Below, in pieces: positions 1 through 64,000 of a DNA stretch of 64,000 nucleotides (its first letter is position 1; the number at the start of each line of letters is the position of its first letter). Origin of the DNA: Aquilaria yunnanensis (taxonomy: Eukaryota > Streptophyta > Magnoliopsida > Malvales > Thymelaeaceae); assembly GCA_039654915.1 (NCBI GenBank), contig CM077599.1, positions 2,048,501 through 2,112,500 of the forward strand, in the 5' to 3' direction. The position numbers were made by a program, and so were the translations under genes. The notes beneath the pieces were generated by a model. It made no database searches. It was not told the origin of the DNA and saw only the letters and a list, made by a program, of their open reading frames with translations.

Positions 1-430
1 TGAGAGTGAAATATCACAAGAAAACCTTCCATCTGATAAAAATCTTAACATCTTCTGTGTTTTCTGCTTGTCTGTCTTTTAGGCTAAAGAGAATATATTA
101 TTGAATACAAATACTATTAAAATAGGAGTCAATGATGTGCATAACATGATCTGCATGCATTAAGTCACTTGACGAAATGCTCCTATAAAACATCCTTTTC
201 AACTAAGCGAATATGTTCATATGCTTGACAACAAAAATTTCCAGTCTTCAACAAATTCTTTGCATTGTCAAAACATCACCATTAGAATCAATCTTCCAGA
301 ATTATAGATTTTATAGTAGAATTCACCAGTTGTAGTTGACATATGGTATATCTCTCACATGATAACAAACAAACAAGCACAGAAGAGGGGACGAAAATCT
401 GTCTTCAAACAACTGCCTCAAGTTAGTTAC
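1..430 (-). other. Probable intron of the EF-Ts polyprotein gene
   Basis: No EF-Ts coding sequence is recognisable here on the minus strand. The S1-domain reading frame to the right ends with a good splice donor (G|GTAAC, intron starting at 430), and the in-frame TAA lies just inside it at 423-425. I therefore read 1-430 as the 5' part of an intron whose downstream exons, encoding the EF-Ts domains, lie left of the window. Alternatively it is the 3' UTR of a short S1-only product. Confidence 0.5.
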
Positions 431-2357
431 CATAAGTATCATTAGAATGATGAAGCTCTGTTGCTGTACCTGAGCTGACAATGCTTCCATTTCTGTCAGG
501 AATTCTTCCCTCTCCATTGCCTTCAATTGGCGCAGTAGCAGGTGTTTGGACTTGCTCTTCTACAATTGTATCTTCAGTATGATGTGTTAGATCTCCATTA
601 CCAGCCTGTTTTTCTGGCGAAATAATTTTATCAGCTACTTGTGCAGAGAAGCTTGATGCATTATCAGTTTCAGAAACAACTGTTGAAGGAGCCTCCTCAC
701 TAATCTGATTCTCACCTGAAACAGTATCTTCAGTAGACAAACTCTTAGAAACTTCCTCCGTTACGTTCTCAGTAAATTCTTCACCCTTGTCCGTAACATT
801 GGATACATTATTTGTTTCATCACCAGCTAGATTTTCAGAAGAAACAATTTGATCAGCTACTTCAGCAGAGAAGCCTGATGCATTATCACTTTCAGAAACA
901 ACTGCTGAAGGAGCCTCCTCGGTAATCTGATTCTCACTTGACACAGTATCTTCAGAAGACAAACTCTTAGAAACTTCCTCCATTACATTCTCGGTAAATT
1001 CTTCACCATTGTTTGTAACACCAAATATATTATCTGTTTTGTGAGAATAAGTTTCTTCTTTTACCATCTCTTCTGAAGCTGGAGCTACCCTCGTCACATC
1101 TGTGATGCCACTTGCTGGTTGGTCCTCACTATCATTAACAGTATACCCAACATCTCCAGCCTGCGTTGGCTTTCCTTCTAACACTTTAGAAGTCTTTATT
1201 GTCACCAGGTCTTGAGCTGATTTCTCCATCTCTTCTCTCTGATCCAAAAAAGCAGCAATATCCTTGTTCTCACGAAAAGCCAACACAAATGGATTGGTAG
1301 CGATATGGACAATCCCCTGGGTGAGCTGTGAATCCAACTTGTCATCATTACCTTCTTCCTTCATTGTTAAGGTCACTTGACCCCTATTGATACGCAGCAC
1401 GCGGACTTTGACTTCTTGGCCAACCTGCAGTGATGAGCCTCCCATCATGCTAACAAGCCCACCATCAGATTCCTCTGAGTGAGGCAAAAACCCTTCCTCA
1501 CCCCCAGGCAGAGATATGAAAGTTCCTGACCTGGTTAAATTTTTCACAGTGCCTTCCAGCTCCTGTCCCTTGACAAATTTGGAGCTTTTCACCTCTTCCT
1601 TCTTCTGGCTGGATTTCAAAGAACTCTTTTTGTTTGGTCTTGCCCTATCAGCCGTGGCTCTTCCATCCTTCCTCTGCTGCCGCTGACTCGTATCCTCAGT
1701 TTCACGCATGGAAAGAGAAATACGCTCAGTCTCATAGTTCACTTCAACTAATGTTACCTTCACTTCTTGTCCAACAGAAACAAAATCTGCAACATCCTTA
1801 ACAAAGCTATTGCTCAACCTGGAAACATGTACCAGCCCTTCTGTGAAAGCTCCAAAATCAACAAAAGCACCAAATGGTTGAATTGATCTCACTTTCCCAG
1901 TAAAAGTTGCACCGGGAATGAGCTCCTCATTTTTAACTGGCGGCATCTCACTTTTTCTAGCTGGTCTTGTTTTCTTAGTTCGAGGAGAGGCAGGACTAGA
2001 ATTTGAGTTGGCAGGGGAACCTTCAGATGTTTCAAGCACATCAGATTGAACTTCAGAGTCTTCATTAGAAATCTCATTAGGAGCAGGTGAACTTGATTCC
2101 TCTAAAGCCACATTGGTCCCTGTTGCTAGTAGTTCATGATGTCCAAATCTTTTATACAAAGGATAACCCCATGCATGTTGTGGCAATAATTTAAAAGATG
2201 TGGCAAGAGGTAATATAAGCCTCTCAGACGATAATGCCTGTTTTCCAGCATGTCTTGATACCCTGCATCTTGTTAAACAATTTTTACTTTTTACAGTAAA
2301 GGCAGCTCCTGGAATAATTGATGTATTTTTCACAGAATACTGGGTCACTGGTGTCAT
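431..2357 (-). CDS. PETs: Chloroplast EF-Ts polyprotein, N-terminal S1-domain exon (partial)
   Basis: Seen: a 644-codon frame starting at 2357. It has a Ser/Arg-rich plastid-transit-like N-terminus (about residues 1-70), an acidic linker, a first S1 RNA-binding domain (about 147-218, with the typical FGAFVDFG and GLVHVS motifs) and a second S1 domain (about 262-335, with GFLPHSE). A long acidic tail from about 390 contains two copies of a roughly 79-residue repeat. Known: plant PETs/EMB2726 proteins have this transit peptide-S1-S1-acidic layout followed by EF-Ts domains, and act in plastid translation elongation with ribosome-associated S1 modules. Inference: the frame is the large first coding exon. 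A donor at 431/430 precedes the in-frame TAA (423-425), so EF-Ts would be added by splicing to exons outside the window. If the intron is retained, a 644-aa S1-only protein results. Start choice: the N-terminus matches the family, and no in-frame coding precedes it. Confidence 0.88.
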
Positions 2358-2399
2358 TTTAACTTGAAAGCAAAAAGTTTCAGCTCGTTTTCACTGCCC

Positions 2400-3418
2400 T
2401 CAGTCAAGCATCTGCATCTCAACCTACAAAAATAAGAATGGCATGCGAAAAAAAATAAAAACATCCCTAAAAATCCAGAAAAGGGTATATAAAGAACATA
2501 TCATAAAGACAAAGAATCATTACCATAGTTCAGAAAAAATAAAATTTAAATAAATGAACACGGTAATAGACTTTGTTTAACAAATTTTCTAAAGAGATTA
2601 CATTTCTTCTATGAAAAAAGACAGGTTATTATCAGCCAACAAGGTCTCAACCAATCATAAAGCTGTTCTCTGAATGCTACCACAGTACTTTGTAAGAAGC
2701 ATGAGAGTGCATAGCAATCATTTTTTTTTTCTTTTCCTTACCTAAGCTAACTGACATTCTCAATTGTGGAATTCCTACCTGCCACCAGTTTTACAATTCA
2801 AGCACATGATATACGAATATCACACTCTGTTCATTCATAACTGTTAATATAAGGAAAACACAAATTCAGATGAAGTAGAGAATAATTTCATCCCAAATTC
2901 CGCTATAATCACAGCAAACCCGACCCTACACATCTACAGCACAATCAAGAACATTCATTTAACTGGCATTTGCCATCAACTTAACATGGAAACACATCAA
3001 GCTATTGAATCTTAAATCCAAGAAACAAACAGCCACAAGGCATTGAATGCAGAAAGCAATAATGTCCTCCAACAACAATCCCTGCACTAGCCTACGTCTT
3101 AATATTGCAATTTAGCTGGTAAACCTATACCAACTCATCCATGACCAAAAACAAGCAGCTTGAACTAAAACAACAATAGCTCCATAATAGCATCAATAGA
3201 AACCACAAGAAATCATTCAAATTCAGCGACTTCAGTTAAAACCCATATGAATTAAGGCTAACCCAACACTTAGGAGCTCCAAAGCAGAGTGGAAAAAAAA
3301 ACTTCGAAATAGATGACCCAGTAGCAAATAATACCTCCAGCTTCACAGAAAAGGAAGGAGATTTGGGCAAACCCAAAAGTGAGAACGCTTGTCCGTAAAA
3401 AACTGAACGGGATGGCAA
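2400..3418 (-). other. Predicted spliced upstream ORF (35 codons) in the EF-Ts leader
   Basis: An ATG at 3418 opens a frame of 28 codons that reaches the leader-intron donor (3335). Joined to the exon at 2423 it continues for seven codons to TGA at 2400-2402, 42 nt before the main ATG. The frame is 84 nt in the first exon and ends in phase 0, so the peptide would be 35 aa. No family is recognised. It could dampen or regulate translation of the main ORF, or simply be by-passed if transcription starts downstream of 3418. Confidence 0.4.
2424..3334 (-). other. 5' UTR intron of the EF-Ts polyprotein gene
   Basis: Minus-strand donor GAG|GTATT at 3335/3334 and acceptor TTTTTGTAG|GTTGAG at 2424/2423 delimit a 911-bp AT-rich intron. 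It lies between a non-coding leader exon (about 3335-3440) and the leader portion of the main exon (2358-2423). Leader introns are common in plant plastid-protein genes. This is predicted from splice signals only. Confidence 0.6.
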
Positions 3419-3419
3419 C

Positions 3420-4537
3420 GAAAGGTTGGGCTTTAAATCCTTATCTCAGGAAAATTGACGAGAGCATATATGACACAGCCTTTTTTTTATATTTCTTTCT
3501 TATTTTTTGGATAAGAAAAATTTAAGGACGTCGCTCCGTTGGCGCGGCTCCTCTCGCACTATCTCCGTTTCGGAGGTATGGCCCGCAACTAATGAGGCTG
3601 ATTTTGCAGATCATAGGCATTGTTTGGCCCAATTATAAGACATTATTGAGCTAAGCTCAGCCCAAATATTCTGTGATCGGATTCGACTTTGCTGGCCCAA
3701 AACTATTCACATGTTCTTTTTTTCTTTTCTTTTTTTTCTTTTTTTTTTTTTTTTTTTGCGGTTCTTTTGGCATATTAACCTAGATTTTGATATATGATTA
3801 ATAACTCCTATTAAAAAGTAAATCACAAAATAAAAATGTTTAATTCTTTTATCAACCAGGAAGAAATAGAATTGGGGCTATAGCTAAGGGCAAAACATAA
3901 AAAAAAAAAAAAAGAAAACAATTTTAAGAAGAGAGTAGGAAAGTCAAACCCAGTCACAGAATGTTTGGGCTTGCCATAACCCAATAATATACTTTCTCCT
4001 TTTAAATTGGTTGTGACCTTTCAAATCTATTTTTGTAAATTTTATAAATATTGGGACACAAAGGATGTTAACTAATATCTTTTAAAATTATCATGAATAA
4101 GTAATTCAATTACTTTTGAATCCATCTGAAAATTCAAACACAATTACAACAATTTTGGATGAAAAGGATAAAAAATATACCTAATAATGTACATTTTAGA
4201 AGCAAGTTTCGATCAACTAAAAAATTTGAAATTTACAACTTTATTCTCTCTATCCATGAGGCACTAATTGTAATTGATTTTGATGTTTGTGAAATTTTAA
4301 AATGATGTTATTCTTAACACGTAGTATTGTTCATATTCCCAAGTTCTTTGTTTTCACGCCTATGCAATTAGGCTTATCTTAATTAGTTGAACGTTTTATT
4401 AATTAATGTTCTAGTGTACAAAGGTTTGAGTTGGAATTCTCAGAGATGAAGAAGCTAGAGATAGTGAGGGAAAAATTAAAGAAAGACAAGAAAAATAGAG
4501 GAATCAAATTAGAGAGCAATCTAGATTTTGTGAGGTG
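3420..4537. other. Promoter side of EF-Ts gene and intergenic DNA
   Basis: The DNA just right of the leader exon holds poly-T/poly-A tracts and a short GC-richer stretch (about 3525-3600). It must contain the minus-strand promoter of the EF-Ts gene, but I cannot point to a convincing TATA box. Further right it is AT-rich with no recognisable coding or RNA gene. Confidence 0.4.
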
Positions 4538-4542
4538 ATTAT

Positions 4543-4708
4543 TGTTAAAGATAAAGATAACTTTAGCTAGCTTTTGTCTTAATTAACCTATTGTATATGT
4601 AGAGATAGTCTTCTCGGGTGATATATTTGATCCACAACTCTTGTAAGACATGTATTTAAAGCCAAATCAATAAATACAAACATAAGCTTGCACAAATAGT
4701 AATTTTCA
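4543..4708 (+). repeat. 5' LTR of the Copia element
   Basis: A 166-bp LTR beginning TGTTAAAGATAAAG and ending AATTTTCA. It matches the LTR at 9831-9998 along its whole length with scattered substitutions, so the insertion is old. Confidence 0.92.
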
Positions 4709-4761
4709 TAGTATTAGAACAAATTCCAATCCCCACCTAAAATCATAATTCCTTTATCGAG

Positions 4762-5520
4762 ATGGCAAACAAGAATCCTATTTGAGGGTCTGGTCTGAGT
4801 GGTCCTGTTCCATCACCACTCGGATCAGATCAAACATCCCCATACTATTTAAGTTCTTTTGACAGTCCTAGTACCATCCTCGTCCCTTGTCTTCTTAATG
4901 GTGACATTTACCCAACATGGCACCAAGCCATGAGAAAAACACTTTAAGTAAAGAACAAATTATCATTTGTTGATGGATCCTTACTAAGACCTAAGGAAGA
5001 GGATCCAAATAGACAAGTTTGAGAGAAAGCCAACTCAATGGTGATATCCTAGTTATTCAATGCTTTAGCAGCAAAGTTGCACAACAATGTGGCATATGCA
5101 GATTCAGCAAGCGAATTGTGGATGGACTATTCAGCAAGCAAATTGTGGATGGACTTAAGGGAGAGGTTTTCTCAAGGCAATGCTCCAAGAGTATATGAAT
5201 TAAAGTGAGTAATTTTACTTGTTTAGTAGAAATATCTCACCATTATGGCATATTATTCAAAACTCAAAACCATGTGGGATGAGTTAAGAACATATTCAAA
5301 CATCCCCAAGTGCACCCATGGAGCGGCGAAAGAACTAATGTTCAAAATAGAAGGTGAGAAATTAATTCAATTTCTTATTGGACTCAGTGATAAACATGCT
5401 GTTGTCAGGTCTCAGATTCTGAACATGGACCCCCTACCAAATGTCAACAAAGTCTATGCACTTGTAGTTAAGGAGAAGAAACAATAGTATATGGCCAATT
5501 CCCAAAACACAATAACAGAA
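4762..5520 (+). pseudogene. Copia gag remnant
   Basis: From the ATG at 4762 the conceptual translation shows the Copia Gag N-terminal pattern: SPYYL...DSPSTILV, then LNGDIYPTWHQAMR and NKLSFVDGS. An early TGA and further stops interrupt it. The longest surviving open piece (5245-5487) keeps a UBN2-type segment (YYSKLKTMWDELRTY ... FLIGLSDKHAVVRSQIL). No zinc knuckle was found intact. The protein would have packaged element RNA; it is broken here. Confidence 0.8.
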
Positions 5521-6163
5521 GTGGCTATCTTCATTGTTAAGCAACCAAAAGGCCAGGGGTCCAACTTAAACAAAGACTAAAATAAGAGCAAATTACATTG
5601 TACACACTATGGTAAGGCTGAGGCATGTATTAGATGGATGTTTTGAACTTATAAGATATCCTAACTGGTGGTAAAATTGAGAGAAAAAGGCTCCCAGCAA
5701 GCCAACTCAAAAACCCAGCGAAACAGCCAGTAATAAGGCTACCATAGATACTAGTTTTGGAAGTTCCAAGGTGACCGATGGCAATTTGAATATTACTCAA
5801 GATCACTTCAATCAATCGATGACACTTTTATTCAAGCAAAATACAACAGTGAGTTTTGCTAGTAAAGTTTCTAAACTTGCCTTTAAATGGATCATTGACA
5901 GTGGTGCCTCAGAATATATGGTGTCATAGCTATCTTTATTATCCAATGTTTGCTCTTCGACATTATTTTCTCCAGTTAAACTGCCGGATGAGATTAGCAT
6001 GAAAATCAATTCCTATGGTCAAAGTTTGTTGTCACCTAACTTTAAACTTGATGATGTTCTCTATGTGTCATCCTTCACTTTTAATTTATTGTCAGTCAAC
6101 AAGATTACTTAGGCTTTGAATTGCCCTATGACATTTTTTATCTCCAAACTCTTGGTTTATATA

Positions 6164-7046
6164 TGATGCCCGCTGGCATCCTCGTTGTGTGACATAGTGG
6201 CCTAAAGCAGGGACTTCCGGTATGAAGTTGTATGAATGAGAGACTCCCGATAAGAGGGTGGCTGCAAGACTCAGAGAAACAAGGGTTAAAGACTCCCCGG
6301 AATGTGTTTCCGGGGGATGAGCCTCCAATGCCTAAGTCAGTAAGAGTAGTAAAGAGTAGAGTGGAGAATAGAGAGTAGGGAGAGTCTTTTTATTTTTTAC
6401 CATGGTCTTCCTAAGTATTTATAGGAGGGCATAGGAAGGAGGCCGTTTGACACAGCCCGTTGAGATTATGACACGTGTTCAACCAGATTTGATATGTACC
6501 TTTGTAGACAGGTACCTCCAGCTAGCCTTAGGCCATTCTAGCCAAGGGTGTCGGTGAAGTTACTGTGACAGGGGTGTCTGTGGCAGAGGTGTTTATGGCA
6601 GGGGCGTGTGTGAGGTCTCTGTGTCAGAGACTCCTTAACCGTTTTTGTCGTATCTTCTCGAAACCCCTTCGGGGAATGAGACCCTTTTCAGAGTATGTGA
6701 CCCACTTCGGCAAGATATCATCACCGAGGGCCATCATGATAAGTTCTTCAGCGGAACGGGGCACCTTCGGGAGACGTTCTCCTATGCCGAGGATGGGGAA
6801 TTATCCTTCCGAGGTCGATAGGTTTGTAGAACCCGAGGGTGGTAAAAGACACCTTCCCCCGAAGTTGGTCATGTCACCTTTCCGAGGTTAGTCCTGCTAT
6901 TTCCCAAGGTCGGTGGTGGGTCATTGAGGTCAGGTGGTCAAGCATAGTACGAGCCTTCTCTCCCAAGGTTGGTTACTCTTCATTTCCGAGGGTGTTGCTC
7001 ACCAGGCAACCTGGGAATTCTAAGGGTAATAACCCTTTGGCTATCA
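6164..7046 (+). mobile_element. Solo LTR nested in the Copia element
   Basis: An 883-bp block begins TGATGCCC and ends GGCTATCA (TG...CA with TGAT/ATCA mini inverted repeat). It is flanked on both sides by ATATA (6159-6163 and 7047-7051), a perfect 5-bp duplication. Removing it restores continuity of the Copia pol region. A TATA-like TATTTATAGG at about 6416 suggests plus-strand transcription in the parent LTR. No internal retrotransposon domain is present, so this is a solo LTR left by LTR-LTR recombination. Its GC content is higher than its surroundings. Family not identified. Confidence 0.85.
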
Positions 7047-7079
7047 ATATAGGACCTGACATCGAAGAAACTGATTAAC

Positions 7080-7640
7080 ATGAGTGAAGAATGTGATAAC
7101 TTATACAACTTCAAAGAACTCAAGGCTCATGTGATAGTTTCCAGTGAATTCGAAAATCAAGCATCCATTTGGCATAGGCTACTTGTCCATTTGTCTTTTG
7201 AGAGGTTGTCTTCAATTCCTCAACTAAGGAATTTGTCTTTTAAACATTTAGAGAAGTGTTGTGATTCTTGCCATCAAGCAAAACAATCCAGGAAACCTTT
7301 TTTGAAAAGTATGAGTATTAGTACATCTTGCTTTGAGTTAGTTCATCTCAATATATGGGGGCTAAACATTTTGATACATATTATGCCATGATAAAAAATT
7401 GGTTTGGAAAAAGTTTGCTTCAAGTGAGAATTGACAATGGTCAAGAGTTCGTATATGGTCATTTATTTCATTTCCTTAAACAAAACGACATCACCTTGCA
7501 GACTTCATGTACCAACACCCTACAACAAAAATGGAGCGGTCGAAAGAAAACATCTTCACTTACATGAAGTTTCTCAAGCATTTCAATTCTAAGCCAACCA
7601 TCCTATAAAATTTTAGGAAAAATGCATCCTTATTGTAACC
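7080..7640 (+). pseudogene. Copia GAG-pre-integrase/integrase remnant
   Basis: Conceptual frames show IWHRLLVHLSFERL, an HHCC-like CCDSCHQAKQ and then RIDNGQEFV, the area of the second catalytic Asp of a Copia integrase. Stops and frame changes separate the pieces. The integrase would have inserted element cDNA; it is inactive here. Confidence 0.78.
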
Positions 7641-8139
7641 AATCTCATTAATGATATGGCATCATCAAAACTTGGAGGTAAAAGCCCCTATAAGATGTTG
7701 TTTTCCAAATCCCCATCTTCATGTCTTTGGATGCTTAGGCTATGTCCTCTCAAAGTCATTAGATAAATTTCAAGCTTGATCTAAACCTTGATCTAAACCT
7801 TGTATTTTTGTTGGCTACCCGGTTGGTAAAAAAAGATACAAAATGTATAACAAAGAAATGTATAGAATTCTTGTTTCACGAGATGTAGCTTTTTACGAAA
7901 ATCACTTCCCTTTCAAAGAATCTGGTGATTAACCGTCAAAACCTCAACCTATGTTGGAGCCAACATCTTGTGAATATGAGGTTATATTAACCTCCAAACC
8001 TTTGTTGAACCTTTCAGGCTCTCAAGATGGTCTACCTGATTCAGCTCTTATTGAGAAAATTGATACTTTAATTATGCTTGACTAGATTGAAAGTAGACCC
8101 TAACGGAATCATTGACCACCTGCCCATCTTCGAGACTAT

Positions 8140-9104
8140 ATGCATGAAATATCTGAAGTAGACAAGCCGTCATCACCTGTTGAAAGTCAAGCCTATTTGG
8201 GTAAGCCCTATTTTCTACTTTCTTATTTGTCTTATGAGCATTTTACTATGGAACACAAAGCTTTTCTTGCAACAATTTCATGTATAAATGAGCCACAAAT
8301 TTTTGTAGAATCCAACAAGGATCCTAAGTGGCGTGATGCCATGAAACAAGAGTTTCAGGCACTTGAAAAAACTAAAACATAATCACCGGAGAAATTGCCA
8401 CCCAACAAAAGGCCAATTGGCTCCAACTAGGTTTATAGAATCAAATACAGAACTAATGGTTCCATTGAAAAATGCAAAGCTCGATTGGTCACTAAGGGCT
8501 TTATTCAAGTGAAAAGCGTTGATTACACTGAAACATTGGCACCGGTAGTAAAACTCACCTCAGTTCAGTGTTTATTAGCTGTGGCCGTAGCCAATAAATG
8601 GCATTTTCATCAACTTGATATTCATAAAGTTTTTCTTTAAGGAGATTTGAAAGAGGAAATTTATATGACACCATTACCTGGATTAATTCTTCATGAAGAT
8701 GATTAAGTGAGCAAACTTTAGAAATCTCTTTATGGCCTCAAACAGGTTTCTCGTTAGTAATTCAAAAAACTTTCTGTTGCTGTTATTGAATTAGGCTTTG
8801 TTCAATATAAAGCTGATTATTATTTGTTTATTCATAAATGCAAAGATTACTTTACAGCCATTTGGGTGTATGTCAATGATATGGTTATAGTAGGGAATGA
8901 TGCTATGCAAATTTAGCAGCTAAAGGCTCATTTACATGACAAGTTCTATTTAAAGGACCTAGGAAAACTGAAGTATTTTCTTGGCTAGGAGTTGGCTCAA
9001 TCACCAGAAGGAATCTTTCTTTCACAAAAAAAATATACAATTGATCTGTTGAAAGACACTGGCATGACAGAGCCCAAACCAGTGCATTTTCCACTTCAAC
9101 AGTA
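8140..9104 (+). pseudogene. Copia reverse transcriptase (RVT_2) remnant
   Basis: The frame at 8140-8382 ends with WRDAMKQEFQAL, the usual entry to Copia RT. It continues through KCKARLVTKGF, ETLAPVVKL, WHFHQLDIHKVFL and YVNDMVIVGND. The last is the YVDD active-site box with the first Asp changed to Asn. Several in-frame stops are present, so no functional polymerase is expected. Confidence 0.85.
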
Positions 9105-9225
9105 ACATCATCTTGGTAGTATTAAGTGCTAGGAACGGAAGGATCCTGAATAATTCCTAAGATTAATTGAAAAATTAATATATTTCACCATCATAAGACT
9201 AGATATCACTTATGCAGTTAATTTA

Positions 9226-9795
9226 TTGAGCCAATTCATGCAAAGGCCATGTGTTGTACATTTTCATGTCATAATGCATGTTTTTCGCTACTTGAAACAA
9301 ACTTTGGGACAAGGTTTATTTTTCTCAGCCACAAGCTCTTTGACACTACATGCTTTTTGTGATGTTGATTGGGTAGCATCTATAAAAACAAGACACTCTA
9401 CTACAAGATTCATTACTTGACTTGGGACTACACTTATTTCTTGGAAGTCTAGGAAACAATCTACTATTTCTTAGTCATTTGCAGAAGTTGATTATCATTC
9501 TAGGTAAGGACAACCAGTGAGCTTATTTGGCTTAAAGCTCTACTTTATGACCTGACTATCAGACATCTAAACCTATGAAGCTTTATTATGACAATCAAGT
9601 GGCTATCTGTATCATAACCAATCTAGTTTTTTATAAGCACAGTAAATGCATTGAGATTGATTGTCACTTTATTCATGACAAAGTTATGTCAAAGGAGCCT
9701 GTTCCTTGACATGTCTTCACAGGACTTTAGCTAGTTAATATTCTAGCCAATACATTAGGGAAAGCTCAATTCGAGTTCCTGTTGAACAAGTTTGG
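9226..9795 (+). pseudogene. Copia RNase H remnant
   Basis: The open piece 9226-9420 has HVFRYLKQTLGQGLFF and AFCDVDWVAS, the start of the Copia RNase H with its catalytic Asp region. Broken frames then give SKSRKQSTIS and the C-terminal FEFLLNKFGMF typical of the end of Copia pol, close to the polypurine tract. Stops show that it is dead. Confidence 0.82.
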
Positions 9796-9830
9796 CATGT
9801 TTAATTCATATGCTCCAACTTGAGGATGAG

Positions 9831-9998
9831 TGTTAAAAATAAAGATAGCTTTAGCTAGCTTTTATTTCAAGTAATCTTTTGTCTACATAGAGATAGTCTT
9901 CTCGGATAATATACTTGATCCATAACTCTTGTAAGACATGTTTTTAAAGCCAAATCAATGAATACAAATGTAAGCTTGCACCAAATAGCAAGTTTTCA
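9831..9998 (+). repeat. 3' LTR of the Copia element
   Basis: A 168-bp partner of the LTR at 4543, starting right after the purine tract CTTGAGGATGAG and ending GTTTTCA. It is followed by ATTAT, the target-site duplication. Confidence 0.92.
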
Positions 9999-10003
9999 AT
10001 TAT

Positions 10004-13000
10004 TGTTTTTGTTTTTTACTTTTTTTATGTCCATTAATCTTGGTGTCATTTTTATATCTTTTGTATTTTCAAAACAAGTTTATACCTTTAAATCATTTTA
10101 TCTATGTATTATGTATGTAATAAATTTTTAGACCTTTAAATCACTTGTACTTTTTTTATTCATTTTTTTATATTCAAAAGCATGCTTATATAAGGAAAGA
10201 AGTATTAGTATTTTAAGTAAAGGGAGGGAAATGCCATCTTTTTTAGGACCCATAAGGCAATTGAACCAGCTTTGTGTGGCATTTTTTTTTAAAGAGGATA
10301 AGAACCAAGTTCAAACTCTGAATCTTTTCATGATGCCCTCAACATTTTAGCCATAGAGCAAAAGCCGTAGGGACCTCTTCTAACTTTTGTATTCCCCCTT
10401 AAGGGCATTTTTGTGAGTGTGTATGTGTGTGTAACTAATTACCTTTAAAAAAAAAAAAGAGCATCATAGGCCCAACTAATGTTTAACTTGTTTACTTTGT
10501 TACTAGTTACTATCAAGATTGTCAAAATCATAATCCTACCTAGATTCATGTTTGTCTTGAAAGAATCATAAATTATGGAATTACAATTTTATCATAAGAT
10601 TCTAGAAATGAAGGGAAATTAATTATGTGAAAGTTTAAGTGTTTTAATGTCTTATTAAACTTGTGATATAAAGAACTTGATTAGTGGCAAAAGAAATTTT
10701 TGTGCAAATCCATGTAACCACCACAATGGTGAGATGCCCAAACCTATGGTTGTTTCATTGTTTGGCATTTTTCTTTTGGCCACATCTAGAATAATTATAT
10801 TAAATTCTGTTCATCTGCCCATATATTAATTAAAAATTTGATTCCTTTATTTTGACTATTTTCTATAAGCTTGAGAACATTTATATTTGTTCACCAAATT
10901 CTCTATTAGAAAAAAAATAATGCAACTTCCTGTTTAGTAATTCAGCAAATTTATACTGTTTTGGTGAATATAGAATATATTTGAAGGTTTAGAGGGTCTA
11001 ACTTGTAGTCACCTATATTGAAAAATAGGCATTTGAAAGTTCATTATATTGCTTTCATGTTGCAGTGACTATCAAGTTCGTTTGTCTCCTCATAATCAAT
11101 TTTCCAATTATTTAGTAAATATATGATATTGTGATACCTCAATCATTGCATTATTTTTTATGAGAACTTTGAAACGGTTAGCTAATCCCAACCATGCGAG
11201 ATGGGACCTTATAATTTTATGAATTTTGAAGTTGTTAAGTAGTCCAAAAAATTGGAATGGTTTTACAACTGCTATATATTTTAAGAGCAATAATGGTGGG
11301 AACAATTAAGTGAAGTTGATAGAAACCAACCTTACATTTTTAGATACTTAAAGCCATTCCCAAATACTCCATTTGTTGTAGTGAGTATGAGAAAAGAAGA
11401 AGTTTGGTGATGATTAGGAGGAAAAATTGTAATTATACAAGTCATGTTTATTTTTTGATGCATATTTTAATTGTGTGAGGGGTTAGATGTAAAAGGAAAA
11501 AAGATCGTGAATTTTTAGGGGGGGAACTTGTAATTAAATTTGCTATTTTTTCCTTGTGGTTACATGAGAGTTTAAATGTAACAAGAACAAAGGTTTGGGA
11601 TTGTAAAAATGGTAAATTGTAACTTCTGGTAGAATATTAAAATCCCAAAAAATTACAACATTTTATAATTTGACTCATATAAGTTTACGATCCTATACCT
11701 TCACGTGTTCCTAGTGCATTTTAGATTGATTTTTGGCATCTGAACAATAAAATTTTACGATTCTACGATCTGAATTGTGATTTTGGCAACAATAAGTATT
11801 GCTAACTATACTAAATAAATATTCTCCCAATAAAACTAGAAAAATAATTATAACAATTCACTCACACATATGAAGCTAATGCACTTCTAACCTGAACTAT
11901 ATGGATCGGTTGCTTGTTGCTGTGGTCTGTTGTCGTTTGGGTTAATGAACATAAAAAAACAAAGTTTGTGGTCAAGGAAGATGATGAAGACAAACAATAT
12001 GGGCAACTAAGCAAAGCACAACATTTTGGATATCTTATTTGACATTTTTTGCATTTTTTGTTATGAGCACATCCTGGATTGGGCTAGGTACTATTTATAC
12101 TTGGCCCAAAAATGAACTTTAACTCGTGATTAATGTGTGTTTATACACACACACACACACATAATTTCCCAAGCTCATTTGTGCATAATCATCAAACCCT
12201 AAGGCCTCTTGGCCCCAAACCTTTACTTCTTGTTATAAATGGATCTTCAACTTCTATATCATCATAAATTGGGCTACACCTTCATAATTTATTGCATAAT
12301 AGTCCATAATTCTAGATAAGATTGAGTTAGCAAAAGCTTGATTTACATAGAAAAAAAGTGATAGTTTAAATAATGCATTAACTTTCAAAAAATTGTTGCA
12401 TTACTTGAATTTATTGAAAGACAGTCATAAGAAAATTTGAATTTAGTAACTCCCACAAGCTATTTGATATGAACTTTTTAAATACTAATTCATAAATATC
12501 TTCCTATAAATTCAAATTGTGCCATAATTTCTTCATCAATTAGTAAACCATTTAAATTATTAGTTTTTCCTCTTTATAAATTAGATTTTTGTGTCTGCCT
12601 AGGATTAGGGAGTAATATGTAACAAATTATAAAAGTTTTAAGACCAATTTACGATGAAATAGAAGTTGAGGACAATTTGCAATGATAATTAGATGTTTAG
12701 GATAAATAGTGCGATATGCCCAATACAGACCACTTATTTGGAAGGTCTAGAAAAAATATTATACTGGTTTCAACAATTTTTAGCATTTACGGGTATATAA
12801 ATTAATGAAGTGAAATAATTTCAAATAAAGATTTTGGGATGGAGAACTGTGGACAAATCCTTGCTTAAGTAGTTATGTTTTGCCAATTATAATACTAACC
12901 CCCCAATTACAGATATAAAACCCTTACCTTGTCAAAATGATTGACGAAAAACAAATTAAGCAAGCGATCAACAGCAAATGATGATAGCTTAAATTAATTA

Positions 13001-14790
13001 AGATGTTCAATCGATTAGGATATTGAGTAATATATTAATTAATACTACAGGATTTCAAATTATTAAACGATATAGTACAACATATATAGCATCATAAAGC
13101 CCATATCCAAGATAAGTCACCATAAACTCAACTCTTTTTCCCCAAATTTTGTAACCTCCTTTACAATCATCTACCGTTTCCAGTCAGATTCAGACTTCAA
13201 TCTGGATCTAGTTGGTTTCCTTTCATTTCTTTCATCATTTAATTGACTTTATCGAATATTATTTATTGAACTTTATGGTAAATGCAATCTCTTTTAAATC
13301 CTGGTGTTCCAAAGTGATTCAGGATTCTTATAAGATAAATTTTCAATTGAATACAAGCAACGATAGATCTAAGTTTTCTCTTAGATTCACTGGAATCTAG
13401 GTTCCACTGGAGTGTCACAACATTTGGCAATGGATATGAATACTATTGTATAAAATAACACTAGTCTTTATTTTTTTTAGGTTTTATTGGTTATTTTTTT
13501 ATTTTTATAGATAGTATTATTCAGACTTTTGATGTCTGGTTAGTTCTAGTGTTGCTTACTTATTATCCTTATGCCCTGGGTTTTGTTATAGTTATTTGTG
13601 AGTTCTGTACTATAGATTTTTCCTGGCTTACCTAGATGGTTAGGCTTGACTCGATTCTCTTCTCTTCATTCAGTGTAGTAGGAACGAGCAGCGTTTGTGG
13701 CTAGTCTTATATTCTTATTGTTCCTCAGAGTTTATGTCATCATTGGGATGTAAGATATTGTTTGGCTTACTTTTAATTAGAATGAATCATCTTTTATCAA
13801 GAAAAAAAAACCTATATCCAAGATTATGGATCGTTAAGGATGTTGGTTTCAAGGACAAGTGCACAATGCAAAAACTACTAGTACTTATTTAGGAAAAAAA
13901 ACTACTAGTAGTTGTTTTGGATATATACTTATTTCCTCTCTTTTAGGAATATTTTTTTCCTTCTATATGGCAATCAATTTGTATTTCTTTTCCTTTTTCA
14001 GTTACAACTGACTGCTGGGTGTGTGTATATATATATTAGTTTTAGAGACACACACACATGTGTATGGGTGTCTAAAATTAATATGAGTTGATATTAGATG
14101 ATGATTAATTTGTGATTCAAATAACAAAACTATCATAAACAGTTAATCAAATTAACCATGTGTACGCACATCTCCTCCTATCTTCTCAACTAATGATTTA
14201 ATTTGTAATTAAAGACAACTTATTGTGCACGTAAATGATCTTTTTTAGGAAAGGGTGAGAAGAGATCATGTTATTCTTTTAAAAATGAATTGGGGAGGTT
14301 TAAGATTCGAATCCTAGCCTCCTCACTTTCTGTAATATATAATATAAAATCTAGTTTAGTTGATATTCTGATCCTAAAAAAGTTGATATGCCTCTTTCCC
14401 TAATTACTATAATAGTATATTTCTTCCTTTAAAATTGCATGATGATTTTGAATACAAAAAAAAAAAAAAAAAAAGAAAAAGAAAAATCACCTAGACCCCC
14501 CTAAGGTATAGACAAACCTTCACTTTTTTTGTTATTTTAAATACCTACATTTGCTCACTGAAGTTGGCTCTATTAATATCCGTTGAGACAAAAAGGAGAA
14601 AATATCTACTTTTGCTCTCCTAACTTCCCTAAATATTTGGCCTAACTAACTTCTACATCTAACAAGATAGGGCTCATCTGCCTCTGTTTCTTTGCTCCCA
14701 TCTCTGCTTTCTACCACTGCCATTGTCTCGATCTTATTAATTGAAATAATAAAAAAAATCTTATCTCAACAAATTCAACAAGATCCAACC
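10004..14790. other. AT-rich intergenic DNA without recognised genes
   Basis: Long AT-rich spacer with only short chance frames. It holds (GT)n/(AC)n tracts near 10415 and 12147 and at about 14030-14060, and homopolymer A runs. A possible tRNA-derived box-B-like motif (GATTCGAATCC) at about 14305 hints at an old SINE. From about 14505 the text (ACCTAGACCCCCCTAAGG and following) resembles one end of a Mutator-like element, without a clear partner end. I see no host gene. Confidence 0.5.
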
Positions 14791-14849
14791 AGGGAGCTTT
14801 TATCTATTCACTTTTTCCTTATCTTGTCCTTTGTCTCTTTCTACTTCTT

Positions 14850-15289
14850 TTGAACCCTCTCAATTCAATACCAAAAACCTAAGTTTAAGGATCTCAAAGC
14901 CTACCTACTCATGGGTGTTTTGTTGGAATTCTTGAAAAAACACCATAGGTTTCTCAACTAATTGACCCATGTGTTAGCCCAATGCCTGGGAAATACCATT
15001 ATATCCTAGCAGCCGGGGAAAATCCACAGCGTCATTACTGCAAACCCATTTGTTATCAAACACATTATCAAGACCAACTTCGATAACTACTTGAAAGGCA
15101 AGTGATTCTTCTCTCTCTTAATGACTTTCTTGGTGATGGAATCTTCAACATCGACAGTGACGCCTAGATGTTACAGAAAAAGATGGCCAACTATAAGTTC
15201 AACACTATATCACTCCACAACTTCATCTTCAAAATCGTCTGGTTCAAAATTTATACCAAGTTGATTCCACTGCTGAAAAGAGTTTCTTG
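14850..15289 (+). pseudogene. CYP94-like cytochrome P450 pseudogene fragment
   Basis: Conceptual translation across stops and one frameshift gives KAYLLMGVLLEFLKKHHRFL, then VITANPFVIKHIIKTNFDNY and LKGK. After a 1-bp shift near 15121 it gives DFLGDGIFNIDSDA and KKMANYKFNT, ending near IPLLKRVS. This is the N-terminal third of CYP94-type fatty-acid omega-hydroxylases (CYP86 clan). The family usually shows a GxGIFNVDGD segment followed by an RKMAS-like segment. The heme-binding Cys region is missing. In-frame stops (for example after HHRFLN and after KGK) and the frameshift make it a dead fragment, intronless over this stretch. It may be a transposon-captured gene piece or a decayed duplicate. 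Confidence 0.8.
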
Positions 15290-16680
15290 AATAGTTTGAA
15301 ATCGTCTAGCCAGCAAAAAGGATAGAATCAAAACACTGCAAATCTCTGTTTTCTAAGCAAATAAATCAGAGAAACTAATTTTAATGGGATGGACAAAATC
15401 AACCTAAGCAAATCTCTCGCTATTCCCCTACTTTATATATTCAACACATCTCCATCTCTCCTTAAGCAAATTCGAGAAACTTCCCAAATTTTTCATCAAA
15501 ATGTTCAATCGACATAAATGAGGCAAAGGCTTGAGCAAGGCGTGTGTGTGTATATTACGTACACGTCTGTATACTTGCGTCGAAGAAGCTGTTAATTAAT
15601 AAAAAGAGCCAGGTGTTGAATTGATCCTCCAGCAGCAGCATCTCAACATGTGGGTCAAACCACAATTCTCACTCAGTTTCCAGTTGTATTAGCAAAACCC
15701 ACGAGTATGATCCCAATTATACAATATTGCCCATTATAATATTACAACAAAATCTTCCGTATCTAAGCCCTTGCAATTGATTAATCCCATATATATATGA
15801 GTAATTGCTTTTAGATATTGTAATTTTAATTAATAACACTTTCTTTTTCATTTTTAGAAATGTTAATTGCTTTTTAAATCAAGTTCGTTCCATATTGCAT
15901 TTAGTTAAAAAAGTACATGATTCCATCAATTTTTTTATTTTAAAAAACACGATAATTAGTACTGAAAATTTATATATATTATTATCTTAATGGAGATCAA
16001 TTGACTTCTTTTTCCTTTCCAAAGTCTTTTGGTCAAAACTTTTCAAGTTTTTTAATGGGCAGCCTGAGAAATGTATAATGAAATCTTACCTGCCACCCAA
16101 TGATATTGATTTTAAACACCATAATTATAACCACATACAGTGTACCCAAACAATAGAGCAGTAAAAGTTGAGGGAATGAAGATTTTGCAATCAAATGAGC
16201 AAGTCTGTTGTTGGAGTAGGAGTAGTGAGCTAGCTAGACCAATCTTTTTCAGCAATCTTAGGATATTTCCTATAATATTTTAGATACCCTACAAAAGTAA
16301 GTTGATTAAATACATACCTAGCTAGCTATGATCTTAATTAACCTTAGTTTTGAAAATGACAGCAAAAATAACCCCAGCCTGAAAACCACATGAGGTTCTT
16401 CGTGCACTGCCCTTGTCACTACCTGCAGCTGCAGGTAGGAGTCTACAATAGATAGCTTCAGGAAAAGCCCGTCCATTCCATTCCATTCCATTGCCATTTT
16501 CTGGACAGTCTTGTTGATGATTAGAGGAGTGACATGATTATACCATACACACGTTTCATATAACCTAGCTACACCTAGTGTAAGGAAATTAATCACACCA
16601 CCTCAATAAATACTCTTATCATCTTTAGCCAAAACAATTAGGCATGCATGTTTCTGTTCGTTATTTCCGTAATATTTTTT
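15290..16680. other. Intergenic DNA, nothing recognised
   Basis: AT-rich sequence with short low-complexity tracts. The frame at 16318-16596 (minus) has no family features and looks like chance. No RNA gene or transposon ends identified. Confidence 0.4.
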
Positions 16681-16681
16681 T

Positions 16682-18077
16682 AGCTAAATTGGACGGTCTA
16701 CCCTTAAAACATATCTTATTTCACATATTTTATACCTTAATTATCGAATGTTGCAAACTTAGGATTAAATTAACATTTCTAGCCTCTGAACTCATACAAA
16801 ACGAATATAAGACACTAGACTTAAATTTTGGGACAATTTTGGCATTATTTAATACTAAAATAAATGTGAAATGACAATTTTGGTACTCAAATTTTTTTAA
16901 TCAATGATTTTAACCCTCAAATCTCAAATCTACCTGTTCTCCATCTCAAATCTCACTAGAACCAGATTCGCTGACCTGATCCGAAAGCCGCACAAATTCC
17001 CCGTTGTTGTCGATTCGCAGGCCATGGCAGAATCACGAAGCCATCACTTGATTTGAACAAATTCTCTAGTAGAATCACAAATACAGAGATGAAAAAAAGC
17101 AGAGAGCAAACGTAGTCGGAGATGGAGAGCTAAGGACAGAAAAATGAAGTGCCAACGAGGATTTGGTCAGAGAATGAAGAGAAGAACGGGCTGGAGATGA
17201 ACCACTAGATAAAGAAGAGAAGATTGGGTCGGAGATGAAGCGCTAGAGACAGAGAGATGAACCGAGTTGGGTTGGTGACGAGTCTGGTAGGTAGCAATCT
17301 GGTTCTTACTTTAATTTGAATCTCTGTTCACTGGTGATGATGGGGCGATTGGAGGCCTGGGTTTTGGTCAGGAGGAGGCTGCGACCTCAGGGGGCAGGAG
17401 GAAGACAGTCGGTAGCGTCTGTGGCAGCGGGCTCGATGGCTTGGAGTGGCGGGTGTGGGGGCGATTCTTCTCCTCTCCTTCGATTAGTGTCGCCAGTCGG
17501 TGGCGATGCTTGGAAGAAACAGCGCAGGGTGAGCAGCTCAGCGTCAGCGAGCAGGGATGGCTGACAGCGTCAGAGACGATGATGGATGGAGGACGAGTCA
17601 TGGTGCTTTTTCTCTTCGATTGGCACGAATGATGGCTGGGAACCCTTAGGGACAATGGCACGACATGGGGCATAGCGGGGGCTGCCGACCACGACCGTCA
17701 GCGGAGGCTGGAGTGGTGTCAAACAAGGGAATCGAAACATCGATGGGTGGTGGCGGCTTAGGGGAAGTTTAGGGTTTCTGGGGTTGAGGGTGACTAGACA
17801 GGGGACGAAAGTGCAATTTTTACATTTATTTTAGTATTAAATGATGCCAACATTGTCCCAAATTTAAGTCTAGGGGTCTTGTATTCGTTTTGCACTAGTT
17901 CAGGGGCTAATTTTAGAGTTTTACCTTAAATGCCTGTTAAACTGACAGAGAAAACGGAAGAAGGGGTATTATTTTTCTATAAAATGTTAATTTAATCCTA
18001 CGTTTGCAATGTTCAACAATTTAGGTATAAATATGTGAAATGAGATGCAATTTAAGGACAGATAGTATAATTTAGCT
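16682..18077. mobile_element. Mutator-like element A (non-autonomous, long TIRs)
   Basis: The left end (AGCTAAATT..., 16682 on) and the right end (...AATTTAGCT, to 18077) are inverted copies over more than 250 bp with gaps. Shared segments include GCAAACTTAGGATTAAATTA with its inverted partner near 17990, and CAAAACGAATATAAGACAC with its partner near 17890. An indel of about 80 bp separates blocks in the left arm. The core (about 16990-17800) is markedly GC-richer and purine-rich, with no domain recognisable on either strand. The T-rich flanks match at 7 of 9 positions (16673-16681 against 18078-18086), compatible with a decayed 9-bp duplication but not decisive. No transposase is present. 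Confidence 0.72.
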
Positions 18078-19590
18078 TTTCTTTTTTTATTAATTAGCAT
18101 GCGTGTTTTTACTTGGCAATCAAAGTGTCCCAACTCCCAAGACCCAATAATGTTCCACCTCCCATTCCTCCTTCCAATTCGTTAGATACGCCTACCTAGG
18201 CGTTATCAGATCTCTTTCTACAGAACGCTTAATTTTGAAATGGTCAACATCTTCACCTCTCGTTTCCTAGTCGTCCGGGTCCATATTCGCCAGAGAAAGT
18301 CCCATTTTTCCTTTATTATTATTATTATTATTATTTGGTGTTTCTCATTGATCACCGTCGGATAATGGAGGTATAAACCGCTTCTATCCTACTGAAAATT
18401 TATACAACACCCGGCATATTTCTAAAAACTAAACCGACTTCTTAGGCGTCCAAAATTGGCACGAAATGGTTATCCTACCCTTTAAAATTGACAAGACCGA
18501 ATATTATCCAAACTGCTCAATAACTGTAAAAATAAAAGAAAAAAAATGGACTAAACTGCAGCACTAACGCTTAATGTTGCAAATTGCTCTCTATGATCTA
18601 AAAATGTCGCAAATCATCACTTAAGCTACCACCCATTATTACATAAATATTCTTTCATCTGCAGATCTGCTTCCCTCTCTCAAATTAATAGAATTAATTA
18701 CTAAAATTATAGGTATATATTTATTTATTCAAAAAATGTAAAAAAAAATGCATTAGTTGGAGTTATTTAATAGTAATAAATTAGAGGTGCTAGGTACTTG
18801 CTATGCAATTCAATAAAAACATATATAGAGCGAGTTGCCCTTGGGATTTATAAGCTTGGCATGTGCCCCCAGAATCTATCGTAGATATCATATTCTCTGC
18901 ATCTCCTCCCACTACTCTTTGTCTTCGGGTTTCCCCCTCTTTTTTCCAAGTATTAATTTTCTGGATCGCTGCCTTCAGCTTGCAAATCACAATATCACCA
19001 ATTTAAAATCCAATTTGTTACTAATTAAACCAGATTTCGTTATTCTAATGATAACCCAATCTTTGCTTCTAATGCAATCGTTATATGGTGGTGTTATTAT
19101 AATATAATATAATATAATATAATTGATTTTGATTAATAATTTCTAGGAAAATATTATATGTATTATGCTTATTCTTCAGCCAGCAATGACTAGGTTGCTT
19201 TTCATCCTATGTATCGCTAGCTAATAACAATGTTCCTTACAGATTTCACATGAATAGAATTTGAAGAAATTATACTGAGATTGACTCTGTTCAGAAATAA
19301 TTTCAGCATCAGGATTGGAAGATGAAAAAAAAAGCATCTATTAGTAGCTAATTTTAGTATTAATTAAATATTTGGAGAAATTATTATAACTATATATTTA
19401 TAAATTAGTATTTCAATCCATAATGCTAATTTTAAAGATTATTCCCAAATAAATTCAATATAGCAGTATAACAAATTAAGAATTTAGACGAATCTTATTT
19501 TAAATTTTCTGTTTTAAATTTTTATGTTGAATAACTAGCTCTATACCGGTCTCACGGATAAATTGAATCTTTAAAATGAATAAATTCTAG
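18078..19590. other. Intergenic DNA with microsatellites
   Basis: AT-rich spacer with a (TTA)n run at about 18317-18335 and a (TATAA)n run at about 19098-19121. No coding or RNA gene recognised. Confidence 0.4.
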
Positions 19591-21640
19591 TTTGAATTAT
19601 ATTTTGCTCTCTAACATTTACCGTAAATTACACTTTGCCCCCTTTTATTTTAGATTCTTAAAAATCCCTTTAGGTTTTAAGGAACCCACAATCATCCCTC
19701 AACTTTCTTTTCTGGAATTTAAAATTAATGAATTAATTACACTTTGAGACCTTAACTCTTAATTCTCTTTTAATTTTCTCCTTAATATATAAATTACTGT
19801 ATTAATTTTTTTTATAAATATTTTTTTCTTATGATTCAGTTTTTATTTACTTTTTATTGTTTTTATGTATTTTCTTTTACATTTTCAATTTTCTAATCAT
19901 CTCTAATTAATAATGCCATTGTGGTTTTTAAAATTGATTCCTAACTTTCTATCCTCTTCAAAATGAGTTAGTTCTTAAAATTTGACTCAAGATGACTTAA
20001 TCCTTTAGGTTTTCAAAATTGTATGAGTTAATATCTCTCAGCTACTAGGAAAAATTACAAATCCACCCCTAACTTCCCTTCCTTTAGCAAAAGCACCTCA
20101 GCCACACCTAAGGGTAGAAATGAGTCTAGCCAAACCCATACACCTTAGGCTCGAAGCTTGGCTCATTAAGGATTGACTTGACTTGGGCTCGAGCTTGATC
20201 TCAATGAACTCAAAAAATGGGGCTTGAAGCTCGGCTCAAAAAGATTCGGGCTAAACTTGGTAGCTCGATAGACTCAAAATTCGATTCAAGGTTTGAACTC
20301 GATTCGAGGCTCAAGCTCAGTTTAAGGAATAAAAATTAAAATTTTAAGGTTTAGATATATTAAAATAGAATTAATTTAGTTTTATATTAAAAAATATTAT
20401 GCTCATTAGACTCGATAAAAATTTGAGCCAAATAGTACCGGGCTCGAAGCTCAACTCATTCAGGTTCGAGCTTATAATGAAGCTTGAAGCTTATTAAGCT
20501 CGGTTTGATAACAAAAAAATTGCACTTAAGTTCGAACTGTTTGATAAAAGCCTCGGCTTATTTCCATGCCTACTTGTACCTAGCTTATGCATCAAAAAAT
20601 TTAGTAAATTTCTAGACAAATATTTTATTAATTAAATTATTTACATAATTAAACTAGAAATAAAAAATTTATGTATTAGCACTTTATATATCCAATCCGA
20701 TTAATTGGTTCATGATTAAGTTTCTTTTTTCAAATTAAATTAAAAGTATTCCTAACAAATTGTATTTTCATTTTTTTGATTATCTCATTTAGAAAAATGT
20801 TTCTTGATTTCCCTAACTAAAAAACATTAGCCCTTGGAATAATGGAGGCAGCTAGAAGATGAAGTACAACAAAGAGCAGTATCATTCATTGAATAGCATC
20901 GTCTCTAGAGTAAGAATAATGACAATGAAGACTTTCCAAGGGAATATAAATACAAAGTATTGGTAAAATTGTAACCGAAATGATATTAATCTCTTAGCAA
21001 TTTTAATTTCACTTAACATAAAAGATGAAGTTAAAGAATTATGATTGTAAATCATCTACACACATAAGAAATTGGTAAATGATCAATAAGCATTTTGTTT
21101 AACAAGATCTTCTTACAAAATAATTAATTAATGAAAAAAGACCAATTATGCATTAATTTAAATGAAAATTTTTTGAAGTTTTCATGGTATTGTAAATATA
21201 AGCCTTATTATTACTTCAATTTTAAAGTTATCATAATAAATTTTGAAAAAAAAAAATGAGAAGGATGCTTGTAAAGCTTCTAAATATAAATATATAAATA
21301 AATAAAATTTAAATAAAAAATTATATCCTTAATTAAAGATATTTTAAAAATTAAAAATATAAATAGAATTAAATGTACGAACAATGAAAAATAAATAAAA
21401 ACATAATTACAAGAAAAAAACAAGCTTCATGTTGAGGAGAAAACAAAAGCTAGAGTTGGGTCCTCAAAATGAAATTAATCCATTCATTTTAATATTGAAA
21501 AGATAATTTAGGTGGTAAGTGTAGGTTTTTCAAAATCTTTGAGGGCTTTTAAGAGGTTTCTGAAATAGAACAAGAAAGGTAAAGTATAATTTAGTGTAAA
21601 AATCAGGGTTAAGTTGCAATGCTCCCTAAATTTTAATATA
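19590..21640. mobile_element. Probable old Mutator-like element D with degenerate long TIRs
   Basis: The text at about 19600-19760 (AAATTACACTTTGCCCCC, later TTACACTTTGAGACCTTAAC) is matched in inverted orientation at about 21440-21610, where the reverse complement reads AAATTATACTTTACC and later TTTCATTTTGAGGACCC. Arms are about 200 bp and strongly diverged. The boundaries are approximate and no target duplication could be fixed. A hAT-type MITE-like block lies inside at about 20110-20572. Confidence 0.45.
20110..20572. mobile_element. hAT-type MITE-like element with GCTCGA motifs
   Basis: The left end AGGGTAGAAATGAGTCTAGCC and the reverse complement of the right end (AGGCATGGAAATAAGCCGAG) form an imperfect terminal inverted repeat of a type frequent in plant hAT MITEs. 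The interior repeats GCTCGA/AAGCTCGGCTC motifs in both orientations. The flanking duplication is not clear. Confidence 0.55.
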
Positions 21641-23056
21641 GAAAAAACAACAAAATAATTTTATAAAAGAAAGGAGATATTAAATAATGACTACACACCA
21701 TATAAGTTGATCCAAATAGAAGAGCTCTAACACTTTAAGTAAGATATGAATTCCATCTATAACATGGTATATGGGAAAAACAAAAAACTTACGGATATTA
21801 GGTTTTTGCATACAAGGAAAGGGAACTGTTGGGGTACCCGAAAAATTAATAATCTTTACACAAGTTTTGAAAGATATAAATTGTCACCTACTTTTCTTTT
21901 GTGGTACTACCATGAGATATAAAAAAGGCCAAATTGCTAGACTAATTAATCACTGCACGTTTTTTATACTTTTCGTTGGTCTAGAAGTATTTTTGCGCTA
22001 AAAGACTACGGGGAACAGAACTACTAGTTTCATAAATCATTTATATAATCTCTTTTAAAAATTAAAATAATATAAGAAATATTTAATGCTTGAAGAATAG
22101 CAATCAAGGTATTGCAATATAAAAATGTATTAGGCAAACCTGAAAGCTGAATGAGATGTGCTATTTTCATTTTTTTACTTATTTTTTTTTATTGATATAA
22201 AGATAACACTTTATTTAGCAAATAATCAATTGAATAATATTATGTTAGAAAGTAAAAAATTTCTTATTGAATTATTTCTCCATACCTAGGCTGAAAAAAT
22301 TACTAAAGACATTTATTTTTTTCATGTAAAATATTTTAAAAGTACGTTAATGTAAGGTCTGATTGGTATATAATCAGAACAATAATCACTATATATTAGA
22401 ATGAACACCGAAAAGTATTTTCTAGAAACTATTGTGTAACACCCTATATACATGAACACACACATTAATTTTTTTTTAAATTCATTCATTAACACCTTAA
22501 ATATGAAAATAAAGATAGTGCACGAAATATATACGCGAAAATATATGTCGACCATAAAATTATGAGTAGACTTATAGGACTTATAATACTCAGTTTCCTT
22601 TTTTCTTTTTTAAAAGTATGTTTTCTTTATTTCTTTTCTTTCCTATTTTGCTCATTGTAATAAAAATCCGCTCATAATTTCCATTACTTGCTATCTTCTC
22701 AGGAATACTTATTATAATTATACTCGTTGTTTTATAAATGCCAAATTTGAGTTTATAGGGTAATTTTAGGTGTTGCGCAACCTTCAATTAATTCTATAAT
22801 GACTAATTTAGCTGACAGATATAATAAAGTAGTTACATTTTGATTTTTCTTCAATTAGACGACAGAGTATCTGAAATATCGTGTCAGGAAAAAGAAAATC
22901 TATCACCACCAAACATGTAACTTTAATTGGAATATAAGGTATATTCATCTATTTAGAGAAATCAGCATTCAGCACTGAGCATTAATCTTGTATGATATCG
23001 TTCTGAATATTAAAAGGCCATAGCAGTGATACACACACACAAACTCATACTATTAT
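21640..23056. other. Intergenic DNA, nothing recognised
   Basis: AT-rich spacer with chance frames only. Confidence 0.4.
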
Positions 23057-23059
23057 ATA

Positions 23060-23296
23060 CTCCCTCCGTTTTATAAAAACTGATCATTTTATAATTTATA
23101 GCATTTAATTTATGCTTTTATTTGTTAAAAAAATTATTATAAAAATATAAATATTTTAAATGAAAATGAAACTTTAAAGATTATAATTTCTAAATATCAT
23201 TTAAAATTTTTTTTTAATACATATTAATATGAATATGTTCAAGTCAGATTTCAGTTAAAAAAGATAAACAGATCAATTAATGTAAAATGAATAAAG
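23060..23296. mobile_element. Stowaway-like MITE
   Basis: Begins CTCCCTCCGTTTTATAAAA after a TA, the hallmark of Stowaway (Tc1/mariner) MITEs. About 237 bp further the inverted partner (reverse complement CTTTATTCATTTTAC) ends before another TA. The right end is degenerate. No coding capacity; the family is mobilised in trans by mariner-like transposases. Confidence 0.72.
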
Positions 23297-23299
23297 TAT

Positions 23300-25214
23300 A
23301 TTATAAGTAATCAGAGTGAAGAAAGAGGGAAAAATTTTTAATGGGTGGGTTTTGAAATGTTTTTAACAATTTTTAAACTCACATCCTTAAATGAATGAAC
23401 TTTTAGATTTATCACTGAGGTAAGACATAAAATTTAATAATGAATTTTCGACCATCTCTTTCTAGAAAAAAAAAACATTAAGAATACAACCAATAATTAA
23501 TGAAGACGACCACCACATTGATGTAAGCACATATTATCTTGTCAATCTAAGCCTATCTTAATAAGGCTTTGGCTCCTTAAATATTTGTTAAACTAATAGA
23601 GCCTTTGCTATTTGATCAATGTTCATCTGATTCACGACATGCATTTAACAATTAATTGTTGTCCAAGAGTAACAATAATTAAATTTTCTCTCTTAAAGAT
23701 TAAATGTTTATTATATTAAGCATTAATTAATCTCCTCTGGGCTTTTCATTGTTCAAAGTCTAAACCAAACTTTTGCAGACCTGGCTACACGTAGGGCACA
23801 ATGACATTAAGTACCATCCAAAACAGCACATGGCTTATTCTTTATGCGTATTTATAGTGACCATCGTGTTTTTAACTATATATACACTTATTGTTTATGG
23901 GACCAAGGTCTGATTAATTGATGTAATTATGTAGTTTTTTTTTTATCATTCTTTATTTTGGATGGATTTAACTAACTTGTATATGGAGTGGAAAATGAAG
24001 GTCTGTTTGGTAATTGCTAGGAGTTCACATGTCATTAAAGAAATTGGAAGATTCTCCCTTTCCACCGCACACACACAACTCAGAATATAGACCCACAAAT
24101 CATGCCTTAAACAGCTCAATTTAGATTTTGTTCCTTGACATCAATGCTTAAGCTAGCATTTATCTTGTTGATTAATAAGTTTTCAAACCAACAAAGTTAA
24201 TTATTAGTTAATTAATTTTTCTGCAATCAATGTCATTTAGAAGTTAATACTATATTGGTTTAATAATTTGTTCAATAACATTTTTCCATAATGTGACCAA
24301 TTTTTTTAAGGTTTGAGTAAGTAAAAATTTATAAAATTTAATTATGTTTTTTAAAAAAATACTATTCGATAGATTGTTATATTTATATAGTATTAGCTTT
24401 CAACTAACATTATTTCTATACAAAAAAAATCATAAAAATAAAAATAAAAATAAGCTATCATAGATAAATCCAACTTGAGTTTAAACAAATTGGCGTAAGT
24501 ATTGATAGCTGAAATTAAATATTTTTTAAGTCGATACTCGTCATCACCAAGTAGAGAGAAGTTAAATCTAGAAAAATAGTTATCTCCTGTTATGTTGTCC
24601 TATTGGGGTATTCGACTCCTCATATAATCTTTTTTTCCTTTAAAAAAAGAAGAAGAAAAGAAGAAAAGAAGAAAAGAAAAAGCCTCTTTTGTTATGTTAC
24701 GCGCGTTTGAGATCACATATATTTACGAACAATTTGTCCGTTTAAAAATTAATCTTGCACAAATTTTCTTTGTCATCAATTTAGCATGCATGTATATATA
24801 TGCAAGTCGATAATGTATATATGCATTAATTTGTTGTAACTTGAAAGTAAACATGAGTTTATTTATTTGAACTTATCATTAAAATCCTTTTTTCGAATCG
24901 TATGCGCCTACTTTTTAGTTATTTAACTTGATGTAATCTATTAAATCTTTCAATTTTTTTTTTGCTACACAGACAAGTTAAAGGAAATACAAAGAATTGA
25001 GAAAACAACAAAGAACCCTCATGTCATCGCTTTTCAAGATTACACTTACGCCTTTGACAAGCTGGCCGAATTTGTATACGTGCATTTTGGATCCTGTTAG
25101 GTGGTGCAAAGTGCAAAAACATTTTACAAAACCCTTTTAGTACTTTTAAATAATTTAAAAATAATGATTTCAAAAAGATAATTTAGAAATAATTATCATC
25201 TGTCTAATCAAAGG
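23300..25214. other. Intergenic DNA, nothing recognised
   Basis: AT-rich spacer with a GAAAA-rich run near 24645-24680. No gene, RNA gene or transposon ends that I can support. Confidence 0.4.
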
Positions 25215-25217
25215 CAC

Positions 25218-25400
25218 ATGCCTAGCCCTTTGGCTTAGTGGCAAAAGAGTCAAAGGGATATGTACAAGGTCCGAGGTTCAAACTCTGATATCCCTTATTC
25301 ACTCATATAATCACATAATACTAATTCGAGTGTCTTCCGAATCTCAAAGAAGCGACATTCCTCATTTTCCTTACATATGAATACTTTCTAACTCTTGCAA
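25218..25400 (+). mobile_element. tRNA-derived SINE-like sequence
   Basis: The text contains a pol III A-box-like TGGCTTAGTGG (about 25230) and, about 40 bp on, a B-box-like GGTTCAAACTC (about 25273), spaced as in tRNA-derived SINEs. It does not fold as a full tRNA (no acceptor stem), so it is not called a tRNA gene. The 3' limit and target duplication are uncertain. Confidence 0.5.
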
Positions 25401-25689
25401 CTTGTGTAGCATGTCTTTTTCATATTCAAAAACTTATTAATTAGAACTCATTATTTTTAATTATGTTAATTTTTCATACAGAAATAATATCATTTGGAAG
25501 CTCACACCAAAGGTTCGTCAAGATCAATATCTTATCTTGGATCATTTTTCTCCATACAAGATTGAGATAATAAGATTGGATCCTAGATTCTAAATCATAA
25601 GATCCTACTAAAAGCTAAAAATTCATTGTTTAAATAATATAATTCAAATAGAAAATTCATTATATTGAAAACCATAACAATAACACAAA

Positions 25690-25947
25690 CAGTGGTGGAA
25701 CCACCATGGGCCAGGGGGGGGGGGGGGAGTTGCCCCCCAAAAATTTCAGAAATTTGAAAATATGAGGTACTAACTTGGCTATTTTATGTGAAATTAAGGA
25801 CCATGTGAGAATTTTGGCCCCCCCAAATGGTTGAAGAACATACAAAGGGTAAATAGCGCCAAGAGTGATAAATCTTTACCTTTCATTGCGAATTTTCCCC
25901 TAACCTTTGAAATATTACATATCCATTCTAAACCATTCTGTCTCAAC

Positions 25948-25989
<42 letters not shown>

Positions 25990-26217
25990 GTCTGCTTAAG
26001 TGATGATTAATGAAAATAAAGTAATTATTTTAATAATTTTATTTAAAATATATATTACTTTAATACTATATACACCTAATAATTATTTAAATAATCTTTT
26101 ATAAAATTTAATTTCTATAAATAATTTTTTTCTGTTAAGTTTGGGTCATTGCTTGTCTCGCATCCACCTAGCCCTAGCCCCTAACCCCCCGAGCCTCAAA
26201 AGCTGGGTCCGCCACTA
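25690..26217. mobile_element. hAT-superfamily MITE with 8-bp duplication
   Basis: Starts CAGTGGTGGAACC and ends GGGTCCGCCACTA, giving the inverted repeat CAGTGGTGG/TAGTGGCGG common in plant hAT MITEs. A perfect 8-bp duplication AACACAAA flanks it at 25682-25689 and 26218-26225. A poly-G run (about 25714-25728) and a (CT)n microsatellite (about 25949-25984) lie inside. It is 528 bp with no transposase. Confidence 0.87.
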
Positions 26218-26225
26218 AACACAAA

Positions 26226-26694
26226 CACAACTATTACTACAACACAAGTAAAGTTCAAGCCTAATAAATCATACATCAACATAACCAACCCAATAACTAA
26301 CACAAATCTAAAAAAAAAAAAAATCATAAACAAACATATTATTGACAAATAAAAGAGTACTAATGAAGAGATGGTGAACGGTAGACTAGAGGAGGCACTT
26401 TCACTTTAGAAGTTTCGAGTCTTATCTTTTGGGAGATATGAGCTTTTTTTTTTTTTTTGTTCTTGTTTACTACAAATGAAGTCACATGATGACCACTAAG
26501 TTGGGTAGCTCAAGTTGGACCACAAGGGCCAATCACTTAATTTTTTTTTATAGCTAAAATGTAAGTAGTGTAACATAATAAAAATCATTGCTAAGTATAA
26601 TCAATAGGATCTTTCAATTCTAGTCGCAATATCACTCGGATCCTATCCTATCATCAATCCTATTATGCTTTTATATGGTTTCATGAAATTGAAT
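26226..26694. other. Intergenic DNA up to the large retrotransposon
   Basis: AT-rich, no gene recognised. It is the left flank of the insertion at 26700 and is continued at 53250 beyond the element. Confidence 0.4.
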
Positions 26695-26969
26695 CATAGT
26701 GTGGCAACGTCGGGTTTTCTGGAGTCGCCACCAATCGGTTTTCGCTCAGGTCGATTGGATACCTTAAAATATGGTCTGCGAGAGTTCGGGGATCGGGAGT
26801 ACGGTTACGCTAAAACAATATTGTTATAGCGCCCAAAATTGGCACCTTAGTTGATTTTAATTTTGTTTTACTTTGCTTTAAAAAAATTCAGTTAATTTTC
26901 AAACTAGAAATTTTAACTGAATTAGTTGAATGCGGATTTTTGGAAATTAATTTGTATAGAATTTTATAC

Positions 26970-27151
26970 TTCCGAACCATGGACTCTGCCGAGTCATTTG
27001 GACACGGAAGATTTTGATTCCGAACCATGGACTCTGCCGAGTCATTTGGACACAGAAGATTTTGATTCCGAACCATGGACTCTGCCGAGTCATTTGGACA
27101 CGGAAGATTTTGATTCCGAACCATGGACTCTGCCGAGTCATTTGGACACGG
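26970..27151. repeat. 48-bp tandem repeat in the LTR (4 copies)
   Basis: Four copies, the last partial, of a unit containing CCGAACCATGGACTCTGCCG and GAGTCATTTGGACACGG. GACTC/GAGTC and CCA/TGG are self-complementary inside the unit. Diverged single copies occur at about 27247 and 28672. The same array is at 49518-49699. Frames through it are artefacts of the unit length (divisible by 3). Confidence 0.85.
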
Positions 27152-27383
27152 AATTTGGTGAAATTTTAAACAATTTTATCCATATTGTAAAAATATGGAT
27201 TTTTATCTGTTTATTTAATTTGTTTATTTTAAAAAGTTTGATATTTTCCAAACCGTAGATCCTACCGGATCATCCGGATATGGAAATTGATTTATCGTAA
27301 TTATTTAATTCTTATTATTATGAAATTAATTTTTAAATGGTAATTCTTTTTGTTTATGAATGATTTTTAATACTAACTAAAAA

Positions 27384-27790
27384 ATTTATCTTTATATTTT
27401 TTACTTTTTTTTTACTTTCTTTCTTTTTCTTCTTTTTTTACTTATTTTTACTTCTTTTTTAATTTCTTTTAATTTCTTTTCTTTTCTTTCTTTTTTATTC
27501 TTTTCTTTCTTTCTTTGCTTTTTCTTTTTCTTTCTTTTATCTTTCTTTTCTTTTTCTTATATTTCCTTTTTTTCTTTATCTTATCTTTCTTTTATTTTTC
27601 TTTCTTATCTTTCTTTTATTTTTCTTGTCTTTTCTTTCTTTCTTTTCTTATCTTATCTTTTCTTTTATATTTTTTTTATCTTTCTTTTCTTTCTTATCTT
27701 TCTTTTATTTTTGTTTCTTATCTTTCTTTTATTTTTCTTATCTTTCTTTTTTTTCTTGTTTACTTTTTTTGTTTTTCTTGTTTAATGAAA
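27384..27790 (+). repeat. Pyrimidine-rich (CTTT)n tract in the LTR
   Basis: About 400 bp almost purely of T and C on the plus strand (purine-rich in the element's sense). The long open frames it gives are low-complexity artefacts. The same tract is repeated at about 49932-50338. Confidence 0.8.
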
Positions 27791-29039
27791 GATATTTATT
27801 ATTTTAAAGGATTACTCAATTTATAAAAGAATTAAAAAAAATAATAATTAATTTTTATTTAATAAGAAGTTAATTTAAAAGAATTAAAGAGTTTAAAAAT
27901 AAAAATTTTGATCATGGTACGGGGCGTTGTTACTCAGCCAGACCCTCTTCACCAGGTGAAGCAGCTCAAAAGCGGGCACGAGACAGTTTCCAGCCAATAT
28001 ACCATGAACTAAAAAAAATTTTTATTTTTATTTTTATTTTTTATTATTTTTTTATTATTATTTTTTTTTTATTAAGAGAATCAAAAATTTTAAACAAAAG
28101 AAGAAAAGTTTTGATATTTATTTAATTTATTTTTGGAATAAAAGATTATTTAACCGAAAACTTATATGTATTTTAAAACAAAAGTCTTGATATTTTTATT
28201 TTTATATTCTTCTTTGTTTGATGAAAGATTTTTTTTTAATTTTAATTTATATTTCTGAAAATATATCTAATCAATAAGTCAAAAATATTTAAGAGAAAAT
28301 TCAATTATTTTTGTTTTATTTTGTATTATTTTGAAATTATTTGATTAAGATTTTTATAAAGGAAACAAAAAGTTATATCTTTTAATAAGTAAAATATTAC
28401 TGAATAAAATATTAACCCAAAATTTTTATTCTTTTCATTCTTTTTATTAATAAAGAAAACTAAAAAAAAAAATTATATTTTTAAAAGAAATAAATAAAAT
28501 ATTATTGAAAAATATTAACTCAAAAATTTTACGCTTTTTATTCTTTTTAATAAAGAAAACTAAAAAAAATTATATATTAATAGATAATTAATATATTAGT
28601 CTAAAGTTTTTTTTTTATTTTTTATAAAGAAAAAAAAATTTATTTATATATTTTATTTTAAAAATATTTCCGAGCCATGGATCCTGGCGGATCATTTGGT
28701 CATGGAGTTTTAATTAAATTTTTTTATTTCATTAATTATTAATTTTAAAGATGTATTAAAAGAATGGTTTTATGTTTATTTATTTATTTATTTTATTTTT
28801 GAATTATTTCATTATGTTTGTTTATTAAAAGGAATAAAAACTTTGTTTCAAAATAAAAAAAAGTAATTTTTATTAGCCTTTAGAAAATTATTCACATAAA
28901 ATTCCCTTTTTTATCTTTTAATCATAAAAAAAATTCAATTAATAAAGTGGGGCTTTTTGGCCATCCACTTTAATAACACAATAATAATAAAAGTTAGCAC
29001 AATTAATATAGTTAGATTAGTTGGATTAGTTAGTTAATA

Positions 29040-29610
29040 ACAATAAAAAAGGTTAGTAAAAGTTAGATTAAATTAATTAACAACAATAATAAAAATTAGC
29101 CAAGTTTAATTAAATTAATGGTTAACAACAATAATAAAAAGTTAGTCAAGTTAATTAAGTTAATTAATTACAACAAAAATAAAAGTTAGACAATTTAATT
29201 AATTTAATTAATTAACAACAATAATAAAAGTTAGCCAAGTTTAATTAAGTTAATTAATTAACAACAATAAATAAAAATTAACCAAGTTTAATTAAGTTAA
29301 TTAATTAACAACAATAAAAGTTAGCCAAGTTTAATTAAGTTAATTAATTAACAACAATAAATAAAAATTAGCCAAGTTTAATTAAGTTAATTAATTAACA
29401 ACAATAAATAAAAATTAGCCAAGTTTAATTAATTTAATTAATTAACAACAATAAATAAAAGTTAGCCAAGTTTAATTAAGTTAATTAATTACAACAAAAA
29501 TAAAAGTTAGCCAAGTTTAATTAAGTTAATTAATTACAACAAAAATAAAAGTTAGACAATTTAATTAATTATTAACAACAATAATAATAAAGGTTAGTAA
29601 AAATTAGCAA
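29040..29610. repeat. AT-rich 47-bp tandem array in the LTR
   Basis: About ten to twelve imperfect copies of a unit with TTAGCCAAGTTTAATTAAG, TTAATTAATTAACAACAATAA and A-rich spacer. The unit is itself palindromic around TTAATTAATTAA. Counterpart at about 51588-52158 in the other LTR. Confidence 0.8.
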
Positions 29611-29839
29611 GTTAGTTGTTAGTTGCTAATAACAAAAAAAAAAAAGGTTAGTAATAATAACAATAATAAACAAATAAATAAACAAGTAAAAAAAATAAAT
29701 GAGTTAGTTAATTAATTTTCTGCAAAGACAAAATAAAAAGGTTAGTGACCTAATAGAAAGAAATTGAAAAGATGATGGGTGAAACAAGGGTTTACCCTTT
29801 TAGTTTTGAATTTTGAATCCCAGGAAATGAGAACGACGA

Positions 29840-30036
29840 CGGCGCGAGGGGGGGAAGGGAAGGGGCAGCTGGCGGCACGGCCAGGGGCAGGGGGCGACGG
29901 CGTGGGGCACGGGGGGGGGGGGGGGGCCGGCGGTGGGCAGGGGCGACGCGGCGGCGGGCAGGGGTGGCGCCGGGCAGGGGCGGCGGCGGCGGGCGGCGAG
30001 GGGCACGGCGGAGAGAGAGAGAGAGAGAGAGAGAGG
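29840..30036. repeat. GC-rich segment with (GA)n tract in the LTR
   Basis: A sharp switch to G-rich GGCGGCGGGCAGGGG-type sequence, ending in a (GA)n run (about 30011-30034). The frames of up to 113 aa across it and its copy at about 52388-52584 are Gly/Arg or Pro/Ala low-complexity and I do not call them genes. A poly-G run differs slightly in length between the LTRs. Confidence 0.7.
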
Positions 30037-30179
30037 GAACAGCAGTGAAAAAAAATTTGGCTTTCTGGGGAAGAAGGGAAGAGGTCTGGGGCTAAGGGCT
30101 GTAATTTTCTCTTTTTTTTGAAACGGAGCTCTAAGTTTTTTTTCTATTTTTTTATGTGTTCAGCACAAAATTTGGGGGG

Positions 30180-30189
30180 CTATTTATAG
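30180..30189 (-). promoter_or_regulatory. LTR TATA box (3' LTR copy)
   Basis: Minus-strand CTATAAATAG about 510 bp into the LTR, the best TATA box in the U3 part. The functional copy in the 5' LTR is at 52727-52736. Confidence 0.65.
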
Positions 30190-30697
30190 AGGAAGTTTAG
30201 CTGAACTGTTGATGGATAAATTAATAAAAAAATCCAAACTTATCTCTTAAATTGGTAAAATGACAGTTTTAGTCCTTTACGTCTCTCAGCCTCTGGATAA
30301 GTTCCTGAAGCTTCTGATTTTGACAATTTTGTCGTTTTCTGTCAATTTGAGCCAAAAACGTCGGCAGGCTCAAAATTTTATGTGACAAACTGCCAAATGC
30401 TCCTGGAACTTTCAGAATTTGTCAATTTTACCTGAAACTTCTTAATTTTGTCATTTTTACCTCAAACTTTTAAATTTTGTCATTTTTATGGAGTTTTCTT
30501 TTTTTTCTTTCAAACATACATATATACACACATATATCAAATCTTCACAAAACAAAACAAAAAAAAAAAATATATATATTTTAAACTAATTAAAAAAAAT
30601 TTAGTAATAATAATAACAATAATAATAATAATACATTTTTTTAATTTAATTTTTTTTTAAAATTATTTTAATGGCCGGACGAAATTGGGTGTCAACA

Positions 30698-30710
30698 GCT
30701 GCCCCCCTTT
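30698..30710 (-). other. Polypurine tract of the Ogre-type element
   Basis: Minus strand AAAGGGGGGCAGC directly before the 3' LTR start TGTTGACA. The G-rich run is the expected primer for plus-strand DNA synthesis and fixes the element's orientation as minus. Confidence 0.85.
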
Positions 30711-30803
30711 GCATGCTTCATGGGACATGATGTATGCAAAGTTAGTTACCAAATTTCGTCCAGCTTAGCTAGGCATTGAAAACCTTCTCGCCGCCTAAAC
30801 TCT

Positions 30804-33110
30804 GAGGTTTAAGGAAAGGTCCTTAGAACCTCTAACGATAGGAAAGGTTCTATCGTTGTAAGATGGACTGAATGATTGATTGTTTGTTTGAGGTTTAAGG
30901 AAAGGTCCTTAGAACCTCTAACGATAGGAAAGGTTCTATCGTTGTAAGATGGACTGAATGATTGATTGTTTGTTTGAGGTTTAAGGAAAGATCCTTAGAA
31001 CCCCTAACGATAGGAAAGGTTCTATCGTTGTAAGATGGACTGAATGATTGATTGTTTGTTTGAGGTTAAGGAAAGATCCTTAGAACCTCTAACGATAGGA
31101 AAGGTTCTATCGTTGTAAGATGGACTGAATGATTGATTGTTTGTTTGAGGTTTAAGGAAAGGTCCTTGGAACCTCTAACGATAGGAAAGGTTCTATCGTT
31201 GTAAGATGGACTGAATGATTGATTGTTTGTTTGAGGTTTAAGGAAAGGTCCTTAGAACCTCTAACGATAGGAAAGGTTCTATCGTTGTAAGATGGACTGA
31301 ATGATTGATTGTTTGTTTGAGGTTTAAGGAAAGGTCCTTGGAACCTCTAACGATAGGAAAGGTTCTATCGTTGTAAGATGGACTGAATGATTGATTGTTT
31401 GTTTGAGGTTTAAGGAAAGGTCCTTAGAACCTCTAACGATAGGAAAGGTTCTATCGTTGTAAGATGGACTGAATGATTGATTGTTTGTTTGAGGTTTAAG
31501 GAAAGATCCTTAGAACCCCTAACGATAGGAAAGGTTCTATCGTTGTAAGATGGACTGAATGATTGATTGTTTGTTTGAGGTTAAGGAAAGATCCTTAGAA
31601 CCTTTAACGATAGGAAAGGTTCTATCGTTGTAAGATGGACTGAATGATTGATTGTTTGTTTGAGGTTTAAGGAAAGATCCTTAGAACCCCTAACGATAGG
31701 AAAGGTTCTATCGTTGTAAGATGGACTGAATGATTGATTGTTTGTTTGAGGTTAAGGAAAGATCCTTAGAACCTCTAACGATAGGAAAGGTTCTATCGTT
31801 GTAAGATGGACTGAATGATTGATTGTTTGTTTGAGGTTTAAGGAAAGGTCCTTGGAACCTCTAACGATAGGAAAGGTTCTATCGTTGTAAGATGGACTGA
31901 ATGATTGATTGTTTGTTTGAGGTTTAAGGAAAGGTCCTTAGAACCTCTAACGATAGGAAAGGTTCTATCGTTGTAAGATGGACTGAATGATTGATTGTTT
32001 GTTTGAGGTTTAAGGAAAGGTCCTTGGAACCTCTAACGATAGGAAAGGTTCTATCGTTGTAAGATGGACTGAATGATTGATTGTTTGTTTGAGGTTTAAG
32101 GAAAGGTCCTTAGAACCTCTAACGATAGGAAAGGTTCTATCGTTGTAAGATGGACTGAATGATTGATTGTTTGTTTGAGGTTTAAGGAAAGATCCTTAGA
32201 ACCTCTAACGATAGGAAAGGTTCTATCGTTGTAAGATGGACTGAATGATTGATTGTTTGTTTGAGGTTAAGGAAAGATCCTTAGAACCTCTAACGATAGG
32301 AAAGGTTCTATCGTTGTAAGATGGACTGAATGATTGATTGTTTGTTTGAGGTTTAAGGAAAGGTCCTTAGAACCTCTAACGATAGGAAAGGTTCTATCGT
32401 TGTAAGATGGACTGAATGATTGATTGTTTGTTTGAGGTTTAAGGAAAGGTCCTTAGAACCTCTAACGATAGGAAAGGTTCTATCGTTGTAAGATGGACTG
32501 AATGATTGATTGTTTGTTTGAGGTTTAAGGAAAGGTCCTTAGAACCTCTAACGATAGGAAAGGTTCTATCGTTGTAAGATGGACTGAATGATTGATTGTT
32601 TGTTTGAGGTTAAGGAAAGATCCTTAGAACCTCTAACGATAGGAAAGGTTCTATCGTTGTAAGATGGACTGAATGATTGATTGTTTGTTTGAGGTTTAAG
32701 GAAAGGTCCTTAGAACCTCTAACGATAGGAAAGGTTCTATCGTTGTAAGATGGACTAAATGATTGATTGTTTGTTTGAGGTTAAGGAAAGTTCCTTAGAA
32801 CCTCTAACGATAGGAAAGGTTCTATCGTTGTAAGATGGACTGAATGATTGATTGTTTGTTTGAGGTTTAAGGAAAGTTCCTTAGAACCTCTAACGATAGG
32901 AAAGGTTCTATCGTTGTAAGATGGACTGAATGATTGATTGTTTGTTTGAGGTTTAAGGAAAGGTCCTTAGAACCTCTAACGATAGGAAAGGTTCTATCGT
33001 TGTAAGATGGATTGAATGATTGATTGTTTGTTTGAGGTTTAAGGAAAGGTCCTTGGAACCTCTAACGATAGGAAAGGTTCTATCGTTGTAAGATGGACTG
33101 AATGATTGAT
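30804..33110 (-). repeat. 86-bp satellite array (about 27 copies) near the 3' LTR
   Basis: About 27 head-to-tail units of 86 bp (some 85 bp, with GAGGTTAAGG instead of GAGGTTTAAGG). Each contains self-complementary pieces: AAGGA/TCCTT, AGAACCT/AGGTTCT and AACGATA/TATCGTT around a short loop. Variants (GGTCC/GATCC/GTTCC, TTAG/TTGG, CCTCT/CCCCT) recur in an order suggesting an eight-unit higher-order repeat. Variable satellites before the 3' LTR are known in Ogre elements. No coding content. Confidence 0.95.
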
Positions 33111-33111
33111 C

Positions 33112-33295
33112 TCGAGGCAAAGGTTCCATCCTTAAAACCCCGATGATGAAAATTGGTTGTTTTCGAGGCAAAGGTTCCTTCCTTAAAACCCCGATGATGA
33201 AAATTGATTGTTTTCGAGGCAAAGGTTCCATCCTTAAAACCCCGATGATGAAAATTGATTTTGAGGCTAAGGAGCTTTCCTTAGGACCTCGAGCG
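33112..33295 (-). repeat. 51-bp tandem repeat (3 copies) plus diverged unit
   Basis: Three copies of a unit with CGAGGCAAAGGTTCCATCC and CCCCGATGATGAAAATTG, followed by a diverged copy with GAGGCTAAGGAG and TCCTTAGGACCTCGAG. The last resembles the start of the 86-bp unit, so both arrays may share an ancestor. Confidence 0.75.
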
Positions 33296-33811
33296 AAATT
33301 TATATGAAAGTAATTGAAATTGGAATAATTTTCTTCGAAAGTGTGAATTTTCATAATAGGTGAGTGCAAAAATTTAAACTTCGATAAGATGAGTGAATCT
33401 TGATGATGACAATAACACTGACAAATTATGTAAAGGGAACGGATGTTTGGAATCAATATCCAAGGTTCATCTAATATTTTCTTCAGTAAATATAGATTCC
33501 CTTGTGAGATATGTCATCCAAATAAGGTTAAAGCTTAACTACCCCAAAATGTTATGCCTAGTAGACCTAATAGGATGCGTCTCAAGAGTAATAAAAATTA
33601 CTCTTTACTCAGCCATTCCAACCTAAAGGCATTGTCGCATGGTTTTAATATCAGCATGGACGAAACTATCTTATATATAAAAAAAAGAAATTCCCTGAAA
33701 AGAAAAACTGAAACGCGAAAGAAAATGCTGATAATAAAACTAAAGGACAAGAAAAACGGATCAGATAGCTTCTTTCTTCCACAATACTTCAACAGGGTGA
33801 GTAGAGGACCA

Positions 33812-34441
33812 TTATGGGAGTGAACTGGTCGGGAAAGACTGTCGTGTCCAGTCTATCTGAATCATTGCTGGATCTGGTTCAGGAACAAAAGCTTGTATTT
33901 TATCTAGCAATTCTTCAGCAGTTGTTGCGGATATTATGATTCGCCGTGCCACTCTTGATATGAAATTCTTCTGCATAGCATAATCCATAAAAGCTATCAG
34001 ACCTGTAAAGAAATTGTTAACATTTAAAAGCCCAATGGGTTTCTTATGCAAATTAAGTTGGGCCATGGAAGCAATTTGAAAGACTTCTCCCAACGTGCCA
34101 AAACCACCTGGTAGAGCGATAAAAGCATCAGCATTTAAAAGCATTTGTAACACACGCTCTTGCAAATTTTTAACCACTAATTCTTCTCCAATCGTGCCCC
34201 CAGAAATAAATTTCAGAGGTCCAGGGATAATACCCAGAACTTGACTTCCTCCTAGAGATGCTGCTGATGCTACATCTCCCATTAATCCGACACTACCTCC
34301 TCCATAAACTAAATGTATTTTTCGCTCAGCTAATACTCTTCCCAAATGGTTGGCTGCTTTTAAATACTCTTCATCTTTTCCAGGAAAAGCCCCAGAAAAT
34401 ACACAAATACTTCGGGATTTACGAGTTGGGGTTTTCTCCAT
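33812..34441 (-). CDS. LOG: LOG-type cytokinin riboside 5'-monophosphate phosphoribohydrolase (retrotransposon cargo)
   Basis: Role: LOG enzymes release active cytokinin bases from their riboside monophosphates, usually in the cytosol. Seen: 209 codons from the ATG at 34441, a normal LOG length. The Rossmann-like start is ICVFSGAFPGKDEEY, followed by HLVYGGGSVGLMG and LGIIPGPL, then an Arg in the LQERV helix and the signature PGGFGTLGE (PGGxGTxxE, catalytic Glu kept), then KPIGLLNVNNFF. The usual GTLEE is GTLGE here and the common QRK is QER, so activity is likely but unproven. Start choice: an in-frame extension to 34528 is open, but a TATA box at 34474-34482 lies inside it, so the shorter form fits. 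Plant LOG genes normally have several introns; this copy has none, which points to capture through RNA. It lies in the same sense as the retrotransposon, downstream of pol. Confidence 0.93.
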   Translation of the reverse strand: MEKTPTRKSRSICVFSGAFPGKDEEYLKAANHLGRVLAERKIHLVYGGGSVGLMGDVASAASLGGSQVLGIIPGPLKFISGGTIGEELVVKNLQERVLQMLLNADAFIALPGGFGTLGEVFQIASMAQLNLHKKPIGLLNVNNFFTGLIAFMDYAMQKNFISRVARRIIISATTAEELLDKIQAFVPEPDPAMIQIDWTRQSFPTSSLP

Positions 34442-34473
34442 TCCTATCCTTATCCTTGTGAGAAAAGAGGATA

Positions 34474-34482
34474 TATTTATAG
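34474..34482 (-). promoter_or_regulatory. TATA box of the LOG cargo gene
   Basis: Minus strand CTATAAATA, 33 bp upstream of the LOG ATG (34441). It matches the TATA boxes before Cys-rich copies 1-3, suggesting an independent promoter. The short distance implies a very short leader. Confidence 0.6.
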
Positions 34483-34529
34483 AGATGAAGAGATAAGGCA
34501 ATAATTTTATTTTCAAGAGTGGATACATT

Positions 34530-35415
34530 ATTGCCAGCTATACACAGTAGTCACGAGTATGACTCTGGTCAGGTATGGGTACACTATCGTTAAAAGAGGA
34601 GGAAAATTTTCAAAATAGCTGCTAGCATGTACAGTAGTCACTACTGTAGCTTACGTCAGGAGTAGGTATGTGATTGTTGGAAGGGAAGGAAAATTTCAAA
34701 AGTGGCAGCTATATACAGTAGTCCGTGTCAGGAGTGGGTACATTATTGCCAAAGGGGAGGAAAATTTCAAAAGCGACAGCTAGCACGTACAGTAATCGTA
34801 ACTATGGCTCATGTCAGGAGTGGATACATTATCACTGAAAGGGGAGGAAAATTTCAAAAGCGACAGCTAGTACGTACAGTAATCGTGACTTTGGTTCACG
34901 TCAGGAGTGGATACATTATTACCAAAAGGGGAGGAAAATTTCAAAAGCGACAGCTAGTACGTACAGTAATCGTGACTTTGGTTCACGTCAGGAGTGGATA
35001 CATTATTACCAAAAGGGGAGGAAAATTTCAAAAGCGACAGCTAGCACGTACAGTAATCGTAACTATGGCTCATGTCAGGAGTGGATACATTATCACTGAA
35101 AGGGGAGGAAAATTTCAAAAGCGACAGCTAGTACGTACAGTAATCGTGACTTTGGTTCACGTCAGGAGTGGATACATTATTACCAAAAGGGGAGGAAAAT
35201 TTCAAAAGCGACAGCTAGTACGTACAGTAATCGTGACTTTGGTTCACGTCAGGAGTGGATACATTATTACCAAAAGGGGAGGAAAATTTCAAAAGCGACA
35301 GCTAGTACGTACAGTAATCGTGACTTTGGTTCACGTCAGGAGTGGATACATTATTACCAAAAGGGGAGGAAAATTTCAAAAGCGACAGCTACCACGTACA
35401 GTAATCGTGACTTTG
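34530..35415 (-). repeat. 87-bp repeat array upstream of LOG
   Basis: About ten units; those near LOG are more diverged. Each has, on the plus strand, a GTCAGGAGTGG(A)TACATTAT start, GGGGAGGAAAATTTCAAAAG and GACAGCTAGTACGTACAG. Minus-strand TGACGTGAA (bZIP-type ACGT core) occurs in at least five units. The units resemble the spacers between the Cys-rich genes (AGCTGTC, AATAATGTA), so the array looks amplified from a spacer/promoter. The 248-aa plus-strand frame across it is an artefact of the 87-bp period. Confidence 0.85.
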
Positions 35416-35463
35416 ATCCTCGTCTTCCACTGGCTTTGCGTCCAGTAATGGCTTCAATGTTTT

Positions 35464-36012
35464 CTATGAATCGGTGATTTGCATCTCATCTAGCTTTCTC
35501 ACAAACTGGCAAACAGGGTCGTTTAGGGTCAGATTCCCAAGACTGTAACGATCTCGTTCTTTTTGGAAAATTATCCATAATCCAACAACCTCAAATTGCA
35601 CTATTCCACAAGAATGCGCTTCAAGAACCTCTCGAATATCTTCTAGAGATTCCTTACGCAAGCCATTCTTAATGAATCTTATTCTATCATTACGATTTCT
35701 GGTGATCACTCCTGGAGCACGACATTTATTGCCGCAAATCCACCATCCACAATTATGACAAACGCCTAGCCTCTTTGCTCTTCTTTTTTTGGCATAAGCG
35801 CTTTTACCAAAGCCGGGCATACGGGGAAAGAACGCTTCGGGAACTTCACCAGCTGAACGAACCTTAGCTTCAATTAGCCACCGCACATTATCAGGAATGC
35901 CTTTGTGCATAAATACTCTGAATCGTTCACATCTAGCTTGATAAATCTTTTTAAGAACATTTATTGGGAAGGAAGGAAAATACTTTCGTAGGGCGGAAAG
36001 AGAAGACTCCAT
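35464..36012 (-). CDS. Basic Cys-rich C4 zinc-finger-like protein, cargo copy 1
   Basis: Seen: 182 codons from the ATG at 36012, the start aligned with the other three copies; an in-frame ATG at 36027 adds five residues. A central basic patch YAKKRRAKRLG is followed directly by CHNCGWWICGNKC, that is C-X2-C-X4-C-X3-C, and a conserved tail with NDPVCQFVRKL. The basic patch plus C4 finger resembles the small nucleic-acid-binding proteins of carlaviruses (Carla_C4 type; suppressors of RNA silencing and gene regulators), though this protein is longer. That link is my pattern recognition, not a database result. Other possibility: a plant or retrotransposon zinc-finger family. The gene is followed by the 87-bp array and LOG, and preceded by a TATA box at 36072-36079. 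Confidence 0.75.
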   Translation of the reverse strand: MESSLSALRKYFPSFPINVLKKIYQARCERFRVFMHKGIPDNVRWLIEAKVRSAGEVPEAFFPRMPGFGKSAYAKKRRAKRLGVCHNCGWWICGNKCRAPGVITRNRNDRIRFIKNGLRKESLEDIREVLEAHSCGIVQFEVVGLWIIFQKERDRYSLGNLTLNDPVCQFVRKLDEMQITDS

Positions 36013-36071
36013 TGATGAAGGAGGCAAAGAAAGAAATTAGTGATTGTAGGAAACGAACATAACTAACACAT

Positions 36072-36079
36072 ATTTATAG
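36072..36079 (-). promoter_or_regulatory. TATA box of Cys-rich copy 1
   Basis: Minus strand CTATAAATA about 60 bp upstream of the ATG at 36012, in the 216-bp spacer after copy 2. An AATAAA signal lies just upstream at 36099-36104 (minus) and could serve the 3' end of copy 2. Confidence 0.6.
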
Positions 36080-36228
36080 TGACGAAAGGGATAATGCGTT
36101 TATTACACTTACAGAAGCAAGTACATTATTGTCAAAAGAAAAGACAAATGACAGCTTATATGTACAGCAATCATGACTGTGGCTCTCATCTTCCACTGAT
36201 TTATGTCTAGTAACGGCTTCAATGCCTT

Positions 36229-36777
36229 CTATAAGTCGGGGATTTGCTTCCCATCCAGTTTTCTTACAAACTGGCAAACAGGGTCATTAAAAGTTAGATT
36301 TCCAAGACTGTAACGATCCTGTTCTTTACGGAAAGTCCACCATAAATCCATAATTTCCCATTGCACTATTTCACAAGAATGTGTTTCAAAAGTTAATAGG
36401 ATATCATCCAAAGATTCCTTACGCAGGCCATTCTTGATGAATTTTCTTTTATCTTCATGATTTCTGGAGATGTATCCTAAAAAGCGACATTTAGTATTAC
36501 AATTCCATCGTCCACATTTATGACAGACACCAAGCCTCTTTGCTCTTCGCTTTTTGGCATAAGCGCTTTTACCAAAGCCGGGCATACGGGGAAAGAACGC
36601 TTCTGGAACTTCACCAGCTGAACGAACCTTAGCTTCAATTAGCCACCGCACATTGTCAGGAATGCCTTTGTGCATAAAGACTCTAATCCTTTCACATCTA
36701 GCTTGGTAAATCATTTTAAGAACATTTATTGGGATGGAAGGAAAGTATTTTCGCATGGCGGAAAGAGTAGAATCCAT
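36229..36777 (-). CDS. Basic Cys-rich C4 zinc-finger-like protein, cargo copy 2
   Basis: Seen: 182 codons, intact. Residues 73-83 are the basic patch YAKKRRAKRLG; Cys85, Cys88, Cys93 and Cys97 form the C4 finger (CHKCGRWNCNTKC). The N-terminal 50 residues are amphipathic (KYFPSIPINVLKMIYQARCER) and the C-terminus keeps NDPVCQFVRKLDGKQ. The other copies differ by scattered substitutions, yet length, Cys spacing and basic patch are unchanged. This suggests selection on the protein rather than a very recent duplication. A TATA box at about 36883-36891 sits about 110 bp before the ATG. Proposed role: RNA or DNA binding, perhaps counter-silencing (inference). Confidence 0.75.
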   Translation of the reverse strand: MDSTLSAMRKYFPSIPINVLKMIYQARCERIRVFMHKGIPDNVRWLIEAKVRSAGEVPEAFFPRMPGFGKSAYAKKRRAKRLGVCHKCGRWNCNTKCRFLGYISRNHEDKRKFIKNGLRKESLDDILLTFETHSCEIVQWEIMDLWWTFRKEQDRYSLGNLTFNDPVCQFVRKLDGKQIPDL

Positions 36778-36881
36778 TGATAAAAGAAGAATTTGAGAGA
36801 AGAGATGAAGAAATCAGTTATTGTAGGAAACTGAGAGTCAGAGAGTATTGCATCCGCTACTTAACCGGAAAGAAGAACACG

Positions 36882-36891
36882 CATTTATAGC
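36882..36891 (-). promoter_or_regulatory. TATA box of Cys-rich copy 2
   Basis: Minus strand GCTATAAATGC in the 255-bp spacer between copies 3 and 2. It is followed by CCGGTTAAG(T/C)(A/G)GCGGAT and TCTCTGACTCTCAG, a leader block also found upstream of copy 4. Confidence 0.6.
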
Positions 36892-37032
36892 GATGAAAGG
36901 ATAACGTGTTAATTACGCTTACAGGAACAAGTATATTAAAAGAAAAGACAAATGACAGCTTATATGTACAGGAATCATGACCGTGGCTCTCATCTTCCCC
37001 TGATTTATGTCCAGTAATGGCTTCAATGCCAT

Positions 37033-37581
37033 CTATAAGTCGGGGATTTGCTTCCCATCCAGTTTTCTTACAAACTGACAAACAGGATCGTTTAAAGTCA
37101 CATTCCCAAGACTGTAACGGTTTCGTTCTTTATGGTAAGTCCTCCATAAACTGATAATTTCACCTTGCACTTTTCCACAAGAATGCGTTTCAAGAGTCTC
37201 TCGGATATCTTCCAGAGATTCCTTACGCAGGCCATTCTTAATGAATTTTCTTTTATCTTCACGATTTATGGAGATGTATCCTAAAGAGCGACATTTAGTA
37301 ATACAATTCCATCGCCCACATTTATAACACACGCCTAGTCTCTTTGCTCTTCGCCTTTTGGCATAACGGCTTTTACCTAAACCGGGCATGCGGGGCATAA
37401 ATGCATCTGGAACTTCACCCGCCAGACGGACCTTAGCTTCAATTATCCACTGCACATTATCGGGAATGCCTTTGCGTGTAAAAACTCTGATTCTTTCACA
37501 TCTAGCAAAGTAGATCTTTTTAAGGACTTTTATTGGAAAGGAAGGAAAGTATTTTCGCAGTGCAGAAAGAGTAGAATCCAT
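37033..37581 (-). CDS. Basic Cys-rich C4 zinc-finger-like protein, cargo copy 3
   Basis: Seen: 182 codons, intact, with the basic patch YAKRRRAKRLG and the finger CYKCGRWNCITKC at the same positions as copy 2. Differences from copy 2 are spread along the protein (for example IYFARCERIRVFTRKG near the N-terminus and a Lys/Arg-rich tail). It has its own TATA box at about 37662-37669, about 85 bp upstream. It belongs to the four-gene tandem array and is transcribed in the retrotransposon sense. Confidence 0.75.
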   Translation of the reverse strand: MDSTLSALRKYFPSFPIKVLKKIYFARCERIRVFTRKGIPDNVQWIIEAKVRLAGEVPDAFMPRMPGLGKSRYAKRRRAKRLGVCYKCGRWNCITKCRSLGYISINREDKRKFIKNGLRKESLEDIRETLETHSCGKVQGEIISLWRTYHKERNRYSLGNVTLNDPVCQFVRKLDGKQIPDL

Positions 37582-37660
37582 TGATGAGAGAAGAATTTGA
37601 GAGAAGAGGGAAATGAATCAGTTATTGAAGGAAACTTAGATAACCGACTGGAAGAACATG

Positions 37661-37670
37661 CATTTATAGC
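37661..37670 (-). promoter_or_regulatory. TATA box of Cys-rich copy 3
   Basis: Minus strand GCTATAAATG in the 246-bp spacer between copies 4 and 3, with the same surrounding block (TTTCATCGCTATAAATGC) as before copy 2. Confidence 0.6.
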
Positions 37671-37827
37671 GATGAAATGGATAACGTGTCGATTACACTT
37701 ACGGGAGCAAATACATTATTAAAAGAAAAATGGAAAATTTTAAATATGATAAATTGTATGTACAGTGATTGTGACTGTGGCTCACATCTTCCACTGGTTT
37801 TACGTCCAGTAACGGGATTAATGGCTT

Positions 37828-38376
37828 CTATGAGTCGAGGATTTGCTTCCCATCCAGTTTTCTTACAAGCTGACAAATAGGGTCGTTTAATGTCAGATTC
37901 CCGGGACTGTATCGTTCTCGTTCTTCATGAAAAATGCTCCATAAATCGAGAAGTTCACGTTGCACGGATCCACAAGAATGCGTCTCAAGAGTCAATTGGA
38001 GATCATCCAATGAGTCCTTACTCAGGCCATTCTTAATGAATCGTATTTTATCTTCTCGATTATCAGAGATCATCCCTAAAGAACGACATTTAGTATTACA
38101 GGTCCAGCGTCCGCATTTATGACAGACGCCTAGTCTCCTCGCTCTTCGTTTTTTGGCATAAGAGCTTTTGCCTACACCAGGCATGTGAGACACAAATGCC
38201 TCTGGGATTTCACCTGCCAGACGAACCTTAGCTTCAATTAACCACCGCACATCTTCAGGGATTCCTTTATGCATCAGAGCTCTTAATCGTTCACAGCGAA
38301 CTTGGTAGATCTTTTTGAGGATGTTCATTGGGAGAGAAGGAAAATATTTTCGCAAGGCAGAAAAAGTAGGATCCAT
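37828..38376 (-). CDS. Basic Cys-rich C4 zinc-finger-like protein, cargo copy 4
   Basis: Seen: 182 codons, intact; first of the array in transcription order and the most diverged. Basic patch YAKKRRARRLG and finger CHKCGRWTCNTKC are kept. The tail reads NDPICQLVRKLDGKQ. Upstream (38377-38520) it shares the CCGGTTAAGCGGCGGAT leader block with copy 2, but at the TATA position it has AAAATAAAG, a poor match, so its promoter may be weaker or it may depend on element-wide transcription. Family assignment as for the other copies: resemblance to carlavirus C4 nucleic-acid-binding proteins, unproven. Confidence 0.74.
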   Translation of the reverse strand: MDPTFSALRKYFPSLPMNILKKIYQVRCERLRALMHKGIPEDVRWLIEAKVRLAGEIPEAFVSHMPGVGKSSYAKKRRARRLGVCHKCGRWTCNTKCRSLGMISDNREDKIRFIKNGLSKDSLDDLQLTLETHSCGSVQRELLDLWSIFHEERERYSPGNLTLNDPICQLVRKLDGKQILDS

Positions 38377-39803
38377 TTTCTAGGAGAAAGTAAAAGAAAG
38401 GAGGGAGGAAATGATCAGTTATTATGGGCAACTGAGAGAACCGACTTGAGAGTCACGGAGTACCGTATCCGCCGCTTAACCGGAAAAGTGAATCCTACTT
38501 TATTTTGATGTGATAGATATTCCATCCAGCTGACGTCGATTCAGTCCTTGATTATTGAATCCATTGTCCGCTTTTGACGAATTTTCAACGACAATATTTC
38601 TTGATGTCTGCCTTATCTTTGACGATAGCTATCACTCATCTTGGATGCTGCTAAGCTGGCATCAATTCTGTTCTTTTAGGTGTAGCCTCAATTGCCAGGC
38701 TTTTGACGAATTTTCAACGACAATATTTCTTGATGTCTGCCTTATCTTTGACGATAGCTATCACTCATCTTGGATGCTGCTAAGCTGGCATCAATTCTGT
38801 TCTTTTAGGTGTAGCCTCAATTGCCAGGCTTTTGACGATATTGTATGCTTTATCCTTGGATTCCTGATGGGGCTGGGTCCAGCGTATTAGCTATGCGTCC
38901 AATTAGTAAGAGCTGATGTCATTAAGATCTCAGCTTATACTGCTGCAATCATGCTGCGGACATGCTTTTCATTTGATCCCTGTTATGTAAAAGCCATGCA
39001 TGCATGATGTGAAATGCATGAATGCAAGGCATGTGTAACTGATGTTTTTTTTTTTTTTTTTTTTAATCTAGCTCTTCATGTCTTTGCTTTACTTTACTGG
39101 ATCTTCTTTGTGATTTCCTTCTCGGACTATTATTGAATCTCTTTATGCTTTCCAGCTGTTGTCCATTGTCTCAAAAGCCCAACTCTGTTCAAAAATCCTC
39201 TTTCCTTGCCTTATTTTTGAATTTTGACCTCAATTTTCTTTAATGCCCGCCTCATATTTTATGCTTCTCTGGATAATTGTCCTTGTTGAAATATTCGTGA
39301 GCATGATTCTTTCCTGCTAACATAGACATGTTAAGACTTCTGAAATGATCATTCAGGCTACCACCAAGGCTATCTCCCAAAGATTTGTTACTCCTTCTTC
39401 TTTGTTAGCCTATGTTCTGTGCTGCTCGCAAAGCAGGACCTCAATCTTACCTGTTTTAATTCACAAAGCTTATCAAAGTAATCTACGGTCTTTGTTTTTT
39501 TCTAAGTTTTAATTATTACTATTCTTCCTTCAAAAGTCACAATTTATTGCACACTTAAGGCTAGTAGGAATGTGAGATTTAAAGGAAAAGAACTGGATAG
39601 AAGCGACTTTAGCATTTTGAACGTGAGAATCTAAGGTAAGTTAAAGAGAATTGGCTTTTATTTATGGGTAAAAGAATATGAAAATCTTGGGTACAGATAG
39701 ATAATGAAAGTGTAAGGGAAGAAAGCTCTCTTTGACAACTTTGATCAAATAAACTTTGGTAACCCTGTATCCACTTCTCCCCTTCTGTTCGAAAATTTCT
39801 TCA
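38377..39803 (-). other. Element DNA between pol and the cargo genes
   Basis: Contains the leader of Cys-rich copy 4 (38377-38520), a 129-bp direct duplication (about 38573-38830) and a poly-T run (39044-39065). No further coding frame or domain recognised. It could hold the 3' end of the gag-pol transcript. Confidence 0.5.
38573..38845. repeat. 129-bp tandem duplication
   Basis: Two practically identical copies of a segment starting CTTTTGACGAATTTTCAACG and ending GTAGCCTCAATTGCCAGG, followed by the beginning of a third. The identity implies recent duplication. The plus-strand frame through it is a by-product of the period (43 codons). Confidence 0.9.
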
Positions 39804-42800
39804 TTATGCAAAGTATTTCTTTACTGCATCCGAATTTACTGGCTTCGGTAATTCTCGTCCATCCATTTCTGTCAGAATTAGTGCCCCTCCTGAAAATGCT
39901 TTCTTCACGACATATGGCCCGTCATAATTTGGTGTCCATTTTCCTCTTGAATCATGTTGCATGGGTAAAATTTTCTTGAGCACTATGTCACCTTCGTGAA
40001 ATTGTCGTGGGCGAACCTTTTTGTTGTAAGCACGAATCATCCTTCTTTGATAAAGTTGCCCATGGCAGAGGGCTATCATTCTTCTTTCATCAATTAGATT
40101 TAATTGCTCGTATCTAGCTTTGACCCATTCTGCTTCTCCTAATTGAGTATCCATTAGTACCCTTAATGAAGGAATTTCAACTTCGATAGGCAATACAGCC
40201 TCCATACCGTATACCAGAGAAAAAGGTGTTGCTCCAGTAGAAGTACGGGTAGAAGTTCTATAAGCATGCAGTGCAAAAGGTAACATCTCATGCCAGTCCT
40301 TGTAAGTGACGATCATCTTTTCAACAATTCTCTTGATATTTTTATTGGCCGCTTCTACTGCACCATTCATCATCGGTCGATAAGGGGCTGAATTGAGATG
40401 CTTGATTTTGAATTGCCGGCACAAAGTCTGCATCATTGCATTATTCAGGTTCGTGGCATTGTCTGAGATGATACACTCTGGCGGTCCATAGCGACAAATG
40501 ATTTCTTTCTTAATGAACCGGCATACCACCTTTTGAGTTACGCTTGCATAAGACACAGCTTCTACCCATTTAGTAAAGTAGTCAATTGCAACTAGGATGA
40601 ATTTGTGACCATTGGAAGCTTTAGGGGTAATCGCTCCAATAACATCGATTCCCCACATGGCAAAAGGCCAAGGTATTGCTGTTACATTAAGAGGAACAGG
40701 TGGAGCTTGGATCTTGTTGGCATATATTTGGCATTTGTGACATTTTCTTACGTGATTGACGCAATCACTTTCCAATGTGAGCCAATAGTAACCAGCCCTC
40801 ATTATTTGTCTTGCCATAGTATGACCACTAGTGTGTGCTCCACATATTCCAGAATGAACTTCTTCCATGATCTTTCGTGCTTCATGAGTATCTACACAGC
40901 GAAGTAGCATCGAGTCTGGGGTTTTCTTGTAAAGTATGTCTAGGTTTAAAAGAAAACCCATTGACAATCTTCGTAGAAATTTCTTGTCATTTTCTGATAC
41001 TTCTGGTGGATATACTCTTTCTTGGAGGTATTTCTTGATATCGTGATACCAAGGCTTTCCATCCAATTCTTCTTCGATGCTCATGCAATAAGCTGGAGAA
41101 TCTATTATTCTCATCTCGAACACAGGAGTATGCTCGGGGTCACTGATCTTGTACATAACAGCCAAAGTAGCTAAAGCATCCGGTATTTGATTATCTTCCC
41201 TTGGAAGATGATGGAAGCTTATACTGTTGAATTTTCGAGCCAAGTCTAGTATGAGCTTTTGGTAAGGGATCAATTTTGAATCCCTTGTCTCCCATTCTCC
41301 GTTGATTTGATATATGACTAATGCGGAATCCCCATAAACTCGGAGATCTCGCACTTTCAATTCCAGTGCCATTTGGAGTCCCATAGCACATGCCTCATAC
41401 TCTACTATATTGTTGGTACAAGGAAATGTAATTTTTGCTGTAAGAGGGAATTGCTCTCCACTTGGAGAGATGAGTATGGCTCCAATCCCTTGTCCCAAAG
41501 CATTAGATGCTCCATCGAATGCCATTTTCCATGTTTCATCATCTTTAGAGACTTCCTGTTCTATCGTCATTATATCTCCATCAGGAAACTCCATTTTCAT
41601 TGGCTCATAATCATCCAATGCTCTATCAGCCAGATATTCAGCAATCACACTCCCTTTTACAGCCTTTTGGGTGACATACTGTATGTCGTATTCAGACAAC
41701 AGCATTTGCCATTTTGCGATCCTGCCTGATAAAGCTGGTTTCTCAAAAATGTACTTAATGGGATCAGTCTTGGAGATTAGCAATGTGGTGTTGTTGAGCA
41801 TGTAGTGTCGTAGTCGGTGTGCTACCCATGCAAGGGCACAACAGGACTTTTCTACTATTGAGTATTTCGCTTCATATGTGGTAAGCTTCTTGCTCAAATA
41901 GTAAATTGCGTGCTCTTTCTTGCCTGTCTCATCACGTTGACCCAATACGGATCCTAATGAAGAATCCTGTATGGATAAATATAGAATCAACGATTCTCCA
42001 GATCGGGGTGGTACCAAGACTGGTGGATTTGATAGATATTGCTTGATTTTCTCGAATGCTTCTTGGCATTCGTTATTCCACTCGATCGGATTGTTCTTCT
42101 TCAGTGATTTGAAAAGAGGTTCACACTTGGATGTCAATTGTGAAATGAACCTTGCTATGAAGTTGATTCTGCCCAGGAAACTTCTTACTTGTTTTGGAGT
42201 CTTCGGGGGTTGCATTTCTTGTATTGCTTTGACTTTACTCGGGTCAACTCGAATCCCATCCTTGCTGACCATGAAACCCAATAACTTTCCTGAAGAGGCT
42301 CCAAAAATACATTTGGCAGGATTCAACTTCAGTTGATATTTGCGAAGTCTATCGAATAGTTTTCTTAGCACTTTTAGATGCCCCTTAGCAGTGAAAGTTT
42401 TGGCGATCATGTCGTCTACATATACTTCAATTTCTTTATGCATCATGTCATGGAATAATGCAACCATGGCTCTTTGATATGTAGCACCAGCATTCTTTAA
42501 CCCAAAAGGCATCACCTTGTAGTAGAAGGTACCCCAAAGGGTTATAAAGGCAGTTTTTATCATATCATCTGGATCAAGTTTGATTTGATTGTATCCAGAG
42601 AAGCCATCCATGAAGGAAAAATAGGAGTTTCCTGCGGTATTATCCACCAGCGTATCAATGTGAGGAAGTGGGAAGTTATCTTTAGGACTGGCTTCGTTCA
42701 ATGGCCGGTAGTCCTGACAAACTCTTAGTTTCCCGCTTTCTTTCTTTTCGACTGGAACAATGTTAACCACCCATTCTGTATATTCAGCGACCCCAAGGAA

Positions 42801-43202
42801 TCCTGCATCCCACAGCTTTCGAATCTCATCTTTCACTCTTAAGATTAGATCCGGCTTTAATCTTCGTAACTTTTGTCTAACAGGCTTCGCCCCAGGTTTC
42901 AAGGGTATTTTGTGTAGTACTATGTCTGAGCTTAAGCCAGGCATATCTTGGTATGACCAAGCAAACACATCCACATATTCTTTCAATAAATGGACTAATT
43001 CTTCTTTTTCTTCAGGAGGGAATAAAGTGCCAATCTTGACTTCTTTTACATCCTGACTGTCTCCCAGGTTGAATACCTCAGTTGGTTCTTGACTTGTTGC
43101 TCTTTCTTTTTCATCTCGCTCAATCATTTTTAATAGCTCAGGAGATACTTGAAGATCTTCGTCATCCGAGTCGGTAGTGTTTACAGGATTATCAAAGTTC
43201 AT
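39804..43202 (-). CDS. Pol: reverse transcriptase, two RNase H domains, integrase
   Basis: An open 1132-codon frame. RT: catalytic FMDG (Asp199) and YVDD (261-264), with CQDYRPLN and MPFGLKNAGATYQRAM. A first RNase H-like/connection region follows (about 375-530) with degenerate catalytic residues. A second RNase H (about 558-690) has Asp564, Glu603, Asp625 and DALA (Asp675). Integrase has an HHCC finger (His783, His790, Cys821, Cys824) and D853, D914, E950 with D-X35-E spacing; the C-terminal part ends about 1132. The double RNase H is diagnostic of Tat/Ogre elements. The frame stays open upstream of the Met to a splice acceptor at 43233, and it is in the same frame as Gag-Pro, so Pol is probably made as a spliced Gag-Pro-Pol fusion rather than from this ATG. 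No stops or frameshifts, so the element may be active. Confidence 0.96.
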   Translation of the reverse strand: MNFDNPVNTTDSDDEDLQVSPELLKMIERDEKERATSQEPTEVFNLGDSQDVKEVKIGTLFPPEEKEELVHLLKEYVDVFAWSYQDMPGLSSDIVLHKIPLKPGAKPVRQKLRRLKPDLILRVKDEIRKLWDAGFLGVAEYTEWVVNIVPVEKKESGKLRVCQDYRPLNEASPKDNFPLPHIDTLVDNTAGNSYFSFMDGFSGYNQIKLDPDDMIKTAFITLWGTFYYKVMPFGLKNAGATYQRAMVALFHDMMHKEIEVYVDDMIAKTFTAKGHLKVLRKLFDRLRKYQLKLNPAKCIFGASSGKLLGFMVSKDGIRVDPSKVKAIQEMQPPKTPKQVRSFLGRINFIARFISQLTSKCEPLFKSLKKNNPIEWNNECQEAFEKIKQYLSNPPVLVPPRSGESLILYLSIQDSSLGSVLGQRDETGKKEHAIYYLSKKLTTYEAKYSIVEKSCCALAWVAHRLRHYMLNNTTLLISKTDPIKYIFEKPALSGRIAKWQMLLSEYDIQYVTQKAVKGSVIAEYLADRALDDYEPMKMEFPDGDIMTIEQEVSKDDETWKMAFDGASNALGQGIGAILISPSGEQFPLTAKITFPCTNNIVEYEACAMGLQMALELKVRDLRVYGDSALVIYQINGEWETRDSKLIPYQKLILDLARKFNSISFHHLPREDNQIPDALATLAVMYKISDPEHTPVFEMRIIDSPAYCMSIEEELDGKPWYHDIKKYLQERVYPPEVSENDKKFLRRLSMGFLLNLDILYKKTPDSMLLRCVDTHEARKIMEEVHSGICGAHTSGHTMARQIMRAGYYWLTLESDCVNHVRKCHKCQIYANKIQAPPVPLNVTAIPWPFAMWGIDVIGAITPKASNGHKFILVAIDYFTKWVEAVSYASVTQKVVCRFIKKEIICRYGPPECIISDNATNLNNAMMQTLCRQFKIKHLNSAPYRPMMNGAVEAANKNIKRIVEKMIVTYKDWHEMLPFALHAYRTSTRTSTGATPFSLVYGMEAVLPIEVEIPSLRVLMDTQLGEAEWVKARYEQLNLIDERRMIALCHGQLYQRRMIRAYNKKVRPRQFHEGDIVLKKILPMQHDSRGKWTPNYDGPYVVKKAFSGGALILTEMDGRELPKPVNSDAVKKYFA

Positions 43203-43233
43203 TCTTTCATTGTCATCAAAGAGAGTTTTGGGT

Positions 43234-43431
43234 CTGCATTATCCAGAGAGAAAAGAAAGAGAAGAAAAAAAAATGGCACGAATGAGATGGATGCAAACTG
43301 GTACTTTATTTACAATGTGCATAAATCACAACTTTATTGGAATAAAAAGCAATAACTAAAAGGTTCACTTAAACAAAGACTACACCCTATTGATTGAACC
43401 TTTCTTTAGGAGGTTTTTACTATTAGATTAC
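43234..43431 (-). other. Predicted 198-bp intron between Gag-Pro and Pol
   Basis: Donor AAA|GTAATC (intron from 43431) overlaps the Gag-Pro stop. The acceptor, after a long pyrimidine tract, is ...TAATGCAG|ACCC (intron ends 43234). Removing it joins the Gag-Pro Lys codon (AA+A) in frame to PKTLFDDNERMNFDNP, the start of Pol. The unspliced frame has at least six in-frame stops, so simple read-through cannot give Pol. Ogre elements are known to use such an intron. Confidence 0.75.
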
Positions 43432-46400
43432 TTTGGAAAGCTTTCGATTATAACAGGCAGTTCTATCGCCTCCCAATTGTTCAGCACATCCCGTGGGCCA
43501 CAAGGTTGAACAAGCTCCTCCTCTTCAGGTGAATCGCTGATGATTGCCTGAATAGAAAGACTTTCAAAAGACTTGTTGATGTTGATAGTCAGCTTGCCTT
43601 CATTGTCATTTTTTGGAATGAGACCACCACTCACGAACGTTTCGGTGATTTCAGGGATATCCAGATTTCTTTCCTGGAGAGGATGCCCTGTTAATCGTGC
43701 AATCCTCTTTTCTCTCTTTTCAGCTATTGCCTTCATTTTATCATGTCTTGTCGGTGTGAAGCCTAGGCCGTATTTCCCTTCATTTGTGGTGATTTTCAAT
43801 GGTTCTGTGATTCCTTGTAAATCTTGTCCCAGTCCTAACCCCGGTGAGTATCCTCCTTTTATCATGAGTTTGGCAACCATGCGACTTGTTTTAGAGATGC
43901 TAGGAATGGGTTCTTCTTCATATTCACTAACATAAGCAGCATTGACAATCTCAAAAGACCTGAAGGAGCAATCAGGTACATTTTCATTGACTTCGACATA
44001 TTGAGCATCCGCAGGTCTTGATAGCAAGATGTCTTCTTCAGCGAAGACCGTGATTATCTTTCCTTCAATAATGAATTTCATTTTCTGGTGTAATGAAGAA
44101 GGAATTGCTCCGGCCATATGGATCCATGGTCTTCCCAGCAGGCAGGTATAAGATGGACAAATATCCATGACTTGGAATGTGATGTGGAAAAGACAGGGAC
44201 CAATCCCTATTGGTAGCTCTATTTCTCCAACAACATCTCTCTTCGTTCCGTCAAATGCTCGAACAACAATATGACTGTTGTTGAGGTATGATGGGTCTAA
44301 ACCAATCTTATGTAAGGTTTCGAGTGGCATTACATTTAGAGCTGACCCATTGTCGATAAGAACTCTGGCCATAATCCGATCTTTGTATTTAATCGAAATA
44401 TGCAGAGCCTTAGAGTGACCTCTTCCTTCTGCTGGTATCTCATCGTCAGTGAATGTGATGAGATTTTGTGCCGTGATGTTGTTGACAAGGTGGTCAAAGT
44501 TGTTCACGGAGATATCTTGTTCAACATAAGCCTTATTCAGGACTTTGAGAAGAGCTTCTCGATGGGCATCAGAACTTAAGAGTAATGAAAGTATGGAGAT
44601 CTTTGCTGGCAGACGGTTCAACTGCTCCACGATACTATATTCACTTTGCTTTATGAGTTTGAGAAACTCAGTAGCTTGTTCATCTGTTACTGCTCGAGGC
44701 ATCTCTTGCTCTTTAGATGTGTTAATAGGTCCATTTGCTGGATCCGTAACATTCTTCTCTTGTTGGAGCTTGTTCATTTGCTCGGGAGAATAACACCGAC
44801 CGCTTCTAGTCATGCCCCCAACTTCTAACGGAGTTGATGTGATGTTAGAAGTATAGCCATAGTTCCATGGAACAGTTTTATCTGATTTGTACGGGAATGG
44901 CTTTGGAACTTGAATTCTTAAAGGCTTGAGAGCAGATTTTGAGATTGGAATGACTAGTGGTCTTGGCATGATATTGACTTCTTGTTCTTTAATTATCACA
45001 TTCACGTCATCCTCTTTATCTGACATAAAAACGATGATTTGGGAGGAGTCCATGAGACTTTGTAGACTTTTACGGAATTCTGGGCATTCTTGGATAGAAT
45101 GACTCTTACTGTTATGAAAGTTGCACCACTCCTCATCCTTGACTTCTTTATTTCCAGAAGACTTTCCTATGATAATCCCTTCTTTCACAAGGCATGAATA
45201 TACATGCTTAAGAGGGGTTATGATATCATTGACTGTTTTCTTCATCGGCCAGTATTCTTCCATCATATTGACTGGTTTGGCTTGATGAGGAGGCAATGGA
45301 TTATGAGTGACGTTTGGTTCATCGGAAAAGTCCAACCACTTTGACTCAATTAATTGTTGGACTATACGCTTCAATGCTATGCAATTTTCCAGTCCGTGGC
45401 CCACGGTACCATCATGATATGGGCAATTTATGTTAGGGTCATACCATCTTGGATACGGGGGTTCCAATGGCCTTGTAGGGATTGGGCGAATAAGTTGACT
45501 TTCGATGAGTTTTGGATACAGCTCAGTGTAAGTCATGGGAATTGGTGCGAAGATTTCTCTTGGTCTTGGTGCAGGTACTGGAGGAGTTGGAACAGGTGGC
45601 CGTAACTGATTAGGTCTGTTGGGAGGATAATTGTTGGGTCTATTGGGAAGATAATCATTGGGCCTATTGGGAGGATAATCATTGGGCCTATTGGTAGGAT
45701 AATAATTGGGCTTATTGGCAGAATAGGATAGGCGAGGTCCGGTGGCCACAGTGCCCACGAAGGGAATCCCTCTTCCTCTTCCTATTTGTTGTATTTCTTC
45801 ATCTTTTCTTCTGGAAGGTCCTCCTCTTTTCATAGGATCGCTAAAGGATTCAGTAATCTTCCCAGTCCTGATACCATGCTCGATCCTTTCTCCAGACATT
45901 ACTACGTCGGAGAAGTTAGTTGCCGCATTGCCAATAAGTTTGTCATAATATGGGTATTTCAGTGTCTGGACAAATAAAGTGACCATTTCTCTTTCTGTCA
46001 TGGGTGGCTGAACCTGTGCAGCTAAGTCCCTCCACCGCTGCGCATATTCCTTGAAAGTTTCTGGCTTTTTCTTCTCCATGTTTTGGAGAGTTTGGCGATC
46101 CGGAGCCAAGTCCATAACGTGTTTATAGTTGCCGATGAAGGCCTGAGCAAGGTCATTCCAAGTTTTTATGTTCCTTGGACCTTGGCTTAGATACCACTGT
46201 AATGCTGATTTTGTGAGACTTTCCTGAAAAAGTGCGATCCACACCTTTTCATCTTTTGTGAGTGGTTGTAGTCTCCTTAGGAACAATGTGATGTGAGTGA
46301 TGGGATCACTCGTTCCATCGTATTTCACGAAATCTGGCACCTTAAAATCTGAAGGGATTACGACATCTGGCACTAAGCAGAGGTCATCTACCGAGAGAGA

Positions 46401-46739
46401 TCCGAATATAGTGCCTCCTTCAATGGCTCGCAGTCGCTTTTCTATTGTTTCGAGTTTTTGAGATTCTGCTTCTTCTTTTGGTAATGTCTTCTTCTCTTCC
46501 TGTACAGTGTCTTGTTTCAGGTGAACACTAGCAGACGGTCCTGATTCTTGAAACAGGTTTTCTTGGACTGAGACTCGTTGCGGGGTGAATCCCGGGGGAT
46601 AAGTGGGATCTTGCACTTCTTTGATGGGGACTTGAGTTGCTTTCCCTTTGATTAATTCCATCAATTGTCTCATCTGTTCTGACATACTTTCAATCTTGGA
46701 CTCCATCTCCATGAGACGTCCTTCAGCTTGTTCTGCCAT
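43428..46739 (-). CDS. Gag-protease polyprotein
   Basis: 1103 codons. N-terminal coiled-coil-like segment (about 1-35), retrotransposon Gag domain (about 130-290; WYLSQGPRNIKTW, FKEYAQRWRDLA), a Pro/Asn-rich RPNDYPPN repeat (about 344-378), two Cys/His clusters (C439-X2-H-X5-H-X4-C453 and C539-X2-H-X4-H-X4-C552) and an aspartic protease with VLIDNGSALNV (Asp796). A G-patch-like glycine-rich segment (about 950-1000; GYSPGLGLGQ...GLGF) follows the protease. It forms the particle and cleaves the polyprotein. The stop is followed directly by the predicted intron donor, so unspliced RNA gives Gag-Pro and spliced RNA would give Gag-Pro-Pol. Confidence 0.95.
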   Translation of the reverse strand: MAEQAEGRLMEMESKIESMSEQMRQLMELIKGKATQVPIKEVQDPTYPPGFTPQRVSVQENLFQESGPSASVHLKQDTVQEEKKTLPKEEAESQKLETIEKRLRAIEGGTIFGSLSVDDLCLVPDVVIPSDFKVPDFVKYDGTSDPITHITLFLRRLQPLTKDEKVWIALFQESLTKSALQWYLSQGPRNIKTWNDLAQAFIGNYKHVMDLAPDRQTLQNMEKKKPETFKEYAQRWRDLAAQVQPPMTEREMVTLFVQTLKYPYYDKLIGNAATNFSDVVMSGERIEHGIRTGKITESFSDPMKRGGPSRRKDEEIQQIGRGRGIPFVGTVATGPRLSYSANKPNYYPTNRPNDYPPNRPNDYLPNRPNNYPPNRPNQLRPPVPTPPVPAPRPREIFAPIPMTYTELYPKLIESQLIRPIPTRPLEPPYPRWYDPNINCPYHDGTVGHGLENCIALKRIVQQLIESKWLDFSDEPNVTHNPLPPHQAKPVNMMEEYWPMKKTVNDIITPLKHVYSCLVKEGIIIGKSSGNKEVKDEEWCNFHNSKSHSIQECPEFRKSLQSLMDSSQIIVFMSDKEDDVNVIIKEQEVNIMPRPLVIPISKSALKPLRIQVPKPFPYKSDKTVPWNYGYTSNITSTPLEVGGMTRSGRCYSPEQMNKLQQEKNVTDPANGPINTSKEQEMPRAVTDEQATEFLKLIKQSEYSIVEQLNRLPAKISILSLLLSSDAHREALLKVLNKAYVEQDISVNNFDHLVNNITAQNLITFTDDEIPAEGRGHSKALHISIKYKDRIMARVLIDNGSALNVMPLETLHKIGLDPSYLNNSHIVVRAFDGTKRDVVGEIELPIGIGPCLFHITFQVMDICPSYTCLLGRPWIHMAGAIPSSLHQKMKFIIEGKIITVFAEEDILLSRPADAQYVEVNENVPDCSFRSFEIVNAAYVSEYEEEPIPSISKTSRMVAKLMIKGGYSPGLGLGQDLQGITEPLKITTNEGKYGLGFTPTRHDKMKAIAEKREKRIARLTGHPLQERNLDIPEITETFVSGGLIPKNDNEGKLTININKSFESLSIQAIISDSPEEEELVQPCGPRDVLNNWEAIELPVIIESFPK

Positions 46740-46927
46740 TAATCTTGTTTGGAGTCGAGTTGAATATCGGTGTTGAGGTCCAATTTTACCCTTTTAAAGG
46801 AATATTTATTTTATTAGATTCTATGTGTGTATGATTGATGTGATGGATGCATGCATGAATATTGTAAATACTTGGTGAAAGAAGAACTATAATGGAATTT
46901 CTCAATTACATTCAGCAAAAGGTTTGT
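46740..46927 (-). other. Spacer between ORF1 and Gag
   Basis: 188 bp separate the ORF1 stop from the Gag ATG, in a different frame. How ribosomes reach Gag (splicing, re-initiation) is not evident. Confidence 0.4.
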
Positions 46928-48622
46928 TTAAAAGAAACGACCCAAAGTACAATACTGCTTTCTGGCCTTAGATATGAACTCCATCATTCTTTGAACATTT
47001 ACTGATGGAGTAGGACAGCTCAGTTCTTCTAACTCCTTGGCTTCTTCGCCCATTAGTTGGGCTTGTTCTGTAACTTTTCTGACTTCTACCAAAAATGTTT
47101 GCAATTGATCTTGAGAAAATCTGTATTGATCTTCCCAGTATCTGACTCTCATCTCTTTTTGATCGGTTTCATCAACCAATTGGGAGATGACTTGTTTTTG
47201 GTATTCAACTTTCTCTTCGAGGAGTTGTGTTTTGTGACCGAGCTGTTGCATGTCAAGGAGCATCCTCTTGTTCTTCTCCTTTTCTTCCTCTAGTTCTTTC
47301 TCCAACTCTCTTTTCGCCAATTTTCTGATGACCTCTTCAGATAGAACTATTCCTTCCTTCCGGTTATTTCTCCATTCATAATAAGCAGTGGGAGAAATAA
47401 TAGGCCCCGACTTCAATATGAAAATTCTTTTCCACGCAACTGAAATACCCATTGCGAGCTTATTTGAATTTGGATCTTCGTGTGAAAATTCCAACTTACT
47501 CAGATTATGCGTCATGGGTATAAATTGCATGGACCCAAATTGTTTTCGTACTTGAGCTGGGGCATAACTTGTTCCTCCCCATATACCTAAGAGAGGAACC
47601 CACGGGCAATTGCCGCATCGGTAGACAACGCGGGTGGAGGTAGACCAGGGGGCTCTCCATTCAATTTGGAATTCGGTGATGTTCTTGAAATAATCAACCC
47701 ATGCTTCCTTACTGTCGTGATGAATGGTTTCACTTTTCAAAAAGGCTTCGATTGGGATGAAGTCCTTTGAAAAGCGATTTCCAAAATGTTGCTTCTCACA
47801 AGGAAGGTGGCTTTTGATCCAAATGTTGAGGAGATGTGAACATCCTATGAATTTGCCCCCTCTTTGGCGACAAAAGTTTAATGCCCTGATAGTTTCACAT
47901 AATATTACTGAGGTCGGATTTATTTGAGCATTGCAGATTTGCTCAAATAGTGTAATGATGTCTCCTTCAATGAATCCGACGATTCTTGGGAAGACTACCA
48001 GGCCATATATCGCCAAGGCGAAAAGCTTGCGTCGTTGATTTTTCTGAGGGAGAACGTGACTTAATTGTTTTAAGTCGATCCAACTGATAAATTTTCGAGA
48101 TCCTTTTGTTGCAAACTTGGTTTGAAGACTGGAAGCTGGCATATCCAATAATTTTGCTAGGGCTCGATGAGGCTCCGTTCTTCTATCATGTTGATAAGTC
48201 TCGATTGGATAGTCGGAGGACCAACCCAAGAGGCTGTTGTATTCTTCAATGGTTGGAACCAGATCCATCTTATCGAAAGAAAAGCATCGATAAAATGGAT
48301 CCCAAAATTGTATTAGAGCCCGGACAAGTGATGCATCAACGGTAACCTTTAGTAGGCAAGTGATGTGACCATATTTTGCCGTAAAAGCTTCCCGATCAGT
48401 AGAATTCCAACTATTCCAGACTTGCAACAATTCCGTGGTGTCGTTCTGATTTATCCGAACCGATACCTGGTCCTTAAGCTGTACGTGAGAATGGGATGTC
48501 AGAGCATCTCCGTGAAGCTTTTGAGCCGTTTCGGAATATTCCATAGCTTCAGGCTGAGTTTCGATTACCGTGTCATTCCATGATCCAGTAACAGCCGTGG
48601 GAAGATAATCGAGAATATCCAT
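46928..48622 (-). CDS. ORF1 of the Ogre-type element (plant-specific protein)
   Basis: 564 codons, intact, between the primer site and gag. Conserved-looking stretches: FWDPFYRCFSFDKMDLVPT and EEYNSLLGW (about 110-130), RKLFALAIYGLVVFPR, EGDIITLFEQI and WGTSYAPAQVRKQFG (the last read with one Gly more in the text). A long charged coiled coil follows near the C-terminus (about 430-540; LEKELEEEKEKNKRM). Known: Ogre/Tat elements carry an extra ORF upstream of gag. This one looks like what I believe is the DUF7745 family (plant-mobile-domain-like). Its function is unknown; a role in RNA or particle handling is a guess. The start at 48622 is the first Met of the open frame. Confidence 0.9.
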   Translation of the reverse strand: MDILDYLPTAVTGSWNDTVIETQPEAMEYSETAQKLHGDALTSHSHVQLKDQVSVRINQNDTTELLQVWNSWNSTDREAFTAKYGHITCLLKVTVDASLVRALIQFWDPFYRCFSFDKMDLVPTIEEYNSLLGWSSDYPIETYQHDRRTEPHRALAKLLDMPASSLQTKFATKGSRKFISWIDLKQLSHVLPQKNQRRKLFALAIYGLVVFPRIVGFIEGDIITLFEQICNAQINPTSVILCETIRALNFCRQRGGKFIGCSHLLNIWIKSHLPCEKQHFGNRFSKDFIPIEAFLKSETIHHDSKEAWVDYFKNITEFQIEWRAPWSTSTRVVYRCGNCPWVPLLGIWGGTSYAPAQVRKQFGSMQFIPMTHNLSKLEFSHEDPNSNKLAMGISVAWKRIFILKSGPIISPTAYYEWRNNRKEGIVLSEEVIRKLAKRELEKELEEEKEKNKRMLLDMQQLGHKTQLLEEKVEYQKQVISQLVDETDQKEMRVRYWEDQYRFSQDQLQTFLVEVRKVTEQAQLMGEEAKELEELSCPTPSVNVQRMMEFISKARKQYCTLGRFF

Positions 48623-49226
48623 GATAATAGTTCTTTCACCAAATACTTATCTTTAATGATGAAATGTATATGCCGGAAAAATAAGGAAAAATAGAGTTAG
48701 TAAAAAAAATAACACATAGGATCATACAAACATATAGATAAAACAAAACCTATGGAAATGGGAACCGAGGCATGGGAAATTCTTAATGGCTGGTTCTAAG
48801 GTGGAGTAAGGAATTCTACATGCAGAAGGTGGTTTATCAAAAAGGCAAGGGATAGTTCCCGAATCCCGTCACTGAATCATAGTGACGGCCCGATTCCTTA
48901 CCCTCTAGGGTTAATGTAAGGAATGGATTAATTCGAGTCGTAGCTTTTCGTGGGCCCATGCAGAGACTAACCGTCTCAGAAGGCAATACACTACTTCGCT
49001 ACTTTGAAACCGGTGAAGGCTTGGAGACCGTGGCCTCACAAGGACAGCAACACCAATTCCGCTTAGAAAGAATCGTGTTTGATTTAAGGAAGCTCGGGTA
49101 TAGAGCTTCATTTTGTGAATGCATTATGCATGTTTACTTAAATAAATATAATATATAAATCCACATAATAGTAAAGCAAAGTAAATAAAAACAAATCAAC
49201 TTTAGGCTCGACTCACTAACGTCATC
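48623..49226 (-). other. Leader between the primer site and ORF1
   Basis: About 600 bp without a convincing ORF. It would hold packaging and dimerisation signals. Nothing specific recognised. Confidence 0.45.
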
Positions 49227-49244
49227 TCCCCAGTGGAGTCGCCA
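49227..49244 (-). other. tRNA-Arg primer binding site
   Basis: Minus strand TGGCGACTCCACTGGGGA, three bases after the 5' LTR end (49248). It is complementary to the 3' end expected for a plant tRNA-Arg, the usual primer of Ogre/Tat elements. Confidence 0.85.
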
Positions 49245-49247
49245 GGC

Positions 49248-52200
49248 TGTGGCAACGTCGGGTTTTCTGGAGTCGCCACCAATCGGTTTTCGCTCAGGTC
49301 GATTGGATACCTTAAAATATGGTCTGCGAGAGTTCGGGGATCGGGAGTACGGTTACGCTAAAACAATATTGTTATAGCGCCCAAAATTGGCACCTTAGTT
49401 GATTTTAATTTTGTTTTACTTTGCTTTAAAAAAATTCAGTTAATTTTCAAACTAGAAATTTTAACTGAATTAGTTGAATGCGGATTTTTGGAAATTAATT
49501 TGTATAGAATTTTATACTTCCGAACCATGGACTCTGCCGAGTCATTTGGACACGGAAGATTTTGATTCCGAACCATGGACTCTGCCGAGTCATTTGGACA
49601 CGGAAGATTTTGATTCCGAACCATGGACTCTGCCGAGTCATTTGGACACGGAAGATTTTGATTCCGAACCATGGACTCTGCCGAGTCATTTGGACACGGA
49701 ATTTGGTGAAATTTTAAACAATTTTATCCATATTGTAAAAATATGGATTTTTATCTGTTTATTTAATTTGTTTATTTTAAAAAGTTTGATATTTTCCAAA
49801 CCGTAGATCCTACCGGATCATCCGGATATGGAAATTGATTTATCGTAATTATTTAATTCTTATTATTATGAAATTAATTTTTAAATGGTAATTCTTTTTG
49901 TTTATGAATGATTTTTAATACTAACTAAAAAATTTATCTTTATATTTTTTACTTTTTTTTTACTTTCTTTCTTTTTCTTCTTTTTTTACTTATTTTTACT
50001 TCTTTTTTAATTTCTTTTAATTTCTTTTCTTTTCTTTCTTTTTTATTCTTTTCTTTCTTTCTTTGCTTTTTCTTTTTCTTTCTTTTATCTTTCTTTTCTT
50101 TTTCTTATATTTCCTTTTTTTCTTTATCTTATCTTTCTTTTATTTTTCTTTCTTATCTTTCTTTTATTTTTCTTGTCTTTTCTTTCTTTCTTTTCTTATC
50201 TTATCTTTTCTTTTATATTTTTTTTATCTTTCTTTTCTTTCTTATCTTTCTTTTATTTTTGTTTCTTATCTTTCTTTTATTTTTCTTATCTTTCTTTTTT
50301 TTCTTGTTTACTTTTTTTGTTTTTCTTGTTTAATGAAAGATATTTATTATTTTAAAGGATTACTCAATTTATAAAAGAATTAAAAAAAATAATAATTAAT
50401 TTTTATTTAATAAGAAGTTAATTTAAAAGAATTAAAGAGTTTAAAAATAAAAATTTTGATCATGGTACGGGGCGTTGTTACTCAGCCAGACCCTCTTCAC
50501 CAGGTGAAGCAGCTCAAAAGCGGGCACGAGACAGTTTCCAGCCAATATACCATGAACTAAAAAAAATTTTTATTTTTATTTTTATTTTTTATTATTTTTT
50601 TATTATTATTTTTTTTTTATTAAGAGAATCAAAAATTTTAAACAAAAGAAGAAAAGTTTTGATATTTATTTAATTTATTTTTGGAATAAAAGATTATTTA
50701 ACCGAAAACTTATATGTATTTTAAAACAAAAGTCTTGATATTTTTATTTTTATATTCTTCTTTGTTTGATGAAAGATTTTTTTTTAATTTTAATTTATAT
50801 TTCTGAAAATATATCTAATCAATAAGTCAAAAATATTTAAGAGAAAATTCAATTATTTTTGTTTTATTTTGTATTATTTTGAAATTATTTGATTAAGATT
50901 TTTATAAAGGAAACAAAAAGTTATATCTTTTAATAAGTAAAATATTACTGAATAAAATATTAACCCAAAATTTTTATTCTTTTCATTCTTTTTATTAATA
51001 AAGAAAACTAAAAAAAAAAATTATATTTTTAAAAGAAATAAATAAAATATTATTGAAAAATATTAACTCAAAAATTTTACGCTTTTTATTCTTTTTAATA
51101 AAGAAAACTAAAAAAAATTATATATTAATAGATAATTAATATATTAGTCTAAAGTTTTTTTTTTATTTTTTATAAAGAAAAAAAAATTTATTTATATATT
51201 TTATTTTAAAAATATTTCCGAGCCATGGATCCTGGCGGATCATTTGGTCATGGAGTTTTAATTAAATTTTTTTATTTCATTAATTATTAATTTTAAAGAT
51301 GTATTAAAAGAATGGTTTTATGTTTATTTATTTATTTATTTTATTTTTGAATTATTTCATTATGTTTGTTTATTAAAAGGAATAAAAACTTTGTTTCAAA
51401 ATAAAAAAAAGTAATTTTTATTAGCCTTTAGAAAATTATTCACATAAAATTCCCTTTTTTATCTTTTAATCATAAAAAAAATTCAATTAATAAAGTGGGG
51501 CTTTTTGGCCATCCACTTTAATAACACAATAATAATAAAAGTTAGCACAATTAATATAGTTAGATTAGTTGGATTAGTTAGTTAATAACAATAAAAAAGG
51601 TTAGTAAAAGTTAGATTAAATTAATTAACAACAATAATAAAAATTAGCCAAGTTTAATTAAATTAATGGTTAACAACAATAATAAAAAGTTAGTCAAGTT
51701 AATTAAGTTAATTAATTACAACAAAAATAAAAGTTAGACAATTTAATTAATTTAATTAATTAACAACAATAATAAAAGTTAGCCAAGTTTAATTAAGTTA
51801 ATTAATTAACAACAATAAATAAAAATTAACCAAGTTTAATTAAGTTAATTAATTAACAACAATAAAAGTTAGCCAAGTTTAATTAAGTTAATTAATTAAC
51901 AACAATAAATAAAAATTAGCCAAGTTTAATTAAGTTAATTAATTAACAACAATAAATAAAAATTAGCCAAGTTTAATTAAGTTAATTAATTAACAACAAT
52001 AAATAAAAGTTAGCCAAGTTTAATTAAGTTAATTAATTACAACAAAAATAAAAGTTAGCCAAGTTTAATTAAGTTAATTAATTACAACAAAAATAAAAGT
52101 TAGACAATTTAATTAATTATTAACAACAATAATAATAAAGGTTAGTAAAAATTAGCAAGTTAGTTGTTAGTTGCTAATAACAAAAAAAAAAAAGGTTAGT

Positions 52201-53244
52201 AATAATAACAATAATAAACAAATAAATAAACAAGTAAAAAAAATAAATGAGTTAGTTAATTAATTTTCTGCAAAGACAAAATAAAAAGGTTAGTGACCTA
52301 ATAGAAAGAAATTGAAAAGATGATGGGTGAAACAAGGGTTTACCCTTTTAGTTTTGAATTTTGAATCTCAGGAAATGAGAATGACGACGGCGCGAGGGGG
52401 GGAAGGGAAGGGGCAGCTGGCGGCACGGCCAGGGGCAGGGGGCGACGGCGTGGGGCACGGGGGGGGGGGGGGGCCGGCGGTGGGCAGGGGCGACGCGGCG
52501 GCGGGCAGGGGTGGCGCCGGGCAGGGGCGGCGGCGGCGGGCGGCGAGGGGCACGGCGGAGAGAGAGAGAGAGAGAGAGAGAGGGAACAGCAGTGAAAAAA
52601 AATTTGGCTTTCTGGGGAAGAAGGGAAGAGGTCTGGGGCTAAGGGCTGTAATTTTCTCTTTTTTTTGAAACGGAGCTCTAAGTTTTTTTTCTATTTTTTT
52701 ATGTGTTCAGCACAAAATTTGGGGGGCTATTTATAGAGGAAGTTTAGCTGAACTGTTGATGGATAAATTAATAAAAAAATCCAAACTTATCTCTTAAATT
52801 GGTAAAATGACAGTTTTAGTCCTTTACGTCTCTCAGCCTCTGGATAAGTTCCTGAAGCTTCTGATTTTGACAATTTTGTCGTTTTCTGTCAATTTGAGCC
52901 AAAAACGTCGGCAGGCTCAAAATTTTATGTGACAAACTGCCAAATGCTCCTGGAACTTTCAGAATTTGTCAATTTTACCTGAAACTTCTTAATTTTGTCA
53001 TTTTTACCTCAAACTTTTAAATTTTGTCATTTTTATGGAGTTTTCTTTTTTTTCTTTCAAACATACATATATACACACATATATCAAATCTTCACAAAAC
53101 AAAACAAAAAAAAAATATATATATATTTTAAACTAATTAAAAAAAATTTAGTAATAATAATAACAATAATAATAATAATACATTTTTTTAATTTAATTTT
53201 TTTTTAAAATTATTTTAATGGCCGGACGAAATTGGGTGTCAACA
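49248..53244 (-). repeat. 5' LTR of the Ogre-type element
   Basis: A 3997-bp LTR, almost identical to 26700-30697. Differences I saw: positions equivalent to 27054, 29433, 29820 and 29833 (single substitutions) plus lengths of a G run and an A/TA run. A TATA box lies at 52727-52736 (minus CTATAAATAG). It drives the full element transcript toward lower coordinates. A shorter second primer-site-like TGGCGACTCCA lies near its end (49268-49278). Confidence 0.95.
52727..52736 (-). promoter_or_regulatory. LTR TATA box driving the Ogre-type element
   Basis: Minus strand CTATAAATAG about 510 bp inside the 5' LTR. Transcription start expected near 52700, giving an R-U5 leader of about 3.4 kb. Confidence 0.65.
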
Positions 53245-53249
53245 CATAG

Positions 53250-55172
53250 GATTGCAATATCTTTTTATCTAGATCGCAATCTTAATAGTCTTAACTCATA
53301 CTCCATCTGCCTAATAATCACTTGAATAAAATTTTTGTAGAAATTGATTCATATAAGTTTTTCCATAAGCAACCTAAACAAGAAAATTATGAAAAAATTA
53401 AGTTCTTTTAAAAAATATTTTAAAATACCTTTTAGGCTTCTTAAATTATAGAGTCTCTATTATTAGTATACAAGTTAAGTGAAAAATCAATAAAACTAAT
53501 AATAATGCCTTAAAATAACTCATTATTTAGACCTTAGTTTGGTCCGACATATTAAGTGATGTCACTAGTGTGTCGGGCTGATATATTTTGCCGGAATTTG
53601 ACTTGGGCTTAATATGATATGAATATCAAACCAAGGTTAGTTCTTGATTCTTTAATTTAGATTTTGGATTGATAATTCTACTATAATAAAGATCATATAA
53701 ATACGTTTATGTTTATATAAATATAATGCTTAAAGAATTAGAAATCATATCATCGCTCTTATAAACAATTTTCATATATAGTTGTCAAAGACTGGTATAA
53801 ATATCATATCTTTCATCCACGAATACTAAATATTCGATTATATATATTCAGCAAATGAACAAAAGTACATTAAAGTAAATTGAAATCGGGTGACATTAAA
53901 ACCGTAATGTACCTAAGAATTTTCGTAAAATAATTAGTTAATGAAAATCCAATAGATAGAAGTGCAAGATTTACCAAAGTTTGGATCAAATCCCAAATAT
54001 ATAAATGTAGCTGTCGTAATTCCTTTCTGCAAGATCAGAATTGGCTAGGGGCAAAAAACGATTTCTAGAATCCATAATAATTAGATGCAATAATTCCTCC
54101 AACTTTATGTCCTTGTTTGTGTAAGGGCTTCAAATTTTATATTAAGTACTAGTATGTTTTTGTTTTCTTTATTAATAAGTTGCTAACAGAATTTTTTTAT
54201 CACAGCTTGGGGGTTCTCGGGATTTTGTCAGCCAAAAAGCCACATGCAAAGCCGATTCCCGGATTATTAGAAGTCCTCTCATCAAACTCTGCAATCAAAC
54301 TGAAAAATATGGTCCCCTCTGGTACAAGGAAAAAATAAACTTATCACTAATAAATTAATAGAATATACATGTATTATTACAAAGGCCATATTTTTCCGAG
54401 GGGCCGGGCATGAAATGCCCGTTTCAGATTTCAGCCTCGTGTGATAAGATTTCCTATTATTTTATGCTGGAGACACAGTCGCTTTCATGTACCCCTTATT
54501 CTATAGTTTTTCTAAAGTCCACAACATTGCAAGGAAAACAATAGGCAGCCCCTCTTTCAAAGTGTGAAAAGGAAAAAATATTTATATATATTTTCAATCT
54601 GTTTACTTTGTCAGATGAATGTGCTTAAGATGAGGGCAAAAGAGAGAGTGGAAAATTTAACCCCCCAAAAGAACAGATTGGTGCTTTAAAAAAAAAAAAA
54701 GAAAAAATAACGTCATGCAGAGAAATTCTCAATTGAATTATTATATGAGAAAATATGTATATTGAAGTCAGATTTCGCGAACCAAATATTATAAACGTGA
54801 GCTTGTATATGCCTGTTTATATGTATATCATGAGTAGACAAACCATTGGACCGGAGTGCTGGTGCATATATATAAATCTACGAATATATATATATATATA
54901 TATTAATGGTACTAAATCTGCACACAATCTGATCCAGCGATGCAATAATCAGTAGGGCGTGGAAAGAGCTTTAAAAGGGGAATTTGGGAGACGGCTAGCT
55001 AGTTTCTGGGTAGCTGCTTCTGTAAATCGTGTCTAGCAAGAGTTCAAAGAGAAGATGACAAAAGTTAATTACCATCTCTTTGACTAGCTAGTACCGTTCT
55101 TGGCTGGGAAAAATCACGGGGCCGGCGAGGAGAGAGATTTTTGGTTTAGAAATTAAATAGTATATAGCTAGT
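53250..55172 (+). other. Upstream region of the TIE/SPEAR gene
   Basis: The left part is the right flank of the retrotransposon insertion. The right part is the presumed promoter and leader of the gene at 55173. A 10-codon upstream ORF (ATG 55055 to TAG 55087) lies in the probable leader. A CTTTAAAAGG at about 54968 is a weak TATA candidate. (AT)n microsatellite at about 54884-54902. No other gene seen. Confidence 0.5.
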
Positions 55173-56138
55173 ATGGGAAGCGGGTATTTTGGGGAGCTGA
55201 AAGGTTTGGGAAATGAAAGAGGATCATCATCATCATCATCATCATCAAGAAAAGGGAAGAATAAGAGCAGTTCAGAGAAGCCGAAGCAGCCACAGAGAGG
55301 GCTTGGTGTTGCCCAACTGGAGAAGATCAGGTTACATGGAGAGCTCAACTCTGCTGCCTATCACTATCCTTCATCTATCCCTACCAATTTCAACCAGGTA
55401 GCTACCTATTCCTACTCCTCCAAAATATGTATATATATCCTAATTATACCAGTTTTCCTCCTTTCTTTGTTTTTAACAAGGCAACCCGCCTCAGCCTCAC
55501 AAATTTTAATATTTCCAAGCGCAATTAATTGGTTGGATGTGTGTGTGTGTGTGAGATTAATGTATATATATATGTATGTATATGCAGGAAGACCAAAGAG
55601 TGCAGGCAGCATATTCATCAATACCTTCATCATCGTTTTCTTATTCAACCTCTTCAACTTCCCCGCCTTCTAATTATGGTTTCCAGTACCCAGCAGCTGC
55701 TAATAATGTAATGGTATGCGGCGTTTATTCTCCCTTTCATTTCTAATTAACCTACACACCTATATATATATATATATATATTTCTAATTAATTCTTCACA
55801 TAATTCTGCTTCAATTCATCTGATATACGTTTAGTTAGGGCACTGTGTTGCTAGCTCCTCCTTGCTAATTAGCACTATGATTGAGCAGCAGCAAGTTAAC
55901 TCATTTTTGTTCTTTCATTTAGCTCCTTTGTTTTAATTTCTCTTCTGCTTTTTGGCTCAACAGTTAAAATGTTGGCACGTACACTTAGTAGATCTTCTCG
56001 CTCTAATTAAAGGAAGGGAGGGATGATGATGAGCTCAATTAACTAGACATTTGTAATTAAAGTTGCAGGGAAATTAGATATAGAATTAATTGAGGTATAG
56101 TGATTTTTTTTTTTTTTGGGTTGTAACGGCAACGGAAG

Positions 56139-56178
<40 letters not shown>

Positions 56179-57985
56179 GTAGTGTAGATAAGCAATAAAC
56201 CAGTACGTACAAAGGATGTAACAATGAGCTAGCTAGATTAAGGAACACACGTATATAACCAAGATAGACTCAACTCTACAGGCATCCATATATATAGTTA
56301 CTTTAAATCCAATTCTTAACAGCTAACTAGGATCGTAGGAGCACATATTATATCCATTCAACCCAACTACAACTCAGTTCTGGGCATGCACCTATATATA
56401 TATCCACAGGTCTGAGCTTTTCGAACCTTGTTAAAAAATCACATTAATTATTTCTTCTCCGGATCTCCATATATATAACCCGTACCGAAATAAAACACAC
56501 CGCTAATTCCCAATATTTTCTCTGCGACTTTTTAAGAGGCGGGGTGGGCAGTTCATTTAAAATTTCAACAGCATTAACAGCTGATAGTGATTATTGATTA
56601 TTATGTGCATTATATATAATTAGCTGCCCTGAACATCATACCACCTGCATGGTCATATATATATATATAATTAAATTAACACGTATATATCTAATTAATT
56701 GTGTGTGTGTGTGTATTGCATAAATACTGCAGATGGGGATTGGTCATGAATATGAAAGAGCAAACATCAGATTTTCTGACTCTCAAGCTGCCACTACAGC
56801 TTGGTATGCTTGCTTATGACTTGTACAGCTTAATTCTTCTCATGGTCTTCAGTGAACATATATATATATATATATATATGTGCAATAAGTTTCATCTAAT
56901 TAGTCAATCAAATAATTAAACGAATTAACTTTATTCCTAACTAGCCGGCTAGTTATGGATTCAATTACATCTCTACCTTTTGTTTACCGCTGTACACAAT
57001 CTAATTTCTTTCGCTTTCACAAAAATAATTAACTTGTCTTTACTGATAGATGTGTGTATTTATATATATATATGCTAGTTTGATTGATATATTCTGTTGG
57101 GTGCGGGACACAGTTGGTACTCTAGCAGTAACATGTTGGAGACTCAACAGATTGCACAACCGAGCATGACAAGACAACTTCTTATAAGCCCAGATGTTGA
57201 GGTAACTGATGAGTAGCTCGCTAGTTTTGTCCTCCATACATACATACATACATAATTAATACCTTGTGAAACTAGCTAGCTAGCTCATGATTAACCCATG
57301 CGCATCTGTTGATACTTGATAGGTTGTGGCTAAACACTTCTCTTAAGTTCCGTGAAATTATTACGCGCGCATATCATCATTTTTCTAGAAGTAAATAGCT
57401 ACCTAGACTTTGCAAGTCGGTTTGAAAGGCCTACTTGGTCTTGGCTTAATTAATTTTAATGAAGACTATCATTTTATGTAGTTGGTTAGGATTTGAGTCG
57501 TGATTTTGTATAAGAAATTTCTTCTTTTGTACGTTAGCCAGTGAATGAGTTTAAGTTATAATTAGATAGGGTTGTAAATATACTATCTTTTATATCCTTA
57601 TTTGTAAAGTTTTTGAGTGCCCAAAAAAAAAAGTAGGTTGGAAAGTAGAATATATAGAAACACTTAACTGTTGTAGAAAGTATGCATTATTTAGTCCTTG
57701 TGGTTTTAATGAATTGACGGGAATTCATACATACATGAATATAGACACAAGTATTTATCTATATTTATATATGATCACTATTGAATGTTGAGTATTGAGC
57801 CAAGTAATAAAATGACCTAATTTTGATGTGCTGATTAAATTAATTCATAAATTAATTTGCAGGATTCACAAGGGAAAAGAATGAAGAAACATCGGAGCAA
57901 GTCAGTGGGGTCGAGCAGTCAGAACTATGGAGAAGCAAGTGATGAGAACCAAGAATTAGATCTGGAGCTGAGATTGTCACTTTAG
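55173..57985 (+). CDS. TIE1: TIE/SPEAR-type EAR-motif transcriptional repressor (5 exons)
   Basis: Exons by GT-AG and phase: 55173-55397, 55588-55713, 56733-56803, 57114-57201, 57863-57985, giving 210 aa. Seen: a Ser run (residues 18-25, from a TCA repeat), a Lys-rich stretch and the SPOROCYTELESS-like motif KPKQPQRGLGVAQLEKIRL (about 36-54). A Ser/Tyr/Pro-rich middle follows, and the protein ends in ELDLELRLSL, an LxLxL EAR motif. Known: SPEAR/TIE proteins are nuclear adaptors that bring TOPLESS co-repressors to CIN-type TCP factors and so shape leaf growth and cell differentiation. Exon 3 ends in phase 2 and exon 4 restores it with one base, giving ...TTACWYSSSN. Which paralogue (TIE1, TIE2 or a SPEAR) is uncertain; nearness to the EF-Ts polyprotein gene favours TIE1 by synteny. 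Confidence 0.9.
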
Positions 57986-58464
57986 TAATTAAGGTGATTA
58001 GATTAAGCAACTATATATATATGATTAATTTCTTGTGCCCCAAATTAGCAAATCTATTGCGAGTTGAAGATATACAGTATGAGGCAATTATATTTATTGG
58101 TGTTGGACCTTGCGCATGTCATGCATATATACAAGTTGAGCAGGTGAAAGCAATTGCCTTGTTTAAATTTTTTGGTTTGGAAATCTGCAAGGGTTAAGCC
58201 AGATTATAAATATGCCTCATATATAGAATAGATCTATATAGTGAAAGTTTCGTCCTCTGCAAATTGCATGTAGCAGCACCTTATCGATCCTCCAAGACAT
58301 TAATGATCACAACCACTAATTAATAAGTCACCCTGTTTCCCTATTTTTTCTTAATAAAATGCATCTGATATTAATATCACTGGACCATAAAATTTTTGGC
58401 AACAATGGCCAACAATGAGACTACATAACATCTGTCCGGAAAATGAAATCATAATTAAAAAAAT
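57986..58464 (+). other. 3' region of the TIE/SPEAR gene
   Basis: Probable 3' UTR with an AATAAA signal at about 58353. Then intergenic DNA up to the Mutator-like element. Nothing else recognised. Confidence 0.45.
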
Positions 58465-59700
58465 GGGTAAAATTCATGATGGATCACCTAGCTTATTTTT
58501 TTTATCATATCCGGATACCTAACTTTATTTTGTTCCAGCGAGGTACCTTTCCTCCTATTGCGCATCATGTTCAACTACTTTCTGTCAAATTGATTGTTAA
58601 ATTGGATAGAAAATAATGATGTAGCATTAAATAATACTAAAATAAACTTAAAATGATAACTTCAGGCTTCAAACTATTTCAATTACTAATTCTAACCCTT
58701 AAAATTTCACTTAAGTCAATTCTACCCCCTAAACCTTTTAATATTCCATCTTTACTACAATCACCTCACAAGCTGCCTACCCAGTTGCCGCCGCTGACTA
58801 CCCTTTAGCCACCAGCCCAGCTGCTAACCAACTTCCAGCTGCCAACCCCGCAACCGGCCCCGGCCAACACCTCAATTTAACCCGCCCAATTGCCCTCCCG
58901 TTCCCTTCACCACCACCTCCCACACTCCTGCCTCCGTCATTCTCTGATTTCCGATTTCAAACCTAGGAAATCAAGCGTCGAATCAAACCCGAGCCACAAT
59001 CAAACCCAGGAAATCAAGCGTCAAATCAAACCCACAATTTCAAACTCAAAAAATGAAACGTTGAATTGAACCCAGAAAATCCGAGCATGGGAAATCGGGA
59101 ATTGGGAAAGGATCTATGCAGGTGACGTCTGAGACAATTTGCCAGGCTCTAGCGGCGGGCTTAGGAAAGATGAGATCGACAATGGATTTGGGGAAGGAGA
59201 GAATGAGGGATTCGGAGTTGGCGTTCGATTCGGGGGACATGGTTGGCGTCCAATTGAGTCAGTGTCAGGGAGAAGAAAGTCGTTCCTTAGGAGGGCGGTA
59301 GATGATGGGGTTGGCAGCTGGGTTGGTGGCTGAAGGGCAGTCGGCGGTGATTGGGGTGGAGGGTGGTCAACAACGGTTGTGGTGAAGGCGGTCGGCCACG
59401 ACGGATAAGAGAGGAACTTTTGAGGGCTAAGGTTTTGGGGTGGAATTAATTTGGTGGAAGTCCAATGGCTAGAATTAGTAATTGAAAAAAATTTGAGCAC
59501 TGAAGTTATCATTTTAAATTTATTTTGGTATTATTTAATGCAATGTCATTATTTTCCATCAAACTTAACCTTGAAATTAACAGAAAGTACCTAAATAGGA
59601 CACGTAATCAAAGGTAAGGTATCTTGATAGGACAAAATAAAGGTAAGGTACCCAAACAGGATAAAAAAATAAACTAGGTGACCTCTGGTGGATTTTACCT
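58465..59700. mobile_element. Mutator-like element B (near-palindromic)
   Basis: Begins GGGTAAAATTCATGATGG and ends CTGGTGGATTTTACCT. The inverted arms match over at least 260 bp (for example ATTAAATAATACTAAAATAA with its partner near 59530) and further in through CCACCAGCCCAGCTGC-type text, so the element is almost one long hairpin. Flanks TAAAAAAAT and TCAAAAAAT (one mismatch) fit a 9-bp duplication. Interior GC-rich, Pro-rich in translation, no domain. No transposase: non-autonomous. Confidence 0.82.
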
Positions 59701-59710
59701 TTCAAAAAAT

Positions 59711-60985
59711 GGGTAAAATTTACCAGGGTCCCTTAATTTTTTTTAATCTTAATTGAGTACCCTACCTTTAAGTTGTCATAGCGAGGCACCTTACTTCTTA
59801 TTGTGTGTCCTATCTAAGTATTTTTCATTAATTTCAAAGTTATGTTTGACATAAAATGTTGATGTAGCATAAAAAACTGATAAAATAAATCATAAAATAA
59901 CACTAGTAGTCCTCAAATTGTTAAAATCATTAATTCTAACCCTTAAACTTCTACTCAACTCAATTGTATCCCTGAAACCATAATCTCTCGTCTCTACTAC
60001 CAGCCACCGTCTAGCCAACCCCGCCCTTGGCCAACCACACAACCTTCCAGCTGACTGCCATAATCCCTTATACCAAAGACCCAAACTCCTTAGCGTCACC
60101 GCTATACTCCGATGCTTTACCGCTAACCGCCATTTGAACGAATCCTCTCTATGCCTCTCTACTGCCCCTGCTTGTTCCTCGCTTGTCATCACCGCCGCCA
60201 CATCTACTACTTCATAAACTACCGCATCTACTGTTGCCTCGCCCTATAACCCCATCCTCACTCCTCTACTTGAGATCCGATTCACAAAATCTGATTTGAG
60301 AAATAGTTGAGGAAAATTCGATTCGAGTATGCAAAATTGAGCAGAGCAAAATCATAAGGAATCCCCCTTCATTGTGTCGGCCGATCAAAATCCTCACAAA
60401 TCCCCTTCATGTTACTGGCGTCGAAATCGCACTACCTCCACTGCCCTAAAGACCAACAAGCGAGCGAGGAGAAAAGCCCTGATCTCCTCCAACATCTCGC
60501 TTCGCCTTTCCTCTCTGCCTTGGTCTTCACCGTAGCTTCGTCCTCCGAACTTTGATCCATGGTTCATCTAAATCCGGCCATGGTTCACAACAATTGGAAA
60601 GAGGCTTTAAGTTCTGACAAATGCAACAATTTGACATTCTGGGTTTCAACAATGGAAGCTTTAGGTTCTAACATTCGCAGCAATCGGATGAAGGCTTTAG
60701 GCTTGTAGTAATCGATGGATGTTCTGGGTTTCAACGATGGAGGCTTGAGCTTGCAGCAGTTGGATGGACGTTTTTCTTTTCAAATTAACTGGTTTTATTT
60801 GAAAAGATTTTAGTAGTTAAGGAGTTAGATTTAGAATGTTAAAATTTAGAATTGTAGATAAAAAATTTAAAGGATCACAAGTATTATTTTATAATTTATT
60901 TTAATATTTTTTATATTACATCAGTATTCTTTGTTAAACATAACTTTAAAATTAACAAAAAGTATTTAAATAAAACACACAAGAA
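59711..60985. mobile_element. Mutator-like element C, right end truncated
   Basis: Starts GGGTAAAATTTACCAGGG, ten bases after element B, with the same terminal style. The left arm (about 59798-59930) matches in inverted form at about 60860-60985, but roughly the outer 90 bp of the right arm are missing, so the right end is broken near 60985. The core is GC-richer than its flanks. No domain recognised. Confidence 0.7.
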
Positions 60986-61137
60986 CTTGCCAGCCCTCCC
61001 ACCCAATCGCATCGGGTCTGCCCACCGTGTTTGCCAGAACTGCTCGGACCACCTCCTGTATATATATATCTAGTTCCACCAGCAGTCCAGGTAAGCCACC
61101 TCATCATCTTCGGTTTAACCGAGCTCGTGTAATGTAA

Positions 61138-61187
<50 letters not shown>

Positions 61188-61579
61188 AAGTCTCAAGATC
61201 AACCAAATTGATAAAGAAGCTAGTAGAGTCTATTCATATTAAGCAGTTAAGTAAATACTTCTTATAATAGTTCTTACTGTACTTCTTGTCAAAATCAGCA
61301 AAAAAATGACGGCATATTTAAATGAAGCACTCACTCATTAACAAAATAAAACAGAAAAAAGAATTGATTTGGGCGTGATTTTCAGGTACAGACATGATTG
61401 GGCATTTGTGAAATAATAAATAGAATTCGGCATTGGAAAAAATATTGAATACTATATTTTTTAATTTCGAATTGTCTAATTTATTTATATAATTACTTAC
61501 TTATACATACATACATACATATATGTATGTGTGTGGGGGCACAATGATACATACTCTGGAAATATGGTGCAGTGGCCCA
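60986..61579. other. Intergenic DNA with (TA)n microsatellite
   Basis: A (TA)n run of about 42 bp (61140-61181) and a (CATA)n tract near 61504-61525. No gene recognised. Confidence 0.5.
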
Positions 61580-61587
61580 TAATTAAC

Positions 61588-62749
61588 CATAGTTTTAAAA
61601 CCCGGACCATTCCTCAAACCGTTAAGCGTTCAGGGTTATGGTTTAGCTAGTTTAACCGTTAGGTCAAACACATTCTTATATGGAAAAGTTACAATTATCC
61701 CCTGATGTTTATCTTAACCTACTGTTTATTTTCTCTATTTTTGAAAACCTACAATTTGCCCATGATTCTTTTATACTGTCCGATCACAACTTTTGAAACT
61801 GTAATTCAAATTATACGATAGTCATCTTCTAATAATATCGGTCTCTTCAATATTTTTTTATAGTTAATAGACATTTTAAATTATCATTTTTTTCTGTAAA
61901 TAAAACTTTCTTCCTGTAAATGTATATCAGTATTTTTTAAAGCTCGGTTAACTATAAAAAATTATTAAAAAACTATAAATTATTGGAACATAGTTTAATT
62001 TAGGGTTTTAGAAATTGTTGTCGGACACTACAATGGAAAATATGGGCTAAAGTGTATGCTTTTTAAAATAAAGGGGGCAAAATGTAGGTTAGATGAAACC
62101 ATGGGGGGGGGCTTTTGTAATTTACCCTTCTTATATTTGCATTCGAATTATAAGGTGTGCCTTGATTGTAAAAAATAAAATGATATCGCCTTAAATGAAA
62201 AGATGAAAAAAATAAAAGGATTAAGTTGATATTTTTCTTAACAAAAAAAGTCAATCCCAATGAGCTCTTAAAACCTATAACATATCCAAAGCGCCGCAGC
62301 CGCTCTCCTCTCCTCTCACCGTACAATGTCATTTGTCTTATTTCTTTCTCTTCTTCCATCTTTTTCCTTCGTTCTTATTTTTTTTTCCCCGGTTCATACT
62401 GTTCCTATTTTCTTCTTCATTTTCTTTCTTCTTCTTTCCCTATCTTCCTCTTCTCCTTTTCGTCTGTTTTCTGTTTTGTTTTTCTTCTTCCATGTCATTT
62501 TGTTCTTCTTCTGTTTTCTTCTTTTCTAGTCTTGTTATTTTTTTTTTCTTCTTCTTCTTTATTAGTTTTTACAATTTTTGAATATTTGTTTCAAACAGCT
62601 GATTTGAAGGTTTACCGGTTTTATGGTTTTGAGCAGTTTTTTTCAATTTTGACTAAACATAAAAAGGGCCGTTAACCGGACCGTCATAGGTGTCAGTTTG
62701 CAGTTGGACCGATTGGACCGAACTGTCCAGTCCGAGTTTTATAACACTG
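61588..62749. mobile_element. hAT-superfamily element with 8-bp duplication
   Basis: Ends CATAGTTTTAAAACCCGGAC and its inverted partner (reverse complement CAGTGTTATAAAACTCGGAC) flank 1162 bp. A perfect 8-bp duplication TAATTAAC is at 61580-61587 and 62750-62757. Contains a T/C-rich stretch (about 62320-62580) whose long frames are low-complexity. No transposase. A Mutator-like MITE is nested at 61682-62127. Confidence 0.87.
61682..62127. mobile_element. Mutator-like MITE nested in the hAT element
   Basis: 446 bp with ends GGAAAAGTTACAATTATCCC and inverted GGGTAAATTACAAAAGCCCC. The inner arms share TAACCTAC. A perfect 9-bp duplication TTCTTATAT is at 61673-61681 and 62128-62136, the duplication length of Mutator elements. 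Confidence 0.87.
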
Positions 62750-63049
62750 TAATTAACTGTCTCAGTTATTGAAGCAAACACCCCTCTGGAGATGGAGCCC
62801 TGAGACTATGTACCTATGTGCACAAACACCTACTTAACACCGTTAAGTTTCCGTTAGTTTTAAGTATAAATGGTAATTTTTACCTCTTAGGATAAGCCAT
62901 ATTTAATTAGGATAATTATGGAATATATTAAACTTATTCAATTTGTTAACTATGGGAAAGTTTTAAATTTGAATTCATTTGAAAATAAAATACTAATGAA
63001 ACAAATAAATATAATATGATAAATATGGTAATTATTTAAAAACAAGTGA

Positions 63050-63640
63050 ATTGTATTAAATTCTTTAGGCTATGTATTATACTATATGTGAAATAAATTA
63101 AACTAGAAGTCAAATGTATTAATCTGTGCGACAAATTATTCACACAAGAAAATGACATTGCCACGAAAAAAAATAAAACAACTAAACTAATCATCACACC
63201 GGTATTATACTCAATATCATCATAGCCATCAACTGGATGCGAAATGTATGTACTTGAAGTAAAACGTATTAAACTGTAAGTGAATTGTATTAATCTATGC
63301 TGGATGTGTTAAACTGGAAATGAAATGTATTAAACTGTGTAGAATATATATTAAACTGGAAGTGAATTGTATTAAATTATGTGGGCTATATGTATGTAAC
63401 TTTAAGTGAAATATATTAAACTGTATGGGATATGTATTAAACTGTAAGTGAATTGCATTAATCTGTGTGGGATGTGTTAAACTGGAAATGAAAATGTATT
63501 AAACTGTGTAGAATATGTATTGAACTAGAATTGAAATGTATTAAACTAGAAGTCAAATGTATTAATCTATGTGGCAAAACCATCACATGAGAAAATGACA
63601 TTACCACAAAAAAAATAAAAACACAAAAACTCATCATCAC
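63050..63640. repeat. Degenerate minisatellite-like repeats
   Basis: Repeated variants of GTATTAAACTGTAAGTGAATT and TGTGTGGGATGTGTTAAACTG over about 600 bp. A longer block (63098-63190, with ACAAGAAAATGACATTGCCAC) recurs at about 63543-63640. Leads directly to the S40-like frame. Confidence 0.7.
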
Positions 63641-63686
63641 CACCAGTACCATAATCAAGCTGTCGAGGAGGCTCTTGAGGAGCAAG

Positions 63687-64000
63687 ATGGATCCCGGTGT
63701 TGGCAGCGCTACTATGGCAGCGGCAGCAGCGTCGGTGCCAGTGAACATACCAGATCGCTCAAAGATTCTGCAGGGAGAATATGGTAAGCATCTCGGGCGG
63801 GGGAGGAAGGAGAGCGTCGGTGAGGAGGACGACGGAGAGGATGGGAGGGTTCCGCCTCATGAGTATCTGGCGTGGCGATGGGGGGCATCGTCCTTGTTGC
63901 ATGAAGGGATCAGAAGGACGTTGAAGGGGAGAGATTTGAGAAGAGTTAGAAATGTGATTTGGCAGAAAACTGGTTTTGAAGATTATATCGAAAAAAACTT
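63687..64000 (+). CDS. Senescence-regulator (S40/DUF584)-like frame, partial at the window edge
   Basis: From the ATG at 63687 the frame is open to the window end (104 codons, continuing). It shows SVPVNIPDRSKILQGEYG, then VPPHEYLAWRWGASSLLHEG and RRTLKGRDLRRVRNVIWQ, ending KTGFED before an extension. These are the conserved C-terminal blocks of plant S40/senescence-regulator proteins (normally PVNVPDWSK, VPPHEYLA, GRTLKGRDLRRVRNAVW-like, KTGF). The N-terminal half of the family is missing, and an unusual Gly/Arg/Glu linker plus the repeats right upstream suggest a truncated or transposed copy. The frame also stays open upstream of this ATG (LSRRLLRSKM). S40 proteins are small nuclear regulators of leaf senescence; function of this copy doubtful. 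Confidence 0.7.
   Translation, partial: MDPGVGSATMAAAAASVPVNIPDRSKILQGEYGKHLGRGRKESVGEEDDGEDGRVPPHEYLAWRWGASSLLHEGIRRTLKGRDLRRVRNVIWQKTGFEDYIEKN

Follow-up and report, generated by a model that had tools for sequence, protein, structure and literature searches.

RNA silencing restrains plant LTR retrotransposons, and it is, to our knowledge, a largely open question whether any of them possess genes dedicated to counter-defence. An element in Aquilaria yunnanensis raises it through its gene content. Within the window, the whole 64-kb stretch of DNA that was analysed, a complete and young LTR retrotransposon of 26.5 kb and Ogre type lies on the minus strand (Table 1). The first-pass annotation had proposed such an element, and its structure bears this out: the two LTRs show 6 differences over 3998 aligned columns (five substitutions and one one-base gap), a target-site duplication is present, and the ORF1, gag-pro and pol frames are all open. 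Within pol, Pfam places RT_RNaseH at 403–505, RVT_3 at 570–680 and Integrase_H2C2 at 770–827, and a second, archaeal-type RNase H thus sits between RH and integrase, an arrangement characteristic of Ogre (Ty3/gypsy Tat) and also found in Retand (PMC6317226). Gag-pro and RT-RH-INT occupy two ORFs separated by a short intron-like spacer of 225 bp (the gap averages about 274 bp in Ogre), and the extra upstream ORF has a plant mobile domain (PF10536, PF24924), as in 57% of Ogre elements; the multi-kb LTRs, tandem repeats and large size are further likenesses (PMC6317226). What sets the present element apart from Ogre as described there is the stretch from pol to the 3' LTR, which holds several cargo genes in sense, four of the five with a TATA box ahead of them; the element also differs from Retand elements with TRP28 ORFs (PMC11963269), which are antisense there while C4 and LOG are sense here. 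A tRNA scan of the 64-kb window gave no tRNA. The EF-Ts gene flanking the element is nearest to Malvales and points to a probable malvid host.

Table 1. Features of the element and its cargo, in positions of the window
Feature	Position	Strand	Evidence or remark
Target-site duplication CATAG, 5 bp	26695-26699 and 53245-53249		flanks both LTRs
3' LTR	26700..30697	-	3998 bp; 99.85% identical to 5' LTR
Polypurine tract AAAGGGGGGCAGC	30698..30710	-	adjoins 3' LTR
86-bp tandem array, 26.9 copies	30803..33110	.	between LOG and 3' LTR; strand unassigned
LOG-type protein, 209 aa, intronless	33812..34441	-	PF03641 E=2e-30, 105.9 bits; TATA box 34475-34482
87-bp tandem repeats upstream of LOG	34544..35440	-	7.9 units at 34727-35415 plus diverged proximal units
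C4d, 182 aa	35464..36012	-	Pfam; TATA box 36072-36079
C4c, 182 aa	36229..36777	-	Pfam; TATA box 36883-36890
C4b, 182 aa	37033..37581	-	PF05515 E=3e-7; TATA box 37662-37669
C4a, 182-aa basic C4-finger protein, flexivirus NABP family	37828..38376	-	PF01623 E=1e-6; PF05515 E=1e-6
Conserved C4a leader (5' UTR-like)	38377..38487	-	L001 DNA match starts at 38487
pol ORF, 1132 aa: RT, RNase H, second RNase H (RVT_3), integrase	39804..43202	-	Pfam
gag-pro/pol spacer, 225 bp	43203..43427	-	pyrimidine-rich 3' splice-site-like end; Ogre intron position
gag-protease ORF, 1103 aa	43428..46739	-	PF03732 E=3e-11; G-patch; protease match below Pfam cut-off
ORF1, 564 aa, DUF7745 / plant mobile domain, upstream extra ORF	46928..48622	-	PF24924 E=5e-56; PF10536 35.2 bits, cut-off 34.9
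Primer binding site TGGCGACTCCACTGGGG	49228..49244	-	read from sequence; presumably tRNA-Arg type; Ogre sites pair with tRNA-Arg
5' LTR	49248..53244	-	LTR alignment

The cargo consists of five intact genes, LOG and four C4 genes, lying in the interval from pol to the 3' LTR in the sense of the element; when the frames were re-read, all five were found where they had been claimed and at the claimed lengths. In the mechanical ORF list C4d begins at a TTG and is 187 aa long. Each of the four C4 proteins scores above the Pfam cut-off for Carla_C4 (PF01623) and for Viral_NABP (PF05515), and among the 56 proteins of set A2, PF05515 is matched by 49 and PF01623 by 47 (E≤0.01). Right before the finger each of the four has a basic NLS-like patch (YAKKRRARRLGV and similar), a pattern present in 103 of the 120 C4 relatives among the matches listed. 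In these Pfam families, in the patch directly preceding a C4 finger and in being small and basic, they resemble flexivirus CRP/NABP proteins such as CVB p12 and PVH CRP; they are unlike them in having 182 aa and a C-X2-C-X4-C-X3-C finger, and in being retrotransposon-borne and tandemly repeated. Published carlavirus fingers are spaced C-X2-C-X9-C-X4-C in PVH (PMC3689765) and C-X2-C-X12-C-X4-C in JaVC (PMC8839810), and neither spacing is found in the C4 proteins of the window. The earlier description of these proteins as viral-suppressor-like is therefore upheld at the level of the two flexivirus Pfam families but not in the finger, and because the spacing differs we treat them as related to, rather than as members of, the carlavirus-type CRP.

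Structural comparison with a weak model pointed in a similar direction. Models of the C4 protein were of low confidence, the first (pLDDT 54.7) being too poor and discarded and the second reaching 64.3; with the latter, 14 of the best 17 of 36 matches in the BFVD viral structure search were annotated as flexivirus silencing-suppressor or nucleic-acid-binding proteins, with no single match at E≤0.001 and with TM-scores by query length of 0.11–0.27 over the best 17. The same model gave three matches in the PDB structure search, all at E≥3.9; a PDB sequence profile search with A1 returned two chance-level rows only, and viral contigs scanned with profiles A1 and A2 contained no relative. Among 1620 candidates, 384 were C4 relatives at E≤0.01, and members of the family occur in at least four named rosid genera.

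The fifth gene is predicted, from its sequence, to encode a hormone-activating (cytokinin) enzyme. Its start was set at the ATG fitting other LOG starts, giving 209 aa (the mechanical ORF has 238 aa), and the translated frame carries GGGxxGLMG and PGGxGTxxE, which we take to be the LOG signature. Sequences in the PDB include LOG relatives at E=1e-51, At2g37210 among them. Among the 120 LOG relatives in the matches listed, PGGxGTxxE is kept in 109 and absent in 11, while GGGxxGLMG is absent in 17; these relatives cluster as species-wise expansions, with Reevesia supplying 36 of the 120.

The C4 gene is not special to this element and also follows integrases of another type. On L001, a single 3.3-kb contig from a bacterial MAG record that presumably represents contaminating plant DNA and may be a chimera, an integrase ORF without an RVT_3 match is followed about 200 bp on by a C4 gene. 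The DNA match between L001 and the cassette spans 746 columns at 73.9%, leader and trailer included, and when 38377–38500 is aligned globally to the leader of L001, 95 of 112 letter pairs are identical (gap columns excluded; z 15 against shuffles). The L001 protein passes Viral_NABP (PF05515) and misses Carla_C4 (PF01623), scoring 20.4 against a cut-off of 20.9 bits. A Rhamnella gene model, in which an integrase piece 70% like that of L001 is joined to C4, is the only second such case. Since a 3' splice-site-like sequence precedes the same C4 leader in L001, its C4 is more likely a spliced downstream message. At fourfold sites, the element and L001 are identical at 14 of 46 positions in the integrase (0.32 expected if saturated) and at 25 of 47 in C4a; because the silent sites of the integrase are saturated and those of C4 are not, the cassette probably crossed from one retrotransposon lineage to another at a time when their polyproteins were already distinct. 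The C4 cassette, comprising leader, gene and trailer, beside a different integrase type is a new observation.

The C4 genes also carry a record of selection. Over the six paralogue pairs dN/dS is 0.20–0.40, with bootstrap upper bounds of at most 0.61, and the comparison of L001 C4 with C4a gives dN 0.20 and dS 1.03, values indicating long-term purifying selection on the four genes. Neutral evolution of all five frames, which the first-pass annotation had named as counting against its cargo reading, is ruled out for C4 by these paralogue ratios. The dS among paralogues is 0.38–0.90, against an LTR divergence of about 0.001; by this measure the paralogues are far older than the element's present insertion, and the array has survived many transpositions intact.

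Each of at least four cargo genes had been credited with its own TATA box, and this stands: CTATAAAT lies 87, 112, 66 and 40 bp ahead of C4b, C4c, C4d and LOG. C4a has none, the aligned place holding a degenerate match only. Twelve such octamers occur in the 64 kb, counting both strands, and finding one within 113 bp of four of five gene starts has P about 6e-8 assuming independence, a figure that overstates the case because the boxes before C4b, C4c and C4d seem to have arisen from each other by duplication. The 87-bp repeat region is similar to the intergenic stretches before C4b, C4c and C4d (z 11.6, 4.8 and 10.1 against shuffles) and shows no similarity to the stretch before C4a (z 0.9). 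This shared stretch was set aside as a promoter module as such: in L001 part of it is seen to be conserved C4 trailer, so any promoter function is putative. A 248-aa plus-strand ORF at 34702–35448 was likewise rejected as a gene, being mostly read-through of the 87-bp repeat (29 codons). RNA folding of two leaders gave no fold beyond shuffles, and an Rfam scan of 33300–39800 returned nothing at E≤1.

Relatives of the cargo on other contigs, compared at the protein level only, match C4a at 96% (P0001), C4d at 89% (P0002) and LOG at 91% (P0121). Contigs under 2 kb whose lengths agree between the C4 and the LOG relatives were left uncounted, since such agreement is expected by chance. The carriage of LOG by plant LTR elements is already known, and the LOGL4-carrying elements of Steinbauerova are said to be Athila-like; the C4 part is without a found precedent. 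A LOG/YgdH extra domain was reported from LTR elements of Citrus and Populus (Steinbauerova 2011, as cited in PMC9289625); those elements share with ours the LOG-type gene, whereas no C4 genes are mentioned in that account of them and the carrier here is Ogre-type. No report of C4 as part of such an element was found in the searched literature, where three of 5.39 million papers mention the Carla_C4 and Viral_NABP families, judged by titles two glyoxalase surveys and one paper on a soybean carlavirus. The claim that no described element has this combination thus holds for the searched literature, while its LOG half had been reported before and C4 occurs elsewhere too.

AlkB domains, too, are present in some plant viruses. 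The Phalaenopsis Gypsy element with an AlkB m6A demethylase resembles ours, as summarised in PMC9289625, in being giant, in its position as sister to Ogre and in having acquired an RNA-directed protein possibly bearing on host control; it differs in the protein family and in the in vitro activity shown there.

Our preferred reading, to which we give about even chances, is that this young Ogre element carries C4 and LOG as counter-defence and host-state factors that aid its expression. On this reading the C4 cassette would have passed between lineages, and C4b, C4c, C4d and LOG would be transcribed from their own TATA promoters; the basic C4 proteins would be nucleic-acid binders, of RNA or DNA, that either counteract RNA silencing or switch on transcription, like carlavirus cysteine-rich proteins, and LOG would make active cytokinin, favouring dividing cells, where new insertions get inherited. 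Such a cargo would likely help the element to escape silencing. Carlavirus p12 is both a nuclear transcriptional activator and a cytoplasmic silencing suppressor (PMC7588395); p12 of CVB, the best-studied viral relative, is called a weak suppressor, and according to earlier work (cited in PMC3689765) it could not suppress silencing that had been induced locally. That CVB p12 activates transcription and only weakly suppresses silencing would suit C4 proteins that serve the element's own cycle instead, for example as nuclear transcriptional activators of its internal promoters and LTR or as nucleocapsid-like RNA chaperones, with the shared upstream modules as binding sites. This we regard as possible, though well short of probable: the NLS-like patch adjoining the finger agrees with it, as does an upstream module common to C4b, C4c, C4d and LOG, which ahead of LOG has expanded to about eight units of 87 bp, but the module was not found before C4a and overlaps the conserved trailer of C4, and tandem duplication of the gene may by itself explain why it is shared.

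LTR elements are known to capture host genes (PMC7264820), and the long branch of LOG in the tree of its relatives (0.47) would fit a cargo of captured passengers, a host LOG and a flexivirus-derived gene transduced by accident and kept only through young copies. We consider this improbable, and for C4 the selection data contradict it: overall dN/dS is 0.19–0.40 over dS 0.38–1.16 (paralogues plus the L001 comparison), all four paralogues are open, the length is exactly 182 aa in 68 of the 120 C4 relatives among the matches listed, and on the side of LOG most relatives listed keep PGGxGTxxE. It is very unlikely, too, that the C4-LOG block came from another, Athila-like element, a piece of which nested in this Ogre copy, and is no part of the family. 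The L001 arrangement, with C4 soon after an integrase ORF lacking a second RNase H, is what such an origin might leave; yet the long L001 DNA matches, among those listed, are confined to the four C4 units and the remaining ones are short and low-complexity, the region between pol and the LTR contains none of three purine-tract strings like those of L001, the four tandem units are by their dS older than the present insertion, and C4a, C4d and LOG have relatives on other contigs.

The counter-defence reading can be extended, tentatively, beyond this element: eudicot LTR elements might share a horizontally exchanged flexivirus-type suppressor cassette, often with LOG, and pass it back and forth between Athila-like and Ogre elements; they may even be the source from which the viral suppressors arose, and would then be parasites of a virus-like kind, able to switch off silencing and to redirect the division of host cells. 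The C4 family, being viral-suppressor-related, selected where measured and apparently shared by different retrotransposon lineages, makes the question of counter-defence in plant LTR retrotransposons testable, and it bears on the origin of the flexivirus cysteine-rich proteins.

The cargo genes lie in a complete LTR retrotransposon, in a window of 34% G+C whose host genes and relatives mark it as plant DNA. The element is flanked by a 5-bp target duplication (CATAG) and has both a primer binding site and a purine tract. Five differing sites and one indel separate its LTRs (3998 and 3997 bp), a divergence of ~0.001; with the rate taken as 4e-9 to 1.3e-8, this dates the insertion to ~0.05 to 0.16 million years. 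Open frames remain for ORF1 (DUF7745, plant mobile domain) as well as for gag-pro and pol; pol is ordered RNase H, second RNase H, integrase, and a 225-bp spacer with a splice-acceptor-like end separates it from gag-pro. Both features match the Ogre criteria in the relevant part of PMC6317226 (a second RNase H between RNase H and integrase, and split gag-pro and pol), so that the young Ogre-type element of the first-pass annotation is upheld, the class resting on structure rather than RT phylogeny.

The five cargo genes proposed there are likewise all open, in sense orientation 3' of pol: four C4-finger genes and LOG, of the cytokinin riboside 5'-monophosphate phosphoribohydrolase family. The C4 proteins (182 aa each, pI 9.5-10.1; C4b-d 69-73% identical to C4a) all exceed the Pfam cut-offs of Carla_C4 and Viral_NABP, and each carries a C-X2-C-X4-C-X3-C finger with a basic patch, K(K/R)RRA(K/R)R, directly N-terminal to it. 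Carlavirus proteins, as described in passages of PMC3689765 and PMC8839810, share the basic motif and C4 layout but have longer loops (X9 or X12, then X4); the relation is thus one of family, and the finger is not of the carlavirus type. LOG (209 aa) has retained the two LOG motifs, and its match to Arabidopsis At2g37210 (2a33) extends over 196 residues (46% identity, E=1e-51).

Features of the element and its surroundings
Feature	Position	Strand	Remarks
LTR retrotransposon	26700-53244	-	complete; 26.5 kb
C4a	38376-37828	-	
C4b	37581-37033	-	
C4c	36777-36229	-	
C4d	36012-35464	-	
LOG	34441-33812	-	
86-bp tandem array	30803-33110		26.9 copies, 98% matches; between LOG and 3' LTR; a kind that seeds satellites
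129-bp tandem duplication	38570-38838		100% matches; upstream of C4a
Antisense ORF, 248 aa	34702-35448	+	mostly 87-bp (29-codon) repeat; TGACGTGA, which we take to be a bZIP-type motif, five times in the array, minus strand
EF-Ts polyprotein-like ORF, S1 domains, 644 aa	423-2357	-	protein search; best eight matches all Malvaceae, top 58% over 81%; host probably a poorly sampled malvid
ORF leaving window edge	63675-63998	+	by eye; presumably S40/senescence-regulator-like
ORF, 103 aa	7080-7391	+	by eye; presumably a Copia GAG-pre-integrase remnant

Over the six C4 pairs, dN/dS is 0.20-0.40 (bootstrap upper bounds <=0.61) and dS 0.38-0.90; set against the LTR divergence, these figures put the age of the array at hundreds of times that of the insertion, and four open frames have been retained in it. 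In a C4 tree of 109 rows, two proteins from the searches join C4a-d in one supported set, P0001 beside C4a and P0002 beside C4d, so intact relatives of the cargo genes are present in other contigs. Of 1620 candidates in the C4 profile search, 384 proteins passed E<=0.01; among the best 120, the few named sources are Xanthoceras, Rhamnella, Populus and Acer, 68 are exactly 182 aa long and 101 have the finger pattern. For LOG, 990 of 8000 scored candidates passed E<=1e-40, the best 120 including 36 dispersed Reevesia copies, while Diplodiscus, Populus and Paulownia contribute fewer each, a pattern expected of a mobile gene. LOG and its partner, P0121 (91% over 89%), share a long branch (0.47); the separateness of this LOG group is judged against two Arabidopsis outgroups rather than against genuine host paralogues from the same species. 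Three exact longest-contig sizes (8723, 4511 and 2128) are common to the C4 and LOG lists (40 and 20 values, 2-13 kb), where a length-jitter null predicts 0.16 (P=0.0005), and the 4511 proteins sit in the Populus-holding group of both trees; these coinciding sizes, rather than contig sequence, suggest that C4 and LOG are linked in other contigs too.

A scan of genome contigs gave 145 pattern matches, of which one was confirmed: L001, 3.3 kb (1-3330) of DAIEQH010000041.1, a Candidatus Nomurabacteria MAG record. The plant-like retrotransposon DNA has probably entered this public bacterial genome as a contaminant. Here a gypsy-type integrase is followed ~200 bp on by a C4 gene in sense orientation. 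Pfam found no RVT_3 in the 466-aa integrase ORF and the bases before it read, by eye, as RNase H; the Ogre-type second RNase H is therefore absent, and we take the element to be Athila-like. A Rhamnella gene model, in which a C4 protein is joined to an integrase piece (111 residues, 70% identical to that of L001), independently hints at a real arrangement.

The DNA match of L001 to the C4a cassette (746 columns, 73.9%, E=6e-128) spans leader, gene and trailer. Gap columns not counted, 95/112 letter pairs agree in the leader and 70/91 in the trailer (z 15 each), a closer agreement than at synonymous sites (pS 0.56) and so a sign that the untranslated flanks are constrained. A pyrimidine tract ending TGCAG directly precedes the L001 leader, with no TATAAA at L001 1501-1800, whereas in the window TATA boxes (degenerate in C4a) occupy its place. 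The integrases are only 34% identical, and their 4-fold sites are saturated (14/46 identical, 0.32 expected), while those of C4a and the L001 C4 gene are not (25/47, same expectation; bootstrap interval of the pS difference 0.09 to 0.34). These comparisons are most simply explained by transfer of the cassette from one lineage of elements to another once their polyproteins had diverged.

What the C4 proteins might do is suggested by their viral relatives. Beyond Pfam, a low-confidence structure model (pLDDT 64.3) gave 36 matches to viral structures at E<=10, with low TM-scores and, among the best 17, none at E<=0.001. Of these 17, 14 are named silencing suppressors or nucleic-acid-binding proteins of plant viruses (flexiviruses), the others being a 15-kDa protein of Cherry mottle leaf virus, a betaflexivirus HP and a protein without a name; because amino acids also enter the comparison, the result is a hint backed by sequence rather than proof of fold. 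The parts of the literature bearing on function describe CVB p12 as a transcription activator in the nucleus and silencing suppressor in the cytoplasm (PMC7588395), and as a weak suppressor and transcription factor inducing hyperplasia (PMC12172455); PMC3689765 cites an older result of p12 without local silencing suppression and reports that PVH CRP does suppress it. From these activities we infer that counter-defence of the element is the most likely C4 function, the main rival being that C4 would act as a transcriptional activator, to which the nuclear role of p12 lends weight. Alongside such counter-defence, LOG could add cytokinin.

Extra ORFs are a known kind of feature in LTR elements, and LOG/YgdH domains have been published from those of Citrus and Populus, according to part of PMC9289625. 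The earlier claim that no element with this combination had been described holds within the open-licence PMC papers searched, which yielded no publication of C4 proteins in retrotransposons, although the LOG part by itself was already in print. The novelty thus lies in the C4 gene: a virus-related, unusual and apparently exchangeable gene carried as an extra ORF of an LTR element.
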